A stretch of DNA of 64,000 bases from Sagittula stellata E-37 (GTDB lineage: Bacteria; Pseudomonadota; Alphaproteobacteria; Rhodobacterales; Rhodobacteraceae). Of this stretch, positions 1 through 64,000 are shown one piece after another. The notes beneath the pieces were generated by a model, which saw nothing but the letters and a program-made list of their open reading frames with translations, was not told the DNA's origin and ran no database searches. The position numbers and the translations under genes were made by a program. The first letter of the stretch is position 1, and each line of letters opens with the position of its first letter. The stretch covers positions 744,001 to 808,000 of the forward strand of contig NZ_CP155729.1 in NCBI RefSeq assembly GCF_039724765.1. The letters run 5' to 3'.

Positions 1-650
1 GTCTCGGCGCGACTGGCATCCTGCGCCATGATCGCCGTCGCAATGCGTTCGTGGCATTTGATGTTCTCCCGGCGGTTCTGGTGCGTTGCCCGCGAGCGCC
101 AGCCGATGGCCCAGGTCTGCCGCGTGATGATCCAGAAGCTGTCGACCAGCATAGCATAGAGGTGATTGCCCGAGGCCTTCGCGATCAGGGAATGAAAGCG
201 AATGTCCAGTTCCATCAGCTCCGTGTGTCCCCCTTCGAGGGCGGCAAACATGCGGGTGGTGATGTCCAGGAGTTCCGTGGCTTCGGCGTCGCTGCGGCGC
301 ATCGCAGCCAGTCCGACGGTGCGCATTTCCAGCGTCCGGCGCACATCCAGTACCTGCTGGATGCTGATCCCCCGACTGTAGGTCGCATGATCCAGCACGA
401 GGCTCAGGGCAGAGGCATCGGGCAGGGCCACGCGGGCCTTTCGAGACCCGCCGATATCGAGAATCCGCAGCGTCGCGAGGCCGCGTAGGGCCTCTCGGGT
501 GACAGGGCGGGATACGCCCAGATGCTCGGCCAAGGCGGCCTCCGACGGCAGCGTATCGCCTGGCCGCAACGCTTGCGTGCGAATGAGGTCGCGGATGCCC
601 GTCATGGCCATTTCGGCCAACCCCGGCTCACTGGATATTGGCTTCGTCAA
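1..650 (-). CDS. GntR family (FCD) transcriptional regulator, 3' end cut off by the window
   Basis: DNA-binding regulator, probably the repressor of the divergent sugar-acid operon that starts at 860. The N-terminal winged helix shows RPGDTLPSEAALAEHLGVS, typical of GntR. The C-terminal ligand domain has the FCD pattern LDIRFHSLI, whose Asp and His normally help bind a metal. The protein is open at the window edge, so its C-terminus is unseen. The start is uncertain: a TTG at 650 gives a full first helix, while ATG codons at 611 and 605 would cut into it. It lies back to back with the catabolic genes across a 209-base promoter region that contains two palindromes. The family call is firm; the ligand is inferred only from the neighbours. 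Confidence 0.85.
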   Translation of the reverse strand, partial: MTKPISSEPGLAEMAMTGIRDLIRTQALRPGDTLPSEAALAEHLGVSRPVTREALRGLATLRILDIGGSRKARVALPDASALSLVLDHATYSRGISIQQVLDVRRTLEMRTVGLAAMRRSDAEATELLDITTRMFAALEGGHTELMELDIRFHSLIAKASGNHLYAMLVDSFWIITRQTWAIGWRSRATHQNRRENIKCHERIATAIMAQDASRAE

Positions 651-732
651 AAGAGGCCTCTCAGCTCAGTTTCGCTTGGTTCCCGTCATCGAGGGGTCCC
701 ATCACAGGATATTCTGCCAGAATGCATGAATT

Positions 733-763
733 TTGTCTGACAATCCATTGGAAATTGTCACAA
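733..763. promoter_or_regulatory. Paired GntR-type operator palindromes
   Basis: Two palindromes lie in the divergent promoter: TTGTCTGACAA at 733-743 and TTGTCACAA at 755-763. Their centres are 21 bases apart, about two helical turns, so two regulator dimers could bind one DNA face. The TTGT/ACAA half-sites fit those of FCD-type GntR repressors. Binding by the adjacent regulator is inferred. Confidence 0.6.
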
Positions 764-859
764 AATATGGCGGCGATGGATCGTGGCAGATAGGGTCCGC
801 CGCAACGAACGCCGTTGGCCTAAACCGGCCTCACCGGACGCTTAGGGAGGACATCTGAC

Positions 860-2056
860 GTGAAGATCACCGCCATCCGCACCTATCGTGCGGAGGAATT
901 CGCCAACGTGCTTTGGGTTCACGTTGAAACTGACGCCGGGATCACCGGCCTTGGCGAAACCTTCTACGGGGCCGAGGCCTGCGAGGCGCATATCCACAAC
1001 ACGCTCGCCGTGCGCCTGCTGGGCCAGAACCCGTTGAACATCGAGGCGCTGCACAAGGAGATGGTCAGCCTGCCCAACGCGCAGGCGTCGACCGGGGTCG
1101 AATATCGTGCGGCCTCTGCCGTCGATATCGCGCTGTGGGACATCTTCGGCAAGGTCGCGGGCCAGCCGGTGCATGTGATGCTGGGCGGCCAAAGCTGGGA
1201 CCGCATCCGCGTCTACAACACCTGTGCGGGCACGCGCTATGTGCGGACCAACAAGATCAAGCCGGTCGATACGTGGAACCGCGATGAAGGCCAGTACGAG
1301 GATCTCGACGCCTTCATGACCGACGCGGGCGCGCTGGCGGAGAACCTGCTGGAAAGCGGCATCACGGCGATGAAGATCTGGCCCTTCGATCCGCCCGCGA
1401 TCGAGAACAAGGGCATGTTCATCACCGCCGAACAGATGAAATCGGCAGTGAAACCCTTCGAGCAGATCCGCAAGGCCGTGGGCGACCGGATGGAGATCAT
1501 GGTCGAGATGCACTGCCTGTGGAACCTGCCCGTGGCCAAGGACATCGCCCGCGTGCTGGAGGACTACGCCCCCCGCTGGTACGAGGACCCGATCCGCATG
1601 AACAACGCGCAGGCACTGGCGGAGTTCGCGGCGTCGACGAACGTCTGGACCTGCGCCTCCGAAACGCTGGGATCGCGCTTTGCCTACAAGGAGTTCATGG
1701 ACCGGGACGCCGCGCATGTGGTCATGGCCGATCTTTGCTGGACCGGCGGGCTGACCGAGGGGCGCAAGATCGCTGCCATGGCCGACACCTACCACCGCCC
1801 CTTCGCGCCGCATGACTGCATCGGCCCTGTCGGCTTTGCCGCCGCGATCCACATGTCCTTCAGCCAGCCCAACACGCTGATCCAGGAATCGGTGCGCGCC
1901 TTCTACAACGGCTGGTATCGCGAGCTGGTGACCGAGGTGCCGCGCATCGAAGGAGGCTATGTCTACCCGATGGAAGGCCCGGGCCTCGGCACCGAGCTGC
2001 GCCCCGAATTCTTCGCGCGCGGCGACCTGACAACACGCATTTCGGAGGTTTCATGA
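860..2056 (+). CDS. Enolase-superfamily sugar-acid dehydratase (mandelate racemase/MLE family)
   Basis: Probable cytoplasmic Mg-dependent acid-sugar dehydratase (398 aa) making a 2-keto-3-deoxy acid. The N-terminal capping domain is followed by the barrel. Likely metal ligands are Glu216 (VEMH), Glu242 (WYEDP) and Glu268 (ASETLG). His218 and His318 (APHDCIGP) sit where D-galactonate and D-mannonate dehydratases carry their catalytic histidines. The first ligand is Glu where those families normally have Asp. First gene of the operon, with RBS GGGAGGA; its stop overlaps the next start as ATGA. The neighbouring idonate and gluconate dehydrogenases make D-gluconate or D-idonate a plausible substrate, but specificity cannot be read from sequence. 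Confidence 0.85.
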   Translation: MKITAIRTYRAEEFANVLWVHVETDAGITGLGETFYGAEACEAHIHNTLAVRLLGQNPLNIEALHKEMVSLPNAQASTGVEYRAASAVDIALWDIFGKVAGQPVHVMLGGQSWDRIRVYNTCAGTRYVRTNKIKPVDTWNRDEGQYEDLDAFMTDAGALAENLLESGITAMKIWPFDPPAIENKGMFITAEQMKSAVKPFEQIRKAVGDRMEIMVEMHCLWNLPVAKDIARVLEDYAPRWYEDPIRMNNAQALAEFAASTNVWTCASETLGSRFAYKEFMDRDAAHVVMADLCWTGGLTEGRKIAAMADTYHRPFAPHDCIGPVGFAAAIHMSFSQPNTLIQESVRAFYNGWYRELVTEVPRIEGGYVYPMEGPGLGTELRPEFFARGDLTTRISEVS

Positions 2057-2820
2057 GCCATCCCCTGTTCGATCTGACCGGCAAGACCGCCCTCATCACC
2101 GGCTCCTCCCGGGGCCTCGGCCGCGCCTTTGCCGAAGGCCTCGCGCAGGCTGGGGCGCGCATCGTCCTGAATGGCGTAAATGCCGACCGGCTGGAAACCG
2201 CCGCGCAGGAGATGCGCGATCAGGGCTTTGACGTGCTGACCTCGGCCTTCGACGTGGCGGATGAGGCGGCGATTGTCGCCGCCTTCGAGGCGCTGGATGC
2301 CGAGGTCGTCGACGTCGACATCCTCGTGAACAACGCGGGCATCCAGTTCCGCAAACCGATGCTGGAGCTGGACACCGCAGACTGGCGCCGGGTCATCGAC
2401 ATCAACCTGACTGCGGCCTTTGTCGTCGGCCGCGAAGCCGCGAAGCGCATGGCCAAGCGGGGCCGGGGAAAGGTGATCAACATCGGCTCGCTGACGTCCG
2501 AGCTGGCCCGCGCCACCGTCGCGCCCTACACGGTCGCCAAAGGCGGCATCAAGATGTTGACCAAGGCGATGGCCGCCGAATGGGGCGAGGCAGGCATTCA
2601 GGCCAACGCCATCGGCCCGGGCTACATGGTCACCGACATGAACGAGGCGCTGCTGTCGAACCCCGAGTTCGACGCCTGGGTCAAGGGCCGTACGCCGATG
2701 CGTCGCTGGGGTCTGCCGGAGGAACTGGCGGGCACCTGCATCTACCTCGCTTCGGACGCGTCGAATTATGTCTCGGGACAAATCATCTATGCCGATGGCG
2801 GCATGATCTCGGTTCTGTAG
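2053..2820 (+). CDS. idnO: Gluconate 5-dehydrogenase, SDR family
   Basis: Classical short-chain dehydrogenase of 255 aa, interconverting 5-keto-D-gluconate and D-gluconate with NAD(P)H. The cofactor loop is TGSSRGLG (about 16-23), followed by NNAGIQ and the catalytic Ser with YTVAK. NNAGIQ, the SELAR segment after the catalytic serine and the end DGGMISVL resemble E. coli IdnO along the whole length. It overlaps the dehydratase stop by four bases and is followed three bases later by a 2-hydroxyacid dehydrogenase. The idnD-type gene in the same operon supports the assignment; another 3- or 5-keto sugar acid remains possible. Confidence 0.8.
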   Translation: MSHPLFDLTGKTALITGSSRGLGRAFAEGLAQAGARIVLNGVNADRLETAAQEMRDQGFDVLTSAFDVADEAAIVAAFEALDAEVVDVDILVNNAGIQFRKPMLELDTADWRRVIDINLTAAFVVGREAAKRMAKRGRGKVINIGSLTSELARATVAPYTVAKGGIKMLTKAMAAEWGEAGIQANAIGPGYMVTDMNEALLSNPEFDAWVKGRTPMRRWGLPEELAGTCIYLASDASNYVSGQIIYADGGMISVL

Positions 2821-2823
2821 CCC

Positions 2824-3792
2824 ATGATGAAGATCGTGTTTTACGGCATCAATGCCGCCGCCTTCGAGCCGGGTCTGTCCGAGCAACTGGAGATACCTCA
2901 CGAGATCGCGGTGATTTCGGACGGCGCAGACGCCCCGGGCGAGGCCGAGGCGCTCGCCGGGGCCGACGTGGTCGTGGGCGTGCATCTCAAGGGGGCGGGC
3001 GTGCAGAGCGCACGTCTGTTCCAGCTGCCCGCCGCCGGGTACGACCTGGTCGACATGGCGGCATTGCCCGCGGGCTGTGCCGTGTGCAACGCCTTCGGCC
3101 ACGAAAACGCCATCGCGGAATACGTCATGTCGGCGCTCTTGTCGCGGCATGTGCCGCTGGCGGATGCGGACGCTCGGCTGCGGCAGGGCGACTGGCATTA
3201 CTGGGCGGGAGGTACGGAGGGGCTTCGGACCGAGCTGGGCCAGCAGAGCATCGGGATCGTGGGGCATGGCCATATCGGCAAGGCCGTCAAGGACCGTGCG
3301 CTGGCCTTCGGCATGAAGGTGCACGTGGCCAACCGCTCGCCGGTCGATGATGCACGCGTCACGGCGCATGGGCTGCAGGCGCTGGCCGGGATGGCGGGGC
3401 AGGTGGACGTGCTGCTGAACACGCTGCCGCTGTCGGACAGCACCGAAGGTCTGATCGGCGCCGAGGTGCTTGCGGCCATGCACGACGGTGCCGTCATCAT
3501 GAACGTCGGGCGCGGTCCGGTGATCGACGAGGACGCGCTTTTTGCCGCGCTGAAGGACGGTCGTCTGAATGCGATCCTCGACACCTGGTACGTCTATCCC
3601 TCGAAGGACGCGCCGAACCCGCTGCCGTCGAAGCATGCGTTTCACGAACTGCCCAACGTCACCCTCACCCCGCACATGTCGGCCTGGACCAGCGGCACCA
3701 TCGCCCGTCGCACGGCCACCGTGGCAGAGAACGTCAACCGGCTGGCGCGCGGCGACGCTCTGATCAACGTCATCAAGGAGGCCCACTCATGA
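2824..3792 (+). CDS. D-isomer-specific 2-hydroxyacid dehydrogenase, formate-dehydrogenase-like subgroup
   Basis: NAD(P)-dependent oxidoreductase (322 aa) expected to interconvert a 2-keto acid and a 2-hydroxy acid. The nucleotide loop is GHGHIG, and the catalytic Arg (NVGRGPVID) and His (TPHMSAW) are present. Where the family has its acidic partner, usually in DVFExEP, this protein reads DTWYVYP, so a Tyr replaces the Glu. That loop resembles DVWFPQP of formate dehydrogenases, which also lack the Glu. ATG at 2824 (second ATG at 2827) follows the idnO stop closely; the end overlaps the next gene as ATGA. The substrate may be a keto-gluconate, which is inference. Confidence 0.75.
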   Translation: MMKIVFYGINAAAFEPGLSEQLEIPHEIAVISDGADAPGEAEALAGADVVVGVHLKGAGVQSARLFQLPAAGYDLVDMAALPAGCAVCNAFGHENAIAEYVMSALLSRHVPLADADARLRQGDWHYWAGGTEGLRTELGQQSIGIVGHGHIGKAVKDRALAFGMKVHVANRSPVDDARVTAHGLQALAGMAGQVDVLLNTLPLSDSTEGLIGAEVLAAMHDGAVIMNVGRGPVIDEDALFAALKDGRLNAILDTWYVYPSKDAPNPLPSKHAFHELPNVTLTPHMSAWTSGTIARRTATVAENVNRLARGDALINVIKEAHS

Positions 3793-4832
3793 AGGCAGTT
3801 GTCATCCACGGTGCGCGCGATCTGCGCATCGAAGACATGGCCCCCGCCGCGCAGCCCGGCCCTGGCGAGGTGCAGGTGCACGTGGCCAACGGCGGGATCT
3901 GTGGGTCCGATCTGCATTACTATCTGCACGGTGGCTTTGGCGCGATCCGCGTCCGCGAACCGATGGCGCTGGGGCATGAAGTCTCGGGCGTCGTGTCCGA
4001 CGTGGGCGACGGCGTCGAAGGTCTGGCGGTCGGCGACAAGGTGGCCGTGAACCCTTCGCGTCCCTGCGCGCGCTGCGAATACTGCCTGCGCGGACAGCCG
4101 AACCAGTGCCTGGACATGCGCTTCAACGGCTCGGCCATGCGGATGCCGCATGAACAGGGCCTGTTCCGCGAGACGCTGACCCTGCCCGCGACGCTGGTAG
4201 AGCGTTTCGCACCGGAGGCCGACCTGGCCTTCGCCGCGATGACCGAACCGCTGGCGGTCTGTCTGCACGCCGTGCGGCAGGCCGGATCGCTGCTTGGGAA
4301 AACGGTGTTGGTGGCGGGCTCAGGCCCCATCGGTTGCCTGACTATCGCCGCCGCCCGTCTGGCCGGAGCAACACGGATCGTCGCGACCGACATCTCAGAC
4401 ACGCCCCTTGGTGTCGCCCGCGCGATGGGCGCACATGAGACGATCAACCTGGCCGCCACGCCGGAGGGGTTGGCCCCCTTCCAGCGCGACAAAGGCCAGA
4501 TCGACGTCAGTTTTGAGTGTTCCGGCGCGCCACAGGCGCTTGGCGGGCTGCTGACCGCAACGCGGGCAGGGGGCACGGTGGTGCTGGTCGGTATGGGGGG
4601 CGAGGCCCCCTTGCCGCTGCAACTGACGGTCGCCAAAGAGCTGACCCTGCGCGGCGCCTTCCGTTTTCACGAGGAATTCGCCACCGCCGCCAGGGTCATT
4701 TCCGAGGGGCGCATCGACCTGGCCCCGTTGTTGACCGGCGTGCACGACACTGACGACGCTGTGGCGGCTTTCGATCTTGCCGCCGACAAGTCCCGCGCCA
4801 TGAAGGTGCAAATCCGTTTCTCCGGCGCCTGA
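3789..4832 (+). CDS. idnD: L-idonate 5-dehydrogenase-like zinc alcohol dehydrogenase
   Basis: Medium-chain zinc dehydrogenase (347 aa) that would oxidise L-idonate to 5-ketogluconate. Visible are the catalytic zinc ligands in GGICGSDLHYY and GHE, the structural-zinc cysteines in NPSRPCARCEYC, and the cofactor loop AGSGPIG. CxDMRFNGSAM and GMGG are shared with E. coli IdnD. It overlaps the preceding gene by four bases and is 33 bases from the transporter binding protein. With idnO it gives the two-step L-idonate to D-gluconate conversion. A related polyol dehydrogenase is the main alternative. Confidence 0.8.
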   Translation: MKAVVIHGARDLRIEDMAPAAQPGPGEVQVHVANGGICGSDLHYYLHGGFGAIRVREPMALGHEVSGVVSDVGDGVEGLAVGDKVAVNPSRPCARCEYCLRGQPNQCLDMRFNGSAMRMPHEQGLFRETLTLPATLVERFAPEADLAFAAMTEPLAVCLHAVRQAGSLLGKTVLVAGSGPIGCLTIAAARLAGATRIVATDISDTPLGVARAMGAHETINLAATPEGLAPFQRDKGQIDVSFECSGAPQALGGLLTATRAGGTVVLVGMGGEAPLPLQLTVAKELTLRGAFRFHEEFATAARVISEGRIDLAPLLTGVHDTDDAVAAFDLAADKSRAMKVQIRFSGA

Positions 4833-4865
4833 CACGCCGGTTTCACCCAGAGGGAGGAGACCCCG

Positions 4866-5882
4866 ATGACCTACAAGACCCTGCTCACAAGTGCGCTGGC
4901 CCTCGGCCTCACGGCCATGGCCGCCAACGCCCAGGACTACAGCTTCCGCTTCCAGTCCTCCGACCCGGCGGGCAACCCCAACTTCGAATTCCAGCAGGGC
5001 TGGACCGAAACGCTCAAGGAGATGAGCGACGGCAATGTCGTGGTTGAGCTGCTGCCCGTCGGCTCCATCGTCGATTACAAGGAAACCCAGGACGCGGTCG
5101 GCGCGGGCATCATCGACGGCCACATCACCGACACCTCTTACTTCGCGGGCAAGGACCCGGCCTTCGGCCTGATCGCCAACCCGGTCGGCGCATGGTCCGA
5201 TCCGTCCGAGATGATCGACTTTGTCGAGAATGGCGGCGGCGCCGAGCTGATGAACGAATTGCTGAACCCCTACGGGCTGGAATTCATCGGCGTATCGACC
5301 CCCGGTCTCGAAGCGTTCGTCTCGAAGGTTCCGCTGGATGGCGTGGCAGACCTTGAAGGGCTGAAGGTCCGCAACCCCGAAGGACTGATCGCCAACGTCT
5401 TCCGTGCCGCGGGGGCCGCCCCGGTGAACCTGCCGGCATCCGAGGTCTACACCTCGCTCGACAAGGGCGTGATCGATGCGGCGGATTACTCGGTCTTTTC
5501 GGTCAACCAGGAGGTCGGCATGAACGAAGTCGCCACGCACCCGGTCTATCCCGGGTTCCACTCGCTGCCGCTGATCGAAGTTTCGATGAACAAGGCCAAG
5601 TGGGACGCGCTGCCCGAAGACGTGCAGGATATGTTCAAAGCGTCGGTCAAGGAATTCCAGCAGACCCAGATCAACGCCCTGAAAGAGCGCGACCTTGCCG
5701 CCATCGAAGAGGCCAAAGCCAAGGGTGACGTGACCATCCACGACTGGCCCGCCGAAGAGCGCGCCAAGTTCCGCGGCATCGCGCGCGGCGAATGGGAGAA
5801 GGTCGCAAGCCAGTCCGAGATGGCCCAGAAGGTCTATGACAGCCTGAACGCCTACCTGGAGTCCAAAGGCCTGATCAAGTGA
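4866..5882 (+). CDS. dctP: TRAP transporter substrate-binding protein, DctP family
   Basis: Periplasmic binding protein (338 aa) of a TRAP transporter, catching an organic acid for the downstream membrane units. An N-terminal signal peptide ends near AANAQ (about residue 22). LEGLKVRNPEG carries the conserved Arg that binds the substrate carboxylate in DctP proteins. The start is set by GGGAGGAG eight bases upstream. A strong hairpin follows the stop. By context the ligand is a sugar acid such as L-idonate or gluconate; the family itself does not fix this. Confidence 0.88.
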   Translation: MTYKTLLTSALALGLTAMAANAQDYSFRFQSSDPAGNPNFEFQQGWTETLKEMSDGNVVVELLPVGSIVDYKETQDAVGAGIIDGHITDTSYFAGKDPAFGLIANPVGAWSDPSEMIDFVENGGGAELMNELLNPYGLEFIGVSTPGLEAFVSKVPLDGVADLEGLKVRNPEGLIANVFRAAGAAPVNLPASEVYTSLDKGVIDAADYSVFSVNQEVGMNEVATHPVYPGFHSLPLIEVSMNKAKWDALPEDVQDMFKASVKEFQQTQINALKERDLAAIEEAKAKGDVTIHDWPAEERAKFRGIARGEWEKVASQSEMAQKVYDSLNAYLESKGLIK

Positions 5883-5888
5883 ACCGGA

Positions 5889-5916
5889 CCGGGGCGGGCA
5901 TCGCTGCCCGCCCCGG
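5889..5916 (+). other. Intercistronic hairpin between dctP and dctQ
   Basis: Perfect 12-bp stem CCGGGGCGGGCA / TGCCCGCCCCGG with a TCGC loop, starting 6 bases after the dctP stop and lacking a T-run. Such stems often protect the binding-protein mRNA or cut readthrough, giving more binding protein than permease. A hairpin sits in the same place in the second TRAP operon (20668-20689). Confidence 0.7.
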
Positions 5917-5940
5917 CACCTTGAAGCGCGGAGGAGAGAC

Positions 5941-6492
5941 ATGAGCGAATTGGCCAAGCGTGTGGCGCCCGAGGCGGGCCGCCTGGGACGCATCATCGAC
6001 AAGGGCGGTTACGTCTTCGCGGCGGGTATCGTGCTGGCCGCGGGCATCCTTCTGCTCGAGGTCTTCCTGCGCTACGTCTTCAACAGCCCGACGCTTTGGG
6101 CACATGAGACAACGACCTTCCTCTGCGGGCTCGCGTTCCTTTACGGCGGCCTGTTCTGCGTGGCACGCAACAGCCACATTCGCGTCGTTCTGATCTACGA
6201 CGCCATCGGGCCGCGCGCCCGGCGCTGGCTGAACGTCGCCATCTCGATCCTGTCGCTGATCGCCTCGGGCTTCTTCGCCTTTGCCAGCTGGATCATGGTG
6301 TCCAAGGCCTTCTGGACGCCGACCGGCGACTTTCGCATGGAAACCTCCGGCTCTGCCTGGAACCCGCCGACACCGGCATTGGTCAAGGGGTTCCTGCTGC
6401 TCATGCTCATCGCCATGGCCCTCCAGTTCCTGATTCTCGCTTTCAACTACCTGCGCGCGCCTGCGGATCGCGCTTCGGAGACCGACGTATGA
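5941..6492 (+). CDS. dctQ: TRAP transporter small membrane subunit, DctQ family
   Basis: Small integral membrane subunit (183 aa) that pairs with the DctM channel. Four hydrophobic segments are visible, the first at about residues 25-42. LLEVFLRYVFNSP is the usual DctQ signature near the first helix. The start follows GGAGGAGAG. The stop overlaps the dctM start by four bases (ATGA), indicating translational coupling. Confidence 0.88.
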   Translation: MSELAKRVAPEAGRLGRIIDKGGYVFAAGIVLAAGILLLEVFLRYVFNSPTLWAHETTTFLCGLAFLYGGLFCVARNSHIRVVLIYDAIGPRARRWLNVAISILSLIASGFFAFASWIMVSKAFWTPTGDFRMETSGSAWNPPTPALVKGFLLLMLIAMALQFLILAFNYLRAPADRASETDV

Positions 6493-7805
6493 GTGCCGTT
6501 CTGGATTTCGCCGCAATCGGCATCGGACCGCTGACTCTGTGGATGTTCGGCCTGATGGTTGCGTTGTTGCTGACCGGGATGCCGCTGGCCTTTGTCACAC
6601 TGCTGGTGGCGCTGGTCTTTGCGGTGCTGGGCTATGGCACCATGGCGGTGCCGATCATAACCTCGCGCATCTACACCTTTGTCGAAAGCTTCGTCTTTGT
6701 CTCGGTGCCGATGTTCGTGCTGATGGCCGCGCTGCTGGACCGATCCGGCATCGCGCGCGATCTCTTCGATGCGATGAAGCTGATCGGCGGCCGGTTGCGC
6801 GGCGGCGTTGCGGTGCAGACGATCTTTGTCGCGGTGGTTCTGGCCGCGATGTCCGGGATCATCGGCGGCGAAATCGTCCTGTTGGGTATGATCGCCCTCC
6901 CGCAGATGCTGCGCCAGGGCTACGACCGCAAGCTCGCCATCGGCGTGGTCTGCGCTGGCGGGTCGCTGGGTACGATGGTGCCACCGTCGATCGTGCTGAT
7001 CATCTACGGGCTGACTGCCAACGTCTCGATCGGAGACCTGTTCACCGCCGCCTTCATCCCCGGTTTCATGCTGGCGATGTTCTACGTGGTCTATATTCTC
7101 GTGCTGTCCTACAGCAGACCCAACATTGCCCCGCCGCCCGATCCGGTGCCCATGCCCGGCGCAGAAAAGATCAAGCTGCTCAAGGGCCTGATCCTGCCGC
7201 TGCTGGTCGTGTTCTTCGTGCTGGGCTCGATCTACGCCGGGATTGCGTCCGTGACGGAGGCCTCTGCAGTTGGTGTGGGGGGCGTGCTGCTGTCGACCGT
7301 GCTACGGGGCGAGTTCTCGCTGAAAATGCTGCGTGACAGTGCGATGCAGACGCTGGCGACCGTGGGCATGATCGTCTGGATCGGGATCGGTGCGACGGCG
7401 CTGGTCGGGGTCTACAACCTGATGGGCGGCATCCGCTTCATTTCCGAGCTGATGACGGGGATTTCCGATAATCCCACCGTCATCGTGCTGGTGATGATGG
7501 CGATCCTCTTTGTCCTTGGCGCCTTCCTCGACTGGGTCGGGATCGCGCTTCTGACGATGCCGATCTTCGTGCCGATCATCAAGACGCTCGGCCTCGACCC
7601 GGTGTGGTTCGGCGTGCTGTTTGCAATGAACATGCAGGTGAGCTTCCTGTCGCCCCCCTTCGGCCCGGCGGCCTTCTACCTGAAGTCGGTGGCCCCGCCG
7701 GATATTTCGCTGGGCGAGATCTTCCGGTCCCTGCTGCCCTTCATCGCGCTGCAAGTCCTGGCGGTCGGCCTGTTGATCGCCTTCCCGGGGATCACCGGAC
7801 GCTGA
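6489..7805 (+). CDS. dctM: TRAP transporter large permease, DctM family
   Basis: Large membrane subunit (438 aa) with about twelve hydrophobic helices, carrying out sodium-coupled uptake of the acid delivered by the binding protein. VTLLVALVFAVLGYG near the N-terminus and CAGGSLGTMVPPSI mid-protein are typical of DctM. It is the last gene of the operon, overlaps dctQ by four bases and is followed by a possible terminator hairpin at 7825-7853. Family assignment is firm; substrate is inferred from the operon. Confidence 0.9.
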   Translation: MSAVLDFAAIGIGPLTLWMFGLMVALLLTGMPLAFVTLLVALVFAVLGYGTMAVPIITSRIYTFVESFVFVSVPMFVLMAALLDRSGIARDLFDAMKLIGGRLRGGVAVQTIFVAVVLAAMSGIIGGEIVLLGMIALPQMLRQGYDRKLAIGVVCAGGSLGTMVPPSIVLIIYGLTANVSIGDLFTAAFIPGFMLAMFYVVYILVLSYSRPNIAPPPDPVPMPGAEKIKLLKGLILPLLVVFFVLGSIYAGIASVTEASAVGVGGVLLSTVLRGEFSLKMLRDSAMQTLATVGMIVWIGIGATALVGVYNLMGGIRFISELMTGISDNPTVIVLVMMAILFVLGAFLDWVGIALLTMPIFVPIIKTLGLDPVWFGVLFAMNMQVSFLSPPFGPAAFYLKSVAPPDISLGEIFRSLLPFIALQVLAVGLLIAFPGITGR

Positions 7806-7824
7806 CAGGGTGATCTGTCGTCCT

Positions 7825-7853
7825 GCGGGCCTTCGTTCATGCCGAGGGCCCGC
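7825..7853 (+). terminator. Possible terminator after the sugar-acid operon
   Basis: Inverted repeat GCGGGCC / GGCCCGC with a 15-base loop, starting 20 bases after the dctM stop and followed by GGTTTCG. The T-run is poor, so this is a weak candidate. The rest of the gap to the tRNA at 8046 shows no gene. Confidence 0.4.
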
Positions 7854-8045
7854 GGTTTCGTCATTGGTGGTCGAGGCGGCATCGGAGAGTTTTCACTGAC
7901 AGCGGCAGTGCGACGTAAACTCGAAAATGCCGGAAGACGTCGGGAAAGACCGTGATGTCGCAATTAATGCCGCGATACATGTGTGCACGAACAGCGGACG
8001 TTCCGCGCGCCTGCATGCGCCATGGCATCGTTGACTGAAATACAA

Positions 8046-8122
8046 TGGCGATCCCTGAAGGACTCGAACCCTCAACCTGCTGATTAGAAGTCAGCTGCTC
8101 TATCCAGTTGAGCTAAGGGACC
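8046..8122 (-). tRNA. tRNA-Arg (anticodon TCT)
   Basis: The complement folds as a complete cloverleaf. The acceptor stem is GGTCCCT with AGGGATC (one G-U pair). The D arm is GCTCAACTGGATAGAGC. The anticodon stem GCTGA/TCAGC holds loop CTTCTAA with anticodon TCT. The T arm contains GGTTCGAGTCC. The 3' CCA is encoded (8046-8048). It reads AGA codons. Confidence 0.95.
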
Positions 8123-8224
8123 GCTGCGACGTCTTTAATCCGATTGTGCAGGTAAACTCAAAGCGAAATCGGCATCGAGGTTGGCGACAGCGGACGTTGT
8201 ACATATTCCGGCCATCGGGGCAGG

Positions 8225-9457
8225 TCAGAAGGCGTGTAGTGTCGTGCGGGCGGGTTCTGTTCGGGCGACGACCTGGCCGTTCGAGATAACGGCCAGCCGG
8301 GCGGGGCGCAGCCGCAGGGCTTCGATTGGATCGGTCGCGTCGAGCACCACGAGCGACGCGCGCTTGCCGGCCTGAAGGCCGAAATCCAGCCCCATGATTT
8401 CCGCCGGTGTGTCGGTGACCATGGTGTAGGCCGCGCGCATCTGGTCGGGCGCGGTCATATGCGCCACGTGCAGCCCCATATGGGCGACGTCGAGCATGTC
8501 GCCCGATCCCAGCGGATACCACGGGTCCTTCACGCAGTCCTGCCCGAAGGCCACGGTGACGCCGGCGGCGCGCAGTTCTGGCACGCGGGTCAGGCCGCGC
8601 CGCTTGGGGTAAGTGTCCATGCGGCCCTGAAGGGTGATGTTGATCAGAGGATTAGGAATCGCTGCAACCTGCGCCTCCGCGATCAGTGGTATGAGCTTGG
8701 CAACGTAGTAGTTGTCCATGGAGTGCATGGAGGTCAGGTGGCTGCCTGCCGTGCGGCCCTGCAGGCCGAGACGTATGGTTTCCGCTGCCAGCGTCTCGAT
8801 ATGGCGGGAGAGGGGGTCGTCGGATTCGTCGCAATGCAGGTCGACACGCAGGCCGCGCTTGGCGGCGAGCGTGCAGGCGGCTGTGACGGAGGCCGCGCCA
8901 TCGGTCATGGTGCGTTCGAAATGCGGGATGCCGCCCACCACATCGACGCCCGCGTCCAGCGCCCGGACGACCTGATCCTCGGCGCCGGGCGTCCGATACC
9001 AGCCGTCCTGAGGGAAGGCGACCAGTTGCAGGTCGAGCACGTCCTTCACCGTCTCGCGGACCTCCAGCAGCGCCTCGACAGTATTAAACGTCTCGTCGGT
9101 GACGTCGACGTGGGATCGGATGGCGAGTACGCCTTTTCCGACGGCCTCACGGCAATAGCTCAGGGCGCGGGCGACGATGTCCTCCTTCGACTGGAGGCGC
9201 GTCAGGTCGCCCCAGAGGCCGATGCCTTCGAGCAATGTGCCGGACGCGTTCACCCGCGGCCGACCGTAGGACATTGTTGCGTCCATGTGGAAATGCACGT
9301 CGCAGAATGGGGCGGAGACCAGCTTGCCCGTGGCATCGATGACCTCGCCCGCCTCGGCGTCGATGCCCGGTTCGATGGCGGTGATGCGGTCGCCGGTGAT
9401 CGCAATGTCGGCCTGTGTGCCGTCCGGAAGGGTGCCGCCCCTGACGAGAATGTCCAT
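8225..9457 (-). CDS. Cytosine deaminase-like amidohydrolase
   Basis: Metal-dependent deaminase (410 aa) of the amidohydrolase superfamily, resembling E. coli CodA along its length. Metal ligands appear in HFHMD, in HCDES and in the SH after GRTAG; the catalytic Asp is in FGQDCVKDPWYPLG. VAFPQDG and LINITLQGRMDTYPKRRG match CodA closely. CodA has GHDD at the active-site Asp whereas this protein has GQDC, so creatinine or another cyclic amidine is also a possible substrate. The start follows AAGGAGAC. No cytosine permease is adjacent. A direct repeat lies just upstream. Confidence 0.8.
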   Translation of the reverse strand: MDILVRGGTLPDGTQADIAITGDRITAIEPGIDAEAGEVIDATGKLVSAPFCDVHFHMDATMSYGRPRVNASGTLLEGIGLWGDLTRLQSKEDIVARALSYCREAVGKGVLAIRSHVDVTDETFNTVEALLEVRETVKDVLDLQLVAFPQDGWYRTPGAEDQVVRALDAGVDVVGGIPHFERTMTDGAASVTAACTLAAKRGLRVDLHCDESDDPLSRHIETLAAETIRLGLQGRTAGSHLTSMHSMDNYYVAKLIPLIAEAQVAAIPNPLINITLQGRMDTYPKRRGLTRVPELRAAGVTVAFGQDCVKDPWYPLGSGDMLDVAHMGLHVAHMTAPDQMRAAYTMVTDTPAEIMGLDFGLQAGKRASLVVLDATDPIEALRLRPARLAVISNGQVVARTEPARTTLHAF

Positions 9458-9470
9458 CGCCGTCTCCTTG

Positions 9471-9506
9471 TCCCGTGATCGTTTGGGGTCCCGTGATCTT
9501 TTGGGC
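9471..9506. repeat. Tandem 18-bp direct repeat upstream of the deaminase gene
   Basis: Two adjacent copies of TCCCGTGATCKTTTGGGS (9471-9488 and 9489-9506) differ at two positions. They lie 14 to 49 bases ahead of the deaminase start. They could be tandem binding sites or a small duplication. Confidence 0.6.
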
Positions 9507-9857
9507 CGGGTCCGAATGCACGCTCACCCATTTGCGTTGGCCGGATCCGAAGAGAGGCTTCCCGGCAACTTGGGCTTTCGGCTCCAGACCAGCCGTGCCT
9601 TGGCAATAGCATACGATGCCAGCACCCGCGAATTCTTCAGAAAGGTGGACGGCGTGTCTCGGGGCGTGTCAATTCGAGCGGCAGAGCACCTGCCCCTGTT
9701 GCGGAAAACGACGGCGGTCTGAAGCCGGTCGTCGGGGATCAGAAAGATGGGATCGGGGCAGGGAGTTGGAGCGCATGTCAGGTGACCAGTGGCGGGCGTG
9801 GATCATTGCGGGATTGGGGATCATCGACAAATGGGCGGGCTCCGATGGCCGGCCGCA

Positions 9858-9913
9858 GAGGGGGCGCTGCCCCCGCCCTTCGGGCCCCCCGAGGTATTTG
9901 GGCCAAGATGAAG
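9858..9913. repeat. REP-like intergenic element
   Basis: Contains a GGGGGC/GCCCCC inverted repeat, then CCCTTCGGG and CCCCCCGAGGTATTTGGG, ending in AAGATGAAG. I associate the CCCCGAGGTATTT...AAGATGAAG pattern with a dispersed intergenic repeat of Rhodobacterales genomes. Only one copy is present in this window. Confidence 0.5.
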
Positions 9914-10048
9914 GCCTTGGAGCTTTATGGGGCGCATCGGGTGGCTGTTCGTCTCTATTTACACTGGAGCGGCGCCTTTCGGTCACATCCCGGGCGGATT
10001 CCGCGCGGACATGGGATATGTGAACTGACCGGGAGTGGCTGGTCTTGT

Positions 10049-10080
10049 CGGTGTTGCGGTGTTGCGGTGTTGCGGTGCTC
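10049..10080. repeat. Short tandem repeat, 8-bp unit CGGTGTTG
   Basis: Three exact copies of CGGTGTTG (10049-10072) and a fourth degenerate copy CGGTGCTC. The array lies in gene-poor DNA, so copy number may vary between strains by slippage. Confidence 0.75.
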
Positions 10081-10390
10081 GGGGTGCTTGCGGGACGCGG
10101 GTTTCCGCCGTTCAGAAAGGCGAACAAGCCGTGTATCGACACGGACAGCCGGCGTCTTGGAGATTGCTCGGGTTGGAGCGGGGCAGGGAGCGGCGGATCA
10201 CCATTTCGAGGAGATCCGCGGCGCGATTCCGGTCGTGCATCGCTTCCCGTGCGGTCGCCTGACGGGCTGGCAGGCGGTGGATCGATGGCCGTAAGGGGTG
10301 GAGCCGTCGGTCGATGCGCGGGTTCGCTTCGCCTGACGACGGTGCCGACCATATCTTGTCTCACAGGGTAAGGCTTCGGGCGGATTCCGT

Positions 10391-11260
10391 TTAGCGCGTC
10401 GTGACCGTCGGGATGCGCGGCAGTTCGGCCCCGGGCTGCGACCGCGCGGCGACTGCCACCATCAATGCCTGCGCGAGGCACATCGGCGCCGCCAGTGAGC
10501 GGGAGAAGGTGTAGTCGTGCTCTGGCACCGCGAAGAGGAGCGTCGCTGGCTTGTTGAGCGGCGACAGCGTGCTGTCGGAAATGGCGATCACGGGGATACC
10601 CTTGCCGGCTGTCTCTTGCACGACGTTGACCACTTCGTTGGCGTAGAAGCGGAAGGCCACGGCGATCAGAAGATCCGCCTCCGACATGTTCCGCGCCACG
10701 TGCGTGGCCAGCCCACCCGCCGCATCCAGCAGCACGCAGGGCTTGCCCAGCATCGTCAGGATGTAGCGTAAAAGGACCACGACCGGTTCCGACCGAAGCT
10801 GGCCGATCAGATAGACGGTGCGGGCGCTGTCTATCATTTCGGCCGCGCGGGTCATGGCTTCCGGGTCGGTGCGGTCCAGCAGGTCCTGAAGGGAGGCAAT
10901 ATCGCGCAGCACAAGGTCATGCAGCGCATCGGGCGCCGTGCCGCCATGCTGGCGCAGATCGCCTTCCAACGCCTTCTTGCGCGCCTCGAAGCCCGGAGCG
11001 GCCGTGGAAAGGCGGCGTTGGAAGAGCGTCTGCAGGTCCTTGAAGCCGGAATAGCCCAAGGCCTGCGCGAACCGCACGAAGCTGGACGCGTGAATCCCGC
11101 ACTGGGCCGCGCTGGCGTTGACCGAGAGCACGGCCACCTCGTTGGGGTTCTGGGTCAGATACTCTGCGATCTGCTGGTAGGTCTTGCTCATACCGTCGAA
11201 ACGGTCGTGGATCAGGCGTATGAGCTCCTCGTAATCTGCCGGGGGCGCGGATGCCGTCAT
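10391..11260 (-). CDS. RpiR family transcriptional regulator
   Basis: Regulator of 289 aa with an N-terminal RpiR helix-turn-helix (about 10-85; SVNASAAQCGIHASSFVRFA) and a C-terminal SIS sugar-binding domain (about 125-265; VYLIGQLRSEPV and VIAISDSTLSPLN). ATG at 11260 overlaps the upstream dehydrogenase stop as ATGA, so it is the last gene of the leftward operon. In rhizobia the myo-inositol regulator IolR belongs to this family, which fits the nearby iolD. It probably senses a cyclitol or its phosphorylated product and acts on the divergent promoter at 14023-14119; that is inference. Confidence 0.85.
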   Translation of the reverse strand: MTASAPPADYEELIRLIHDRFDGMSKTYQQIAEYLTQNPNEVAVLSVNASAAQCGIHASSFVRFAQALGYSGFKDLQTLFQRRLSTAAPGFEARKKALEGDLRQHGGTAPDALHDLVLRDIASLQDLLDRTDPEAMTRAAEMIDSARTVYLIGQLRSEPVVVLLRYILTMLGKPCVLLDAAGGLATHVARNMSEADLLIAVAFRFYANEVVNVVQETAGKGIPVIAISDSTLSPLNKPATLLFAVPEHDYTFSRSLAAPMCLAQALMVAVAARSQPGAELPRIPTVTTR

Positions 11261-12219
11261 TGTGCGATCTGCACGTGGTTGACGATCAGCGCCGGGTCCA
11301 GTTTTCCGGCAAAGAAGTCGAGGACGTTCTGCGCGGACGCGACCGCCATGCGTTCTGCTGCGCCTTCGGTCACGCCCGCGATATGCGGCGAAAGGATCAC
11401 CTGGTCGAACCCTTTCAGGGGGTGGATCGCAGGCAGCGGCTCTGCCTCGAAGACATCGAGACCGGCGGCAGAGACCTTGCCCGACTTCAGGTGCTTTGCG
11501 AGTTCCCGTTCGTCCACGATGCCACCCCGGGCAGTGTTCACGATCACCACCCCGGGTTTCATCGCCTCGAACTCTGCCGCGCCGATCAGGGGGCGGTCGC
11601 CCTTGGGCGCGCTGACCGTGATCACGTCCGCCCAGCCCAGTGCCTCGCCCAGGTCTTCGAATGCGGGAATGCCGCCGTCCGGCCAGCCGTGGCGGTGCAG
11701 GTAGGGATCGTGCGCCCGGATGTTCATGCCGAAGCCCGACATCATCGTTGCGGTGTGCTGTCCGATGCGGCCAAACCCGAGTATCAGCAGGTTGCGGCCG
11801 CGAATGTCCTGTGACTCGAGTTGGTTGCGCCATCCCCAAGGTCCACGCCGCACCGCCACGTCCGCGCGCAAGGCCCGCTTGAACGCCGCGAGGATCAACA
11901 TGCAGGCATGTTCGGCAACCGAGGTGGAGTTCGCGTCGCCGCAGACGGCAAGCGCGATGCCCCGCGCATTGAGCGCCGCGACATCCACCGCGTCATAGCC
12001 GACCCCATGCCGGGATACGATTTTCAGCCGGTCCGCCCGGTCGATGGTCGGCGAGGTCAGAGCCTGCGTCCGGATCAGCAGGGCATCGGCCCCGGCGATA
12101 TGTGGGGTGTAGCTGTCTTCGGATATCTCGTCGATGTAGGTGGTCGTGATGTCCGGCGCGGCATCCAGAATGTCGCGCCCGAACTGGTGCAGCTTTCCGG
12201 CGACAAGCACATGGGGCAT
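11257..12219 (-). CDS. D-isomer-specific 2-hydroxyacid dehydrogenase (phosphoglycerate-dehydrogenase-like)
   Basis: NAD-dependent oxidoreductase of 320 aa. Visible are the cofactor loop GFGRIG, the catalytic Arg in NTARGGIVD, the Glu in LDVFEAEP and the His in SPHIAG, so the full catalytic set is present, unlike the paralogue at 2824. VSRHGVGYDAVD is typical of the family. It starts inside the aldolase stop (TGATG, one base shared) and overlaps the RpiR gene by four bases. It may reduce or oxidise a hydroxy/keto acid formed by the aldolase step; the substrate is unknown. Confidence 0.82.
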   Translation of the reverse strand: MPHVLVAGKLHQFGRDILDAAPDITTTYIDEISEDSYTPHIAGADALLIRTQALTSPTIDRADRLKIVSRHGVGYDAVDVAALNARGIALAVCGDANSTSVAEHACMLILAAFKRALRADVAVRRGPWGWRNQLESQDIRGRNLLILGFGRIGQHTATMMSGFGMNIRAHDPYLHRHGWPDGGIPAFEDLGEALGWADVITVSAPKGDRPLIGAAEFEAMKPGVVIVNTARGGIVDERELAKHLKSGKVSAAGLDVFEAEPLPAIHPLKGFDQVILSPHIAGVTEGAAERMAVASAQNVLDFFAGKLDPALIVNHVQIAQ

Positions 12220-13019
12220 CAGTAGGCTCCTTCGTTGCCATCGGCGCCCGCGCCGGTCAGGTCGCGGAACCGTTTCACGGAGGCGCTGGCCGCGGCGGCA
12301 AGCAGCCGCGAATCTCCGCCGACCGTGGTCAGGTTGTAGCCCCAACCGATGGCCTGCGCCGCGTAGTCCGGTGTCCCGCAATGCAGGCAGGCCTTGATGC
12401 CGTTCGCCTTGCAGACCTGCGCGATGCGCTTGATCAGGTCGACCATCTCGGGCTCCCGACGGTCGAAGCCGGGGGGTAGTCGCCCGCCCTGTGTCCCGAG
12501 CGTCAGGTCCGCAGGTCCCACGTAGATCCCGTCGAGCCCGGGGGTGGCGGCGATCTCTTCGAGGTTGTCGACGCCGCCCTGCGTCTCGATCATTGCCAGG
12601 GCCAGCACCTCGTCGTTCATTTGCGTGCCGTAGCCGGGCATTGCGAAGCCCACGCGCGTCGGGCCGAAGCTGCGCTGGCCCTGCGGCGGATAGCGCATGT
12701 AGGAAACAAACTGCTCCGCCTCCGCGCGGGAATTGATCATCGGGCAGATGATGCCCATGGCGCCGGCGTCCAGCGCCTTCATGATCGACGCCGGATCGAG
12801 CCATGGCACACGCGCCATCAGGGTCACGCCGCTGGCCCGCATCGCCTGCAGCATCGCCAGCATGTCGGCGTAGTCGAGCGCGCCGTGCTGCCAGTCGACA
12901 CTGACGGAGTCGTAACCCTGCGCGGCCATGATCTCGGCCGTGAACGGGTTACCGATGGAGCACCAGCCGTTCATCGCCGGTTTGCCTTCGGCCCACAGCG
13001 CCTTGAGTTTGTTCTTCAT
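12219..13019 (-). CDS. HpcH/HpaI family class II aldolase
   Basis: Metal-dependent pyruvate aldolase (266 aa) related to 4-hydroxy-2-oxoheptanedioate and 2-keto-3-deoxy-rhamnonate aldolases, cleaving a hydroxy-keto acid to pyruvate and an aldehyde. Visible are VDWQHG (catalytic His), the RVP substrate loop, RYPPQGQRSFGPTR, a metal Glu in IETQGGV and a metal Asp in YVGPADLTLG. Second gene of the leftward operon, directly after the Gfo/Idh dehydrogenase. In this context it may cleave the chain produced after cyclitol ring opening, replacing the usual IolC/IolJ steps; that is inference. Confidence 0.85.
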   Translation of the reverse strand: MKNKLKALWAEGKPAMNGWCSIGNPFTAEIMAAQGYDSVSVDWQHGALDYADMLAMLQAMRASGVTLMARVPWLDPASIMKALDAGAMGIICPMINSRAEAEQFVSYMRYPPQGQRSFGPTRVGFAMPGYGTQMNDEVLALAMIETQGGVDNLEEIAATPGLDGIYVGPADLTLGTQGGRLPPGFDRREPEMVDLIKRIAQVCKANGIKACLHCGTPDYAAQAIGWGYNLTTVGGDSRLLAAAASASVKRFRDLTGAGADGNEGAY

Positions 13020-13020
13020 G

Positions 13021-14022
13021 TCAGACGTCCTTTACCGCGATGGTCCGGGCTTCGGCGATCGACCGGAAGCACGCTTCGGCCAGGGCCAGAGCCTTCACGC
13101 CGTCCTCAAGCGACGCTTCGGGCACGGCGGTCCCGGCGCAGGCGTCGACGAAGTTGTCGATCTCGGCGACAAAAGCCGCCCGGTAACGCTCGATGAAGAA
13201 GTGCTGGAGTGGTGCCGCGTGCCGGGTGAAGCCCTGGCCCCAGACCTCTGCGGCGTTTTCCCGGTGGTTGTCGGACAGTGCCATGCCGCCCGATCCGAAC
13301 AGTTCGACCCTCTGGTCGTAGCCATAGACCGCTTCGCGCGAATTGGTGATGATCGCCTGCTTGCCGGAAGCGGTGGTCAGGATGACCGTCACCGTGTCGT
13401 AGTCGCCGCACCGTTCCATCAAGGCGGGCGCGATCAGGCGCGCGCCGGTGGCGGTGACATGCGTCACCTCCTCGTCCAGCATGAAGCGGGCAAGGTCGAG
13501 GTCGTGGATCGTCATGTCGCGGAAGATGCCGCCGGAGGTCTCGATGTACCCGTCCGGCGCCATCCCCGGATCGCGAGAAGTGATGACCACCTGATGCAGC
13601 TCGCCCAGCTGGCCATTGCGGTGGGCGTCGCGTGCGGCGCGGTGGCCGGGATCGAAGCGGCGGCAGAAACCGATCATGATCGGCGCGCTGGCCTCCTTCA
13701 CGTCCTCCGCGCATTGCCGCGCGCGGGCAAAGTCGAGGTCCACGGGTTTTTCGCACAGGACGGCCTTGTTGGCGGCGACGGCGGCCTTGATGAAGTCGAC
13801 GTGGGTCGCGGTCGGAGTGGCGATCAGGACGGCATCTGCGTCGGAAGCGAAGGCGGCCTCGGGCGAGTCGTACTGGAGCACGCCCAGCCTGACGGCAACC
13901 TCTTCGGAGCTGGGCGAATGGACGTCGAAGACGCCGGCAAGCTTAGCGCGCGGGTGGGCCGCGATGATCTCGGCGTGCATGCGTCCGATGCGACCGCAGC
14001 CGAGCAATGCGATTCTGGTCAT
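13021..14022 (-). CDS. Gfo/Idh/MocA family oxidoreductase, inositol 2-dehydrogenase-like
   Basis: NAD(P)-dependent dehydrogenase of 333 aa. The Rossmann loop is LGCGRIGRMHAE; CEKPVDLD has the conserved EKP lysine; the catalytic segment IHDLDLARFML holds the Asp and His typical of IolG-type enzymes. First gene of a leftward four-gene operon whose members abut or overlap, and divergent from iolD across 97 bases. The partner genes make oxidation of myo-inositol or another cyclitol the likely role. Scyllo- or chiro-inositol dehydrogenase are alternatives. Confidence 0.82.
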   Translation of the reverse strand: MTRIALLGCGRIGRMHAEIIAAHPRAKLAGVFDVHSPSSEEVAVRLGVLQYDSPEAAFASDADAVLIATPTATHVDFIKAAVAANKAVLCEKPVDLDFARARQCAEDVKEASAPIMIGFCRRFDPGHRAARDAHRNGQLGELHQVVITSRDPGMAPDGYIETSGGIFRDMTIHDLDLARFMLDEEVTHVTATGARLIAPALMERCGDYDTVTVILTTASGKQAIITNSREAVYGYDQRVELFGSGGMALSDNHRENAAEVWGQGFTRHAAPLQHFFIERYRAAFVAEIDNFVDACAGTAVPEASLEDGVKALALAEACFRSIAEARTIAVKDV

Positions 14023-14041
14023 GGGGTCCTCCCGAAGTTTC

Positions 14042-14083
14042 TGCAATGATCGTTGCAATGACGTTGCATTGTCAATGATCGTT
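14042..14083. promoter_or_regulatory. Overlapping inverted and direct repeats in the divergent iol-like promoter
   Basis: TGCAA-N6-TTGCA at 14042-14057 and TGCAA-N5-TTGCA at 14054-14068 share a half-site. CAATGATCGTT occurs at 14044-14054 and again at 14073-14083. This density of repeats between divergent operons marks a likely operator for the RpiR regulator; the assignment to that protein is inferred. Confidence 0.6.
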
Positions 14084-14119
14084 CCGTAGGTTTTTCCCCA
14101 AAGAGGAGGAGGAATCGGT

Positions 14120-15976
14120 ATGACGGCAACAGTCCGCCTGACCATGGCGCAGGCGCTGGTGCGCTGGCTTTGCGCCCAACACACCGAGATCGACGGAGAG
14201 CGCGTTCCGCTGTTCGCGGGCGTCTTCGGGATCTTCGGCCACGGCAACGTGACCTGTCTGTCCGAGGCGCTGGAACAGGTGCAGGACAGGCTGCCAACAT
14301 GGCGCGGCCAGAACGAGCAGTCCATGGCCCTTGCGGCGGTGGGCTTTGCCAAGGCGAAACGCCGCCGACAGATCATGGTCGCGACCTCTTCGGTCGGGCC
14401 CGGGGCGACCAACATGATCACTGCGGCGGGGGTGGCCCATGCGAACCGGCTGCCCGTGCTGCTGCTGTCGGGGGACACCTTCGTCAACCGTCTGCCCGAT
14501 CCGGTGTTGCAGCAGGTGGAGCATTACGGCAGCCCGTCGACCACGGTGAACGACGGCTTCCGGGCAGTGTCGCGGTTCTGGGACCGGATCGTACATCCGG
14601 CGCAGATCCTGTCGTCTCTGCCGCAGGCGGTCACGACGATGCTGGACCCGGCCGACTGCGGCCCGGCTTTCATCGGCCTGCCGCAGGACATACAGGAAAT
14701 CGCCTACGACTACCCCGAGGCCTTCTTTGCCGAGAAGGTCTGGACCATCCCGCGCCCCCGTCCCGCAAGGTCGGAGGTCGCAGCGGCGGTGGCGTTGCTA
14801 AAAAGCGCGAAACGCCCGCTGATCATCTCGGGCGGTGGCGTGCGTTACTCCGGCGCGGGCGAGGCGCTGGCCGACTTCGCCGTGCGCCGCGGCATCCCGA
14901 TGACGGAAACCATCGCCGGCAAAGGCGCCGTCGTGCACGATCACCCGGCCTATACCGGCGCCATGGGGATCGAGGGGACGGACGCCTCGAAGGAACTGGC
15001 CGAGACGGCGGACGTGGTGATCGCGATAGGCACACGGATGCAGGACTTCACCACCGGGTCGTGGACGACTTTCGCGCCGGACGCCAAGTTCCTGAACATC
15101 AACGCCGCGCGTTTCGATGCGTCGAAGCACTTTGCCCAGCCGGTCGTGGGCGACGCGCTGGAGTGCATCACCGAACTGGACGAGGCGCTGGGGGACTGGA
15201 CCTGCGATCCGGCGCAGATGGCGCGCGCGCAGGAACTGTATGCCGAGTGGAACCTTGCGCTGGACGAGGGGCAGAAGCCAACCAACGCGGCGGTGCCCTC
15301 TTACGCTCAGGTGATCGGCGTCGTGAATCGCAAGGCCTCGCCCGACGACACCATGGTGACCGCGGCGGGTGGTCTGCCGGGCGAGACGGCCAAGAACTGG
15401 CGGGTGAAGGCGCCCCACACCTACGATCTGGAGTTCGGTTTTTCCTGCATGGGATACGAGATCGCGGGCGGTTGGGGCCATGCCATGGCAAAGGAAGGCA
15501 AAGGTGTGCCGATCGTCATGGTCGGCGACGGGTCCTACCTCATGATGAACTCGGACATCTACTCGACGGTTTTGACCGGTCACAAGATGATCGTGGTGGT
15601 CTGCGACAACGGCGGGTTCGGCGTCATCAACCGGCTTCAGACCGGCATGGGCGTGCCCGGCTTCAACAACCTGCTGAAGGACGCGCGGGTGCAGAACCGG
15701 GACGCGCCACCACACGTCGACTTTGCCGCCCACGCGCGGGCGATGGGGGCAGAAGCGCGGTTCTGCGAAAGCCTGACCGACCTGGAGACCGCGATGGATT
15801 GGGCGCAGACCACTGACCGTACCACGGTGCTGGTGATCGAGACGGACGCCCATGTCTGGACCGACGGCGGCGCCGATTGGTACGTGGGCGTGCCGGAAAT
15901 CAACGAACGGGAAAGCGTCCGCAAGGCGCGGGACGGACAGGAAGCATTGCGCCGCAAACAGCGGCAGGGGGTATGA
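14120..15976 (+). CDS. iolD: 3D-(3,5/4)-trihydroxycyclohexane-1,2-dione hydrolase
   Basis: Thiamine-diphosphate enzyme of 618 aa that opens the cyclohexane ring in inositol catabolism, giving 5-deoxy-glucuronate. The N-terminal PYR domain has GHGNV and QNEQSMA with the catalytic Glu, and TSSVGPGATNM. The middle domain follows (about 200-340). The C-terminal PP domain carries the ThDP motif VGDGSYLMM...CDNGGF (about 471-500). MTDGGADWYVG-like spacing near the end also matches IolD. The start follows AGAGGAGGA. Standard partners iolB, iolC and iolE are absent from the window, so the pathway may differ downstream. Confidence 0.88.
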   Translation: MTATVRLTMAQALVRWLCAQHTEIDGERVPLFAGVFGIFGHGNVTCLSEALEQVQDRLPTWRGQNEQSMALAAVGFAKAKRRRQIMVATSSVGPGATNMITAAGVAHANRLPVLLLSGDTFVNRLPDPVLQQVEHYGSPSTTVNDGFRAVSRFWDRIVHPAQILSSLPQAVTTMLDPADCGPAFIGLPQDIQEIAYDYPEAFFAEKVWTIPRPRPARSEVAAAVALLKSAKRPLIISGGGVRYSGAGEALADFAVRRGIPMTETIAGKGAVVHDHPAYTGAMGIEGTDASKELAETADVVIAIGTRMQDFTTGSWTTFAPDAKFLNINAARFDASKHFAQPVVGDALECITELDEALGDWTCDPAQMARAQELYAEWNLALDEGQKPTNAAVPSYAQVIGVVNRKASPDDTMVTAAGGLPGETAKNWRVKAPHTYDLEFGFSCMGYEIAGGWGHAMAKEGKGVPIVMVGDGSYLMMNSDIYSTVLTGHKMIVVVCDNGGFGVINRLQTGMGVPGFNNLLKDARVQNRDAPPHVDFAAHARAMGAEARFCESLTDLETAMDWAQTTDRTTVLVIETDAHVWTDGGADWYVGVPEINERESVRKARDGQEALRRKQRQGV

Positions 15977-16794
15977 GGATGAACCGAATAGATGGAAAGA
16001 TCGCCGTCGTCACTGGCGGCACGCAGGGGCTGGGCGCCGCCATCGCACGCCTGTTTGCCGAAGCGGGCGCGGCGGGCATCGCGATTGTCGGACGAGGCGT
16101 GGACAAGGGCCTGAAAGTGGCCGCCTCGATCACCGAGGCGACCGGCGTCCCGGTAGAGATGATCGCCGCCGATCTCGCCAGCGTCGAGGACGTGCAGGCC
16201 ATCATGCCCGCGGTCGACAAGGCATTTGGCCGGGTCGACATCCTCGTGAACGCGGCCGGGCTGACGGATCGGGGCAACCTGCTGAACACGACACCCGAGA
16301 TGTTCGACCGCATGTTCGCGATCAACACCCGTGCGCCGTTCTTCCTGATGCAGGATGCGGTCAAGCTGATGGGCCGGGAGGGGGTTAAGGGCACGATGGT
16401 CAACATCGGGTCCACGTCCGAGCACGCGGGTCAGCCGTTCATCGCGCCCTATTGCGCCTCGAAGGCGGCGCTGGCGACGCTGACGCGGAACTCCGGCTTT
16501 GCCCTGATGCGCAATGGCATTCGGGTGAACCAGCTCGATATCGGGTGGATGAACTCCGACAACGAACGCGCGCTTCAGGAGTCCGAGCAGGGCGATGCCG
16601 GCTTCATCGACCGTGTGGCGGCGACGATGCCTTTCGGGCGGCTGCTCGAACCGGCAGAAGTGGCCAGGGCCGTGCTCTGGATGGCGTCGGACGACAGCGG
16701 CATGATGACGGGTGCGGTGATCCACTTCGACCAGTCGGTCTGGGGCGGCTACGACGGGCAGGCCCCTGCCCCGGCAGAGCCGTTGACGGCGTGA
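15973..16794 (+). CDS. SDR family oxidoreductase
   Basis: Classical short-chain dehydrogenase (273 aa, or 271 from the ATG at 15979). Visible are TGGTQGLG, NAAGLTD and the catalytic pair IGSTSEHAGQ...YCASK. The ATG at 15973 overlaps the iolD stop as ATGA, which favours it, and translational coupling is likely. By position it probably oxidises or reduces a ring hydroxyl of the cyclitol substrate or of the IolD product. Exact substrate unknown. A hairpin at 16802 follows. Confidence 0.82.
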   Translation: MRMNRIDGKIAVVTGGTQGLGAAIARLFAEAGAAGIAIVGRGVDKGLKVAASITEATGVPVEMIAADLASVEDVQAIMPAVDKAFGRVDILVNAAGLTDRGNLLNTTPEMFDRMFAINTRAPFFLMQDAVKLMGREGVKGTMVNIGSTSEHAGQPFIAPYCASKAALATLTRNSGFALMRNGIRVNQLDIGWMNSDNERALQESEQGDAGFIDRVAATMPFGRLLEPAEVARAVLWMASDDSGMMTGAVIHFDQSVWGGYDGQAPAPAEPLTA

Positions 16795-16801
16795 CCTTTG
16801 G

Positions 16802-16828
16802 CCGGGGCGGCGCTAGGCTCCGCCCCGG
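16802..16828 (+). terminator. Hairpin after the iolD-SDR pair
   Basis: Nine-bp stem CCGGGGCGG / CCGCCCCGG with a nine-base loop, 8 bases after the SDR stop and ahead of the LysR gene. No T-run follows, so it may attenuate rather than terminate. Confidence 0.45.
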
Positions 16829-16848
16829 GAACGTAAGGGGAAGTCGTC

Positions 16849-17760
16849 TTGCTGAACAGACTGAGGATGCGGCATGTCCGCTGCTTCCTGACCATCGCGC
16901 GCTGCGGGTCGATGACCGCGGCGGCGAGAGAGATGAACTCCTCCCAACCCGCGGTGTCGCGGTCGCTGGCCGAACTGGAGAAGCTGGTCGGCCAGCCCCT
17001 GTTCGAACGTGGCGGGCGAGGTCTGACGCTGACGGAGGCGGGCGAACGACTGCGCCGCCACCTGGACCCGGCAGTCTCGCAGATGGAAGAGGGCGTGCGG
17101 CTGGCGGGTGGGACGGCGGCGGTGCCGCGCGTTTCCGTGGGCATGCTGCCGAACGTGGCGCGAACCTTGGCAATGCGGTCGTCGGTCATGTTCAAGGAGG
17201 ATGCCCCCGACGTCGATCTGGAGCTGCACTGGGCCAACGTGTCGGAGCTGATCGTGCGCCTGAACCGGGGCGAGATCGACATGCTGCTGGGCCGTCTCCT
17301 TTCGCTCGAACACATGGACGGCGTCAGTTTCGAACACCTGTATCCCGAAAACATCGTCTTTGCCGTCCACCACACGCACCCTTTCGCCGCGCGGCCCGAT
17401 GACGTGACGCTGTCAGAAGTCGGGGCCGAACTGGTCGTGGTGCCGCTTGCCGGGACGATCATCCGCCGCGAGCTGGACAAGTTCATGACCGCGCGCGGCC
17501 TGGCCCGGTTCCGCCGGCAGATCGAGACGGTGTCCTTCGAATTCACCCGCAGTTTCCTGCGCGAGACGCCCTCTGTCGCGGCGATCCCGCTTGGCGCGAT
17601 CCGGCACGAACTGGCGGAGGGCGAGCTGGTGAAACTGGGCCTGTCCGGCGAGGAACTTGTCGGGTCCGTCGGTATCTCCTTCCGTTCCGGACGGGCCCTG
17701 TCGCCGGAGGCCGCACGCTTTGCCGAAGTGGTGCGGGTGGTGGCGCGGGACTACGCCTGA
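16849..17760 (+). CDS. LysR family transcriptional regulator (PcaQ/GbpR-like)
   Basis: Regulator of 303 aa. The N-terminal helix-turn-helix (about 6-65) reads MRHVRCFLTIARCGSMTAAA and SQPAVSRSLAELE; the rest is the periplasmic-binding-like effector domain. I take the TTG at 16849 as start; the ATG at 16867 would leave only two residues before the first conserved helix. It sits between the iolD pair and the sulfatase-TRAP operon in the same direction. A palindrome at 17773-17788 ahead of the sulfatase gene looks like its binding site. The effector is unknown. Confidence 0.85.
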   Translation: MLNRLRMRHVRCFLTIARCGSMTAAAREMNSSQPAVSRSLAELEKLVGQPLFERGGRGLTLTEAGERLRRHLDPAVSQMEEGVRLAGGTAAVPRVSVGMLPNVARTLAMRSSVMFKEDAPDVDLELHWANVSELIVRLNRGEIDMLLGRLLSLEHMDGVSFEHLYPENIVFAVHHTHPFAARPDDVTLSEVGAELVVVPLAGTIIRRELDKFMTARGLARFRRQIETVSFEFTRSFLRETPSVAAIPLGAIRHELAEGELVKLGLSGEELVGSVGISFRSGRALSPEAARFAEVVRVVARDYA

Positions 17761-17772
17761 CAGCAGCAAGCC

Positions 17773-17788
17773 ATACCCGATCCGGTAT
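17773..17788. promoter_or_regulatory. LysR-type operator candidate overlapping a -10 box
   Basis: Inverted repeat ATACC-N6-GGTAT, just after the LysR gene and 100 bases before the sulfatase gene. A TATACT -10-like hexamer (17786-17791) overlaps its right half. PcaQ-type LysR proteins bind similar ATAACC/GGTTAT repeats. Function is inferred from spacing and sequence. Confidence 0.5.
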
Positions 17789-17887
17789 ACTAAAAGCGTA
17801 GAATCGATTTCATGTTTGCGCCTCCCGCCGCTAGCTTGCAGCAACGGCGCCGTCAGAGCGCGACAATCCAAGGGGGGAACGGCGCGC

Positions 17888-19576
17888 ATGGCGGCTCCGA
17901 AGAATATCCTGTTTATCATGTTCGATCAGCTCCGCTGGGATTACCTGAGCTGTTACGGCCATCCGCATCTGAAGACACCGAACCTGGACCGGCTGGCGTC
18001 GAAGGGGATGCGCTTCGACCGCTGCACGATCCAGTCGCCGCTGTGCGGACCGTCGCGGATGTCCACCTACACCGGGCGCTACGTCCATTCGCATGGGGCA
18101 TCCTGGAACAACGTGCCCCTGAAGGTCGGGGAGCTGACGATGGGCGACCATCTGCGCGATCTGGGAATGGGCTGCTGGCTGGTGGGCAAGACCCATATGG
18201 CGGCGGACGCCGAGGGGATGCGCAGGCTCGGGCTGGAACAGGACAGCGTGATCGGTGCGCGGGTCGGCGAATGCGGCTTCGACATCTTCGAGCGTGACGA
18301 CGGCATGCGCCCCGAGGGGCCGGACGGGCTCTATGACGAGGGCGGCGCGCTGAAGTACAACGAATACCTGCGCGGCAAGGGCTACGAGAGCGACAATCCC
18401 TGGCACGACTATGCCAATTCCGGACTGGACGACGACGGCAACGTGTTGTCGGGCTGGTTTCTCGAAAACTCCGACCGGCCCGCGAACATCCGTGAAGACG
18501 ACAGCGAAACCCCCTATCTGACGCGCCGCGGGATCGAGTTCATCGAGCAGGCGGAGGGACCATGGTGCTGTCACCTGTCCTACATCAAGCCGCACTGGCC
18601 CTATATCGTGCCGGAACCCTACGCCTCGATGTACGGACCGCAGGACTTCCTGCCGCGCGTCGCTTCGGAAACCGAGCGCGAGACGGATCACCCTGTTTTC
18701 AAGGGGTTCCAGAATGCACCCATCGGTAAGGCGCTGGCCCGCGACGACGTGCGCGAGAAGGTGCTGCGCGCCTACATGGGGCTCATCAAGCAGTGCGACG
18801 ACCAGATGGGCGTGCTGTTCGACTTCCTCGAACGCACCGGCCGAATGGAGGACACGCTCATTGTCGTGACGTCCGATCATGGCGACTTCATGGGGGATCA
18901 CTGGATGGGCGAAAAGACCTTCTTCCACGAGGCGTCTGTCAAGGTGCCGCTGATCGTCTACGACCCCTCGCCGGAGGCGGATGCCACGCGCGGTACGACC
19001 TCCGACGCGCTGGTCGAATGCATCGACTTCCTGCCCACCTTCGTGGAGGTGGCGGGCGGCGATCCAGCGAAACTCGACCACATTCTCGAAGGCCAGTCGC
19101 TTTTGCCGATGCTCCGAGGGGGCGCGGCGCCAGAGCGCGAGGTGGTGGTCTGCGAATACGACTACTCCAGCAGCCCGCTGGCCGGTCGGCTGGGTCTGCA
19201 CCCGGATCAGTCGCGCATGTTCATGGTCGCCAACCAAGACTGGAAGATGATCCATTTCGAAAGTGGCCACCGTCCCATGCTTTTCGACCTGAGGAACGAC
19301 CCGCAGGAACTGGAGGATCTGGGCGCGAGTGCCGCCCATGCGGATGTCAGGGCGCGGATGTACGACCACCTGCACGTCTGGGCACGGCGCCCGGCGGCGC
19401 GGACGACCATGTCGAACGAAGCTTTCGTGAAGGAGCGGACCTTGGGCGCAGGCCGGACCGGGGTACTGATCGGGATCGTGGAGGAGACCGAGCTGCCGCA
19501 GGAACTGACGGCCAAGTACACCGGGCGCAAGGCGAAGGACATGCGCGGGACGACGCCGGGCACACCCGGAGAGTGA
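17888..19576 (+). CDS. Sulfatase-superfamily hydrolase, phosphonate monoester hydrolase-like
   Basis: Type I sulfatase-fold hydrolase of 562 aa that splits sulfate esters or phosphodi-/phosphonate monoesters. The formylglycine motif is LCGPSRMS with Cys53. Metal ligands appear in FDQLRWD near the N-terminus and in TSDHGDFMGDH late in the protein. Overall layout matches rhizobial and Burkholderia phosphonate monoester hydrolases better than arylsulfatases. No signal peptide, so the substrate is hydrolysed in the cytoplasm after uptake, presumably by the adjacent TRAP system. I chose ATG 17888 (after GGGGGAACGGC) because upstream in-frame sequence is not protein-like. Confidence 0.82.
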   Translation: MAAPKNILFIMFDQLRWDYLSCYGHPHLKTPNLDRLASKGMRFDRCTIQSPLCGPSRMSTYTGRYVHSHGASWNNVPLKVGELTMGDHLRDLGMGCWLVGKTHMAADAEGMRRLGLEQDSVIGARVGECGFDIFERDDGMRPEGPDGLYDEGGALKYNEYLRGKGYESDNPWHDYANSGLDDDGNVLSGWFLENSDRPANIREDDSETPYLTRRGIEFIEQAEGPWCCHLSYIKPHWPYIVPEPYASMYGPQDFLPRVASETERETDHPVFKGFQNAPIGKALARDDVREKVLRAYMGLIKQCDDQMGVLFDFLERTGRMEDTLIVVTSDHGDFMGDHWMGEKTFFHEASVKVPLIVYDPSPEADATRGTTSDALVECIDFLPTFVEVAGGDPAKLDHILEGQSLLPMLRGGAAPEREVVVCEYDYSSSPLAGRLGLHPDQSRMFMVANQDWKMIHFESGHRPMLFDLRNDPQELEDLGASAAHADVRARMYDHLHVWARRPAARTTMSNEAFVKERTLGAGRTGVLIGIVEETELPQELTAKYTGRKAKDMRGTTPGTPGE

Positions 19577-19607
19577 CGAAGGGAACCATGTCTTGGGGAG
19601 GAGAACC

Positions 19608-20660
19608 ATGAAGACATTCTTGAAGACGGCCGCCGTTGTAGGCGCCCTTGCGGTGACAGGTGTCATGGCGCAGGCGCAGGCCAACCTGAGCGCCGAGACA
19701 TCGAGTGCAGGCAACTCGCCGCACCTGATGATGATGCACCTTGCCGATGTGCTTGCTCGCGAGGGCGTGGCCAACGTGCAGGTGCAGGAAGGCCAGACCG
19801 CCACCAACTCCATGGTCAACGTGGCCGAGGGCAAGTCCGATATGGTGACGGCGCCCACCATCCTCTTCTTCCTGCTGGAAAACGGGCGCGGGCCGTTCTC
19901 CAACATCGGTGAGGGCGGCAAGGATCTTGTGCAGAACATCCGCGCCATCGCGCCGTTCAATGCGGGCGCCTACGGGCTGTTCGCGCCGGTGGCGTCGAAC
20001 ATCACCTCTTATCAGGACCTCAAGGGACGCACGGTCTGGAACGGTCCGCCGCGCGGCGCGGCCCTGACGCTTGGGCGTCAGACGATCCTGCTGGGGTCGG
20101 GCGGCTTCAAGGACGGCGAGGACTACACCGGTTACCAGACCAACTGGGGGCAACTGCCGACCGCGCTGGTCGACGGCTCGGCCGAAGCCTTCCTTGTGCC
20201 GATCACCTTCCCCTCGGATCGCGTGGTCATGGCGCTGTCAGCCGGTGACGTGAACATCGTCTCCTTCCCGAAGGACATCTGGGAAAGCGAAGGGATGGAG
20301 AAGTTCCTGTCGGCCCCGGGCAACAGCCCGGTCGAGGTCAAGATCGCGGACATGGGCTATGGCCCGGACCAGGGCGTGAACGTGATTTCCGAGGATGACA
20401 CCTTCCGCTCGCCGGGCGTGCCCTTCGCGGCCTACGTGCGCGCCGATCTGTCCGACGAACTGGTCAAAGAGGTCACGGCGGCTTACATCGCCTCGCTCCC
20501 GGAGCTGAAAAAGCGCGCGCCCTATGCCGGCAACGTCAATTTCGACGTGCTGGATCAACGAACCACCGGTTTCTGCGGAGCCTTGACCCTGAAGTACCAC
20601 CCCGGCGCGATCGCTGCATGGGAAGAGGCCGGGTACGACGTTCCGGACTGCGCGAAGTGA
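19608..20660 (+). CDS. TAXI family TRAP transporter solute-binding protein
   Basis: Periplasmic binding protein of 350 aa with a signal peptide ending at about AQAQA (residue 24). Features typical of TAXI proteins are SAGNSPHL near the N-terminus, GRTVWNGPPRGAA in the middle, and the end YHPGAIAAWEEAGY. The start is fixed by GGGGAGGAG. It follows the sulfatase by 31 bases and precedes a fused 4TM-12TM permease, the usual TAXI partner. A hairpin lies between them. The ligand is unknown; the neighbours suggest an esterified polyol. Confidence 0.85.
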   Translation: MKTFLKTAAVVGALAVTGVMAQAQANLSAETSSAGNSPHLMMMHLADVLAREGVANVQVQEGQTATNSMVNVAEGKSDMVTAPTILFFLLENGRGPFSNIGEGGKDLVQNIRAIAPFNAGAYGLFAPVASNITSYQDLKGRTVWNGPPRGAALTLGRQTILLGSGGFKDGEDYTGYQTNWGQLPTALVDGSAEAFLVPITFPSDRVVMALSAGDVNIVSFPKDIWESEGMEKFLSAPGNSPVEVKIADMGYGPDQGVNVISEDDTFRSPGVPFAAYVRADLSDELVKEVTAAYIASLPELKKRAPYAGNVNFDVLDQRTTGFCGALTLKYHPGAIAAWEEAGYDVPDCAK

Positions 20661-20667
20661 CCTGACA

Positions 20668-20689
20668 GGGCGGGCTGCCGGGCCCGCCC
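20668..20689 (+). other. Intercistronic hairpin between TAXI binding protein and permease
   Basis: Eight-bp stem GGGCGGGC / GCCCGCCC with a six-base loop, 7 bases after the binding-protein stop. It matches the position of the hairpin at 5889-5916 in the other TRAP operon and may set the ratio of binding protein to permease. Confidence 0.65.
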
Positions 20690-20710
20690 CCTTTGCCGGG
20701 AGATCCTGAG

Positions 20711-23050
20711 ATGTCGGACAAGATGCCGTTCCTGAAGCGTGCCGCGCAGGCACTTGGGCTGATCCTCGTGACCATCGGGATGCTCAACACCATTCCGTCC
20801 ATCCCCGGCCTGGATGCCTGGGCGCAGGATGTGACCGGCAACCCGGCCTTCGCGATCCGGAGATTCCCCTACGAATGGCTCTATCCCATCGCCTTCGTGC
20901 TGATGATGCTGACCGTGGCCTGCAACCATTCGTTTTGGGCGGACTGGACGGTTCGGGGGTTTGGCCCGGGGCGCCGTCGTTTCGGCGCCTTCATGGACAT
21001 CCTTTTGGTGACGATGGCCGTAGCGGTTTCTGCGGCATACCTGATCGAGATCGACTCGGTGTGCTTGATCGACCAATTCACCGGCGAACGCGCCGAACTG
21101 ATCGCCCGTGCCCTGCTGGAAGAGAAGGAATTCGCCGAACTCTATGGGCTGCCCGCGCCGACATCGGTGGACGATCCTGCCTGTATCCGCAACCTTGGCG
21201 TCTGGATCTTCGCCGTGGTGGGGGCGGGCATCGCCGTCTTCCTGGGCTACAACGTGCGGGTCTGGGGTCTACCGCTGGTCGCTGTGGCGATCCTGATCTT
21301 TGCCTACACGCTCATTACCGTGGGGATCTGGTACTTCTTCGGCTCCGAGGACATGAACAAGTACCTCATCACCAAACTGGGTGGCGAGCCGCGTTCGCTG
21401 ATGGACGGCCGTCCGAATGTCGAGGATATCCTCGTCAACAATGCGCAGGGTCTGCTGGGCCGGTTCATGGGCATCCTGCTGTCGACGGTTTTCCCCTACA
21501 TCGTGCTCGGGTCGCTCTTCGGGATCTCGGCCGGGGGCAAGTCGCTGATCAAGCTGGCGTTCCTCTGGACACGGCGGCTGAAGGGCGGCCCGGCCCACGC
21601 CGCTATCGTGTCGAGCGCGCTGTTCGGCACGATTTCCGGCGGGCCGGTGGTGAACGTTCTGTCGACCGGCGTCCTGACCATCCCCATGATGCTGCGGCGC
21701 GGGTTTTCGAAGACCTTCGCGGGCGGTGTCGAAGCCGCCGCATCGTCCGGAGGGCAGATCATGCCACCGGTCATGGGCGTGGCAGCCTTCGTGCTGTCAG
21801 CCATGACGGTGGTGCCCTATCGCGAGGTTATCGTCGCGGCGGTCATCCCTGCGATTGCCTACTTCGGCTGCCTCTTCCTGACGGTACACTTCCAGGCCCG
21901 CAAACAGGGCATAGAGGCGGTCGGCGACAAGACACCCGACATGATTCTGAATGGCCAGGACCGGCTGAACCTGCTGATGATCCTGTTGCCGATCCTGCTG
22001 ATCCTCATGCTGCTCATCACCCCGAAAGAGGCGGTGGGCTGCGGCATCTTCGGCACGCTGCTCGGCGTCGAGCGCAGCGGCGAGGGGGCCGCCTGCGTGG
22101 CCGAGAGCCTGCCTTTCCTGCTCCAGATCGTCCAGAACTCTGCAGGGGATGCCGGTTCGGCGGGCTGGTGGGCCGTGCTGCTGCTTGTCGCGCTGTTCTG
22201 CCTGGACCCCGAATTCCGCAAGGCACCGCGCGCGCTGGTCGGGGCCTTCGCGGACGCGGGGGTTCTGATCGCGACCCTCTACCTGATGTTCCTGTCGGTC
22301 TCTGTCATCGATTTCTGCCTGAACTTCACCGGACTGTCGGGATTTGTCGCGCGGGATGTGCTGGGTCTGTTGCGCGCCTTCGGGGCCGAGGTACAGGGTG
22401 GTGGCATCTTCCTGTTCGCAGCGCTCTTCGTGACGATGCTGCTGGCAATCCTCCTGGGCATGGGGATGCCGACCGTGCCGGCCTACGTCAACGTGGCCCT
22501 CTTGATGGGGCCTCTGGTCGTCGGGCTGGGCATCGCGAACTTCACGGCGCACATGTTCATCTTCTTCTTCGCGGTGGCGAGCGCGATCACACCGCCGGTC
22601 GCGGTCGCGGCCTTCGCTGCGGCGTCGATCACCAAGGCGGACGCCATGGCCACCGGCTTTGCCGCTGTGCGCGCCGGTGTGGTGATGTTCGTTTTGCCGT
22701 TCGTCTTCGCCTTCTACCCCGAACTCCTGCTGATCGATCCGGCCAAGCTGGATCCCACGGCCACGGCCGGGGCGCAGGTGTACATCGAGGGCTATGGGCC
22801 GGGAATCGACTGGTTGGGCCTGGCGTCTGTCGGCGCGCGCCTCGCGCTGGGGCTTTATCTGATGGCAGGGGCGCTGGCACGCTATGACATGCGGGCGATG
22901 GGAGCGCCCGAGGTCATCCTGCGCCTCGGTCTGGCGGTCGCCGTGATGATGAAGGCGGCAGTGATCTTCCTTCCGGCGCTCGGGCTGGCGGCGGTCTACC
23001 TGCTGTGGCACGGCAGCTCGGCCATGCGTCGCGGGCCGGTTCGGACCTGA
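20711..23050 (+). CDS. TRAP transporter permease, fused small and large subunits (4TM-12TM)
   Basis: Integral membrane protein of 779 aa in which the DctQ-like and DctM-like parts are joined, as usual for TAXI systems. The N-terminal part (about 1-210) has several helices; the DctM-like part has SSALFGTISGGPVVNVLSTG and SSGGQIMPPVMG, the motifs expected for the transport core. A roughly 130-residue insert in the middle contains cysteines and two helices. ATG 20711 follows GGGAGATCC; an upstream TTG at 20693 is less likely. Last gene of the sulfatase-TRAP operon. Confidence 0.87.
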   Translation: MSDKMPFLKRAAQALGLILVTIGMLNTIPSIPGLDAWAQDVTGNPAFAIRRFPYEWLYPIAFVLMMLTVACNHSFWADWTVRGFGPGRRRFGAFMDILLVTMAVAVSAAYLIEIDSVCLIDQFTGERAELIARALLEEKEFAELYGLPAPTSVDDPACIRNLGVWIFAVVGAGIAVFLGYNVRVWGLPLVAVAILIFAYTLITVGIWYFFGSEDMNKYLITKLGGEPRSLMDGRPNVEDILVNNAQGLLGRFMGILLSTVFPYIVLGSLFGISAGGKSLIKLAFLWTRRLKGGPAHAAIVSSALFGTISGGPVVNVLSTGVLTIPMMLRRGFSKTFAGGVEAAASSGGQIMPPVMGVAAFVLSAMTVVPYREVIVAAVIPAIAYFGCLFLTVHFQARKQGIEAVGDKTPDMILNGQDRLNLLMILLPILLILMLLITPKEAVGCGIFGTLLGVERSGEGAACVAESLPFLLQIVQNSAGDAGSAGWWAVLLLVALFCLDPEFRKAPRALVGAFADAGVLIATLYLMFLSVSVIDFCLNFTGLSGFVARDVLGLLRAFGAEVQGGGIFLFAALFVTMLLAILLGMGMPTVPAYVNVALLMGPLVVGLGIANFTAHMFIFFFAVASAITPPVAVAAFAAASITKADAMATGFAAVRAGVVMFVLPFVFAFYPELLLIDPAKLDPTATAGAQVYIEGYGPGIDWLGLASVGARLALGLYLMAGALARYDMRAMGAPEVILRLGLAVAVMMKAAVIFLPALGLAAVYLLWHGSSAMRRGPVRT

Positions 23051-23132
23051 CACATGGCCACACACGGCCTTGGCCTCCGGCGGACTTTCGTGCAAATCTG
23101 CTGGTAGAGTGGTCAATCAACGGAGCAACGGC

Positions 23133-24026
23133 ATGCACGACGTCGTCATCCTTTCCGACGAGAGGTTGGTCGGGTCCCTTGTCGCGGCCCAGGGCGACAC
23201 ATGGCGCGGCCAGAGGATTCAGCCGTTGGCCGCCTCTGGCGCGGACAACGCGATGTTTCGGCTTGGCGACAAATGGGCTGTCCGGTTGCCGCGGCGCCCC
23301 GAAGTCGTGCAGATGCTCGAAACGGAAGCCAAGTGGCTGCCGCGTCTCGCTGATCTGCCGCTGTCCGTGCCGGTGCCTCGCGTGCTGGGCGCGCCGACGC
23401 AGCAGTTCAACTGGCCATTCACCATCGTCGACTGGATAGACGGCGTAGAGGCCGACGAGACCGAGGTTTCGGATATGGCCGAAGCGGTTCAGAGCCTTGC
23501 GGCCTTTCTCAAGGCGCTGTGGAAGAAATCGACCCGCGATGCGCCGCTGGCCGGAGAGGCAAACCATTATCGCGGCGTCAACCTGAAGGAGGTCACGCAG
23601 CAGGTACTTACGTGTTTCTCGAAGCTCGACGACGAACTCGAACCGGAAGTCGCGCGAGAGGCATGGCTCAGCGCCCTGGATGCCAGCCCGGTGCGCAAGC
23701 CGCGCTGGCTGCATGGCGATCTGCGCGCATCGAACATGATTGCCCGCGATGGTGAGCTGGTCGGCGTGATCGACTGGGGCCGGGCGGCGGTGGGCGATCC
23801 GGCGGCGGACGTTGCCGTCGCGTGGCGCTGGGTGCCGGAGTGGGAGATGTCCAATTTCCAGGAGGCGCTTGGCGCAAGCGACGATCTCTGGCGGCGTGCG
23901 CGCGGATGGGCGCTTTACGATGCGGTTGTAATCCTCGCCCATTACAAGGATCAGCCGGGGTTCGAAGCCATATGCGATGAGAGCCGCTGCGTCTTTGGCC
24001 GGCTTGGACTGGGTGCCCCCTGCTGA
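23133..24026 (+). CDS. Aminoglycoside phosphotransferase-family (APH) kinase-like protein
   Basis: Protein of 297 aa with the APH/choline-kinase fold. HGDLRASNMIA (about 193-203) is the catalytic loop and GVIDWGRAAVGDPA (about 211-224) holds the metal-binding Asp. NAMFRLGDKWAVRLPRR near the N-terminus is the ATP-binding region. I chose ATG 23133; the longer frame from 23070 has an unlikely leader. It stands alone between the TRAP operon and an unknown gene. It may phosphorylate a small metabolite; antibiotic resistance is not implied by sequence alone. Confidence 0.8.
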   Translation: MHDVVILSDERLVGSLVAAQGDTWRGQRIQPLAASGADNAMFRLGDKWAVRLPRRPEVVQMLETEAKWLPRLADLPLSVPVPRVLGAPTQQFNWPFTIVDWIDGVEADETEVSDMAEAVQSLAAFLKALWKKSTRDAPLAGEANHYRGVNLKEVTQQVLTCFSKLDDELEPEVAREAWLSALDASPVRKPRWLHGDLRASNMIARDGELVGVIDWGRAAVGDPAADVAVAWRWVPEWEMSNFQEALGASDDLWRRARGWALYDAVVILAHYKDQPGFEAICDESRCVFGRLGLGAPC

Positions 24027-24046
24027 TCGAACCCAACTGAGACTGA

Positions 24047-24925
24047 TCAGCTAATCGTGTCGATGGCCTTCTGGTGGCCGTGAAGGATGCCGAGGTCTTC
24101 GCCCCGCACCGTGCCGCCCTTTGCCGTCCATCGCAGCGTGCCGGTCCGCGACGTGCCCCGTGCGGCGATGTCCAGGTTTTTGCCCACGATGCCCGGCACC
24201 GGCACGTCCCGGTCCAGTTCGATATGGACCGCGTCACCATCGTCGCCGGGTTCTTTGCTGACGGTTTCAAGATACCGCGTCAGCAATGTGATGTAATCCG
24301 AGAGTTCGTCGCGCCGCGAACGCATCGTCTTGACCCGGGCCTGCAGGAGTTCGGTCTGCTGCTCTGAAAGCCCATGTTCGAGGATGTGATCGAAGGCCTC
24401 CAGCGCGGGGCACAACAGTTCTTGCAGAACCGGAAGAGCCATGTCGCTCAGGCTGCGGTCCATCGTTCGGTCGGAGCGGTAGCTTTCCTGGAAGATGGCG
24501 GAGCTTTCGCCCACACTGCGCACGAAGCGGACGTTGGCAGAGGCATGGCCGTCGCGATTGAAATGGGTCAGAACACGCAGCCCGTGCAAAGCCAGCCCGG
24601 GCAATTGGACCTGGAAGTCCGACTGGCTGAAAACGGCCGTGTCCTCGACGCACTGCAGATGCCCCAGAAGGATCCGGGCGATCACCGGCTGGAACACATC
24701 TTCCAGGGGGATCGGCGTGTCGGGGACCATCCGGTTGGAGTGCATTCGGCCGCGCAGGCGCGCATTCGCGAGGTGCCAAATCCTGTCTGGGTCGGTACGC
24801 AACAACCAGAGTTCGATCGTGCCGCTGTCGTTTGGGAGTAATCCTATCATTTTTGCAACGAATCCATACCAGCCGTTATCGTAATTCAGGCGTGCGCCCG
24901 AATCCAAAGACGACACGTTAAACAT
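24047..24925 (-). CDS. Conserved-looking protein of unknown function
   Basis: A 292-aa protein I do not recognise. It reads like a genuine soluble protein, with balanced composition, no membrane segment, a probable helical region at about 175-230 (FDHILEHGLSEQQTELLQAR) and a C-terminal beta-rich part (VPVPGIVGKNLDIAARG). The start ATG at 24925 is chosen because the frame upstream runs into the divergent gene. It lies 72 bases from the CheB-CheR fusion on the other strand, so the two may share a promoter region and a role, possibly as a PilZ-like or sensor partner. That link is speculation. Confidence 0.6.
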   Translation of the reverse strand: MFNVSSLDSGARLNYDNGWYGFVAKMIGLLPNDSGTIELWLLRTDPDRIWHLANARLRGRMHSNRMVPDTPIPLEDVFQPVIARILLGHLQCVEDTAVFSQSDFQVQLPGLALHGLRVLTHFNRDGHASANVRFVRSVGESSAIFQESYRSDRTMDRSLSDMALPVLQELLCPALEAFDHILEHGLSEQQTELLQARVKTMRSRRDELSDYITLLTRYLETVSKEPGDDGDAVHIELDRDVPVPGIVGKNLDIAARGTSRTGTLRWTAKGGTVRGEDLGILHGHQKAIDTIS

Positions 24926-24997
24926 GTGTAAACGAAAACAGGTGAATAATAGCTTAACGGCGGCCGAAGGCACGGCGCGCCGGATCGGGGACAACAG

Positions 24998-27505
24998 ATG
25001 AGCGATACTGGAAATGTTCAGACGGTGGTCGGCATCGCTGCGTCGGCCGGCGGTCTCGAAGCGATATCCCTGCTTGCCCAGCATTTGCCGACGGACCTCA
25101 ACTGCGCCTACATCCTGGCGCAGCACATGTCGCCGCATCATGACAGCGTCCTGCCGACCCTAATCTCCAGAGAGACACGCCTGGCGGTCAAGGCTGTGCA
25201 GGACGCCCTGCCGATCGAGCCGAACACGATCTACGTGCCGGTGCCCAAAACCGATCTGGTCGTCGAAGACGGTATGGTTCACCCGCGTACGCCGTCGGGC
25301 CTGCCGGCAGAGCCTAAACCCTCGGCCGACCGGTTGTTCCGGTCCATCGCCGAATCCTACGGGGAACACAGTGTCGGCATCGTCCTGTCGGGCACCGGCA
25401 GCGACGGCAGCTATGGTGTCCAGGCGATCCGCGAGGCCGGTGGGATCACGATCGCGCAGGACAGCAGCTCCGCGAAATACGACACCATGCCCACCTCGGC
25501 GGTGGAGACGGGCGCCGTGGACCTGATCCTGTCGCCGCGTCAGATCGGCGAACACTTGAAAACCATCCTCGCCCATCCGCGCGACTTTTCCGAACTTCAG
25601 GCGCTTGTCGAGCAGCCGACCGAATACGACGACCTGTTCCACATGTTGCAAGCGCGTACGAAGGTCAATTTCCGCCACTACAAGGAAACCACCGTCAGCC
25701 GCCGCATCCAGCGCCGGATGATCGCCATTGGCTTCGACGACTACGGTCAGTACGTCAGCTTCTGCCGCACCAATGTCGAAGAGCTGGACGCGCTGTTCCG
25801 CGACCTGCTGATCTCGGTCACGCGGTTCTTCCGCGATCCCGAACAGTTCGATGCCCTGCGTCGTGAACTGGGACGCTACCTTTCCGAGGTCGGCAACAGG
25901 CCGATCCGTGTCTGGGTGCCCGGTTGCGCGTCGGGGGAAGAGGCGTATTCCATCGCCTTCCTGCTGGCCGATGCGCTGAAGCTGACCGGCGGGGACGGCG
26001 AACTCGGTGTTCAGATCTTTGCCACCGACCTCGACGCCGCGGCATTGGCTCGCGGCAGGGCAGGGGTCTACCCGGCTTCAGCCTCGGCCGGAATCCCGGA
26101 GTCCATGCTCCGCCGGTACTTCACCCTCGGCGACAATCTTCTGCGCGTGAGGCCGGAGATCCAGAAGATGGTGAGGTTCTCGCAACACAACGTCTTTCAG
26201 GATCCGCCCTTTTCGGACATCGATCTGGTCAGCTTCCGCAACACGCTCATCTACTTTGAAAGTTCTCTGCAGGAAAAGGTCATGTCGCGCATCCTGTATG
26301 CGCTGCGGCCGGGTGGGTTGCTGTTCCTCGGCACCTCCGAGAACGTGGGTGAAATGGGACCCTTTTTCGAACAGGCGGCCGATCGTATGCAGCTGTTCGC
26401 CAAACGGACAAATTCGGCCTTCGATCACAAGACGATGGCGCGGTTCGGTGTCCCTCCACGCCGTCAGAAGCGTGACACGCGCAAGGAGTACGGCCAGGGG
26501 GAGTCGTCTTCCAACAAAGAGGAAATGTTCGAAGTCCTGGCGTCCTCGGTCGCGCCTATCGGGTTTCTCGCGAACGATCAGAAGGATCTTGTCCGGATAT
26601 TCGGTGACATCAGCGCCTTTACAAAGGTGACCGACGCGGTGCGCGGACGTTTGACCACCAACACGCTGAAGGAAGAGCTTGCCTCCGAAGCCGCCAGCCT
26701 CATCCCGCTCTGCCTGAAGTACAACAGGGCCCGTGACGGCCTGTGGCGAGAGATGCTCGGGCAGGGGTTCAATCGCGTCCGTCTGCGCTGCTATCCCATG
26801 ACGTTGCCGTCGCAGGGCAAGACCCGCTATGTCCTGGTTTCCATCGAAACCGACCTTCTTGAGATCAGCGCCGATCGTCAAAGCCACGGCGACAACAAGG
26901 AAAACTCGGGCTACCTCACCTATGTCGAGAATGAGTTGGCCGATGCACGCGAAGCGTTGCAGATCACCATGGAAGAATTGCAGACCTCGAACGAGGAGCT
27001 TCAGTCGACCAACGAGGAACTGCAATCCACCAACGAGGAGCTGCAGTCCACAAACGAGGAACTGGAAACCTCGAACGAAGAGCTTCAGTCGACCAACGAG
27101 GAGTTGATCACGGTCAACGAGGAACTGCTGATCAACACCGACGAGCTGAACAAGTTGGTGGTGGAACAGATCGCCATTCTCGAGGCGTTGCCGCTGCCTA
27201 TGCTGGTGCTCGACCAGATGCTCAACATCAAGAGTGCGTCGAAGCGGGCCATCGAGATCTTCGGCCTGTCCGAACGTGTCGCCCACCTTGGCCACATCAG
27301 CCAGGTCAAACTGCCGAACGCAGAGTTTCCCCGCCTCATCGACAATTGCAGCGAAGTCCTGAAGCGCCGGGAGACGGGCAAGGTCCGGTTTACGGTCGAT
27401 AACCAGGAAATGTCGCTGGTGATCGCGCCATACTTTGTCCAGGACAATGAGCTGATGGGCCTGACGGTCGTTCTTGAACGGGCGTGGAGCACGGAAAGCG
27501 CCTAG
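24998..27505 (+). CDS. CheB-CheR-PAS fusion protein (chemotaxis-type methylesterase/methyltransferase)
   Basis: Fusion of 835 aa. CheB methylesterase occupies about 1-195 with the catalytic triad Ser16 (AASAGG), His43 (AQHMSP) and Asp136 (GTGSDG). CheR methyltransferase covers about 205-490, with the SAM-binding loop WVPGCASGEEAYS and RNTLIYF. A heptad array of EELQSTN-type repeats (about 655-715) forms a coiled coil, followed by a PAS-like domain to the end. There is no receiver domain before CheB and no histidine kinase after PAS, although many relatives continue into one. It is not in a che cluster. Its stop overlaps the convergent peroxidase gene stop (CTAG). Confidence 0.88.
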   Translation: MSDTGNVQTVVGIAASAGGLEAISLLAQHLPTDLNCAYILAQHMSPHHDSVLPTLISRETRLAVKAVQDALPIEPNTIYVPVPKTDLVVEDGMVHPRTPSGLPAEPKPSADRLFRSIAESYGEHSVGIVLSGTGSDGSYGVQAIREAGGITIAQDSSSAKYDTMPTSAVETGAVDLILSPRQIGEHLKTILAHPRDFSELQALVEQPTEYDDLFHMLQARTKVNFRHYKETTVSRRIQRRMIAIGFDDYGQYVSFCRTNVEELDALFRDLLISVTRFFRDPEQFDALRRELGRYLSEVGNRPIRVWVPGCASGEEAYSIAFLLADALKLTGGDGELGVQIFATDLDAAALARGRAGVYPASASAGIPESMLRRYFTLGDNLLRVRPEIQKMVRFSQHNVFQDPPFSDIDLVSFRNTLIYFESSLQEKVMSRILYALRPGGLLFLGTSENVGEMGPFFEQAADRMQLFAKRTNSAFDHKTMARFGVPPRRQKRDTRKEYGQGESSSNKEEMFEVLASSVAPIGFLANDQKDLVRIFGDISAFTKVTDAVRGRLTTNTLKEELASEAASLIPLCLKYNRARDGLWREMLGQGFNRVRLRCYPMTLPSQGKTRYVLVSIETDLLEISADRQSHGDNKENSGYLTYVENELADAREALQITMEELQTSNEELQSTNEELQSTNEELQSTNEELETSNEELQSTNEELITVNEELLINTDELNKLVVEQIAILEALPLPMLVLDQMLNIKSASKRAIEIFGLSERVAHLGHISQVKLPNAEFPRLIDNCSEVLKRRETGKVRFTVDNQEMSLVIAPYFVQDNELMGLTVVLERAWSTESA

Positions 27506-29190
27506 GTCGGATCTATGACTCCCATGGTCAACATCCGCAGCGCCGTGATCGACGGGATGAAGAAGTAGTCGCCGCCCCGGCACTCCACCACGGTCTTGAG
27601 GTGACTCATGGTGTAGGGGCACGCTCCGCTCTGGGGGTCCGCTGGCAGGGCCATCCGGCGGTGCTTGCCATGATTGCCGAGGATCGGGCACGTGTCGTTT
27701 CCCTGGTGAAAATCCAGCCCGTACTGGATCCATTGCTGCTGGATGAACTCGAACTGTCTGAAAAGAGAGGCGCACACGATCATCATCGTGACACCCTGTT
27801 CGGTCTTGTCGGTCTGCTGGTCGGGCGGCAGGGCGCCGTAGGGCAGACCGCGCCGCATGATCCTGCGCCGCTTGTTCAGCGCGGTCGTGGCCTCCGGGTT
27901 TTCTCCTTCAGGCGCGTTCAGCGGGTCGAGGTAGTCGCGGGTGTTGACCCGTCGCATGTGCGCGCCCGGTGGGGTCTTGTAGCCCTTCATGTCATCGGCA
28001 TACCGGAAGTCCGAAGACGTCGAACTCTTTATGTATGCGATCTGGTTCTGGTAGGCCTTCAGAGGGTTCGGGTCGTCCATGCCCGTTTCCGCGCGGGCCT
28101 TCTGCCAGTCGGAAAAGGCGGCGGCGTGTGCCAGCGGGATGCCGTCGGGCCAGCGTCCGACCATCCGCGCGCGCAGGGTCACCTGCGCCTCGTCCTGCGG
28201 AATGCCCTGAACTCGCGCGTAACGGTCGGCCTCGGTGGCGATGACCTCCCGGAAGCTGCCGACGTTCTCGTGAAGCTTGCGGTACGCCATGAAGCTGCCG
28301 TTGCGCATGAACTCCGGCGGTTTCGCGGTCGGTGGCAGTTCCTGGCTCTCGTCGGGGTGGCCCAGGATGAATTCGCCGGGGTTCAGCGGCTCCCACCCTT
28401 TGCCCATCCGTTTTCCACGTCCAATGACAGCCTCTTTCTCATCCTTTTCGGGCAGTTGCCCGGCAAAGATCGGGTCGCCGATGCCATCCGTGAATCCGAA
28501 ATGCTCCTTGGGAGTCGGCAGCCACATGTCTCCGAACTTGTCGAAGACAGCCTGTGCGGCGTGGAAATCGGCGCTGCCGTCCTGTCCGTTGCCCGGCAGA
28601 ATGCGAACCCCGCCGTTCTCCGCGCACAGGTCGCGCAACCATTGTGTCGTCTCCTCCAGCTCCGGCACCGGGTCTATGCGGGTCAGTTTCGGATCGGGCT
28701 TGCCGTCCAGCACATGTTGGGGCGTCACATCGCGGAGGGCGTTCAGGGAGATCCATATGTGCACGTTGTCGTCGTCGTACCCGTCGCCGCGCCGGTTGCG
28801 CTGCCAGATCGGGTCCCAATGACCGTCCCAGTTCTGCCGGTCGGCCTGGTCTTCCGTCATCGTCTGATCGCGGTCGCCCAGCAGGAAGGCGCGGTCCTTC
28901 ATGCCGGCGATGAACTCCTCTGGCAGCGCTTGCAGCGTGCGGGTCGGGACTTCGAGCCGGAACAGGCCGAAGAAGGTGAAGCCGATGTTGAGCGTGCAGC
29001 GCGGCCGGGCCTCTGGCGTGGGCCAGCGGGCGGCGGTGGTCACACGTTTCGAGACCTCGCCGACAAACGCCCGTCCCTTCGCCGCATCCGAGATGTTGAG
29101 GAAGAAGTAGCGTGCGAACGGATATGAATACTTTCCGTATGCACGCACGACATTGCCCTGGATGTCGTCCAGGTCGAGGCGATAGCTCAT
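27502..29190 (-). CDS. DyP-type heme peroxidase
   Basis: Dye-decolourising peroxidase of 562 aa, oxidising organic substrates with hydrogen peroxide. The distal motif is GFTDGIGDP (Asp235), the proximal heme ligand is His411 in GAHMRRVNTRD, and NGSFMAYRKL (297-306) is the usual central strand. The start MSYRLDLDDIQGNVV is typical of the longer bacterial/fungal-like class. No signal peptide or Tat motif. ATG at 29190 overlaps the stop of the upstream gene by four bases, so it is the last gene of a three-gene operon. It ends convergently on the CheB-CheR gene with a four-base overlap. Confidence 0.88.
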   Translation of the reverse strand: MSYRLDLDDIQGNVVRAYGKYSYPFARYFFLNISDAAKGRAFVGEVSKRVTTAARWPTPEARPRCTLNIGFTFFGLFRLEVPTRTLQALPEEFIAGMKDRAFLLGDRDQTMTEDQADRQNWDGHWDPIWQRNRRGDGYDDDNVHIWISLNALRDVTPQHVLDGKPDPKLTRIDPVPELEETTQWLRDLCAENGGVRILPGNGQDGSADFHAAQAVFDKFGDMWLPTPKEHFGFTDGIGDPIFAGQLPEKDEKEAVIGRGKRMGKGWEPLNPGEFILGHPDESQELPPTAKPPEFMRNGSFMAYRKLHENVGSFREVIATEADRYARVQGIPQDEAQVTLRARMVGRWPDGIPLAHAAAFSDWQKARAETGMDDPNPLKAYQNQIAYIKSSTSSDFRYADDMKGYKTPPGAHMRRVNTRDYLDPLNAPEGENPEATTALNKRRRIMRRGLPYGALPPDQQTDKTEQGVTMMIVCASLFRQFEFIQQQWIQYGLDFHQGNDTCPILGNHGKHRRMALPADPQSGACPYTMSHLKTVVECRGGDYFFIPSITALRMLTMGVIDPT

Positions 29191-30242
29191 GCCGCGCCCT
29201 CCGTCGGTCTGGCGGCGCGCGGTGTCTCGATGACACCTGGCGGCTGGCTCGGTCCGGCAACATCGGCGGGACGATGCGCGGCGGACCATGTGCCGTACGC
29301 CGCGTGGATCTCTTCGGGCGACGCGCCCTGCATGTCGATCGCCAGGTCGGCAAAGCTCTGCTGCACGTAAAGCGCCTTCAACACGGACCGCAGATCGTCG
29401 TAGGGTCCCGGTGGCAAGGGCTTCTCGCCGTTCGCGATGGCGTATCTTACCGATGCCACGAAGGCGGCGCAGGTGACCGCCCCGCCGATCAGGGCCGTCC
29501 AGATCGGATTGCCGCCGAAAACCGGCATCGGAGCGCTTGTGAACAGCGCCCACAACAGGGCCAGCAGAGTGACAATGGCCGGAATGCCGACAGCGGCTGC
29601 CAGCGCCTTGAGGGGCAGCCGGTGAAAGGCACCGGAAGGGTCGTCGATGTAGTAGTCGTGGAATGGCATCGTCGTTTCGACGTGGCAGCGGTCGAGATAA
29701 TCGGCGAATTTCCGTGCGCTGTCGATGCCGTCGAAGCCCACGCAATTGGAGTAGATCGCGGTCAGCTCCTCTCCCATCGTGTGCCACAGCTCCTCTGCAT
29801 ACGACGTGCGTACATCCCTTTGTTCGGCGGCTGTCAGGGTCGTCGGCAGGGAGGCTCCTTCGGATTTCACCGCGTCGATGTCGGCACAGAAGACGAGGTA
29901 GGAGCAATTGAGGAAGTCTGTGTGCTGCGGGATCGCGGGATTGCCGGCGTCCTTGTCGCCGGTCAAGCTGCGCAGGGTCGAGGCGATGGCATCGTGCCCC
30001 TCGCGCCCGTTGTAGATCACATCGTCCAGCACGAACATGCGCGCAAGATGCGTGCGCATGTTGCGGGCGAAGGGGCTGGTCATGCCCGACTTGATCGTCG
30101 CGGGGCTTTGCTGGGCGGTGGGCAGTTCCATAAGCGCGTTGCGCACCCGTTGCCGCCAAGAACCGTGTCCGTCGGCGCATGTGCCGTTTCGGATCGGTGC
30201 GAGGGTGGTCAGGAAGATGTGGCCCGAGTCGAGATCCGGCAT
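29187..30242 (-). CDS. Peroxidase-associated membrane protein of unknown function
   Basis: Protein of 351 aa, second gene of the peroxidase operon. The N-terminal soluble part has THLARMFVLDD (64-74), YLVFCADID (115-123) and a helical segment at 148-167; two hydrophobic helices follow at about 209-233 and 245-266; the C-terminal part (about 283-345) has DLRSVLKALYVQQSF. The first two motifs recur in the next protein (30246) at similar spacing, suggesting homologous domains, perhaps ferredoxin-like as in DyP itself. Its stop overlaps the peroxidase start (ATGA). I recall similar segments fused to DyP domains elsewhere. Function unknown. Confidence 0.7.
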   Translation of the reverse strand: MPDLDSGHIFLTTLAPIRNGTCADGHGSWRQRVRNALMELPTAQQSPATIKSGMTSPFARNMRTHLARMFVLDDVIYNGREGHDAIASTLRSLTGDKDAGNPAIPQHTDFLNCSYLVFCADIDAVKSEGASLPTTLTAAEQRDVRTSYAEELWHTMGEELTAIYSNCVGFDGIDSARKFADYLDRCHVETTMPFHDYYIDDPSGAFHRLPLKALAAAVGIPAIVTLLALLWALFTSAPMPVFGGNPIWTALIGGAVTCAAFVASVRYAIANGEKPLPPGPYDDLRSVLKALYVQQSFADLAIDMQGASPEEIHAAYGTWSAAHRPADVAGPSQPPGVIETPRAARPTEGAA

Positions 30243-30245
30243 GGC

Positions 30246-30923
30246 TCAGCTCCTCGCCCGTCTGAGGTCGAACGTCGCCTGCGCCTTGCGGACGTAGGCT
30301 TCGCGGTTCTGGTCCGCGCGTTCGGTGTCTAGGCTGGCGACCGGGCCGAACCCCGGCTCGCCAAGGTTGCCCTGCACCTTGGTCATCGCGGCGCGCCAGC
30401 TTGCGGCGAACTCCTCGGGGGTCTGGTCGGCATGGGCCTTGTCTAGTGTCAGGACGGCGTCATAGACCTTCAGCGCCGACTTTATGTCCCGCTGCGCCGA
30501 ACCGGGCGTGGCGTTGTAGTAGTGGTCGGTGAACATCTGATTGTGAGTGATGTAGGTCTTGAACGGGGTGATCGGGATCGACAGCGGGTATTTGGTGGCG
30601 GAATACCAGAACAGGTCCAGACCCTTCGGAATCCCGTCCGAGAAGGCATCGATGTACTGGTCCCACGTGCCGTTGAAGTTCGACAGGAACAGGACGTAGT
30701 CGTTGTCGAGCTGGTGCTGCTCCCCTTGTCCGAGGTCTGGCCAGTCCTTCCGCCGGATGATGACCCAACGGGCGAAGTGGATCAGCGACAGGCCGAGCAG
30801 CCCGGCAAGGTTTTCGGGCAGCCCGCGTGCGGCCATGAACAAGAGGCGGTTGACCCAGGTGATCCGGGGATGGCTGGGCGTTACCACATTCATGGCATAG
30901 GCCTTGCCGGCAATGTTCGACAT
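30246..30923 (-). CDS. Peroxidase-operon protein sharing motifs with its neighbour
   Basis: Protein of 225 aa, first gene of the leftward peroxidase operon. A weakly hydrophobic N-terminal segment (about 22-50) precedes IHFARWVII (48-56) and YVLFLSNFNGTWDQYIDAF (76-94), which align with THLARMFVL and YLVFCADID of the next protein. It ends three bases before that gene's start. No known enzyme motif is visible. It may be a heme- or substrate-handling partner of the DyP peroxidase, but this is inferred only from the operon and shared motifs. Confidence 0.7.
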   Translation of the reverse strand: MSNIAGKAYAMNVVTPSHPRITWVNRLLFMAARGLPENLAGLLGLSLIHFARWVIIRRKDWPDLGQGEQHQLDNDYVLFLSNFNGTWDQYIDAFSDGIPKGLDLFWYSATKYPLSIPITPFKTYITHNQMFTDHYYNATPGSAQRDIKSALKVYDAVLTLDKAHADQTPEEFAASWRAAMTKVQGNLGEPGFGPVASLDTERADQNREAYVRKAQATFDLRRARS

Positions 30924-31200
30924 AATAATCCCTCGGTGCTGAAATAGCTTTGACGCTACGTTAACATGGCTGGGCGTTTTTCAGAAATGTTTTCAGCCTT
31001 AGGGAGAGTTTGCGCAGATCGGCGGGTTCGGCCGATCAAAGCACGGATGCATCCGCCGGGACGCTCTTGGATGTCGAAAATGGTATCCGGAGAAAGGACG
31101 TGCGGTACACTCTATCCGGATTGACGGCTGGGGATATCGGACGCGAAGGTGGCCGCAGAGTTCGTGAGGCATCGAAAACGATGCGTTCCATGGAGGTAAG

Positions 31201-31827
31201 ATGGCCGGAGTGGTGATACACGGGCGCAAGACGTCCTCGAACGTGCAGGCGGTCATGTGGGGGGCTGCGGAACTTGGCCTGAAGGTCGACCGGCGGGACG
31301 TGGGCGGGCGGTTCGGCGGAACCGATACGGCAGCGTTTCGCGCGATGAACCCGATGGGCCTCGTGCCCGTGTTGGAGGACGGCAGTCATACGCTGTTCGA
31401 AAGCGCCGTGATCCTGCGCTACCTGGTTGCCAGCCATGGACCCGGCCCCATTGCCGAAGGGCCGGAGCAGGACATGTGGGCGGAATGGGCCAAATACACG
31501 ATGTGCGCCGCGTTCACCATGCCGGTCTTCTGGGGCTACTACCGGACGCCTGAAGCGGATCGCGACATGCCGGCGGTCTTGGGTGCGCTTGAACGGTTCG
31601 AGGAACTGGCGGGCGTTGCGATGGCCCGGCGCGGCGCGGGGCCTTGGCTGGTCGACGGCCAGTTCAGCCGGGCCGATATCATGGCGGGGCATGTGCTGTA
31701 CCGGTACTTCACGCTCGACCTGCCGCGAAAGCCGCCGGCGGGGCTGGAGGACTACTACGCCGCGCTGGTGGAACGCCCGGCCTACCGGGAGCACGTCATG
31801 GTCGACTATTCGGAATTGAAAGGCTGA
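31201..31827 (+). CDS. Glutathione S-transferase
   Basis: GST of 208 aa. The thioredoxin-like domain has an N-terminal KTSSNVQAVMWG segment with candidate catalytic serines, NPMGLVPVLED with the conserved cis-Pro, and ESAVILRYL, which contacts glutathione. The helical C-terminal domain has LVDGQFSRADIMAGHV, the folding motif. The start follows GGAGGTAAG. It is divergent from the peroxidase operon across 277 bases and convergent with the transaminase; a long hairpin separates the latter two. Theta/beta-like class; substrate unknown. Confidence 0.85.
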   Translation: MAGVVIHGRKTSSNVQAVMWGAAELGLKVDRRDVGGRFGGTDTAAFRAMNPMGLVPVLEDGSHTLFESAVILRYLVASHGPGPIAEGPEQDMWAEWAKYTMCAAFTMPVFWGYYRTPEADRDMPAVLGALERFEELAGVAMARRGAGPWLVDGQFSRADIMAGHVLYRYFTLDLPRKPPAGLEDYYAALVERPAYREHVMVDYSELKG

Positions 31828-31843
31828 CTGCCTGTAAGTCGGT

Positions 31844-31878
31844 CGGCATGGCCGGGACGCGTGTCCCCGGCCATGCCG
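31844..31878. terminator. Bidirectional hairpin between convergent genes
   Basis: Perfect 13-bp inverted repeat CGGCATGGCCGGG / CCCGGCCATGCCG with a nine-base loop, between the ends of the glutathione transferase and transaminase genes. No T-run on either side, yet position and stability suit shared termination. Confidence 0.6.
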
Positions 31879-31888
31879 TCATCTTTGA

Positions 31889-33259
31889 TCAGCCCAGGAC
31901 GTCGCGGACCGCTTCGCCCGTCTTCGTCGCGACTTCTTCCGCTTCTGCGGGCGTCAGGCACAGCGGCGGAGCAAAGCCGAGGATGTCGCCCTGCGGCATG
32001 GCGCGTGCGATGACGCCCTTGGACAGGAGAGCCGAGGCGATCTGAGCGCCGACCTTCTGCGACGGATCGAAGAAGGTCCGGTTGTCCTTGTCGTCGACCA
32101 GTTCGACGGCGCAGAGCATGCCTTCGCCGCGGATGTCTCCGACCTTGGCGTGGTCGCCAAGCGCATCGGTCATCGCCTTGCGGAAGTGCGCGCCGGTCTC
32201 GCCCGCGTTGGCCACGAGGTTCATGTCGTCGATCAGCTTCAGGTTCGCGACACCGGCAGCAGCCCCGATCGGGTGCGCGGAATAGGTCCAGCCGTGGCCG
32301 ATCGGGCCGTTCTCGTCGGTGCCCTGCTCCAGCACTTTCCACATTTTGTCGCCGACGATGGACCCGGAGAGCGGTGCATAGGCCGATGTCAGGCCCTTGG
32401 CGATGGTGATGAGGTCAGGCTTCAGGCCGTAGTGGTCCGACCCGAACATCGTCCCGAGGCGGCCGAAGCCGGTCACGACCTCGTCCGCGACCAGCAGGAT
32501 GTCGTGCTTTTCGAGGATCGGCTGGATCGCCTCCCAGTAGCCTTTCGGCGGAGGCACGATGCCGCCGGTGCCCAGAACCGGCTCACCGATGAAGGCGGCG
32601 ATGGTGTCCGCGCCCTCCCGTTCGATCAGCTGTTCCAGCTCGGCGGCGCAGTAAGCGCTGAACGCCTCTTCCGACATGGCAAGGTCGGGGCGGCGGAAGT
32701 AGTAGGGCGCCTCTGTGTGGATCACCTGTGCCAGCGGCAGGTCGAACTTCTTGTGGAACAGTTCCAGCCCGGTCAGCGAACCGGTCATCAGGCCCGAGCC
32801 GTGGTAGCCGCGCCAGCGCGAGATGATCTTCTTCTTCTCGGGGCGACCAAGGATGTTGTTGTAGTACCAGATCAGCTTGATGTTGGTCTCGTTCGCGTCC
32901 GAGCCGGACAGGCCGAAGTAGACCTTCGACATATGCGCGGGCGCGCGGTCGAGGATCATCTTCGACAGGGTGATCGACGCCTCGGTGCCGTGGCCGACAT
33001 AGGCGTGGTAATAGGCCAGTTCCTTGGCCTGCGCGGCGATGGCATCGGCGATCTCGGTCCGGCCGTAGCCCACGTTCACACAGTAGAGGCCGGCGAAGGC
33101 GTCCAACAGTTTGGTGCCGTCACGGTCCTCGATGTGGCAACCCTGCCCGGTGGTGATGACGCGGGTCGCGGTCTCTCCGCGCGCGTGCTGGGCAAGGTGC
33201 GTCGAGGGATGGAAGAAGTTTTCGCGGTCCCACTGGGACAGCTGGTCGTTGGTCAGCAT
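31889..33259 (-). CDS. Class III aminotransferase (omega-transaminase)
   Basis: PLP-dependent transaminase of 456 aa moving amino groups from an amine or omega-amino acid to a keto acid. Visible are DGTKLLDAFAGLYCVNVGYG, GSDANETN, the PLP-contact ADEVVTGFGR and the Schiff-base Lys in TIAKGLTSAYAPLS. The sequence is strikingly like the (S)-selective omega-transaminase of Ruegeria sp. TM1040 known from structural work, from the first residues (NDQLSQWDRENFFHPSTH) on. Start ATG at 33259 follows AGGAGGAGAG. Substrate could be taurine, putrescine or beta-alanine; not resolved. Confidence 0.88.
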   Translation of the reverse strand: MLTNDQLSQWDRENFFHPSTHLAQHARGETATRVITTGQGCHIEDRDGTKLLDAFAGLYCVNVGYGRTEIADAIAAQAKELAYYHAYVGHGTEASITLSKMILDRAPAHMSKVYFGLSGSDANETNIKLIWYYNNILGRPEKKKIISRWRGYHGSGLMTGSLTGLELFHKKFDLPLAQVIHTEAPYYFRRPDLAMSEEAFSAYCAAELEQLIEREGADTIAAFIGEPVLGTGGIVPPPKGYWEAIQPILEKHDILLVADEVVTGFGRLGTMFGSDHYGLKPDLITIAKGLTSAYAPLSGSIVGDKMWKVLEQGTDENGPIGHGWTYSAHPIGAAAGVANLKLIDDMNLVANAGETGAHFRKAMTDALGDHAKVGDIRGEGMLCAVELVDDKDNRTFFDPSQKVGAQIASALLSKGVIARAMPQGDILGFAPPLCLTPAEAEEVATKTGEAVRDVLG

Positions 33260-33299
33260 ATGGCTCTCCTCCTTTGCGGCAGCGCGCCGCCATGGAACA

Positions 33300-33506
33300 T
33301 TGCAAGAAACCGAAGCCGGGAGATCAGCGCGTCTGGCCGGGCCCAAGGCTCCGCTCGCCTCTGCAGCAGCGCGCAATGCCTTTATTGCCGAGGGTGCCTA
33401 CTGGGTAACCGATCCGTCGCGGGATGACCAGTACGGGTCGGAGGGAGCATTGACCGTGCTTCGCCGTCAGGTCATTTCATGGGCAAAGGCCCGGTTTCCC
33501 GGGTGA
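33300..33506 (+). CDS. Possible small protein upstream of argE
   Basis: A 68-aa frame from a TTG at 33300, ending ten bases before argE. Its second half (NAFIAEGAYWVTDPS, then DDQYGSEGALTVLRRQ and ISWAKARFPG) reads like real protein, and the stop sits next to the argE RBS. The first 25 residues are less convincing, so the start may be later (CTG/GTG) or it may be a gene remnant. No family recognised. Confidence 0.35.
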   Translation: MQETEAGRSARLAGPKAPLASAAARNAFIAEGAYWVTDPSRDDQYGSEGALTVLRRQVISWAKARFPG

Positions 33507-33516
33507 AAGGAGCATA

Positions 33517-34674
33517 ATGGAGCTGCTGGCACGGACCGAAGCCCTCTTGGGCGATCTCATCGCGTTTCCGACGGTGTCGTCGGACAGCAACCTCGAACTG
33601 ATCGCATGGGCGGCGAACTACCTCGAAGGATTCGGCGCCCGATGCGAGATCATGTCGGACGTGACAGGGCTGAAGGCGAACCTTCTGGCGACCTTCGGGC
33701 CGGAGGGCAACGGCGGTCTTGTGCTGGCGGGCCACACGGACGTGGTGCCGATCGGCGAAGAGAGCGACTGGAGCGGCGATCCGTTCTCCATGCGGGAAAG
33801 GGACGACCTGCTGTATGGGCGCGGCACCTGCGACATGAAGGGCTTCATCGCCTGCGTCATGGCCCTGGCCCCGGAAATCGCACGGTGGCGGCTGACGGCT
33901 CCGGTGCACGTGGCGCTGACCTACGACGAAGAGGTGGGCTGCTTTGGTGCGCGCGCGCTGGTGACAGAGCTGCTGGGGCGCGGGCTGCGGCCCGGGATGG
34001 TGATCCTTGGCGAGCCGACGCTGATGAACGTCGTGGACGGTCACAAGGGCTGCTACGAATACACCACCCATTTCTGCGGATGTGAGGGCCACGGATCGGC
34101 GCCTGACCTCGGGGTGAATGCGGCTTCGTGCGCGACGCGTTACGCGGGCCGTTTGCTGGAACTGGAAACCGCGCTCAAGACCCGCGCGCCAGAAGCCAGC
34201 CCGTTCGAGCCGCCGTGGACGACGCTCAACATCGGTCGCATGTCGGCCGGGACGGCGCGCAACGTGATCGCCGGTCTAGCCGAGATCGAGTGGGAGATGC
34301 GCCCGGTTTCGTTCGAGGACGCCGCCTGGGTCCTGGCCGAGATCGACGCCTATGCGGATCTTCTCCTTCCGGACATGCGCCGGGTCACGCCGGATGCTTC
34401 CATCGTGCGGGAAGTGATCGGCGAGGTTGCAGGGCTGATGCCGGAACGGGACAATCGCATCGCCGAACTGGCGTGCAGCCTGACCGGCGCAAACGGCACA
34501 GAAGTCGTGTCGTTCGGGACCGAGGCGGGGCTGTTCCAGTCGCTGGGCACGCAGTGCATCGTCTGTGGCCCGGGCTCCATCCAGCAGGCGCATCGGCCCG
34601 ACGAATTCGTGGCGCGGGGCCAGCTTGACGCCTGTCTGACCATGCTCAGGGGCATGGAAGGTGCGCTGCACTGA
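33517..34674 (+). CDS. argE: Acetylornithine deacetylase (M20 family)
   Basis: Zinc amidohydrolase of 385 aa removing acetyl from N-acetylornithine in arginine synthesis. Metal and catalytic residues are in AGHTDVVP, YGRGTCDMKG, YDEEVGCFGA (general-base Glu) and LGEPT, with the last His in QQAHRPDEF. CDMKGF is characteristic of ArgE within the family. The start follows AAAGGAGCATA. Convergent with a glutathione transferase gene. A related M20 deacylase is possible but less likely. Confidence 0.82.
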   Translation: MELLARTEALLGDLIAFPTVSSDSNLELIAWAANYLEGFGARCEIMSDVTGLKANLLATFGPEGNGGLVLAGHTDVVPIGEESDWSGDPFSMRERDDLLYGRGTCDMKGFIACVMALAPEIARWRLTAPVHVALTYDEEVGCFGARALVTELLGRGLRPGMVILGEPTLMNVVDGHKGCYEYTTHFCGCEGHGSAPDLGVNAASCATRYAGRLLELETALKTRAPEASPFEPPWTTLNIGRMSAGTARNVIAGLAEIEWEMRPVSFEDAAWVLAEIDAYADLLLPDMRRVTPDASIVREVIGEVAGLMPERDNRIAELACSLTGANGTEVVSFGTEAGLFQSLGTQCIVCGPGSIQQAHRPDEFVARGQLDACLTMLRGMEGALH

Positions 34675-34684
34675 GGGTCGTGGA

Positions 34685-34707
34685 GTCGCCGGGGCGGTCC
34701 CGGCGAC
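34685..34707. terminator. Bidirectional hairpin between argE and the GST-YHS gene
   Basis: Nine-bp stem GTCGCCGGG / CCCGGCGAC with a five-base loop in the 54-base gap between convergent genes. No clear T-run. Confidence 0.55.
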
Positions 34708-34728
34708 GTGCCATCGGTTCTTTGTCGG

Positions 34729-35592
34729 TCAGACGAGCGCCATGAAGGCAGGCCAAGCCTCCGGATCGGCGACGGTCTTGTCACGACAGGTGGCATTACA
34801 GAGGCCGAATGTCCGACCGTCCATCTGCATAAGGTGCGTGGGGGCCTTACCGGAATAGGGGCAGGCGTCGTTCTCCGGCTCTCCGCTGTCCACCGCCTTC
34901 GCTTCACGCACCGAGGGGCCGGGCCATGGCGCGGCCTCAAGGTCCTGCGCATACCACGGCAGGGTTTCACCCTGAACCAGCCCGAGCGCCCGCCAGCGCC
35001 GGAAGGACGGGTCGGCCAGATGCGCCGCGACGTAGTCGCGGCACGTGTCGCCGACCGGGATCGAGAACCCGGCGATACGGGCCGCCACCGGTGCAAAAAA
35101 CACGTCCGCCGCAGAATACGGCCCGGCCAGCCAAGGGCCGCCCGACCGCTCCAGCGCATGGGTCCAAAGCGTCTCGATCCGCCGGATGTTGGCCGTCACG
35201 TCGTCCGACGGTGTGAACCCGACATAGGCGGTGCGCAGGTTCATCGGGCAGGCCGCCCGCAACGCCATGAAGCCTGAGTGCATTTCGGCGGCCAGAGAAC
35301 GGGCCATCGCGCGCATCGCCGGGTCGGCAGGCCAAATACCCGCGTCGGGATAACGGTCCGCCAGTTCCTCGGCGATGGCAAGGCTGTCCCAAATCACCGC
35401 GCCGTCCCCTTCGGTGACCAGAGTAGGCACCGTCCGGGCCGGTGCGAAGTCCTGCATCTGCTCTGCGACGCCGGCTTTCATGAAGTCGACCAACCGGCAA
35501 TAAACCGCCAGTCCGAAGCGGTCGAAAAGCAGCCATCCGCGCAAGGACCAACTTGAATAAGCGTAATCGCCAATAAAAAGTGTATCGGGCAT
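34729..35592 (-). CDS. Glutathione S-transferase with C-terminal YHS-like cysteine domain
   Basis: Protein of 287 aa. Residues 1-75 form the thioredoxin-like GST domain (YAYSSWSLRGWLL with candidate catalytic Ser, TVPTLV with cis-Pro, WDSLAIAEELAD). A helical domain follows to about 220 (LAGPYSAADVFFAPV). The final ~50 residues carry CPYSGK...FGLCNATCRDK and VADPEAWPAF, resembling the YHS/TRASH metal-binding module, which is unusual for a GST. I chose ATG 35592; a seven-residue longer start exists. The extra domain suggests metal binding or a partner interaction; function not known. Confidence 0.82.
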   Translation of the reverse strand: MPDTLFIGDYAYSSWSLRGWLLFDRFGLAVYCRLVDFMKAGVAEQMQDFAPARTVPTLVTEGDGAVIWDSLAIAEELADRYPDAGIWPADPAMRAMARSLAAEMHSGFMALRAACPMNLRTAYVGFTPSDDVTANIRRIETLWTHALERSGGPWLAGPYSAADVFFAPVAARIAGFSIPVGDTCRDYVAAHLADPSFRRWRALGLVQGETLPWYAQDLEAAPWPGPSVREAKAVDSGEPENDACPYSGKAPTHLMQMDGRTFGLCNATCRDKTVADPEAWPAFMALV

Positions 35593-35800
35593 TCCGTTCC
35601 CTCTCGAATTCACCAGGAAATGCTAACCTATTGCGAGGGATGCAGGAAATTCCGGTTCGTGACGCTCGCCATCACCGATCGGCATGAGGTGCGCGCTTCC
35701 ATAGTGCGAAAAATCGTCCAGCCAAATGAACCATTCTCATGGCTGATGCGTAGTACTCACAAATCCCACTTCAAGGGTAACGCATCGACAGGGGAGTTTC

Positions 35801-36679
35801 ATGCCACTAGACGGATTCAACGATCAAACCCTTTCGCGCCGGGCCATGAAGGCGGAACTTCTCGATGCGGAAACCGAATTGCGACTTGCCTATGCGTGGC
35901 GCGATGAAAAAGACGAAGCCGCGCTGCACCGATTGATCCAGGCTTACATGCGTCTGGCGATTTCGATGGCGGCAAAGTTCAAGCGGTACGGCGCGCCGAT
36001 GAACGACCTGATCCAGGAAGCGGGGCTTGGCCTGATGAAGGCGGCCGACAAGTTCGATCCTGATCGCGGCGTCCGCTTTTCCACATATGCCGTCTGGTGG
36101 ATCAAGGCATCGATCCAGGACTATGTGATGCGCAATTGGTCGATGGTGCGCACCGGGTCCACGTCCTCTCAGAAGGCCCTGTTCTTCAACATGCGCCGCG
36201 TGCAGGCGCGGCTTGAGCGTGAGGCACAGGCCATCGGGGCGCAGCTCGACAGCCACCAGCTTCGTCACATGATCGCATCGGAGATCGGTGTTCCGCTGCG
36301 CGATGTGGAGATGATGGAAGGGCGCTTGTCCGGGTCCGACTTCTCGCTCAACGCCACGCAGTCGGTCGAGGACGAGGGCCGGGAATGGATCGACACCCTC
36401 GAAGACGACAGCGCGCATGGGGCGGAGATCGTGGAGAACTCGCATGACACGGAGTGTCTCCGCGACTGGCTGGTGCAGGCGATGGGGTCGCTGAACGAGC
36501 GTGAGCGCTTTATCGTCCGCGAGCGCAAGCTGCGCGACGAACCCCGGACGCTCGAAAGCTTGGGCAACGAGCTGGGTCTTTCGAAAGAACGGGTCCGTCA
36601 GCTAGAAGCGGCGGCGTTTGGAAAGATGCGCAAGGCGCTTGAGGCTCAAAGCGGAGAAGTGCAACACTTCCTCGCATGA
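35801..36679 (+). CDS. rpoH: RNA polymerase sigma-32 factor, RpoHII type
   Basis: Alternative sigma factor of 292 aa directing stress promoters. Region 2 includes DLIQEAGLGLMKAADKFDP and FSTYAVWWIKASIQDYVMR. The RpoH box appears as SSQKALFFNMRR. Region 4 ends with LGLSKERVRQLEAAAFGKM. The N-terminus (MPLDGFNDQTLSRRAMKAEL) matches RpoHII of Rhodobacter rather than RpoHI, and RpoHII there serves the singlet-oxygen/oxidative response. Start ATG 35801 follows GGGGAGTTTC. Its stop overlaps the ChaN-like gene start (ATGA). Confidence 0.88.
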   Translation: MPLDGFNDQTLSRRAMKAELLDAETELRLAYAWRDEKDEAALHRLIQAYMRLAISMAAKFKRYGAPMNDLIQEAGLGLMKAADKFDPDRGVRFSTYAVWWIKASIQDYVMRNWSMVRTGSTSSQKALFFNMRRVQARLEREAQAIGAQLDSHQLRHMIASEIGVPLRDVEMMEGRLSGSDFSLNATQSVEDEGREWIDTLEDDSAHGAEIVENSHDTECLRDWLVQAMGSLNERERFIVRERKLRDEPRTLESLGNELGLSKERVRQLEAAAFGKMRKALEAQSGEVQHFLA

Positions 36680-37470
36680 AGTATGCGCTTGTCCTTGCCG
36701 CCCTGACGGTCGGTTGTTCAGTCCCTGCGGCATTTGCCGACGGGGACTTTGATGCCGACGTGTTGTTCCTGGGGGAAATCCACGACAATCCCGCCCATCA
36801 TGCCCGACAGGCCGAGATCGTTGGGGAAATCCAGCCGAAAGCAGTGGTGTGGGAGATGATCTCCGGCCCTGTCGCGGTGGGCCTGACGCCAGAAATCGTG
36901 GCCAGCGAAAAGGTATTGGAAGCGGCGCTGTCGTGGGAGGAAAACGGCTGGCCCGATTTCTCCATGTACTACCCAATCTTCCGCGCGGCAGAGGGTGCAC
37001 AACACTTCGGCGCGGCTCTCCCCCGCGAGGAAGCGCGCCGGGGCATGGGGGAGGCACCGCTGATGGTTTTCGGTGCGGACGCCTGGCAGTATGGGCTTGA
37101 CCGTCCTCTGCCCGCCGATCAGCAGGCAGCCCGCGAAGCGTTGCAGAAGGCGGCGCATTGCGATGCCCTTCCTGACGACATGTTGCCGGGCATGGTCAAC
37201 ATCCAGCGTCTTCGCGATGCGCGGTTGGCGGCGGTCGCCCTTGAGGCGTTCGGCGTGACCGGCGGCCCTGTGGTGGTCATCACCGGCAACGGCCATGCCC
37301 GCAAGGACTGGGGCGCACCCGCCGTGCTGGCTTATGCGCAGCCGGACGCACGGATCTTTTCCCTCGCGCAGGGGGAGGAAGGACGCGCCGTGCCAGAGGG
37401 AGGATTCGACCGGGTGGATACAGCGCCCGCGACGGAACGCGACGATCCCTGCGCGGCGTTCAGCAATTAA
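36676..37470 (+). CDS. ChaN family protein (heme/iron-related, exported)
   Basis: Protein of 264 aa with an N-terminal export signal ending near AAFADG; a cysteine at residue 14 (LTVGCS) could instead make it a lipoprotein, though the lipobox is imperfect. LFLGEIHDNPAHH is the ChaN/TIKI signature of two acidic residues and histidines, and VVITGNGHARKDWG near the end completes the active-site-like His. ChaN proteins bind heme in Campylobacter. It is translationally coupled to rpoH, suggesting a stress-linked role. Enzymatic activity is uncertain. Confidence 0.8.
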   Translation: MKYALVLAALTVGCSVPAAFADGDFDADVLFLGEIHDNPAHHARQAEIVGEIQPKAVVWEMISGPVAVGLTPEIVASEKVLEAALSWEENGWPDFSMYYPIFRAAEGAQHFGAALPREEARRGMGEAPLMVFGADAWQYGLDRPLPADQQAAREALQKAAHCDALPDDMLPGMVNIQRLRDARLAAVALEAFGVTGGPVVVITGNGHARKDWGAPAVLAYAQPDARIFSLAQGEEGRAVPEGGFDRVDTAPATERDDPCAAFSN

Positions 37471-37479
37471 CCCTTCCAG

Positions 37480-37968
37480 TCACGCGGTGACATCGACGCT
37501 GCCGCCAGTGCCGGCGGAGCGCAGGGCGGCAAGGTCGGCGACCGCCTGTGCTCGGCTCGCATCCGCCAGGGCAGCAACCTGCCGGTCGGCGGCAGAGGGT
37601 TCCGCCGGCGCCAGTGCCGCCGCCTTCACCTGGTCCATCTTGTCTATGGTCGCTTCAGGGTCGCCCTCGACCGGGCTGATGTCGATGGGGACCTCTCCGC
37701 CAATGGCGTAGCGGTTGCCGTCCGGACCGGTCTGATACGTGTAGCTCGGTGCCCCGGCGAACTGGCCCCCCACTGTCGCATGCGCCTGCTCGTGTGCGCG
37801 GACTTCCCTGTCGCGGGCCCTGAGTTCGGACACTGCCTTTCGTTCCGGTCCGGACAGCCCGGCAGAGTCTTCCCGCGCCTCCGCGATCTTCTGGTGATAG
37901 GCGGCCATCAGCGGCGCGACGGCGTCCCATCCCGCCCTGTGAATTTCGTTGCCGACCGATCCTTCCAT
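37480..37968 (-). CDS. SprA-related putative metallopeptidase
   Basis: Protein of about 162 aa with VRAHEQAHATVGG holding an HExxH zinc motif, then YTYQTGPDGNRYAIGGEVPIDIS and MDQVKAAALAPAEPS, the pattern of the SprA-related (CJM1_0395) family. No signal peptide is seen. I chose ATG 37968, which has GAAAGGG seven bases upstream; ATGs at 37983 and 38010 are alternatives. It lies convergent with the ChaN-like gene and divergent from coaBC. Peptidase activity is predicted from the motif only. Confidence 0.75.
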   Translation of the reverse strand: MEGSVGNEIHRAGWDAVAPLMAAYHQKIAEAREDSAGLSGPERKAVSELRARDREVRAHEQAHATVGGQFAGAPSYTYQTGPDGNRYAIGGEVPIDISPVEGDPEATIDKMDQVKAAALAPAEPSAADRQVAALADASRAQAVADLAALRSAGTGGSVDVTA

Positions 37969-38067
37969 GGTGGCCCTTTCCATTGCCTCGGGCACGAGGG
38001 TAGGGTGCACCCGTTAAGGAACGACTAGGCCGCTGCTGGCGGCGCACGATATCGGGAAGGGCATGGA

Positions 38068-39273
38068 ATGCTGGCGGGCAGGCGGATCCTGTTGATCATC
38101 GGCGGTGGCATTGCCGCCTACAAGTCTCTGGACCTGATCCGGCGCCTGCGAGAGCGCGGCGCCGCCGTGACGCCGGTCATGACCCGCGCGGCTTCGGAGT
38201 TCGTGACGCCTTTGAGCGTTGCCGCCCTTGCCGGAGAAGACGTTCACGCCGACCTCTTCGACCTTACGCGCGAGGCGGAGATGGGGCACATCCAGCTTTC
38301 CCGCGTCGCCGACCTATTGGTCGTCGCTCCGGCCACTGCCGACCTCATGGCCAAGATGGTCGGGGGGCATGCTGACGACCTTGCCTCGACCCTGCTGTTG
38401 GCGACGGACACGCCGGTGATGATCGCGCCCGCGATGAACGTCCGCATGTGGGATCACCCGGCCACGCAACGCAACCTGGCCACGCTGCGGGGCGACGGCA
38501 TCCGGATCGTGGGTCCGAACGAGGGCGACATGGCGTGCGGCGAATTCGGCCCGGGCCGCATGGCGGAACCGCTGGAGATCGTCGCGGCGATCGAGGGCGC
38601 GCTGTCGGATGGCCCGCTGAAGGGGCGCCGCGTTCTGGTGACCTCAGGCCCCACGCATGAACCCATCGATCCGGTTCGCTACATCGCCAACCGTTCATCC
38701 GGGGCGCAGGGCACGGCGGTGGCCGAAGCGCTGCGCGACCTGGGGGCCGAAGTCGTCTTTGTCACCGGCCGGGCGGACGCGCCCCGGCCCACGGGCATGA
38801 CGGTGGTCGAGGTCGAAAGCGCCAGAGAGATGCGGGAGGCGGTCATGGATGCGCTGCCCGTCGACGCAGGGGTTTTCGCGGCTGCGGTGGCGGACTGGCG
38901 GGTAAAGTCGGCCTCGGCCTCGAAGATCAAGAAGACGGCAGGACAGCTTCCCGTGCTGGAGTTCGAGGAAAACCCGGATATCCTGCGCGACGTGTCCAAG
39001 CTGGCAGAAGGGCGGCCCGCGCTGGTCGTCGGTTTCGCCGCCGAGACGGATGACGTGGTCGCCAACGCCACGGCGAAACGCGCCCGCAAGGGGTGCGACT
39101 GGATCGTGGCCAACGACGTTTCGCCTGCGACGGGAATCATGGGCGGCACGGAAAACGCTGTGGTCCTGATCACCGCCGATGGGGCCGAGGCATGGCCGCG
39201 TGCCGCCAAGAGCGACGTGGCCCGCAAGCTGGCCGACCGACTGGCCGAAGCGCTGAAGAAGGTGCCATCATGA
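38068..39273 (+). CDS. coaBC: Bifunctional phosphopantothenoylcysteine decarboxylase/phosphopantothenate-cysteine ligase
   Basis: Coenzyme A biosynthesis enzyme of 401 aa joining 4'-phosphopantothenate to cysteine and decarboxylating the product. The flavin CoaC domain (about 1-180) shows [16 protein letters not shown] and the active-site [12 protein letters not shown]. The CoaB domain (about 190-400) shows [21 protein letters not shown] and the catalytic Lys region KIKKTAG. Its stop overlaps the dut start by four bases. coaBC followed by dut is a common bacterial arrangement. Confidence 0.93.
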
Positions 39274-39737
39274 CTGTGAAGGACGTCGACATCGCCTTCG
39301 TTTGGGAGCCGGAGGCAGACAGGTCTCTGGGTTTGCCCGACTACGCGACGGCGGGGGCCGCAGGTGCGGACCTGCGCGCGAACCTTCCCGACCGCGGCAC
39401 CCTGACGCTGGAGGCCGGCGCCCGGGCCCTCGTGCCGACCGGCCTGCGCCTGGCCATTCCCGATGGCTACGAAGTGCAGGTGCGTCCCCGCTCGGGCCTG
39501 GCACTGAAACACGGCATCACCTTGCCCAACGCACCCGGGACCATCGACAGCGATTACAGGGGGCCGCTGGGCGTCATCGTGATGAACGCGGGCGATGCGC
39601 CTTTCGAGATCTGCCACGGTGACCGGATCGCGCAGATGGTTGTGGCCCCCGTGGTGCGTGGCCGCTTTTCGGTGGCCGACACCCTGCCCGATACCGCGCG
39701 CGGAAAGGGCGGTTTCGGTTCGACGGGGCGCGGCTGA
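39270..39737 (+). CDS. dut: Deoxyuridine 5'-triphosphate nucleotidohydrolase
   Basis: dUTPase of 155 aa turning dUTP into dUMP, keeping uracil out of DNA and feeding thymidylate synthesis. All five trimeric-dUTPase motifs are visible: [41 protein letters not shown] and the C-terminal arm [12 protein letters not shown]. Starts inside the coaBC stop (ATGA) and shares one base with the moeB start (TGATG), so the three genes form a coupled operon. Confidence 0.93.
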
Positions 39738-40789
39738 TGCTTCTGGTTCTCAGTCTTGGCGTCCTGATCTGGGGGTTCGGCCGCCTGGTGGGGGCAAGCC
39801 GCGAAGCGCGTCTTTACATGCTGGCCCTGCTGTATGTCGGTGTGCTTGTGGTGCATGTCGTCCTGCCCTTCGGCCATCCAATGCGTCTGGCCACTGGGGA
39901 AAGCGCCGCGCCCTGGCTGATCCTTGGCGCGATGGTCCTGCTCGGGCTGATCTATGCCCGGGGCGTGCGGAAGCTGAAGCAACGCGCCGAGGTGAAGGAG
40001 GCGGACGAAGCCCCGATCCAGGACCCTGGCGCGTTCAGACCCGGCGAGCTCGACCGCTACGCCCGTCACATCGTGCTGCGCGAATTGGGTGGACCGGGAC
40101 AGAAGCGGCTGAAACAGTCCCGCGTTCTGGTCGTGGGGGCCGGGGGCCTCGGGTCCCCCGCGCTCCTTTATCTCGCGGCGGCGGGCGTCGGGACCATCGG
40201 CGTGATCGACGACGATACCGTCGACAGCGGCAACCTGCAGCGGCAGGTAATCCATACGGATGCGCGGATCGGCACGCCGAAGGTGTTTTCGGCGCAGGCC
40301 GCGATGGAGGCATTGAACCCATATGTCACCGTGCGGCCCTACAAGCGCCGTCTCGACGCCGCGACGGCGGCGGCCCTGCTGGAAGAGTATGACGTCGTGC
40401 TCGACGGGACCGACAATTTCGACACCCGCTACCTTGTGAACGCGGCCTGCGTGGCGGCGGGCAAGCCGCTGGTCTCGGGTGCGCTCAGCCAGTGGGAGGG
40501 ACAGGTCAGCGTGTTCCATCCCGAGGGCGGCGGGCCATGTTACCGCTGCATCTTCCCCGAGGAGCCAGCCGCGGGTCTTGCGCCGTCCTGCGCGGTGGCG
40601 GGGGTGTTGGGCCCTCTGCCGGGTGTGGTCGGTTCGATGATGGCCGTCGAATGCGTGAAGCTGATTGCGGGCGCCGGGCAACCGCTGATCGGCGAGATGC
40701 TGATTTACGACGCGCTTTGGGGCGAGACCCGCAAGATCGGGCTGAAACCCGCCCCGGGCTGCCCGGACTGTGGGGGTAGGGCGGCGTGA
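39737..40789 (+). CDS. moeB: MoeB/ThiF/HesA family adenylyltransferase with N-terminal membrane segments
   Basis: E1-like enzyme of 350 aa that adenylates the C-terminus of a sulfur-carrier protein, most likely MoaD in molybdopterin synthesis. The core (about 98-345) has VVGAGGLGSPALLYLAAAG for ATP, DGTDNFDTRY, zinc cysteines in CYRC and CPDC, and a candidate catalytic Cys in APSCAVAGV. Ahead of it are about 80 extra residues with three hydrophobic segments (about 2-18, 26-44, 58-75), so the enzyme is probably membrane-anchored, which is unusual. ThiF-like function is an alternative. The stop codon lies within a dispersed repeat. Confidence 0.82.
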   Translation: MLLVLSLGVLIWGFGRLVGASREARLYMLALLYVGVLVVHVVLPFGHPMRLATGESAAPWLILGAMVLLGLIYARGVRKLKQRAEVKEADEAPIQDPGAFRPGELDRYARHIVLRELGGPGQKRLKQSRVLVVGAGGLGSPALLYLAAAGVGTIGVIDDDTVDSGNLQRQVIHTDARIGTPKVFSAQAAMEALNPYVTVRPYKRRLDAATAAALLEEYDVVLDGTDNFDTRYLVNAACVAAGKPLVSGALSQWEGQVSVFHPEGGGPCYRCIFPEEPAAGLAPSCAVAGVLGPLPGVVGSMMAVECVKLIAGAGQPLIGEMLIYDALWGETRKIGLKPAPGCPDCGGRAA

Positions 40790-40802
40790 AACCCCGCCCT
40801 AC
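40776..40802. repeat. Dispersed palindrome, copy A (GTAGGGCGG...CCGCCCTAC)
   Basis: Nine-bp inverted repeat with a nine-base loop, covering the moeB stop codon (40787-40789). Related copies are at 44745-44768 and 54167-54235. It can form a hairpin at the 3' end of the mRNA. Confidence 0.7.
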
Positions 40803-40951
40803 GTTCGCCACCTCGTGATCGGCGCGGAGCGCGACGACCGGCAGGATGGCACAGGCGCGCCCCGAACCGTGTCGCGACCGTCGATCTGTCGGAACGGATT
40901 GAAGCGGTGCGCCGGGGCGCATAGCTTTCGTGCACACTCCTGGAGACCGAC

Positions 40952-42961
40952 ATGACCAATCCGCTTCTGAAGACATGGGACACGCCCTACGGCCTGCCGC
41001 CCTTTGCAGAGATTTCCGATGCCGACTTTGGCCCCGCCTTCGACGCCGCCATGGCCGAAGACCTTGCCGAGGTCGAGAAGGTGGCCGCCAACCCTGAGCC
41101 GCCGACGTTCGAGAACACCATCGAGGGCTTGATGGACACCGGGTCCGCCCTGGATCGCGTGGCGGGCGTCTTCTACAATCTGGCCGGTGCCGACAGCAAT
41201 GACGCGCGCGAGGCGCTGATGCGCGATTATGCCCCACGGCTGTCGGCGCATTCCTCGGCCATCTTCTCAAACAAGCCGCTGTTCGAACGGATCCAGTCCG
41301 TATGGGAGGCGCGCAACACGCTTGACCTGACGCCGGAACAGGCGCGTGTGCTGATGCTGACCCACCGCAACTTCGTCCGCGCTGGCGCTGCGCTGGACGG
41401 GGACGAATCCGCGCGCATGACGGTCGTGAAGGGGCGGCTTGCCGAGCTTGGCACCGCCTTCACCCAGAACGTGCTTGCGGATGAGCGCGACTGGTACATG
41501 GAACTGTCCGAGAGTGACCTCGAAGGTCTGCCGGCATTTGTCGTCAACGCTCTGCGCGGTGCGGGAGAAGAGCGCGGGAAGGGCCCCTGCGTGACCCTTT
41601 CGCGTTCCGTCATCACGCCGTTCCTGCAGTTCAGCCCGCGCCGAGACTTGCGTGAGAAGGCCTTCCGCGCTTGGGCCGCGCGCGGCGCCAACGGCGGCAA
41701 GACCGACAACCGGGGCATCGCCGCCGAAACCCTGAAGCTGCGTGAAGAACGCGCGGCCCTGCTGGGTCACAAGAATTTTGCGGCCTTCAAGCTGGAGACG
41801 GAAATGGCGGGCACCGCCGACAAGGTGCGCGACCTGTTGATGCAGGTCTGGACGCCGGCCCGTGCCGCCGCTCTGAAGGACCAGGAGGTGCTGGAGAGTA
41901 TGCTGCACGCGGATGGCATCGACGGCCCGCTTGAACCGTGGGACTGGCGCTATTACGCGGAAAAGCGGCGCAGGGCGGAACACGATCTGGATGAGGGTGA
42001 GATCAAGCCTTACTTCCAGCTCGACCGGATGATCGACGCGGCCTTTGCCTGTTCGGAACGGCTGTTCGGCCTGACCTTCGAACCGCTCGACGTTCCTCTG
42101 TATCACCCCGACTGCCGGGCATGGACGGTGCAACGCGAGGGAAATACGATTGCCGTGTTCATCGGCGACTACTTCGCCCGCGGATCGAAGCGGTCGGGCG
42201 CGTGGTGTTCCGCCTTCCGGGCGCAGCGCAAGTTCCCGGACGTGCAGATCCCTGTGGTGGTCAACGTGTGCAACTTTTCCAAGGGGTCGCCCGCGCTCCT
42301 GTCCTATGACGACGCACGCACCCTGTTCCACGAATTCGGCCACGCCCTGCACCAGATGCTGTCGGACGTGACCTACGAGATGGTGTCGGGCACAAGCGTG
42401 GCGCGCGACTTCGTCGAACTGCCCTCTCAACTGTACGAACACTGGCTGGAAGTGCCCGAAGTGCTGGCCGAATATGCTACCCACGCCGAAACCGGAGAGC
42501 CGATGCCGAAAGAGCTGCTGCACAAGGTGCTGACGGCTGCGACCTACGACATGGGCTTCCAGACGGTCGAATACGTGGCCTCGGCGCTGGTCGACCTGGA
42601 ATTCCACGCCGGTCCTGCACCCGCCGATCCGATGCAGAAACAGGCGCAGGTGCTGGAAGAGATCGGGATGCCGCGCGCAATCGTGATGCGCCACGCCACC
42701 CCGCATTTCGCCCATGTCTTCGCGGGCGACGGCTATTCCTCCGGCTACTACAGCTACATGTGGTCGGAGGTCATGGATGCCGACGCCTTCGCCGCTTTCG
42801 AGGAGGCAGGCGATGCGTTCGATCCCGGGATGGCGCAGCGGCTGGAAGAGTTCATCCTGTCCAAGGGCGGCTCGGTCGAGGCAGAAGACCTCTACACCGG
42901 GTTCCGCGGTCGGATGCCCGGCGTCGATGCATTGCTGAAGGGGCGCGGCCTCGCGGCCTGA
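40952..42961 (+). CDS. dcp: Peptidyl-dipeptidase Dcp (M3 family)
   Basis: Zinc metallopeptidase of 669 aa releasing dipeptides from peptide C-termini. The zinc motif HEFGH is at 460-464, with the third ligand in DFVELPSQLYEHW. The N-terminus begins MTNPLLKTWDTPYGLPPFAEI and lacks a signal peptide, as in cytoplasmic Dcp, and YSSGYYSYMWSEVMDADAFA near the C-terminus is characteristic. Start follows CTGGAGACCGAC. Oligopeptidase A is the nearest alternative family member. Confidence 0.9.
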   Translation: MTNPLLKTWDTPYGLPPFAEISDADFGPAFDAAMAEDLAEVEKVAANPEPPTFENTIEGLMDTGSALDRVAGVFYNLAGADSNDAREALMRDYAPRLSAHSSAIFSNKPLFERIQSVWEARNTLDLTPEQARVLMLTHRNFVRAGAALDGDESARMTVVKGRLAELGTAFTQNVLADERDWYMELSESDLEGLPAFVVNALRGAGEERGKGPCVTLSRSVITPFLQFSPRRDLREKAFRAWAARGANGGKTDNRGIAAETLKLREERAALLGHKNFAAFKLETEMAGTADKVRDLLMQVWTPARAAALKDQEVLESMLHADGIDGPLEPWDWRYYAEKRRRAEHDLDEGEIKPYFQLDRMIDAAFACSERLFGLTFEPLDVPLYHPDCRAWTVQREGNTIAVFIGDYFARGSKRSGAWCSAFRAQRKFPDVQIPVVVNVCNFSKGSPALLSYDDARTLFHEFGHALHQMLSDVTYEMVSGTSVARDFVELPSQLYEHWLEVPEVLAEYATHAETGEPMPKELLHKVLTAATYDMGFQTVEYVASALVDLEFHAGPAPADPMQKQAQVLEEIGMPRAIVMRHATPHFAHVFAGDGYSSGYYSYMWSEVMDADAFAAFEEAGDAFDPGMAQRLEEFILSKGGSVEAEDLYTGFRGRMPGVDALLKGRGLAA

Positions 42962-42991
42962 TGCCACGGGCGCGCGCCGGGCGGGCACGGC

Positions 42992-43999
42992 TCAGAACGG
43001 CGCGCGTTCCAGTTCGAATCCTTCTTCTGCAAGGAGGTTCAGCACCCCTTCCTCTCCGGACAGATGCGCGGCACCGAAGGCAGCGACCACCGGCCCTTCG
43101 GTGCTTTCCAGCGTGTCGAGGATGACGGGAATCCATGCGCGGTTCCGGGCGTCGATCATGGCGCTGTTCACCGTGTCGAAAACTACGTCGGCCTCTTCCT
43201 CTTGCATGGGGGTCAGGCGGGGCGACAGGACTTCGAGCACCAGCTGGCTTTCGGCGTGCGCCTCTTCGAAGTAGGTGGTGATGATCGTCTCGAACAGGTC
43301 CTCGTTCACCTCCGGCGGCGCCAGCGCAGAGCGGATCATGGACAGTTGCGCCGCCATCGGCACGGCGGCGAACAGCGCGAGGCCGGTGTCCCAAGGCTCC
43401 AGTGACAGGGTCGGCACCCGCTTTTCTTCGGCAATGGCTTCGAGCCGGACGTCGAGACCGTCGTTCTGTTCCAGCAGATCCTTCATGCAGGCCGGCACCG
43501 AAAGCAGCATGGAGACGTACCACGGTTGCATGCGGGCGCCGATGAAGGCCGGCATGTCACGCGCGGCCATCGCGCTGGACAATTGCTGCCATTCGTCCTC
43601 GGACAGAAGGTCGGGCAGGCTGCCATCCGATAACATGAACATGGCCGGGTCGCTGGCGATGCTGGCTTCCATGGTCTTCCGATCCGGGCCTGCCATCTCG
43701 AGCAGCAGGACGGCGGCGTCGTCAAGCAGGGGCGACAGCCGTTCGGTCGGGCCGTCGAGACGCGGGTCCGACAGGTGGATCGTTCCGACAAGGTGGACGA
43801 TTTCGTCGCCACGCCGGGCGATCCAGTGGTTGCCGGACGTGTAGGGCGTTTCGGCCAGGCGGGCATCGACCTCGGCCTTCTCATCCGGCAAGAGGGTGGG
43901 GCGCAGATCGTCCCCGGCGCAACGGGCGTGCGCAAGGACGGGCAGCGTCGTGATCGCCAGCCCCAGCAAGACATGCCGGGCGGTTTTCATCAGGGACAT
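42992..43999 (-). CDS. TraB/GumN family exported protein
   Basis: Protein of 335 aa with a signal peptide (about 1-25, ending LAHARC). HLVGTIHLSDPR is the first TIKI/TraB motif; GPVVAAFGAAHLSGEEGVLNLL near the C-terminus is the second, giving the paired Gly-x-x-His arrangement of this group. The start ATG at 43999 follows AAAGGAGCC. TIKI members are metal-dependent peptidases in animals; bacterial roles are mostly unknown. Convergent with dcp, with 30 bases between the genes. Confidence 0.82.
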   Translation of the reverse strand: MSLMKTARHVLLGLAITTLPVLAHARCAGDDLRPTLLPDEKAEVDARLAETPYTSGNHWIARRGDEIVHLVGTIHLSDPRLDGPTERLSPLLDDAAVLLLEMAGPDRKTMEASIASDPAMFMLSDGSLPDLLSEDEWQQLSSAMAARDMPAFIGARMQPWYVSMLLSVPACMKDLLEQNDGLDVRLEAIAEEKRVPTLSLEPWDTGLALFAAVPMAAQLSMIRSALAPPEVNEDLFETIITTYFEEAHAESQLVLEVLSPRLTPMQEEEADVVFDTVNSAMIDARNRAWIPVILDTLESTEGPVVAAFGAAHLSGEEGVLNLLAEEGFELERAPF

Positions 44000-44079
44000 A
44001 CAGGCTCCTTTGGTTGAGCCGCACTTTCTGCGCATGTGTGGCGCTGGACAAGGGGTAAAGCCCGGGAAACACTGCGATC

Positions 44080-44757
44080 ATGGAACGGGAAAGCGAGCTT
44101 TATGCACCGGTCAAGTCCCTGCTGGAAAAGCAGGGCTACACGGTCAAGGGAGAGGTCGGCGCGGCGGACTTGGTGGCGGTGCGCGGCGACGATCCGCCGG
44201 TGATCGTGGAACTGAAGCTGCGTATCACGCTGTCGCTGTTTCACCAGGCCTGCGCGCGGCTGAAGCTGACCGACCACGTCTACGTCGCCGTTCCAAAACC
44301 CACGGGCAAGACGGCGCGGCGGGCGCTGAAGGACAACCGTGACCTTTGCCGACGGCTGGGTCTGGGCTTCATCGTGGTGCTGCCGGACGGGCGGGTGGAG
44401 GTTCTTTGCGACCCCGGACCATATGCACCGCGCAAGAACCGCAAGAAATCCGATCATCTGCTGCGGGAGTTCGGGGCGCTGCGTGGCGATCCAAACGAGG
44501 GTGGTGCCACGCGGCACGGCATCGTCACCGCCTATCGTCAGGACGCGCTGGCCTGCGCGGCCTACCTTGCCGAGGCGGGTCCCAGCCGGGGGCGCGACGT
44601 GGCTGCCGCGACCGGTGTGGCGCGGGCTACGGGATTGATGCGCGACAATCATTACGGCTGGTTCGAGAAGGTGGCGACGGGCGTCTATGACCTGTCGGAG
44701 GCCGGCCGCGACGGACTGGTGCACTGGGCCTATTCGTGGGAGCCGGGCGGCGCGTAG
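44080..44757 (+). CDS. DUF2161 family protein, PD-(D/E)XK nuclease-like
   Basis: Protein of 225 aa. The N-terminal half has the PD-(D/E)XK pattern: GAADLVAV, then VIVELKLRITLSLFHQA, with Glu and Lys placed as in the nuclease core. The C-terminal half (about 145-220) looks like a winged-helix region. It matches what is called DUF2161 in Rhodobacterales. Role unknown; DNA or RNA cleavage is predicted from the fold only. Divergent from the TraB gene; its last codons and stop lie in a dispersed palindrome. Confidence 0.78.
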   Translation: MERESELYAPVKSLLEKQGYTVKGEVGAADLVAVRGDDPPVIVELKLRITLSLFHQACARLKLTDHVYVAVPKPTGKTARRALKDNRDLCRRLGLGFIVVLPDGRVEVLCDPGPYAPRKNRKKSDHLLREFGALRGDPNEGGATRHGIVTAYRQDALACAAYLAEAGPSRGRDVAAATGVARATGLMRDNHYGWFEKVATGVYDLSEAGRDGLVHWAYSWEPGGA

Positions 44758-44768
44758 CCCCGCCCTAC
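44745..44768. repeat. Dispersed palindrome, copy B
   Basis: GGGCGG at 44745-44750 pairs with CCGCCCTAC at 44760-44768 around GCGTAGC. It supplies the last codons and stop of the DUF2161 gene and runs into the end of the convergent transporter gene. Confidence 0.65.
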
Positions 44769-45748
44769 ATGCCGTTCCGCGGTGCGGCGGCGGCCTCGCA
44801 CGCCCGGTCGCGCGCAGCGGCTGCGCGGCCTTCACGCAGGGCGACACGCTCGCGGTGCAGCGTGTAGAGGCCGGACGCCACGATGATGGCGCACCCAACA
44901 AAGGTCCAGACGTCCGGCAGATCGGCAAAGACCACGTACCCGTAGAAGGTGCTCCAGATGATCAGCGAATAGTGGATCGGGGCCAGCGCCACCGCCTGCG
45001 CAATGTCGAGCGCCCGGATCACCAGAACCTCGCCCACACCGGCCGTCAAAGCCAGGCCAAGGATCACGAGCCAGAGCTGCAGCGTGTCCGGTGTCGTCCA
45101 GACGAACGGCAAAGCCAGGGCCACAAGGACCGTCGACGTGATGGACGTGAACGCAACGGTCGTCATCACGTTGTCCGCGCCCGACAGGGTTCGCGACAGG
45201 ACCTGCCTTGTCGCGAAGAAGCAGGCGGCGATCAGGACGAAGCCGATGGCCGGGTGAAACACGCCCAGCCCGGGCCGTATCACGATCAGCATCCCGACGA
45301 AGCCGACCGCCACGGCGGCCCAGCGACGCGGGCCGACCGGTTCCCGCAGGAACAGCGCGCCCATCAAGGTCACGAGGAACGGGGCGATGAAGGTCACGGC
45401 GACTGCGTCGGCCAGAGGCACATAGGTTACCGCCAGCACGAAACACAGTGCCGAGGACGCTGCGCAGATGCCGCGCAGGATCTGTACGCCGGGCAATTGC
45501 GACCTCAGGAGGTGCGCGCCCTTCATCGCCAGCATTACCAGCACACCAAGGAAAAGGCCGATCTGCCGGAAGAACACGATCTGCGCGGGCGGCAGCGTGT
45601 CGGTCAGGAACTTAGCCTGCACGTCGCAGGCGGCGAACGCGAAGAACCCCAGCGCCATAAGGACGATCCCGCGCATGTTCTGGCTTTCGGGGCCTTTGTT
45701 AGGATTTGGCCGGGCCGACAGAATCGGCGTGGCCTGAGGAGAGGGCAT
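44765..45748 (-). CDS. DMT superfamily (EamA) transporter
   Basis: Integral membrane protein of 327 aa with ten predicted helices in two EamA halves. LMALGFFAFAACDVQAKFLTD opens the first half and LREPVGPRRWAAVAVGFVGM marks the usual loop after helix 4. Likely an exporter or importer of small metabolites; the substrate cannot be inferred. Start is uncertain: ATG 45748 gives a 24-residue leader before the ATG at 45676, which starts directly at the first helix. Confidence 0.82.
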   Translation of the reverse strand: MPSPQATPILSARPNPNKGPESQNMRGIVLMALGFFAFAACDVQAKFLTDTLPPAQIVFFRQIGLFLGVLVMLAMKGAHLLRSQLPGVQILRGICAASSALCFVLAVTYVPLADAVAVTFIAPFLVTLMGALFLREPVGPRRWAAVAVGFVGMLIVIRPGLGVFHPAIGFVLIAACFFATRQVLSRTLSGADNVMTTVAFTSITSTVLVALALPFVWTTPDTLQLWLVILGLALTAGVGEVLVIRALDIAQAVALAPIHYSLIIWSTFYGYVVFADLPDVWTFVGCAIIVASGLYTLHRERVALREGRAAAARDRACEAAAAPRNGM

Positions 45749-46151
45749 GGCAAACTCGGATCTTGGACTGGCAGACACTAGACGCTGCGTCGCAGAATGA
45801 AAATGGCAGGCGGCGGGCATCTGCCCTGCATATCTGCAAGGGCGCTGTCTCAGCCCTGTATTTCATCTCTGTCCGGCCGGTCCTTATCTCGCAAGGCGAC
45901 GAAGACAGCCATAGGGACAAGGCTGTGCCGGGAGCGTGCTGTGACAGGGGCGTCGCGGCAATACCCACAGCCCGCAGACATGGAGCCGAGCGCCATGTGC
46001 GGCATTCCGGAAACCGGCGGGGTGTGTGGACCGGCAGACGCACGCGATGGCCCCTGGCTGCGCAGATCGAAACCGTCGCCGGGTTGGTGAGTGGCTGGGC
46101 TGTGGTGGCGTCGCTGGTCCCGGCCCTGCGGCGGCACCACAGGCAATAGCG
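45749..46151. other. Intergenic stretch without a clear gene
   Basis: About 400 bases between the DMT transporter and lactate dehydrogenase. Open frames exist on both strands but have arginine-rich, low-plausibility sequence and no motif I recognise. No terminator or repeat stands out. Confidence 0.45.
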
Positions 46152-47403
<1,252 letters not shown>

Positions 47404-48180
47404 ATGCTCATGTCGATACACGTCACGATGCACTATCGGTTCGCGCAACCCAACATCGCCTTTCTGGCGCTGGAGGCGGCCCGGACCGAAGGTCAGTCGG
47501 TCCTGTCGGAGGCGTTTGTGGCCGGCGATGCCGAGCTGACGCGGATCGCGGGAGATGCCGGCATCGGTCACAGGATCTGGGCCCGCATACCCGGCGAAGC
47601 CCTGAAGCTGGACTACAGGGCGACGCTGGAGATCACGCGGCCCGCACCGATGCTTGGCACCTTGAAGACCGCGCCGCTGCCGGAGATTCCGGCAGAGCCC
47701 GCGCCCTACCTGCGGCCCTCCCGCTATTGCCAGTCGGACAAGTTCACGGCTTTCGTCGGCAAGCGGTTCGGTCATCTGGAGGGGGGCGCCAAGGTCGCGG
47801 CGATCCGGGACTGGATCGAGGACGAGCTGGACTACGTTCCTGGCAGCTCGGACGCGGACACAAATGTGCTGGAGACCTTCGCCGGCCGGCAGGGTGTGTG
47901 CCGCGACTATGCGCATCTGTTCTGCACGATGGTCCGTGCCGCCGAGATCCCGGCCCGCTGCGTGGCCGTATATGGTCCGGACGTGACCCCCCAAGACTTT
48001 CACGCGGTTGGACAGGTCTGGCTCGATGGGGCGTGGCATCTCGTCGATCCCACGGGTATGTGCACTGCGGATGCCCTGGCCGTCGTGGCCGTCGGCCGGG
48101 ACGCCTATGACATCGCGTTTCTCGGATCGCAGGCCCCTGCGGAGCTGGTCGAGCAGACCGTGCGCGTCACACGCGGCTGA
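47404..48180 (+). CDS. Transglutaminase-like cysteine peptidase family protein
   Basis: Protein of 258 aa. The catalytic triad is visible: Cys in GRQGVCRDYAHLF, His in DFHAVGQVWL and Asp in WHLVDPTG. The N-terminal region (about 1-100) is the beta domain of bacterial transglutaminase-like proteins. No signal peptide. These proteins are usually proteases or peptide amidases rather than cross-linkers. Start is ATG 47404; a second ATG lies two codons later. It precedes the groESL promoter. Confidence 0.82.
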   Translation: MLMSIHVTMHYRFAQPNIAFLALEAARTEGQSVLSEAFVAGDAELTRIAGDAGIGHRIWARIPGEALKLDYRATLEITRPAPMLGTLKTAPLPEIPAEPAPYLRPSRYCQSDKFTAFVGKRFGHLEGGAKVAAIRDWIEDELDYVPGSSDADTNVLETFAGRQGVCRDYAHLFCTMVRAAEIPARCVAVYGPDVTPQDFHAVGQVWLDGAWHLVDPTGMCTADALAVVAVGRDAYDIAFLGSQAPAELVEQTVRVTRG

Positions 48181-48302
48181 CAGGCCGTGCGGTGATCCGT
48201 CCCGGGGGGGCTTGGGTTCGGCCCTGTCCTGCTTATGTATGCTGTGCATGAAACCTTGGCCCCGCAGCGCAAAGATCGCGCAAAAATTCTCATCGCCTCA
48301 TG

Positions 48303-48331
48303 TTGACACGACTCGGCTCGTTCCTTACCTC
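48303..48331 (+). promoter_or_regulatory. Probable groESL promoter
   Basis: A perfect -35 hexamer TTGACA lies at 48303-48308. A weak -10 candidate (TTACCT or TACCTC) follows at 16-17 bases. The transcription start would fall at or just before the CIRCE operator. Confidence 0.5.
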
Positions 48332-48338
48332 AGCGCCG

Positions 48339-48365
48339 TTAGCACTCTCTCCACTTGAGTGCTAA
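48339..48365 (+). promoter_or_regulatory. CIRCE operator of groESL
   Basis: Perfect inverted repeat TTAGCACTC-N9-GAGTGCTAA, 56 bases before groES. This is the conserved HrcA binding site, so the operon is repressed by HrcA and released on heat stress. hrcA itself is not in the window. Confidence 0.95.
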
Positions 48366-48421
48366 CGGCCCGCTCGAAGACGAGGGGCCAAGGTTGTAAC
48401 TTTGAGCTAGGAGACTCGAAG

Positions 48422-48733
48422 ATGGCATTCAAACCGCTTCATGACCGCGTGCTGGTTCGTCGCGTAGAATCGGACGAAAAGACTGCTGGTGGCCTGATCA
48501 TCCCCGATAGCGCCAAGGAAAAGCCGGCAGAGGGCGTGGTTGTCGCGTGTGGCGAAGGTGCACGCAAGGACAGCGGCGAGCTGATCGATATGGCCGTCAA
48601 AGAGGGTGACAAGGTCCTCTTCGGCAAGTGGTCGGGCACCGAAGTCAACGTCGGCGGCGAAGAGCTGCTGATCATGAAGGAAAGCGACATCCTGGGCATC
48701 ATCACCGATGACGCGGCTGCCAAGGCAGCCTGA
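48422..48733 (+). CDS. groES: Co-chaperonin GroES
   Basis: Ten-kDa chaperonin of 103 aa that caps Gro[14 protein letters not shown] opens the protein, the mobile loop reads [20 protein letters not shown], and [22 protein letters not shown] closes it. ATG 48422 follows AGGAGACTC. Slightly longer than many GroES owing to an Ala-rich tail (DDAAAKAA). groEL follows 49 bases on. Confidence 0.97.
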
Positions 48734-48746
48734 GCGCCGGTTCTGA

Positions 48747-50426
<1,680 letters not shown>

Positions 50427-50454
50427 TCTGCCCGCCGCAGATCAAATCACGGAA

Positions 50455-50480
50455 GGGCCGGTGTTTCACCGGCCCTTTTC
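50455..50480 (+). terminator. Rho-independent terminator of groESL
   Basis: Nine-bp perfect stem GGGCCGGTG / CACCGGCCC with a TTT loop, followed by TTTTC. Classic terminator form. Confidence 0.9.
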
Positions 50481-50647
50481 TTTGTAGCGGATCTGGTCGC
50501 AGGGATGCGGTCGTTTGGCCTTGGTCGCCCTGGCAGGCGTCCCGATGAGCTCCTTGAAATTCCGAGCGTGTCGAGCCATGCCGGAATTCCGCTCGCGGAA
50601 ACGATGCCCGATGGCTATCCTGCGTCAGCACTGGATGGGACGCGCTC

Positions 50648-50941
50648 ATGAGTCGTCGGGACAGCAGGAAAGCCATGGAGCTGCGTCTACCGGACGATCT
50701 CCGAAAGCGTCTGGTTTCGACCTCCGGTCAGTTCCTTCCTCTCGCTTATCTTGCACGACAGGCCCTGCGCCGCGCTTTGGACGGCGAGGTCGGCTGGGAA
50801 GTCGATGTGAACCCCGGCACGGCCCGTCCGATCCTCCTGCAGCTTTCCACGGAGGAACAGGCGCGTCTGGACATCTGGATCTCCGCGCGGGGCGTGAATG
50901 CCGAGGTCGCCGTGCTGTCGCTGATCTCTGCCGTCGTCTGA
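50648..50941 (+). CDS. Small protein, possible ribbon-helix-helix type
   Basis: Protein of 97 aa. MELRLPDDLRKRLVSTSGQF followed by LAYLARQALRRALDG resembles a ribbon-helix-helix DNA-binding fold, and the C-terminal half (LLQLSTEEQARLDIWISARG) is regular helix. No toxin partner or operon mate is visible; the next gene is convergent with three bases between the stops. Composition supports a real gene, but no family is certain. Confidence 0.5.
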   Translation: MSRRDSRKAMELRLPDDLRKRLVSTSGQFLPLAYLARQALRRALDGEVGWEVDVNPGTARPILLQLSTEEQARLDIWISARGVNAEVAVLSLISAVV

Positions 50942-50944
50942 CGG

Positions 50945-51376
50945 TCAGCGCACGTCGGGGGCAACGTCCGAAAAGCGGCCCTCGGGGAGCGGCTGCGCGG
51001 TGCTGACATCCCAAGTGTACAGATAGCATTCGGCGTCGTGGCGTGTGCCATCGTGCAGGATGACCTCGATGGTACGCCGCAGGTATTCGTGCGGCTCGGG
51101 CCAGTCCGGAGAGCAGCCCTCGAAATCGTCCAGCGAACCGAACACGGCATCCGGGTCGTGGACGCGATGCAATTCGCCATGCACCCGATCGTCCGGATCG
51201 GGCGAGGGCAGGGCGCCGGGATAGGCGTTTTGCCCGGGGTCGTCCGGGTCGTCGATCAGGTAAAGCCTGGCACGGATCGTGCCTTGGCCGAGAGAGGACG
51301 CATGGCGGCGCAAGAGCGCGCCCATTGGATGGTCCGCGGTCGTGGTCAAGGTGCCGTACACAAACAGCAGGGTCAT
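50945..51376 (-). CDS. Gamma-glutamylcyclotransferase-like (AIG2 fold) protein
   Basis: Protein of 143 aa. MTLLFVYGTLTT is the substrate-loop signature of the GGCT fold; AYPGALPSPDPDDRVHGELHRV and LDDFEGCSPDWPEPHEYLRRT match the rest of the fold, with a Glu placed as catalytic residue (DDFEG). Such enzymes make 5-oxoproline from gamma-glutamyl amines. ATG 51376 follows GGAGTCCAGACG. Exact substrate unknown. Confidence 0.78.
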   Translation of the reverse strand: MTLLFVYGTLTTTADHPMGALLRRHASSLGQGTIRARLYLIDDPDDPGQNAYPGALPSPDPDDRVHGELHRVHDPDAVFGSLDDFEGCSPDWPEPHEYLRRTIEVILHDGTRHDAECYLYTWDVSTAQPLPEGRFSDVAPDVR

Positions 51377-51517
51377 CGTCTGGACTCCGTTGGCCTGGGT
51401 GCCACTTGATAGGAAATCCCGGGTCCTAGTTGAAGCCGCAATTGTCCTGCCTGACGTCGCGGTGTCCGTGTTTCGTTGGGACTGCCGTGGATCGAGGCGC
51501 TTGCCGCAACGCCCGTC

Positions 51518-52135
51518 ATGCGCTTTGAACCCGCCATGGAAATGAGATTCGAAGAGGCGCTTTGGGCGCAGGGTGTGAATCGGGTGGCTGGCGTCGACGA
51601 GGTGGGGCGCGGGCCTCTGGCAGGGCCGGTCGTGGCGGCGGCGGTGGTGCTGAACCGGGCATCGATCCCGGACGGGCTGAACGACTCGAAAAAGCTGACC
51701 ATCAAGCGGCGGGAGTTCCTGGCTCCGCTCTTGTGGCAAAGCGCTGAGGTGTCAATCGGCCAGGCCTCCGTCGAAGAGATCGACGAGACGAACATCCTGC
51801 AAGCCAGTCTTCTGGCAATGCGGCGGGCCGTCGAAGGGCTGCCGAAGCCGCCGGACCATCTTCTGGTCGACGGCAACCGCGCACCGGGCGGTATTTCATG
51901 TGACGCGACGTGTATCGTGGGCGGCGACGGGCGCAGCCCGAGCATCGCCGCGGCCTCAATTGTGGCCAAAATCTGGCGCGATGATGTCATGAAAAGGGCC
52001 GCGACACAGTACCCGGGTTATGGATGGGAAACGAACGCCGGATACCCGACGAAGTGTCACAAATCTGCCCTTCGAAATCTTGGGGCGACGCCATTCCATA
52101 GACGTTCGTTCAAGCCGGTGCGCGATATCTTGTGA
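51518..52135 (+). CDS. rnhB: Ribonuclease HII
   Basis: Endonuclease of about 205 aa removing ribonucleotides from DNA and degrading RNA-DNA hybrids. GVDEVGRGPLAGPVVAA carries the first Asp and Glu, LNDSKKLT follows, LLVDGN holds the next Asp, and ASIVAKIWRDD the last. Start could be ATG 51518, 51536 or 51542; the first is used. It ends 114 bases before ccrM and reads in the same direction. Confidence 0.92.
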   Translation: MRFEPAMEMRFEEALWAQGVNRVAGVDEVGRGPLAGPVVAAAVVLNRASIPDGLNDSKKLTIKRREFLAPLLWQSAEVSIGQASVEEIDETNILQASLLAMRRAVEGLPKPPDHLLVDGNRAPGGISCDATCIVGGDGRSPSIAAASIVAKIWRDDVMKRAATQYPGYGWETNAGYPTKCHKSALRNLGATPFHRRSFKPVRDIL

Positions 52136-52157
52136 CAAGCTAAATCTGCAACCCACT

Positions 52158-53347
<1,190 letters not shown>

Positions 53348-53418
53348 GACACCCCTGAGGGGTCCCGAGAATTCAAGAACACCGCCGGTGCACTGTGGGC
53401 TGCCACAGGCACTGACTT

Positions 53419-53449
53419 GCCCCGTCTGCCCTGCAGACGGGGCTTTTTT
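53419..53449 (+). terminator. Rho-independent terminator of ccrM
   Basis: Eleven-bp stem GCCCCGTCTGC / GCAGACGGGGC with a CCT loop and six T residues, 71 bases after the ccrM stop. Confidence 0.93.
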
Positions 53450-53496
53450 CGCCAGCAGGACAGGCTATCCTTGAGTGCGGAAAGGGAGGGCTTCCG

Positions 53497-54156
53497 ATGC
53501 GGGTGAGAGCGGACTTCACGCAGGACGAGGTGGTGCGTCCACAGGACTACGAATGGCGCTCGTCCCCGGCGAGCGGTGTGGACCGGATGATGCTGGACCG
53601 GATCGGCGAAGAGGTCGCGCGCGCAACCACCATCGTGCGCTTCGCCCCGAACAGCGCATTCGACCCTCACACGCACGGCGGCGGAGAGGAATACCTCGTG
53701 CTGGAGGGCGTGTTCTCGGACGAGTTCGGCGACTATCCGGCGGGCACCTACGTGCGCAATCCCATCGGGACGCGGCACACACCACGGATCGGTCCCGAAG
53801 GTGCGACGATCCTTGTGAAACTGTGTCAGTTCGACAAGGAGGACACCGAACAGAAAGTCATCGACACACGCAGGACGCAGTTCCGGCCGGGCGTGGCGCC
53901 GGGGCTGACGGAACTCCTTTTGCACGAGGTGCCGGGCGAACGTGTCCGCATGGTCCGGTTCGCTCCGGGCGCATGGCTGGAGCGGGCGGACCACAGGTCA
54001 TCCGAAGAGATTTTTGTGGTCGAGGGCACGCTTGACGACGAGTCCGGCCGTTATCCCGCCGGAAGCTGGCTGCGCAGCCCGGGCGGCGCGGGAAACCGAA
54101 TGGGATCGCGGGACGGCTGCCTGCTTTACGTCAAGACCGGCCATCTTCCGGTCTGA
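53497..54156 (+). CDS. Bicupin protein (ChrR-like cupin)
   Basis: Protein of 219 aa with two tandem cupin domains. The first (about 40-100) has FDPHTHGGGEEYLVLEGVF and RHTP, with His, His, Glu and His metal ligands. The second (about 145-215) has LERADHRSSEEIFVVEGTL but its metal site is weaker. Resembles the cupin half of ChrR-type anti-sigma factors without the zinc-binding N-terminal half; no sigma factor gene is adjacent. A dispersed repeat follows the stop. Enzymatic role unknown. Confidence 0.75.
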   Translation: MRVRADFTQDEVVRPQDYEWRSSPASGVDRMMLDRIGEEVARATTIVRFAPNSAFDPHTHGGGEEYLVLEGVFSDEFGDYPAGTYVRNPIGTRHTPRIGPEGATILVKLCQFDKEDTEQKVIDTRRTQFRPGVAPGLTELLLHEVPGERVRMVRFAPGAWLERADHRSSEEIFVVEGTLDDESGRYPAGSWLRSPGGAGNRMGSRDGCLLYVKTGHLPV

Positions 54157-54166
54157 CACCATCGCG

Positions 54167-54235
54167 CAGGGTGGCGCATAGCCCCACCCTACAAGCCATC
54201 GCCACATTCCGTAGGGCGGGGCTTTGCGCCGCCCC
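54167..54235. repeat. Dispersed palindrome, copy C (two facing units)
   Basis: The first unit pairs AGGGTGG with CCACCCT (54168-54190) and ends CCCTAC; 18 bases on, GTAGGGCGGGGC...GCCGCCCC (54211-54235) is the same element inverted. It begins ten bases after the bicupin stop and lies in the leader of the next gene. Confidence 0.7.
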
Positions 54236-54296
54236 GTCCCGGCATCTGCTCGCGGGGCCTTTTCGTCGTGTGGCACAGGGCCTAATCCTTGTCGGC

Positions 54297-55190
54297 ATGG
54301 ACATACGTGCAATACTCATGGGGCTGGCCTTTGCGGCGATGTGGTCCTCGGCCTTCACATCCGCCCGGATCATCGTCGCCGCGGCCCCTCCGCTCACCGC
54401 GCTGGCCCTGCGTTTCCTGATCTCCGGCCTGATCGCGGTCGGGATCGCGTTGTTCCTGCGGCAAAGCTGGCGGCTGTCGGCGGCACAATGGCGCGCGACC
54501 ATCGTTTTCGGCATCTGCCAGAACGCGGTGTATCTTGGGCTCAACTTCGTCGCCGTACAGACAATCGAAGCGTCGCTTGCCGCAATCATCGCATCGACCA
54601 TGCCGCTGCTCGTGGCGCTTGCAGGGTGGTTGTTTCTTGGGGAAAAACCGGCACGACAGGCGGTTGTGGGGCTGGTGGCCGGAGTGGTCGGCGTGGTGAT
54701 CATCATGGGGGCGCGGTTCGGCGGGGGGCTCGACCTCTTCGGCGTGACGCTTTGCGTCCTGGGGGTATTGGCCCTGACAACGGCAACCATGTTCCTGAGG
54801 GGCGCGACTTCGGGCGGGAACTTCATGATGGTCGTGGGGTTGCAGATGCTGATCGGCAGCGCGGCGCTCTGGGTACCGGCTCTGGCACTTGAGACGCCGG
54901 AGGTCACGTGGTCCCCCAGTCTGATCGCCGCTTTCGCCTACACGACGCTGGTGCCCGGTCTTGCGGCCACCTTCGTCTGGGTGCTGCTGGTCAACCGCAT
55001 CGGGGCCGTCCGGGCGTCGACCTTCCATTTCCTGAACCCCTTCCTCGGCGTGGCGATCGCAGCCGCGCTCCTGGGAGAGAGGCTGCGCCTGCTGGACCTG
55101 ATCGGCGTGGCGGTGATCGCCTGTGGCGTCCTTCTGGTGCAGCTTGCGAAACTGCCGGCAACCGCTGCGGGTGTCGCGCGCGACGGGTAA
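54297..55190 (+). CDS. DMT superfamily (EamA) transporter
   Basis: Membrane protein of 297 aa with ten helices in two EamA repeats. MGLAFAAMWSSAFTSARIIV is the first helix region and FHFLNPFLGVAIAAALLGERL the canonical end of the second repeat. Probably exports an amino acid or related metabolite. Start ATG 54297. No Shine-Dalgarno sequence stands out, and a dispersed repeat occupies its leader. Independent of the DMT gene at 44765, with which it shares only family-level similarity. Confidence 0.83.
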   Translation: MDIRAILMGLAFAAMWSSAFTSARIIVAAAPPLTALALRFLISGLIAVGIALFLRQSWRLSAAQWRATIVFGICQNAVYLGLNFVAVQTIEASLAAIIASTMPLLVALAGWLFLGEKPARQAVVGLVAGVVGVVIIMGARFGGGLDLFGVTLCVLGVLALTTATMFLRGATSGGNFMMVVGLQMLIGSAALWVPALALETPEVTWSPSLIAAFAYTTLVPGLAATFVWVLLVNRIGAVRASTFHFLNPFLGVAIAAALLGERLRLLDLIGVAVIACGVLLVQLAKLPATAAGVARDG

Positions 55191-55316
55191 AAAACCTCTG
55201 AAAGTCTCGTTACTTTTCCGGTAGGCGACGAGGCTTTGTTTACCGCCTCCGCCTAGTGTCAGCACCGAGTTCTTTCGGGCCCCCCCATGCTCGCCTTTCG
55301 AGAAACGAGGAATGAC

Positions 55317-57452
55317 ATGAGTAAGTTTTCCATCCGGATTCAGGTTATGTCCCTCGCCGCCGCCTTCCTGACGGCATTGCTGGTTCTGTCCCTGGTATCC
55401 TGGAAAATGAACGATCGGACCGCCGCCGAGTTCTATCGCTTTGAAAAGGCAGTGCAGAAAGTCGAGGTGCTGCACGCGATAAAGGAACATGTCGAGCAAG
55501 GGGCAGGCGACCTTCTCGCGTTCGTCGCGGGGCGTCAGGACGCGGGTGACAGCCTTGGCAAGAACCTTGACGAGATGCGTGCGAGGATTGCCGAGGCAAC
55601 CGTCATTTTTCAAAACGATCCTTCGGCTCAGGAGGAATTGGCCTCCATCGGAAAGCTTGTCGAAAAATTCTCTGCGCATGTCGACAAGCTGGCAGAGCAG
55701 ACACAGGCAGAGCGGCAAGTGAGTGTGTGGAGCGGTCCGCTGCTGTTCGTTGCCGCCATCCGGGAACGCGTGAACACCATGCAGGAAGAGGCAAGCGCAG
55801 ATTTCGGCGCGATCACGCAGAAGGCCTATGGCGGCATCGACGATGCCAGGCTTCACTTGCTTGGCGCAAACGCCTTTGTCGTGGCGTCTGCAATCGGATT
55901 GGCTTTGCTGTTTGGTCAGTTGTTGTCCGCACCTGTGCGACACGCGGCGGGCGCAGCCCGCAAGCTGGAATCCGAAGACTATGAAAGCCAGATCGAAGGG
56001 TTGGAGCGGCGGGATGAAATCGGAGCGATTGCGCAGGGACTTGAAGGTTTGCGGAACAAGCTCCGGGATGCAAAGGAAATGGAACTCCAGCAGAAAACGG
56101 ACAACAACCGCAGGGTCGATCTGTTCCAGACCCTCGGGATCGCCATGAGTCGCCTGCGTGGCGGAAAACTGGACGCCCGGATCGATGCCGAAGAGTGGCG
56201 TGACCTTGGCGAAGGTTACCTGCAGTTGTGTCGCGACTTCAATGACCTGGCAGGCGCTTTGGACACGCTTGTCTCTTCGTTGCACATGAGTGCAGCCACG
56301 GTCCAAACCAATGCCGGTGAGTTGTCGGGCATGTCCGATGAGATGTCGCGCCGTGCCGAGATCCAGGCAGCCACGCTAGAGCAATCCGCTGCCGCGCTGG
56401 ACGCTCTGTCGGGCGGCGTGAAATCGGCCGCGGACAAGGCGCAAGTCGCCGACGAAAAGGTCATCGAGGGCAGGCGGCGTGCAGAGCAGGGCGGCGAGGT
56501 CATGGCCCGTGCCCTCCAGGCCATGAGCTCTATCGCCAAGAGTTCGGAGCAGATCAGCAAAATCATCACAGTGATCGACGACATCGCCTTCCAGACCAAC
56601 CTGCTTGCCCTCAACGCCGGGGTCGAGGCGGCGCGCGCGGGCGAGTCGGGCAAGGGCTTCTCCGTGGTCGCTTCCGAGGTTCGGGGACTGGCGCAGCGGG
56701 CGTCTGCCTCGGCGGGCGAGATCAAGGAACTCGTCCTGAACAGCGTAGATCAGGTCGAGGATGGTGAACGGCTCGTGCAGGAAACCAGCCAGACCCTGTC
56801 GCATATCGTCGAGAGCGTGTCGGAGGTTTCGGGGCTTGTGTCCGCCATCGCGCGCATGGCGCGCGAGCAGGCGGGCGGTGTACAAGAGATCAATGTGGGT
56901 ATCGCCGAACTGGACAAGGTGACTCAGCACAACGCCGCAATGGTCAACCAGACCAGCGCATCGAGCCAGCAGTTGACGGTTGAGGCGACACGTTTGTCCA
57001 ACCTACTGGCGCAATTCACCGGCGGCACGGAGGTTGCCGCGCCCACCTCGGTCGCGGCGGGCGTGCCAGAGTTGTTCGGAATGGATTTCGCGGTGGAGAC
57101 ACCTCCGCACGACGGGGCGTCCGACCTGACCAAGGAGACGGACGGAGGCTTCGATCACACGAGCGCCGATCCGGACATGTCACCTGCGGAGAACACCCAA
57201 GGCGGCGTACTCAACGACCGCAAGTCGCTGGGCGAATACACCACGGAAACAGCCGGTGACGATGGCGTCCGCTACGGCGAGCAGAACGAGCGCTTGCTGC
57301 ACGGCAGCTGGGATGGAGAGGCCGTCGATCCCCGCCCGGTCGAAGTGGAAGAGGAAAAGCTTGCCATCAACGCCCCCGCCGCGTCTCGGTTTACGGCAGC
57401 GAAAGGGAGCACGTCGGCCCCTGCAGCCCCGGTCACCTGGGACGAGTTCTGA
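55317..57452 (+). CDS. Methyl-accepting chemotaxis protein
   Basis: Membrane chemoreceptor of 711 aa. TM1 is at about 9-31, a helical periplasmic sensor follows, and TM2 is at about 190-208 (VVASAIGLALLFG), then HAMP (about 210-265). The signalling hairpin tip reads IDDIAFQTNLLALNAGVEAA with methylation helices on both sides. A long acidic linker (about 585-700) leads to a C-terminal TWDEF, like the xWxxF CheR-docking pentapeptide of enterobacterial receptors. ATG 55317 follows GAGGAATGAC. No other che genes are nearby. Convergent with aroC. Confidence 0.9.
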   Translation: MSKFSIRIQVMSLAAAFLTALLVLSLVSWKMNDRTAAEFYRFEKAVQKVEVLHAIKEHVEQGAGDLLAFVAGRQDAGDSLGKNLDEMRARIAEATVIFQNDPSAQEELASIGKLVEKFSAHVDKLAEQTQAERQVSVWSGPLLFVAAIRERVNTMQEEASADFGAITQKAYGGIDDARLHLLGANAFVVASAIGLALLFGQLLSAPVRHAAGAARKLESEDYESQIEGLERRDEIGAIAQGLEGLRNKLRDAKEMELQQKTDNNRRVDLFQTLGIAMSRLRGGKLDARIDAEEWRDLGEGYLQLCRDFNDLAGALDTLVSSLHMSAATVQTNAGELSGMSDEMSRRAEIQAATLEQSAAALDALSGGVKSAADKAQVADEKVIEGRRRAEQGGEVMARALQAMSSIAKSSEQISKIITVIDDIAFQTNLLALNAGVEAARAGESGKGFSVVASEVRGLAQRASASAGEIKELVLNSVDQVEDGERLVQETSQTLSHIVESVSEVSGLVSAIARMAREQAGGVQEINVGIAELDKVTQHNAAMVNQTSASSQQLTVEATRLSNLLAQFTGGTEVAAPTSVAAGVPELFGMDFAVETPPHDGASDLTKETDGGFDHTSADPDMSPAENTQGGVLNDRKSLGEYTTETAGDDGVRYGEQNERLLHGSWDGEAVDPRPVEVEEEKLAINAPAASRFTAAKGSTSAPAAPVTWDEF

Positions 57453-57461
57453 GGCGACCGA

Positions 57462-58565
57462 TCAGCCGCCGATGCGTCCGCCCGCGTCGCCGATCTGGCC
57501 GCGGTGGAGCAGCAGGTGGTCGAGAAGGACACAGGCCATCATGGCTTCGCCCACCGGGACCGCGCGAATGCCGACGCAGGGATCGTGCCGGCCCTTGGTG
57601 ACGATCTCCGTCTGTTCGCCGGACAGGGTAATCGTCTTGCGGGGCGTCAGAATGGACGAGGTCGGCTTGACCGCGAAGCGTACAACGACATCCTGTCCGG
57701 TAGAGATGCCGCCAAGGATGCCGCCCGCGTGGTTGGAACTGTAACGCGGGCCGTCGTTCGACATGAAGATCTCGTCCGCGTTCTGCGAGCCGGTCAGTGC
57801 TGCCGCCGCCATGCCTTCGCCGATCTCCACGCCCTTGACCGCGTTGATCGACATCATCGCGGCGGCAAGATCGGTGTCGAGCTTGCCGTAGACCGGCGCT
57901 CCGAGGCCGGCGGGCACACCACGCGCCACGACTTCGATCACCGCACCCACGCTGTCGCCGGACTTGCGCAGGTCGTCCAGATAGCCCGCCCAGTCATCCG
58001 CTGTCTCGGCGTCCGGGCACCAGAAGGGGTTCTGGTCGATTTGCGCGTCGTCATAGCGGGCGGGATCGGCCTTGCGCGGGCCCATCTGCACCATGTAGCC
58101 GCGGATCTCCAGGCCCGGCGCCAATGCATTCAGCGCCGCGCGCGCCAGGCCGCCCGCCGCGACGCGCGCCGCCGTCTCGCGCGCCGAAGACCGCCCGCCG
58201 CCGCGGTAGTCGCGGATACCGTACTTCTGGAAATAGGTGATGTCGGCATGACCGGGCCGGAACTTCTGCGTGATGTCGCCATAGTCCTTCGACCGCTGGT
58301 CGGTGTTCTCGATCAACAGCTGGACGGGAGTGCCGGTGGTGCGTCCCTCGAACGTGCCCGACAGTATGCGCACGGCGTCCGGTTCCCGCCGCTGCGTTGT
58401 GTACTTGTTCTGCCCCGGCTTGCGCTTGTCGAGCCAGTGCTGAAGTTGGGCCTCGTCGACCTCTACCCCCGGCGGCACGCCGTCGACAGTCGCCCCCAGT
58501 GCAGGGCCGTGGCTTTCGCCCCACGTGGTGACGCGGAAGATATGGCCGAAGGTGTTGAGGCTCAT
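57462..58565 (-). CDS. aroC: Chorismate synthase
   Basis: FMN-dependent enzyme of 367 aa making chorismate from EPSP, the last shikimate step. Signatures are [21 protein letters not shown], the [15 protein letters not shown] segment, [18 protein letters not shown] and the late [20 protein letters not shown]. Length is normal. Divergent from the thiamine operon; ends nine bases from the chemoreceptor stop. Confidence 0.95.
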
Positions 58566-58659
58566 GGGCGGTCTCCTTTGGGCGGTGTCCTAGGGCAGGG
58601 AGGGCGGGCGCTCAAGGGGTTTCGCCTTGCCAGAAGCGCCGGACGGCCCTAGGTTCCGC

Positions 58660-58757
58660 GATACCTCGGGGTGGCGGAGCACGATCCGCCTGAGATTTGC
58701 GTAGACGCATCAACCCGTTGAACCTGAACCGGTTAGCACCGGCGGAGGGAAGGTATC
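58660..58757 (+). ncRNA. TPP riboswitch (THI element)
   Basis: P1 is closed by GATACCT (58660-58666) and AGGTATC (58751-58757). Inside are the conserved CTGAGA (58690-58695), TTGAACCTGA (58718-58727) and ACCGGCGGAGGGAA (58738-58751). It lies 50 bases before thiB and should switch off the thiamine-uptake operon when thiamine pyrophosphate is plentiful. Confidence 0.95.
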
Positions 58758-58807
58758 GGTCTGTCTCCGAATCTTGCCCTCTCGTGAGCGAAACTTGGAG
58801 GAAGACC

Positions 58808-59794
58808 ATGAAGACCTTCACTTTTGCAGCGGGATTGTTCCTTGCCACCGGCGCCGTTACGGTCGCCGCCGCGCAAGAGGTCCTGACTGTCTATGCCCCC
58901 GACTACTTCGTGTCGGAGTGGGGGCCGGGCCCCAAGATCGAGGAGCTGTTCGAGGCGCAGTGCGGCTGCGACTTGCAGTTCAAGCCGGGCGAGTTGTTGC
59001 CCCGCATCATGCTGGAAGGCGAACGGACCGGGGCCGACGTGGTGATCGGACTGAACACCGACGTCACGAAGAAGGCCCGTGAAAGCGGGCTATTTGCGCC
59101 GCATGGCGTCGACCTGTCACCGCTGACCCTTCCGCTGGACTGGACCGACGACGTCTTTTTGCCGTTCAACTATGGCCACACGGCTTTTGTCTACGACGCC
59201 ACGAAAATGGAGCCGCCGGCTTCGCTCGAAGCGATGGAAACGCTGCCCGAAGACGTGCGCATCGTCATCCAGGACCCGCGCACGTCGATCTCCGGCCTTG
59301 CGTTGGTGCTGTGGATCAAGTCCGTCTACGGCGATGAAGCCGGGGCCTTCTGGGAGGCGCTGGCGCCCAACATCGTCACCGTGACGAAAGGCTGGTCGGA
59401 AAGCTACGGGCTGTTCACAGACGGCGAGGCTGACATGGTGCTCAGCTACACGACATCGCCCGTCTACCACATCATCGCCGAGGGCGACGAGACGAAGAAG
59501 GCCGCGATCTTCCCCGAAGGCCACTATTTCATGGTCGAGCTGGCGGCGAAGGTCGCAGGCAGCGACCAGCCGGAACTGGCACAGCAGTTCATGGACTTCA
59601 TTCTCAGCCGCGATTTCCAGTCGATGATCGCGACGGGCAACTGGTCGTTCCCGGCCGCTTTGCCCAGGGACGAATGGCCGGAAGGGTTCCAGAAGCTTGA
59701 TCTGCCGGAAGAGGTGATCTTCTATTCCGAGGATGAGGCCGCGGCCCTCAGAGACGAGGCCATCGAGGAATGGCGGCGCGCGCTCTCCCGCTGA
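58808..59794 (+). CDS. thiB: Thiamine ABC transporter substrate-binding protein
   Basis: Periplasmic thiamine/TPP-binding protein of 328 aa with a signal peptide ending at about VAAAQ (residue 22). LTVYAPDYFVSEWGPGPKI is the usual start of the mature protein, and MVLSYTTSPVYH lies in the ligand cleft. RBS GGAGG precedes ATG 58808. Directly downstream of the TPP riboswitch; overlaps thiP by 25 bases. Confidence 0.93.
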   Translation: MKTFTFAAGLFLATGAVTVAAAQEVLTVYAPDYFVSEWGPGPKIEELFEAQCGCDLQFKPGELLPRIMLEGERTGADVVIGLNTDVTKKARESGLFAPHGVDLSPLTLPLDWTDDVFLPFNYGHTAFVYDATKMEPPASLEAMETLPEDVRIVIQDPRTSISGLALVLWIKSVYGDEAGAFWEALAPNIVTVTKGWSESYGLFTDGEADMVLSYTTSPVYHIIAEGDETKKAAIFPEGHYFMVELAAKVAGSDQPELAQQFMDFILSRDFQSMIATGNWSFPAALPRDEWPEGFQKLDLPEEVIFYSEDEAAALRDEAIEEWRRALSR

Positions 59795-61281
59795 TCGCGG
59801 GCGCGGCCCTTGCATCGCTGACGCTGGGGCCGGTCGCGGTCGTGCTGCTGCGGGCCGGGGGGCTGGGTGCGCTTGCGCCCGGCGACCTGGCCGCGTTGCG
59901 GTTCACGTTTGTGCAGGCGATGATCTCGGCGGCGGTCAGCGTGACACTCGCCGTGCCGGTGGCGCGGGCGCTGGTGCGGCAACGCTTTCCCGGACGCGCG
60001 GCACTGGTCGCGCTGATGGGGGCGCCGTTCATCCTGCCGGTGATCGTCGCCGTCATGGGGCTGATCGCGGTCTTTGGCCGGAACGGATTGGTGAACGGAC
60101 TGTTGGGCGCGCTAAATCTGCCGCTGGTCGATGTCTACGGCCTGCACGGCGTGGTGCTGGCGCATGTGTTCTTCAACCTGCCGCTGGCTGTCCGGATGCT
60201 GTTGAACGGCTGGCAGGCGGTGCCCGGAGAACGGCTGCGCCTTGCGGCCTCGCTTGGCCTGTCGCGTGGGGCGATGTGGCGGGTGATCGATGCGCCGGTC
60301 GTGCTGCGTGTGGCCCCGGGCGCGTTCGTGGTGATCTTCGTGATCTGCCTGACCTCCTTTGCCGTGGCGTTGACACTGGGGGGCGGACCGCGGGCGACGA
60401 CCGTCGAACTCGCGATCTATCAGGCGATGCGCTTCGATTTCGACCTTGGGCGGGCGGCGGCGCTGGCTCTGGTGCAGTTGGCGCTGGGTCTTGCGGCCGG
60501 GTTGGTGGCATTGAAGGTTGCGCGGGGCGAAGGCTTTGGCGCTGGCCGCGACCGCATCGTGCCGCGCAGGGACGGCAGGGGCTGGGCCCGGGGCGCGGAC
60601 TTCGCCTGGATCGTCGCGGCGGCGTTGTTCCTGCTGGTCCCGCTGGGGACCGTTATGACACGCGGCACGGCGGGACTGCTGCTGTTGGGGCCGGACACCT
60701 TTCGCGCGGCTGGGCATTCGGTCGCCGTGGCGCTGGCCTCCACCCTGCTGTGCATGGGCTGGGCTATGGCGCTGGCCAACCGGCGCGGAGAGCTGCTGGC
60801 GCTGTCGGCCATCGCCGTCTCGCCTCTGGTGCTGGGCACCGGGCTTTTCCTGATGCTGCGGCCTTTCGTGAACCCGTTCAGCATGGCCCTGCCGGTGACG
60901 GCGCTGGTCAATGCGCTGATGGGGTTGCCCTTCGCACTCAGGATCATCGTGCCGCAGGCCGAGGCGGTGGAGGCGGACTTTGGACGGCTGCGCGCCTCGC
61001 TCGGGATGACGGGCTTCGCCTGGTGGCGGCTGGTCTGGCTGCCCCGCCTGCGCCGGCCTTTGGGGTTCGCCTCGGGTCTGGTGGCGGCGTTGGCAATGGG
61101 GGATCTGGGTGTCATCGCGCTGTTCGCGGATCCGGACCGGGCGACGCTGCCGTTGCAGGTCTACCGGCTGATGGGATCCTACCAGATGGAGGCGGCGGCC
61201 GGTGCTGCCTTGTTGTTGCTGGGGCTCAGCCTTGGCGCGTTTGTGTTGCTCGACAGGGGAGGGCGCCTTGCTGACGCTTGA
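59770..61281 (+). CDS. thiP: Thiamine ABC transporter permease
   Basis: Membrane subunit of 503 aa, a fused double permease with about twelve helices. Each half has an EAA-like loop contacting the ATPase: RLRLAASLGLSRGAMWRVID in the first and FGRLRASLGMTGFAWWRL in the second. Start ATG 59770 lies inside the thiB end, so expression is coupled. Confidence 0.92.
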   Translation: MAARALPLIAGAALASLTLGPVAVVLLRAGGLGALAPGDLAALRFTFVQAMISAAVSVTLAVPVARALVRQRFPGRAALVALMGAPFILPVIVAVMGLIAVFGRNGLVNGLLGALNLPLVDVYGLHGVVLAHVFFNLPLAVRMLLNGWQAVPGERLRLAASLGLSRGAMWRVIDAPVVLRVAPGAFVVIFVICLTSFAVALTLGGGPRATTVELAIYQAMRFDFDLGRAAALALVQLALGLAAGLVALKVARGEGFGAGRDRIVPRRDGRGWARGADFAWIVAAALFLLVPLGTVMTRGTAGLLLLGPDTFRAAGHSVAVALASTLLCMGWAMALANRRGELLALSAIAVSPLVLGTGLFLMLRPFVNPFSMALPVTALVNALMGLPFALRIIVPQAEAVEADFGRLRASLGMTGFAWWRLVWLPRLRRPLGFASGLVAALAMGDLGVIALFADPDRATLPLQVYRLMGSYQMEAAAGAALLLLGLSLGAFVLLDRGGRLADA

Positions 61282-61966
61282 AACACTGCACGCGGACATG
61301 GACGGCACCACGCTGTCGGCCGATCTGTCGTTGTTGCCGGGGCGGCGTGTCGCTGTGCTCGGTCCGTCCGGTGCCGGCAAGTCCACCCTGCTGGACCTGC
61401 TGGCAGGGTTCAGGACGCCGCGAAGCGGACGCATCCTTTGGGAGGGGCGGGATCTGACGGAGGTGCCGCCCGAGAAACGCCCTTTGTCGATCCTCTTTCA
61501 GGACGGCAATCTCTTCCCGCACCTCGACGTTGGGCGGAACCTCGGGCTGGCGCTGCGCCCGGACGGGCGCCGCCCCGGCCCCGGGGATACCGCACGGATC
61601 GATGAGGCGCTGCGCCGGGTCGGGCTGGACGGCATGGCAGCGCGCAAGCCGGGTACGCTGTCGGGTGGGCAGCAATCCCGGGCCGCCCTCGCGCGCGTGC
61701 TGTTGATGGCCCGTCCGGTTCTGCTTCTGGACGAGCCCTTCGCCGCGCTGGGACCGGGTTTGAAGCGCGAGATGCTGGCGCTGGTGGGCGAGGTCGGCGC
61801 GAGCCTTGGCGCGCTGACCGTCATGGTCACGCACGACCCTGGCGATGCGCGCGACTTCGCGGAAGAGGTCGTTCTGGTGGCGGACGGCACGGTGCATCCG
61901 CCGGTCGCGACGGACGCCTTCTTTGCCGCGCCGCCGCCCGCTTTCCGGCGCTACATCGGGGAGTGA
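61268..61966 (+). CDS. thiQ: Thiamine ABC transporter ATP-binding protein
   Basis: ATPase of 232 aa. Walker A GPSGAGKS, Q-loop FQDGNL, signature LSGGQQSRAALAR, Walker B LLLDEPFAAL and the switch His in VTHD are all present. The start is a TTG at 61268 (CTG next), 14 bases inside thiP, because no ATG precedes the first strand. Completes thiBPQ. Confidence 0.92.
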   Translation: MLTLETLHADMDGTTLSADLSLLPGRRVAVLGPSGAGKSTLLDLLAGFRTPRSGRILWEGRDLTEVPPEKRPLSILFQDGNLFPHLDVGRNLGLALRPDGRRPGPGDTARIDEALRRVGLDGMAARKPGTLSGGQQSRAALARVLLMARPVLLLDEPFAALGPGLKREMLALVGEVGASLGALTVMVTHDPGDARDFAEEVVLVADGTVHPPVATDAFFAAPPPAFRRYIGE

Positions 61967-62032
61967 GGGGTTCCCGCGCCCTTGCCGCTCCGGTTATCCT
62001 GAGAACGGTTTCGGTGGCGAGGGTGATAGGCG

Positions 62033-62542
62033 ATGGACAGACGGACGTCATTCCGGCTTTCCGAGCGGCTGATGGGCATGGACGAGGCCACATGGGCCCG
62101 TCACGCAAATCCGTGGAGCGCGTGGTCGCGGGTCACGATCCTGCCGCTTTTGGCGCTGGCGATCTGGAGCCGCGTGTGGATCGGTGGCTGGGCGCTGCTG
62201 CCCGTCGTCGCGGTGCTGTTGTGGATCTGGCTGAACCCTCGGCTGTTCCCGGTGCCCGACACCACGGACGCCTGGATGACACAGGCGGTTCTGGGAGAGC
62301 GTGACTGGCTGGCCCATGGCGACAAGCCCGAGGTGGCGCACCACCGTCCCACGGTGCGTCTTCTGACGGGCGCCAGCGGACTTGGCAGCGTCGTGTTGAT
62401 CGCCGGGCTGGTCTGGCTGAACCTCTCTCTGACGCTGCTGGGCCTCGTCCTCGCCATGGGTGGCAAGCTGTGGCTGATGGACGTGATGGTGCGGGCCCGG
62501 CGCGATCTGGCCGCGGCGGGACGGGATACGGTCAGTATTTGA
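62033..62542 (+). CDS. Small membrane protein, DUF6653-like
   Basis: Protein of 169 aa with hydrophobic segments at about 34-67 and 111-145. MDEATWARHANPWSAWSR near the start and WIWLNPRLFPVP after the first helices are the pattern I associate with DUF6653 proteins, whose role is unknown. It overlaps the end of the convergent cysteine-synthase-like gene by 11 bases. Confidence 0.7.
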   Translation: MDRRTSFRLSERLMGMDEATWARHANPWSAWSRVTILPLLALAIWSRVWIGGWALLPVVAVLLWIWLNPRLFPVPDTTDAWMTQAVLGERDWLAHGDKPEVAHHRPTVRLLTGASGLGSVVLIAGLVWLNLSLTLLGLVLAMGGKLWLMDVMVRARRDLAAAGRDTVSI

Positions 62543-63452
62543 GGCCCGTGTCGCAAAGCACGGTCACCACCGTCGCGTCCCGAGCCACGCGCCCCGATGC
62601 CAGCAACCTGGACGCGGCGCAGACGTTGGCGGCGGCGGAAAAGCCCACGTACAGGCCCTCCTGTGTGGCCAGTCGGCGGTGCCAGTCGATGACGTCTTCG
62701 TCGGTCACGGTCAGGCCGAAATCCATCAGCGCGGCGTCCCAGTGCGGCGGCACGGTGCCGTAGCCGGTGCCTTGCAGCATGTGGCGGGCCTTGACCACGG
62801 GTTTGCCCGCAAGCGGTTCGCTGCCTTCCGGTTCGACGGGCGCGCAGAGGATGCCCGGCTTGGCCGCCTTCAGCGCCTTTGCGATGCCCAGGTATGTCGA
62901 GCCCGTGCCCACCGCCGCGACGAAGGCATCCAGCGGGCCGTCGGCCTGGGCAAGGATCTCGGCCCCGGTGATCTCGTGCGCGGCGATGCCTTCGGTCGCG
63001 TTGAACTGGTCGACGTAGAAGGCGCTCTCGGACTTGGCCAGGCGCTGCGCCTCATCCGCAGCGGCGGTGACATCCGCGCCCGTGACCTGACCGGGGGCGC
63101 CGTCGACCTGCGGGACAAGCACCACGCGCGCGCCGAGGCCCTCCATCATCCGGGCGCGGGCCGCGCTGTTGCCTGCCGACATCGTCGCGATGAAAGGGTG
63201 ACCGAGGGCGGCGCAAACGACAGCCAGCCCGGCGCCCATATTGCCGGAGGTCATCTCGACCACCGGCATACCCGGTTGCAGGCGGCCATCTGCGCGGGCG
63301 GCGCGCAGGATGGCCAGAGCGGCGCGGTCCTTGACGCTGCCGCCGGGCATCAGGAACTCTGCCTTCGCCAGGATGCGCCCCGGACCGTCATGGCAGCGGG
63401 TCAGTTCAATGAGGGGCGTGTTGCCGATGAGGTCGAGGACGGAGACGGGCAT
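62532..63452 (-). CDS. Cysteine synthase-like PLP-dependent enzyme
   Basis: Fold-type II PLP enzyme of 306 aa of the CysK/CBS family. The Schiff-base Lys is in GGSVKDRAAL, the cofactor phosphate is held by VGTGSTYLG, and the substrate loop reads TSGNMGAG, where CysK and CBS have TSGNTG. PGGSVKDR is closer to cystathionine beta-synthase than to CysK. No CBS domains. Probably makes cysteine or a related amino acid by beta-replacement; specificity open because of the Thr to Met change. Confidence 0.82.
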   Translation of the reverse strand: MPVSVLDLIGNTPLIELTRCHDGPGRILAKAEFLMPGGSVKDRAALAILRAARADGRLQPGMPVVEMTSGNMGAGLAVVCAALGHPFIATMSAGNSAARARMMEGLGARVVLVPQVDGAPGQVTGADVTAAADEAQRLAKSESAFYVDQFNATEGIAAHEITGAEILAQADGPLDAFVAAVGTGSTYLGIAKALKAAKPGILCAPVEPEGSEPLAGKPVVKARHMLQGTGYGTVPPHWDAALMDFGLTVTDEDVIDWHRRLATQEGLYVGFSAAANVCAASRLLASGRVARDATVVTVLCDTGLKY

Positions 63453-63540
63453 GCGCGGACCTTTCCTTGATACCCGATGGGTAGCCGGTCACGCGGTCGG
63501 TGGCAAAGGGCGACAGGCCGCGCAAGGCCCCCGAAAGCAG

Positions 63541-63568
63541 AAAGCCCCGCCGGTCGGGGCGGGGCTTT
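63541..63568. terminator. Terminator hairpin downstream of petC
   Basis: Eleven-bp stem AAAGCCCCGCC / GGCGGGGCTTT with a six-base loop in the gap between petC and the cysteine-synthase-like gene. Short T-runs flank both sides, so it may act in either direction, chiefly for petC read leftwards. Confidence 0.75.
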
Positions 63569-63590
63569 CCGTTACTGTATCCGGTCCGGA

Positions 63591-64000
63591 TCAGGCGTTG
63601 GGCTTGCGCTTGATCGGTGCCCAGATGCGCTTGTTCACAAGGTACAGCAGGGCGGACATGATGATGAGGAAGAACACGCCGATAAAGCCTGCTTCCTTGC
63701 GGGCCATCATCTTCGGTTCCGCCGCCCACATCAGGAAGGCCGCGACGTCCTGCGCCTCATGGTGCAGGGAGTTGGAGTGGCCGTCGTCGAAGTCGACGTC
63801 CTCCCCGTACAGCGGCTGTGCCATGCCGATCCAGCTGCCCGGAACGGTGTGCTTGCCATTCTCGTCCAGACACTCGGCCGGGTAGCCGCCGGCGGTGAAC
63901 ACGGCGTTGTAGTTGCCGGGGAAGTCCTCGGGCGCACATTCCGGTGTCTCGTGGTAGCCGGAAAGCAGCGAGGCTATGTATTCCGCGCCGCCCATGCCTT
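63591..64000 (-). CDS. petC: Cytochrome c1 of the bc1 complex, C-terminal part
   Basis: C-terminal 136 or so residues of cytochrome c1, which passes electrons from the Rieske protein to cytochrome c. SWIGMAQPL holds the axial Met heme ligand. DVAAFLMWAAEPKMMARKEAG leads into the single C-terminal membrane anchor FIGVFFLIIMSALLYLVNKRIW. The N-terminal heme-binding CxxCH part lies beyond the window. petA and petB are expected upstream, off the right edge. Confidence 0.93.
   Translation of the reverse strand, partial: GMGGAEYIASLLSGYHETPECAPEDFPGNYNAVFTAGGYPAECLDENGKHTVPGSWIGMAQPLYGEDVDFDDGHSNSLHHEAQDVAAFLMWAAEPKMMARKEAGFIGVFFLIIMSALLYLVNKRIWAPIKRKPNA

Follow-up and report, generated by a model that had tools for sequence, protein, structure and literature searches.

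We think it rather probable that the stretch from 10391 to 23050 of the Sagittula stellata E-37 window (the whole 64,000-nucleotide piece of DNA analysed here) consists of two independent units joined together, the first representing a conserved, second module of inositol-type catabolism in reduced form. The module is termed iol2, a name coined in the present analysis. Unit 1 (10391–16794) is divergent, with iolG2-hpaI-HADH-rpiR on the minus strand and iolD2-SDR on the plus strand, and unit 2 (16849–23050) comprises a sulfatase linked to a LysR regulator, along with a TAXI-TRAP importer of its own. The gene types named by a first-pass annotation were all recovered in Pfam, TIGR and NCBIfam profile searches of this stretch. 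It rightly recognised a module of the cyclitol-catabolic type, comprising IolD, IolG, SDR, RpiR, HpaI and a 2-hydroxyacid dehydrogenase, and that module recurs elsewhere.

The minus-strand operon starts with iolG2 (13021–14022), encoding a Gfo/Idh/MocA enzyme of the inositol 2-dehydrogenase type (TIGR04380, 378.2 bits; cut-off 355), and continues with genes for an HpcH/HpaI class II aldolase (12219–13019; Pfam) and a D-2-hydroxyacid dehydrogenase (HADH, 11257–12219; Pfam 2-Hacid_dh/_C). Its final gene, rpiR (10391–11260), overlaps the HADH stop with its start and encodes an RpiR-family regulator with a SIS domain (Pfam HTH_6 and SIS). On the plus strand, iolD2 (14120–15976) encodes a ThDP enzyme, a paralogous trihydroxycyclohexane-1,2-dione hydrolase (TIGR04377, 822.7 bits; cut-off 715), and is followed by an SDR oxidoreductase gene of the NCBIfam PRK06198 type (15979–16794, 388.6 bits; cut-off 240). 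Our definition of the module requires iolD2 to diverge from an operon that includes hpaI and HADH, with SDR and rpiR also present, and the window holds this arrangement.

Proteobacterial iol clusters have RpiR-type regulators, and the likely target of the iol2 regulator is a palindromic operator in the divergent iolG2/iolD2 promoter. A candidate operator cluster, identified in the sequence at 14043–14083, contains GCAATGATCGTTGC (14043–14056), GCAATGACGTTGC (14055–14067) and CAATGATCGTT (14073–14083), the latter two being partial sites spotted by eye. In 22 of 28 loci, the palindrome GCAA-N6-TTGC sits 77–108 bp upstream of iolD2, and the other six are without it; 38 other sites occur in 575 kb. 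A tighter form is found at a single place in the organism's own 5.29 Mb genome, the iolG2/iolD2 promoter, and is missing in further loci, for example those of Erwinia/Pantoea. The iol2 palindrome differs from the rhizobial IolR motif, GGAA-N6-TTCC. The latter was rejected as the operator: its one match in the window is at chance level and outside the module, and there is none in locus L011.

The first-pass annotation had described iolB, iolC and iolE as missing, which holds at the locus but not genome-wide. Canonical iolB, iolE, iolD and an iolC-iolJ fusion are clustered at C1:1336372-1343363, and iolB, iolC and iolE exceed their cut-offs only there (C1:1.336–1.343 Mb) and not beside iolD2; IolE exists as a single copy, within that cluster. 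The annotation had itself named an iol cluster elsewhere in the genome that explains inositol use as a finding against its model, and a canonical cluster is present. The canonical IolD reaches 902.9 bits against TIGR04377, and IolD2 is the second copy. IolD2-type proteins at 62% identity or above occur in 15 of 120 family genomes, with the next matches at or below 56%, a clean split. In a quick tree with SH-aLRT support only, 31 canonical IolDs, picked by neighbourhood, form a single branch with support 100, and IolD2 falls outside it. The canonical cluster leaves the retention of a second, distinct IolD unexplained. Compared with the canonical myo-inositol pathway (IolG, IolE, IolD, IolB, IolC, IolJ, IolA), the iol2 IolG and IolD pass the same curated cut-offs, but HpaI, HADH and an aldehyde dehydrogenase replace IolB, IolC and IolJ beside iolD2.

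The annotation had suggested looking for the gene set in other genomes. At 27 other loci of the same IolD group, a larger set than that of the window prevails, but neither the sulfatase nor the TAXI or TRAP genes were found at any of them (each 0/27 at the identity limits used, with some loci incomplete). SDR was called at 25 of the 27, a second IolE (IolE2), homologous to the canonical enzyme, at 24, and HpaI, HADH and GfoA at 22 each; RpiR (20/27), aldehyde dehydrogenase (19/27) and IolG2 (17/27) were somewhat rarer. Presence was called at identity limits chosen for the present analysis, and contig ends clip several loci including L028, L032, L152 and L159, so that the absence counts are upper bounds. 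The set was chosen by IolD grouping and contains 17 of 18 named loci and 10 of 14 other IolD2 family genomes, leaving out L023, whose IolD is identical to that of L151, and G019, G068, G090 and G102. Similar gene order, with gaps, is seen in plasmid records of Paracoccus alcaliphilus, Rhizobium leguminosarum, Qingshengfaniella alkalisoli and Acidiphilium multivorum.

Gene families, the recurrence of the gene set and its order, the conserved palindrome and the IolD paralogy are observed; we infer the substrate, the products, all reactions after IolD2 and the assignment of dehydrogenases to steps as follows. In the full module, IolG2 and other Gfo/Idh enzymes would oxidise an inositol-type cyclitol, IolE2 would dehydrate the inosose to a 1,2-dione, and IolD2 would open the dione ring, giving a 5-deoxyhexuronate. 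Oxidation of this compound by an aldehyde dehydrogenase would yield the 5-deoxyhexarate, which SDR or HADH would convert to a 2-keto acid. HpaI would cleave this acid to hydroxypyruvate and malonate semialdehyde, and HADH would reduce hydroxypyruvate to glycerate. The aldehyde dehydrogenase, which is SSADH-like, could instead act on malonate semialdehyde. iol2 is best read as a second inositol-type route, which in its full form could be kinase-free. That the full module is such a pathway, passing by way of 5-deoxyhexarate and HpaI cleavage around IolB, IolC and IolJ, plasmid-borne in alpha- and gammaproteobacteria and trimmed in the window strain, is a tentative proposal to which we give somewhat less than an even chance. 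No description of the module or of a deoxyhexarate route was found in the open-licence PMC papers searched, in agreement with the first-pass annotation, which knew of no pathway with such a set; one may exist elsewhere.

The closest solved chain to HpaI is 6r62, SwHKA of Sphingomonas wittichii, and W19, D42, H45, R70, E145 and D171 of SwHKA, which we take to be active-site residues, are kept in all 15 aligned module enzymes (one collected gene set, window included). All 15 also carry His213, where SwHKA has Phe. SwHKA binds hydroxypyruvate and is reported to convert it (PMC10099721), which speaks for the proposed route. On sequence grounds, the window HpaI is proposed to be the retro-aldolase of the module. 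The class II fold and reaction type are shared with GarL (2-dehydro-3-deoxyglucarate aldolase) and with HpaI of 4-hydroxyphenylacetate degradation, but the window enzyme scores only 132 bits (cut-off 406.75) and 152.5 bits (cut-off 368.8) against these, respectively. Weighing against our reading, HpaI is not exclusive to iol2: of 7998 candidates scored, 6314 are homologues at E<=1e-40, one of them, in Phaeobacter inhibens, being 80% identical. Between the window and L020–L022, HpaI is only 63–67% alike, whereas IolD2 is 85–87% alike. For HADH, the closest solved chains are phosphoglycerate dehydrogenase and then glyoxylate reductase, and a role as hydroxypyruvate or 2-hydroxyacid dehydrogenase is proposed.

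The window copy itself lacks GfoA, the aldehyde dehydrogenase and IolE2 of the commoner, larger set, and the best match to the module aldehyde dehydrogenase in its own genome has 40% identity. Without that enzyme and IolE2, the full route cannot run from the window cluster alone; the copy probably relies on the IolE of the canonical cluster, and its product may be passed to IolB and IolC. These three losses could also mark a decaying, non-functional remnant, but the six remaining genes are all open and tightly packed, and neither the operator nor the HpaI residues have been lost, so that we regard decay as improbable. IolE2 is likewise missing from L035, L024 and L154, and all four copies reside in genomes with iolB and iolC-J. 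As these copies retain IolD2 and SDR, they might use a deoxyinositol (quercitol), two oxidations of which would by our reasoning give the formula of the IolD substrate, C6H8O5, with no need for a dehydratase. However, canonical IolE is encoded in the window strain and in the genome of L154, IolE2 has been lost at dispersed points of the tree, in a manner suggesting redundancy, and no paper joining quercitol and iolD was among the matches listed in the open-licence literature; we give quercitol very little credence.

The same four IolE2-less copies fit another reading, in which iol2 does no more than supply the front end for degrading a different inositol isomer. IolG2, Gfo and SDR enzymes with IolE2 and IolD2 would produce 5-deoxyglucuronate or an epimer, the canonical IolB, IolC and IolJ would finish the degradation, and HpaI, HADH and the aldehyde dehydrogenase would treat a by-product. 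The co-occurrence data agree: iolB is present in 13 of 15 IolD2 family genomes vs 38 of 105 others (Fisher p 3.8e-4). Of 29 genomes with the module (14 family genomes and 15 of 18 named loci, without L023, L028 and L032), 27 have iolB and 26 have iolC-J over the cut-off. Further, iolC and iolB lie immediately behind the module in P. alcaliphilus. Predominant coexistence with iolB, a point against the main reading, suits a side branch feeding IolB and IolC as much as a self-standing route. Against a mere front end, HpaI and HADH are well conserved, and two of the 29 genomes, G094 and G109, have iol2 but neither iolB over the cut-off nor any iolC-J match at E<=1e-30, while their loci retain IolE2, aldehyde dehydrogenase and HpaI. 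G094 is near-complete and contains a weak iolB match of 25 bits, below cut-off; G109 is fragmented (97% complete, 200 contigs), and its locus is without HADH and GfoA. We consider the front-end reading less likely than not.

Between the module and unit 2 lies a G+C-rich hairpin with 12-nt arms (16802–16828), with no T run behind it, so its role as a terminator is uncertain. Unit 2, entirely on the plus strand, opens with a LysR-family regulator gene (16849–17760; Pfam), which lies between SDR and sulfatase and had escaped mention earlier, as had an APH-fold gene downstream of the permease. The sulfatase gene (17888–19576; Pfam Sulfatase) encodes a hydrolase of the arylsulfatase/PMH type. Its N-terminus, MAAPKNILFIMF, has no obvious signal peptide, making the earlier label 'cytoplasmic' reasonable, and the C-x-P-x-R motif (CGPSR, within SPLCGPSRMSTYTGR of the translation) is presumably of the formylglycine type. 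The protein matches 4upl (894 bits) and 4upi (602 bits) nearly over its full length, and scores 283.4 bits against the PehA profile NF045661, below the cut-off of 900. These two close relatives are dimeric arylsulfatases of Silicibacter pomeroyi, 4upi being SpAS1 and 4upl, we assume, SpAS2. Neither SpAS1 nor SpAS2 is reported to have formed choline from choline sulfate (PMC5870055). The solute-binding protein (19608–20660) exceeds the Pfam NMT1_3 cut-off but not that of TIGR02122 (50.7 bits; cut-off 84.35), and has no solved relatives at E<=0.01. It is assigned to the TAXI type, and the adjacent gene encodes a fused TRAP permease (20711–23050; TIGR02123, 323.9 bits, cut-off 320.65).

The first-pass annotation had joined both units into a single esterified-cyclitol pathway, with TAXI-TRAP import and sulfatase hydrolysis preceding IolG, IolD and HpaI. 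The units do adjoin, iolD2, SDR, LysR, sulfatase, TAXI and TRAP share one strand, and no ABC sugar transporter is among the annotated genes flanking the window copy. However, besides the absence of sulfatase, TAXI and TRAP from the other IolD2 loci, the LysR-sulfatase-TAXI-TRAP unit exists without iol2 in three of ten family loci (L140–L142) and one of three plasmid loci (Pseudosulfitobacter), with LysR in the same position. Of the 120 genomes of the family, 17 have a close sulfatase orthologue and 15 have IolD2, but only the genome of the window has both, and in a looser sulfatase set (50 of 120) iolB is rarer (14/50 vs 37/70 in sulfatase-less genomes; p 0.009). Unit 2 has its own LysR, a pattern search found no module operator in its operon, and the hairpin intervenes. 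On this neighbourhood, co-occurrence and operator evidence the model was rejected, and we consider it highly improbable. The remaining seven of the ten sulfatase loci lack LysR-TAXI-TRAP and offer no substrate clue, since only two neighbour families recur, each in two loci. In an Octadecabacter locus (L072), a 56% identical sulfatase neighbours an IolD that belongs to a third type.

Although an esterified-cyclitol pathway is unsupported, the iol2 module merits testing. The usual markers for inositol use are iolBCDE. One survey (PMC9430895) scores a cluster as present if at least three of these four core genes are found. If the proposal is true, the existence of a parallel module, equipped with an IolD, an aldolase and a regulator of its own, implies that inositols can be degraded by some organisms whose genomes are presumed to be those of non-users. 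A part of the genes annotated as iolD would then be paralogues that differ in substrate or in the route downstream. G094, with a full module but without iolB over the cut-off or iolC-J, makes the question of a self-standing route directly testable.

The iol2 module (10391-16794), a second inositol-type module, recurs in other genomes. Pfam and NCBIfam scans of the window confirmed every gene named in the first-pass annotation, namely RpiR, D-2-hydroxyacid dehydrogenase (HADH), HpaI, IolG, IolD, SDR, sulfatase, TAXI and TRAP. The minus-strand iolG2, hpaI, HADH and rpiR adjoin or overlap by a few bases, the plus-strand iolD2 and SDR adjoin, and a 97-base gap (14023-14119) between iolG2 and iolD2 is common to both divergent operons. 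The neighbouring sulfatase unit (16849-23050, plus strand) begins with a previously unmentioned LysR gene (16849-17760, plus strand) 5' of the sulfatase. Around both lie a further catabolic-looking plus-strand run at 860-7805 (enolase-superfamily enzyme, SDR, 2-hydroxyacid dehydrogenase, zinc alcohol dehydrogenase, then a DctP-DctQ-DctM TRAP transporter) and, between the DctPQM genes and rpiR, an amidohydrolase (Pfam Amidohydro_3; 8225-9457, minus strand). An APH-fold phosphotransferase (23133-24026, plus strand), under the cut-off for all NCBIfam families listed in the window scan, follows 3' of the TRAP permease, and a CheB-CheR two-domain protein (24998-27505, plus strand) starts an unrelated region.

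With the window IolD as query, 201 relatives were confirmed in a genome collection and 80 loci were kept. The recurring neighbourhood comprises RpiR, the Gfo/Idh enzyme GfoA, HADH, HpaI, a succinate-semialdehyde-type aldehyde dehydrogenase (ALDH) and IolG2, with divergent IolD2, a second IolE (IolE2) and SDR; some neighbourhoods additionally carry a TIM-barrel protein and another Gfo/Idh enzyme, GfoB. Judged by set identity limits, the 27 non-window IolD2 loci contain SDR (25), IolE2 (24), HADH, HpaI and GfoA (22 each), RpiR (20), ALDH (19), IolG2 (17), the TIM-barrel protein (11) and GfoB (10). LysR, sulfatase, TAXI, TRAP and the APH-fold gene are at none of them (0/27 each). Sugar-type ABC transporter genes adjoin several modules. 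An IolD match at E<=1e-100 was present in 192 plasmid records, 23 of them at 60-80% identity, and four annotated records have a gene order much like iol2, with gaps (plasmid gene tables are incomplete). No description of the module was found in the papers searched.

A quick tree of 92 IolD sequences (SH-aLRT support only) puts the 31 regarded as canonical on a single branch (support 100) and the window IolD within the module group, nearest to the Maliponia and Tropicibacter copies and then the Alexandriicola copy; one Bartonella sequence of other context also sits inside this group. Other loci (e.g. L038, L045, L056, L066, L071, L075, L081) combine a third IolD type with Gfo/Idh genes and distant counterparts of IolE, IolC or IolB (about 28-35% to canonical), representing a further parallel inositol-type module.

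The palindrome GCAA-N6-TTGC lies upstream of iolD2 at 22 of 28 loci (window counted), 77-108 bases before the protein-match start; elsewhere in these loci, 575 kb in all, it has 38 further sites. The only position of the tighter pattern GCAAYRWTYRTTGC in the own genome is the iolG2-iolD2 gap; among 202 fetched loci, 26 have it (some being overlapping copies of one place), each with an iol2 module or iolD2 start. Neither the sulfatase loci L140-L149 and L196-L198 nor the canonical cluster L011 contains this pattern, and some iol2 modules among the 202 loci lack it as well, e.g. those of Erwinia/Pantoea and Acidiphilium. Relatives have further sites near rpiR or ABC transporter genes, and we infer that RpiR binds the palindrome. 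We conclude that iol2 is a real, recurring module that has a conserved palindrome of its own.

The first-pass annotation proposed that the sulfatase and TAXI transporter serve the cyclitol module in one candidate esterified-cyclitol pathway. This pathway is unsupported: the sulfatase, TAXI and TRAP genes are missing, at the set identity limits, from all 27 other IolD2 loci compared, iol2 and the sulfatase show no association across 120 family genomes, and the unit is found without iol2. Among solved structures, 4upl is nearest to the window sulfatase. Of 120 family genomes, 50 carry a match to this sulfatase at E<=1e-60, 17 of them (own counted) at >=65%. At full width, neighbourhoods from 10 of the 16 other close-match genomes showed LysR-sulfatase-TAXI-TRAP in the window's order at three loci, the sulfatase without these neighbours at seven, and iol2 genes at none; the APH-fold gene was absent beside the sulfatase in L140-L142. 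On plasmids, the four-gene unit is present at one of three loci read, the other two having the sulfatase but no TAXI-TRAP. The sulfatase unit occurs on its own. IolD2 (15/120) coincides with the close sulfatase (17/120) in the own genome only (p 0.69), and with the looser set (50/120) in four genomes (p 0.27); because neither overlap differs from chance, this is no association rather than avoidance. Among the 80 IolD loci, only L072 of Octadecabacter ascidiaceicola has a sulfatase as close as 56% to the window's (around 11822), located some kb from a third-type IolD.

The iolB, iolC and iolE genes, noted earlier as missing from the window, stand together elsewhere in the own genome (5.29 Mb, 5 contigs), with one over-cut-off match each at C1 1.336-1.343 Mb. 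The adjoining canonical IolD scores 902.9 bits, the window IolD being a second copy (822.4 bits), and the canonical IolC is fused to an aldolase part. Between iolB and iolE lies a 425-aa protein (L011 7232-8509, minus strand) with no NCBIfam match at 1e-10, which also adjoins iolB in some relatives. Across the family, iolB is present in 13/15 genomes with IolD2 vs 38/105 without (Fisher p 3.8e-4). Among 29 module genomes searched, iolB is over the cut-off in 27 and iolC-J in 26 (27 at E<=1e-30). Only G109 and G094 have neither iolB over the cut-off nor iolC-J at E<=1e-30; both keep IolE2, ALDH and HpaI. G109 is in 200 contigs, its locus being without HADH and GfoA, and G094, in 5 contigs, is rated 100% complete, with a best iolB match of 25 bits. 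All four copies that lack IolE2 (window, L035, L024, L154) are in genomes with iolB and iolC-J. Though the numbers are small, this pattern is compatible with replaceable upstream and downstream steps; the co-occurrence is compatible, too, with iol2 being a side branch into IolB/IolC.

The nearest solved relative of the window class II HpaI is SwHKA, according to PMC10099721 a hydroxypyruvate-binding enzyme. The catalytic residues are kept in all 15 module HpaIs aligned, in which His213 takes the place of a SwHKA Phe (residue 211 by our numbering). This is probably F210, which that paper places in contact with C3 of hydroxypyruvate. Genomes such as that of Phaeobacter inhibens contain HpaIs up to 80% identical, which would speak against HpaI being exclusive to iol2. 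Together with the ALDH and the 2-hydroxyacid dehydrogenase, the HpaI features suggest a route in which the IolD product would be oxidised and then cleaved to hydroxypyruvate and malonate semialdehyde.
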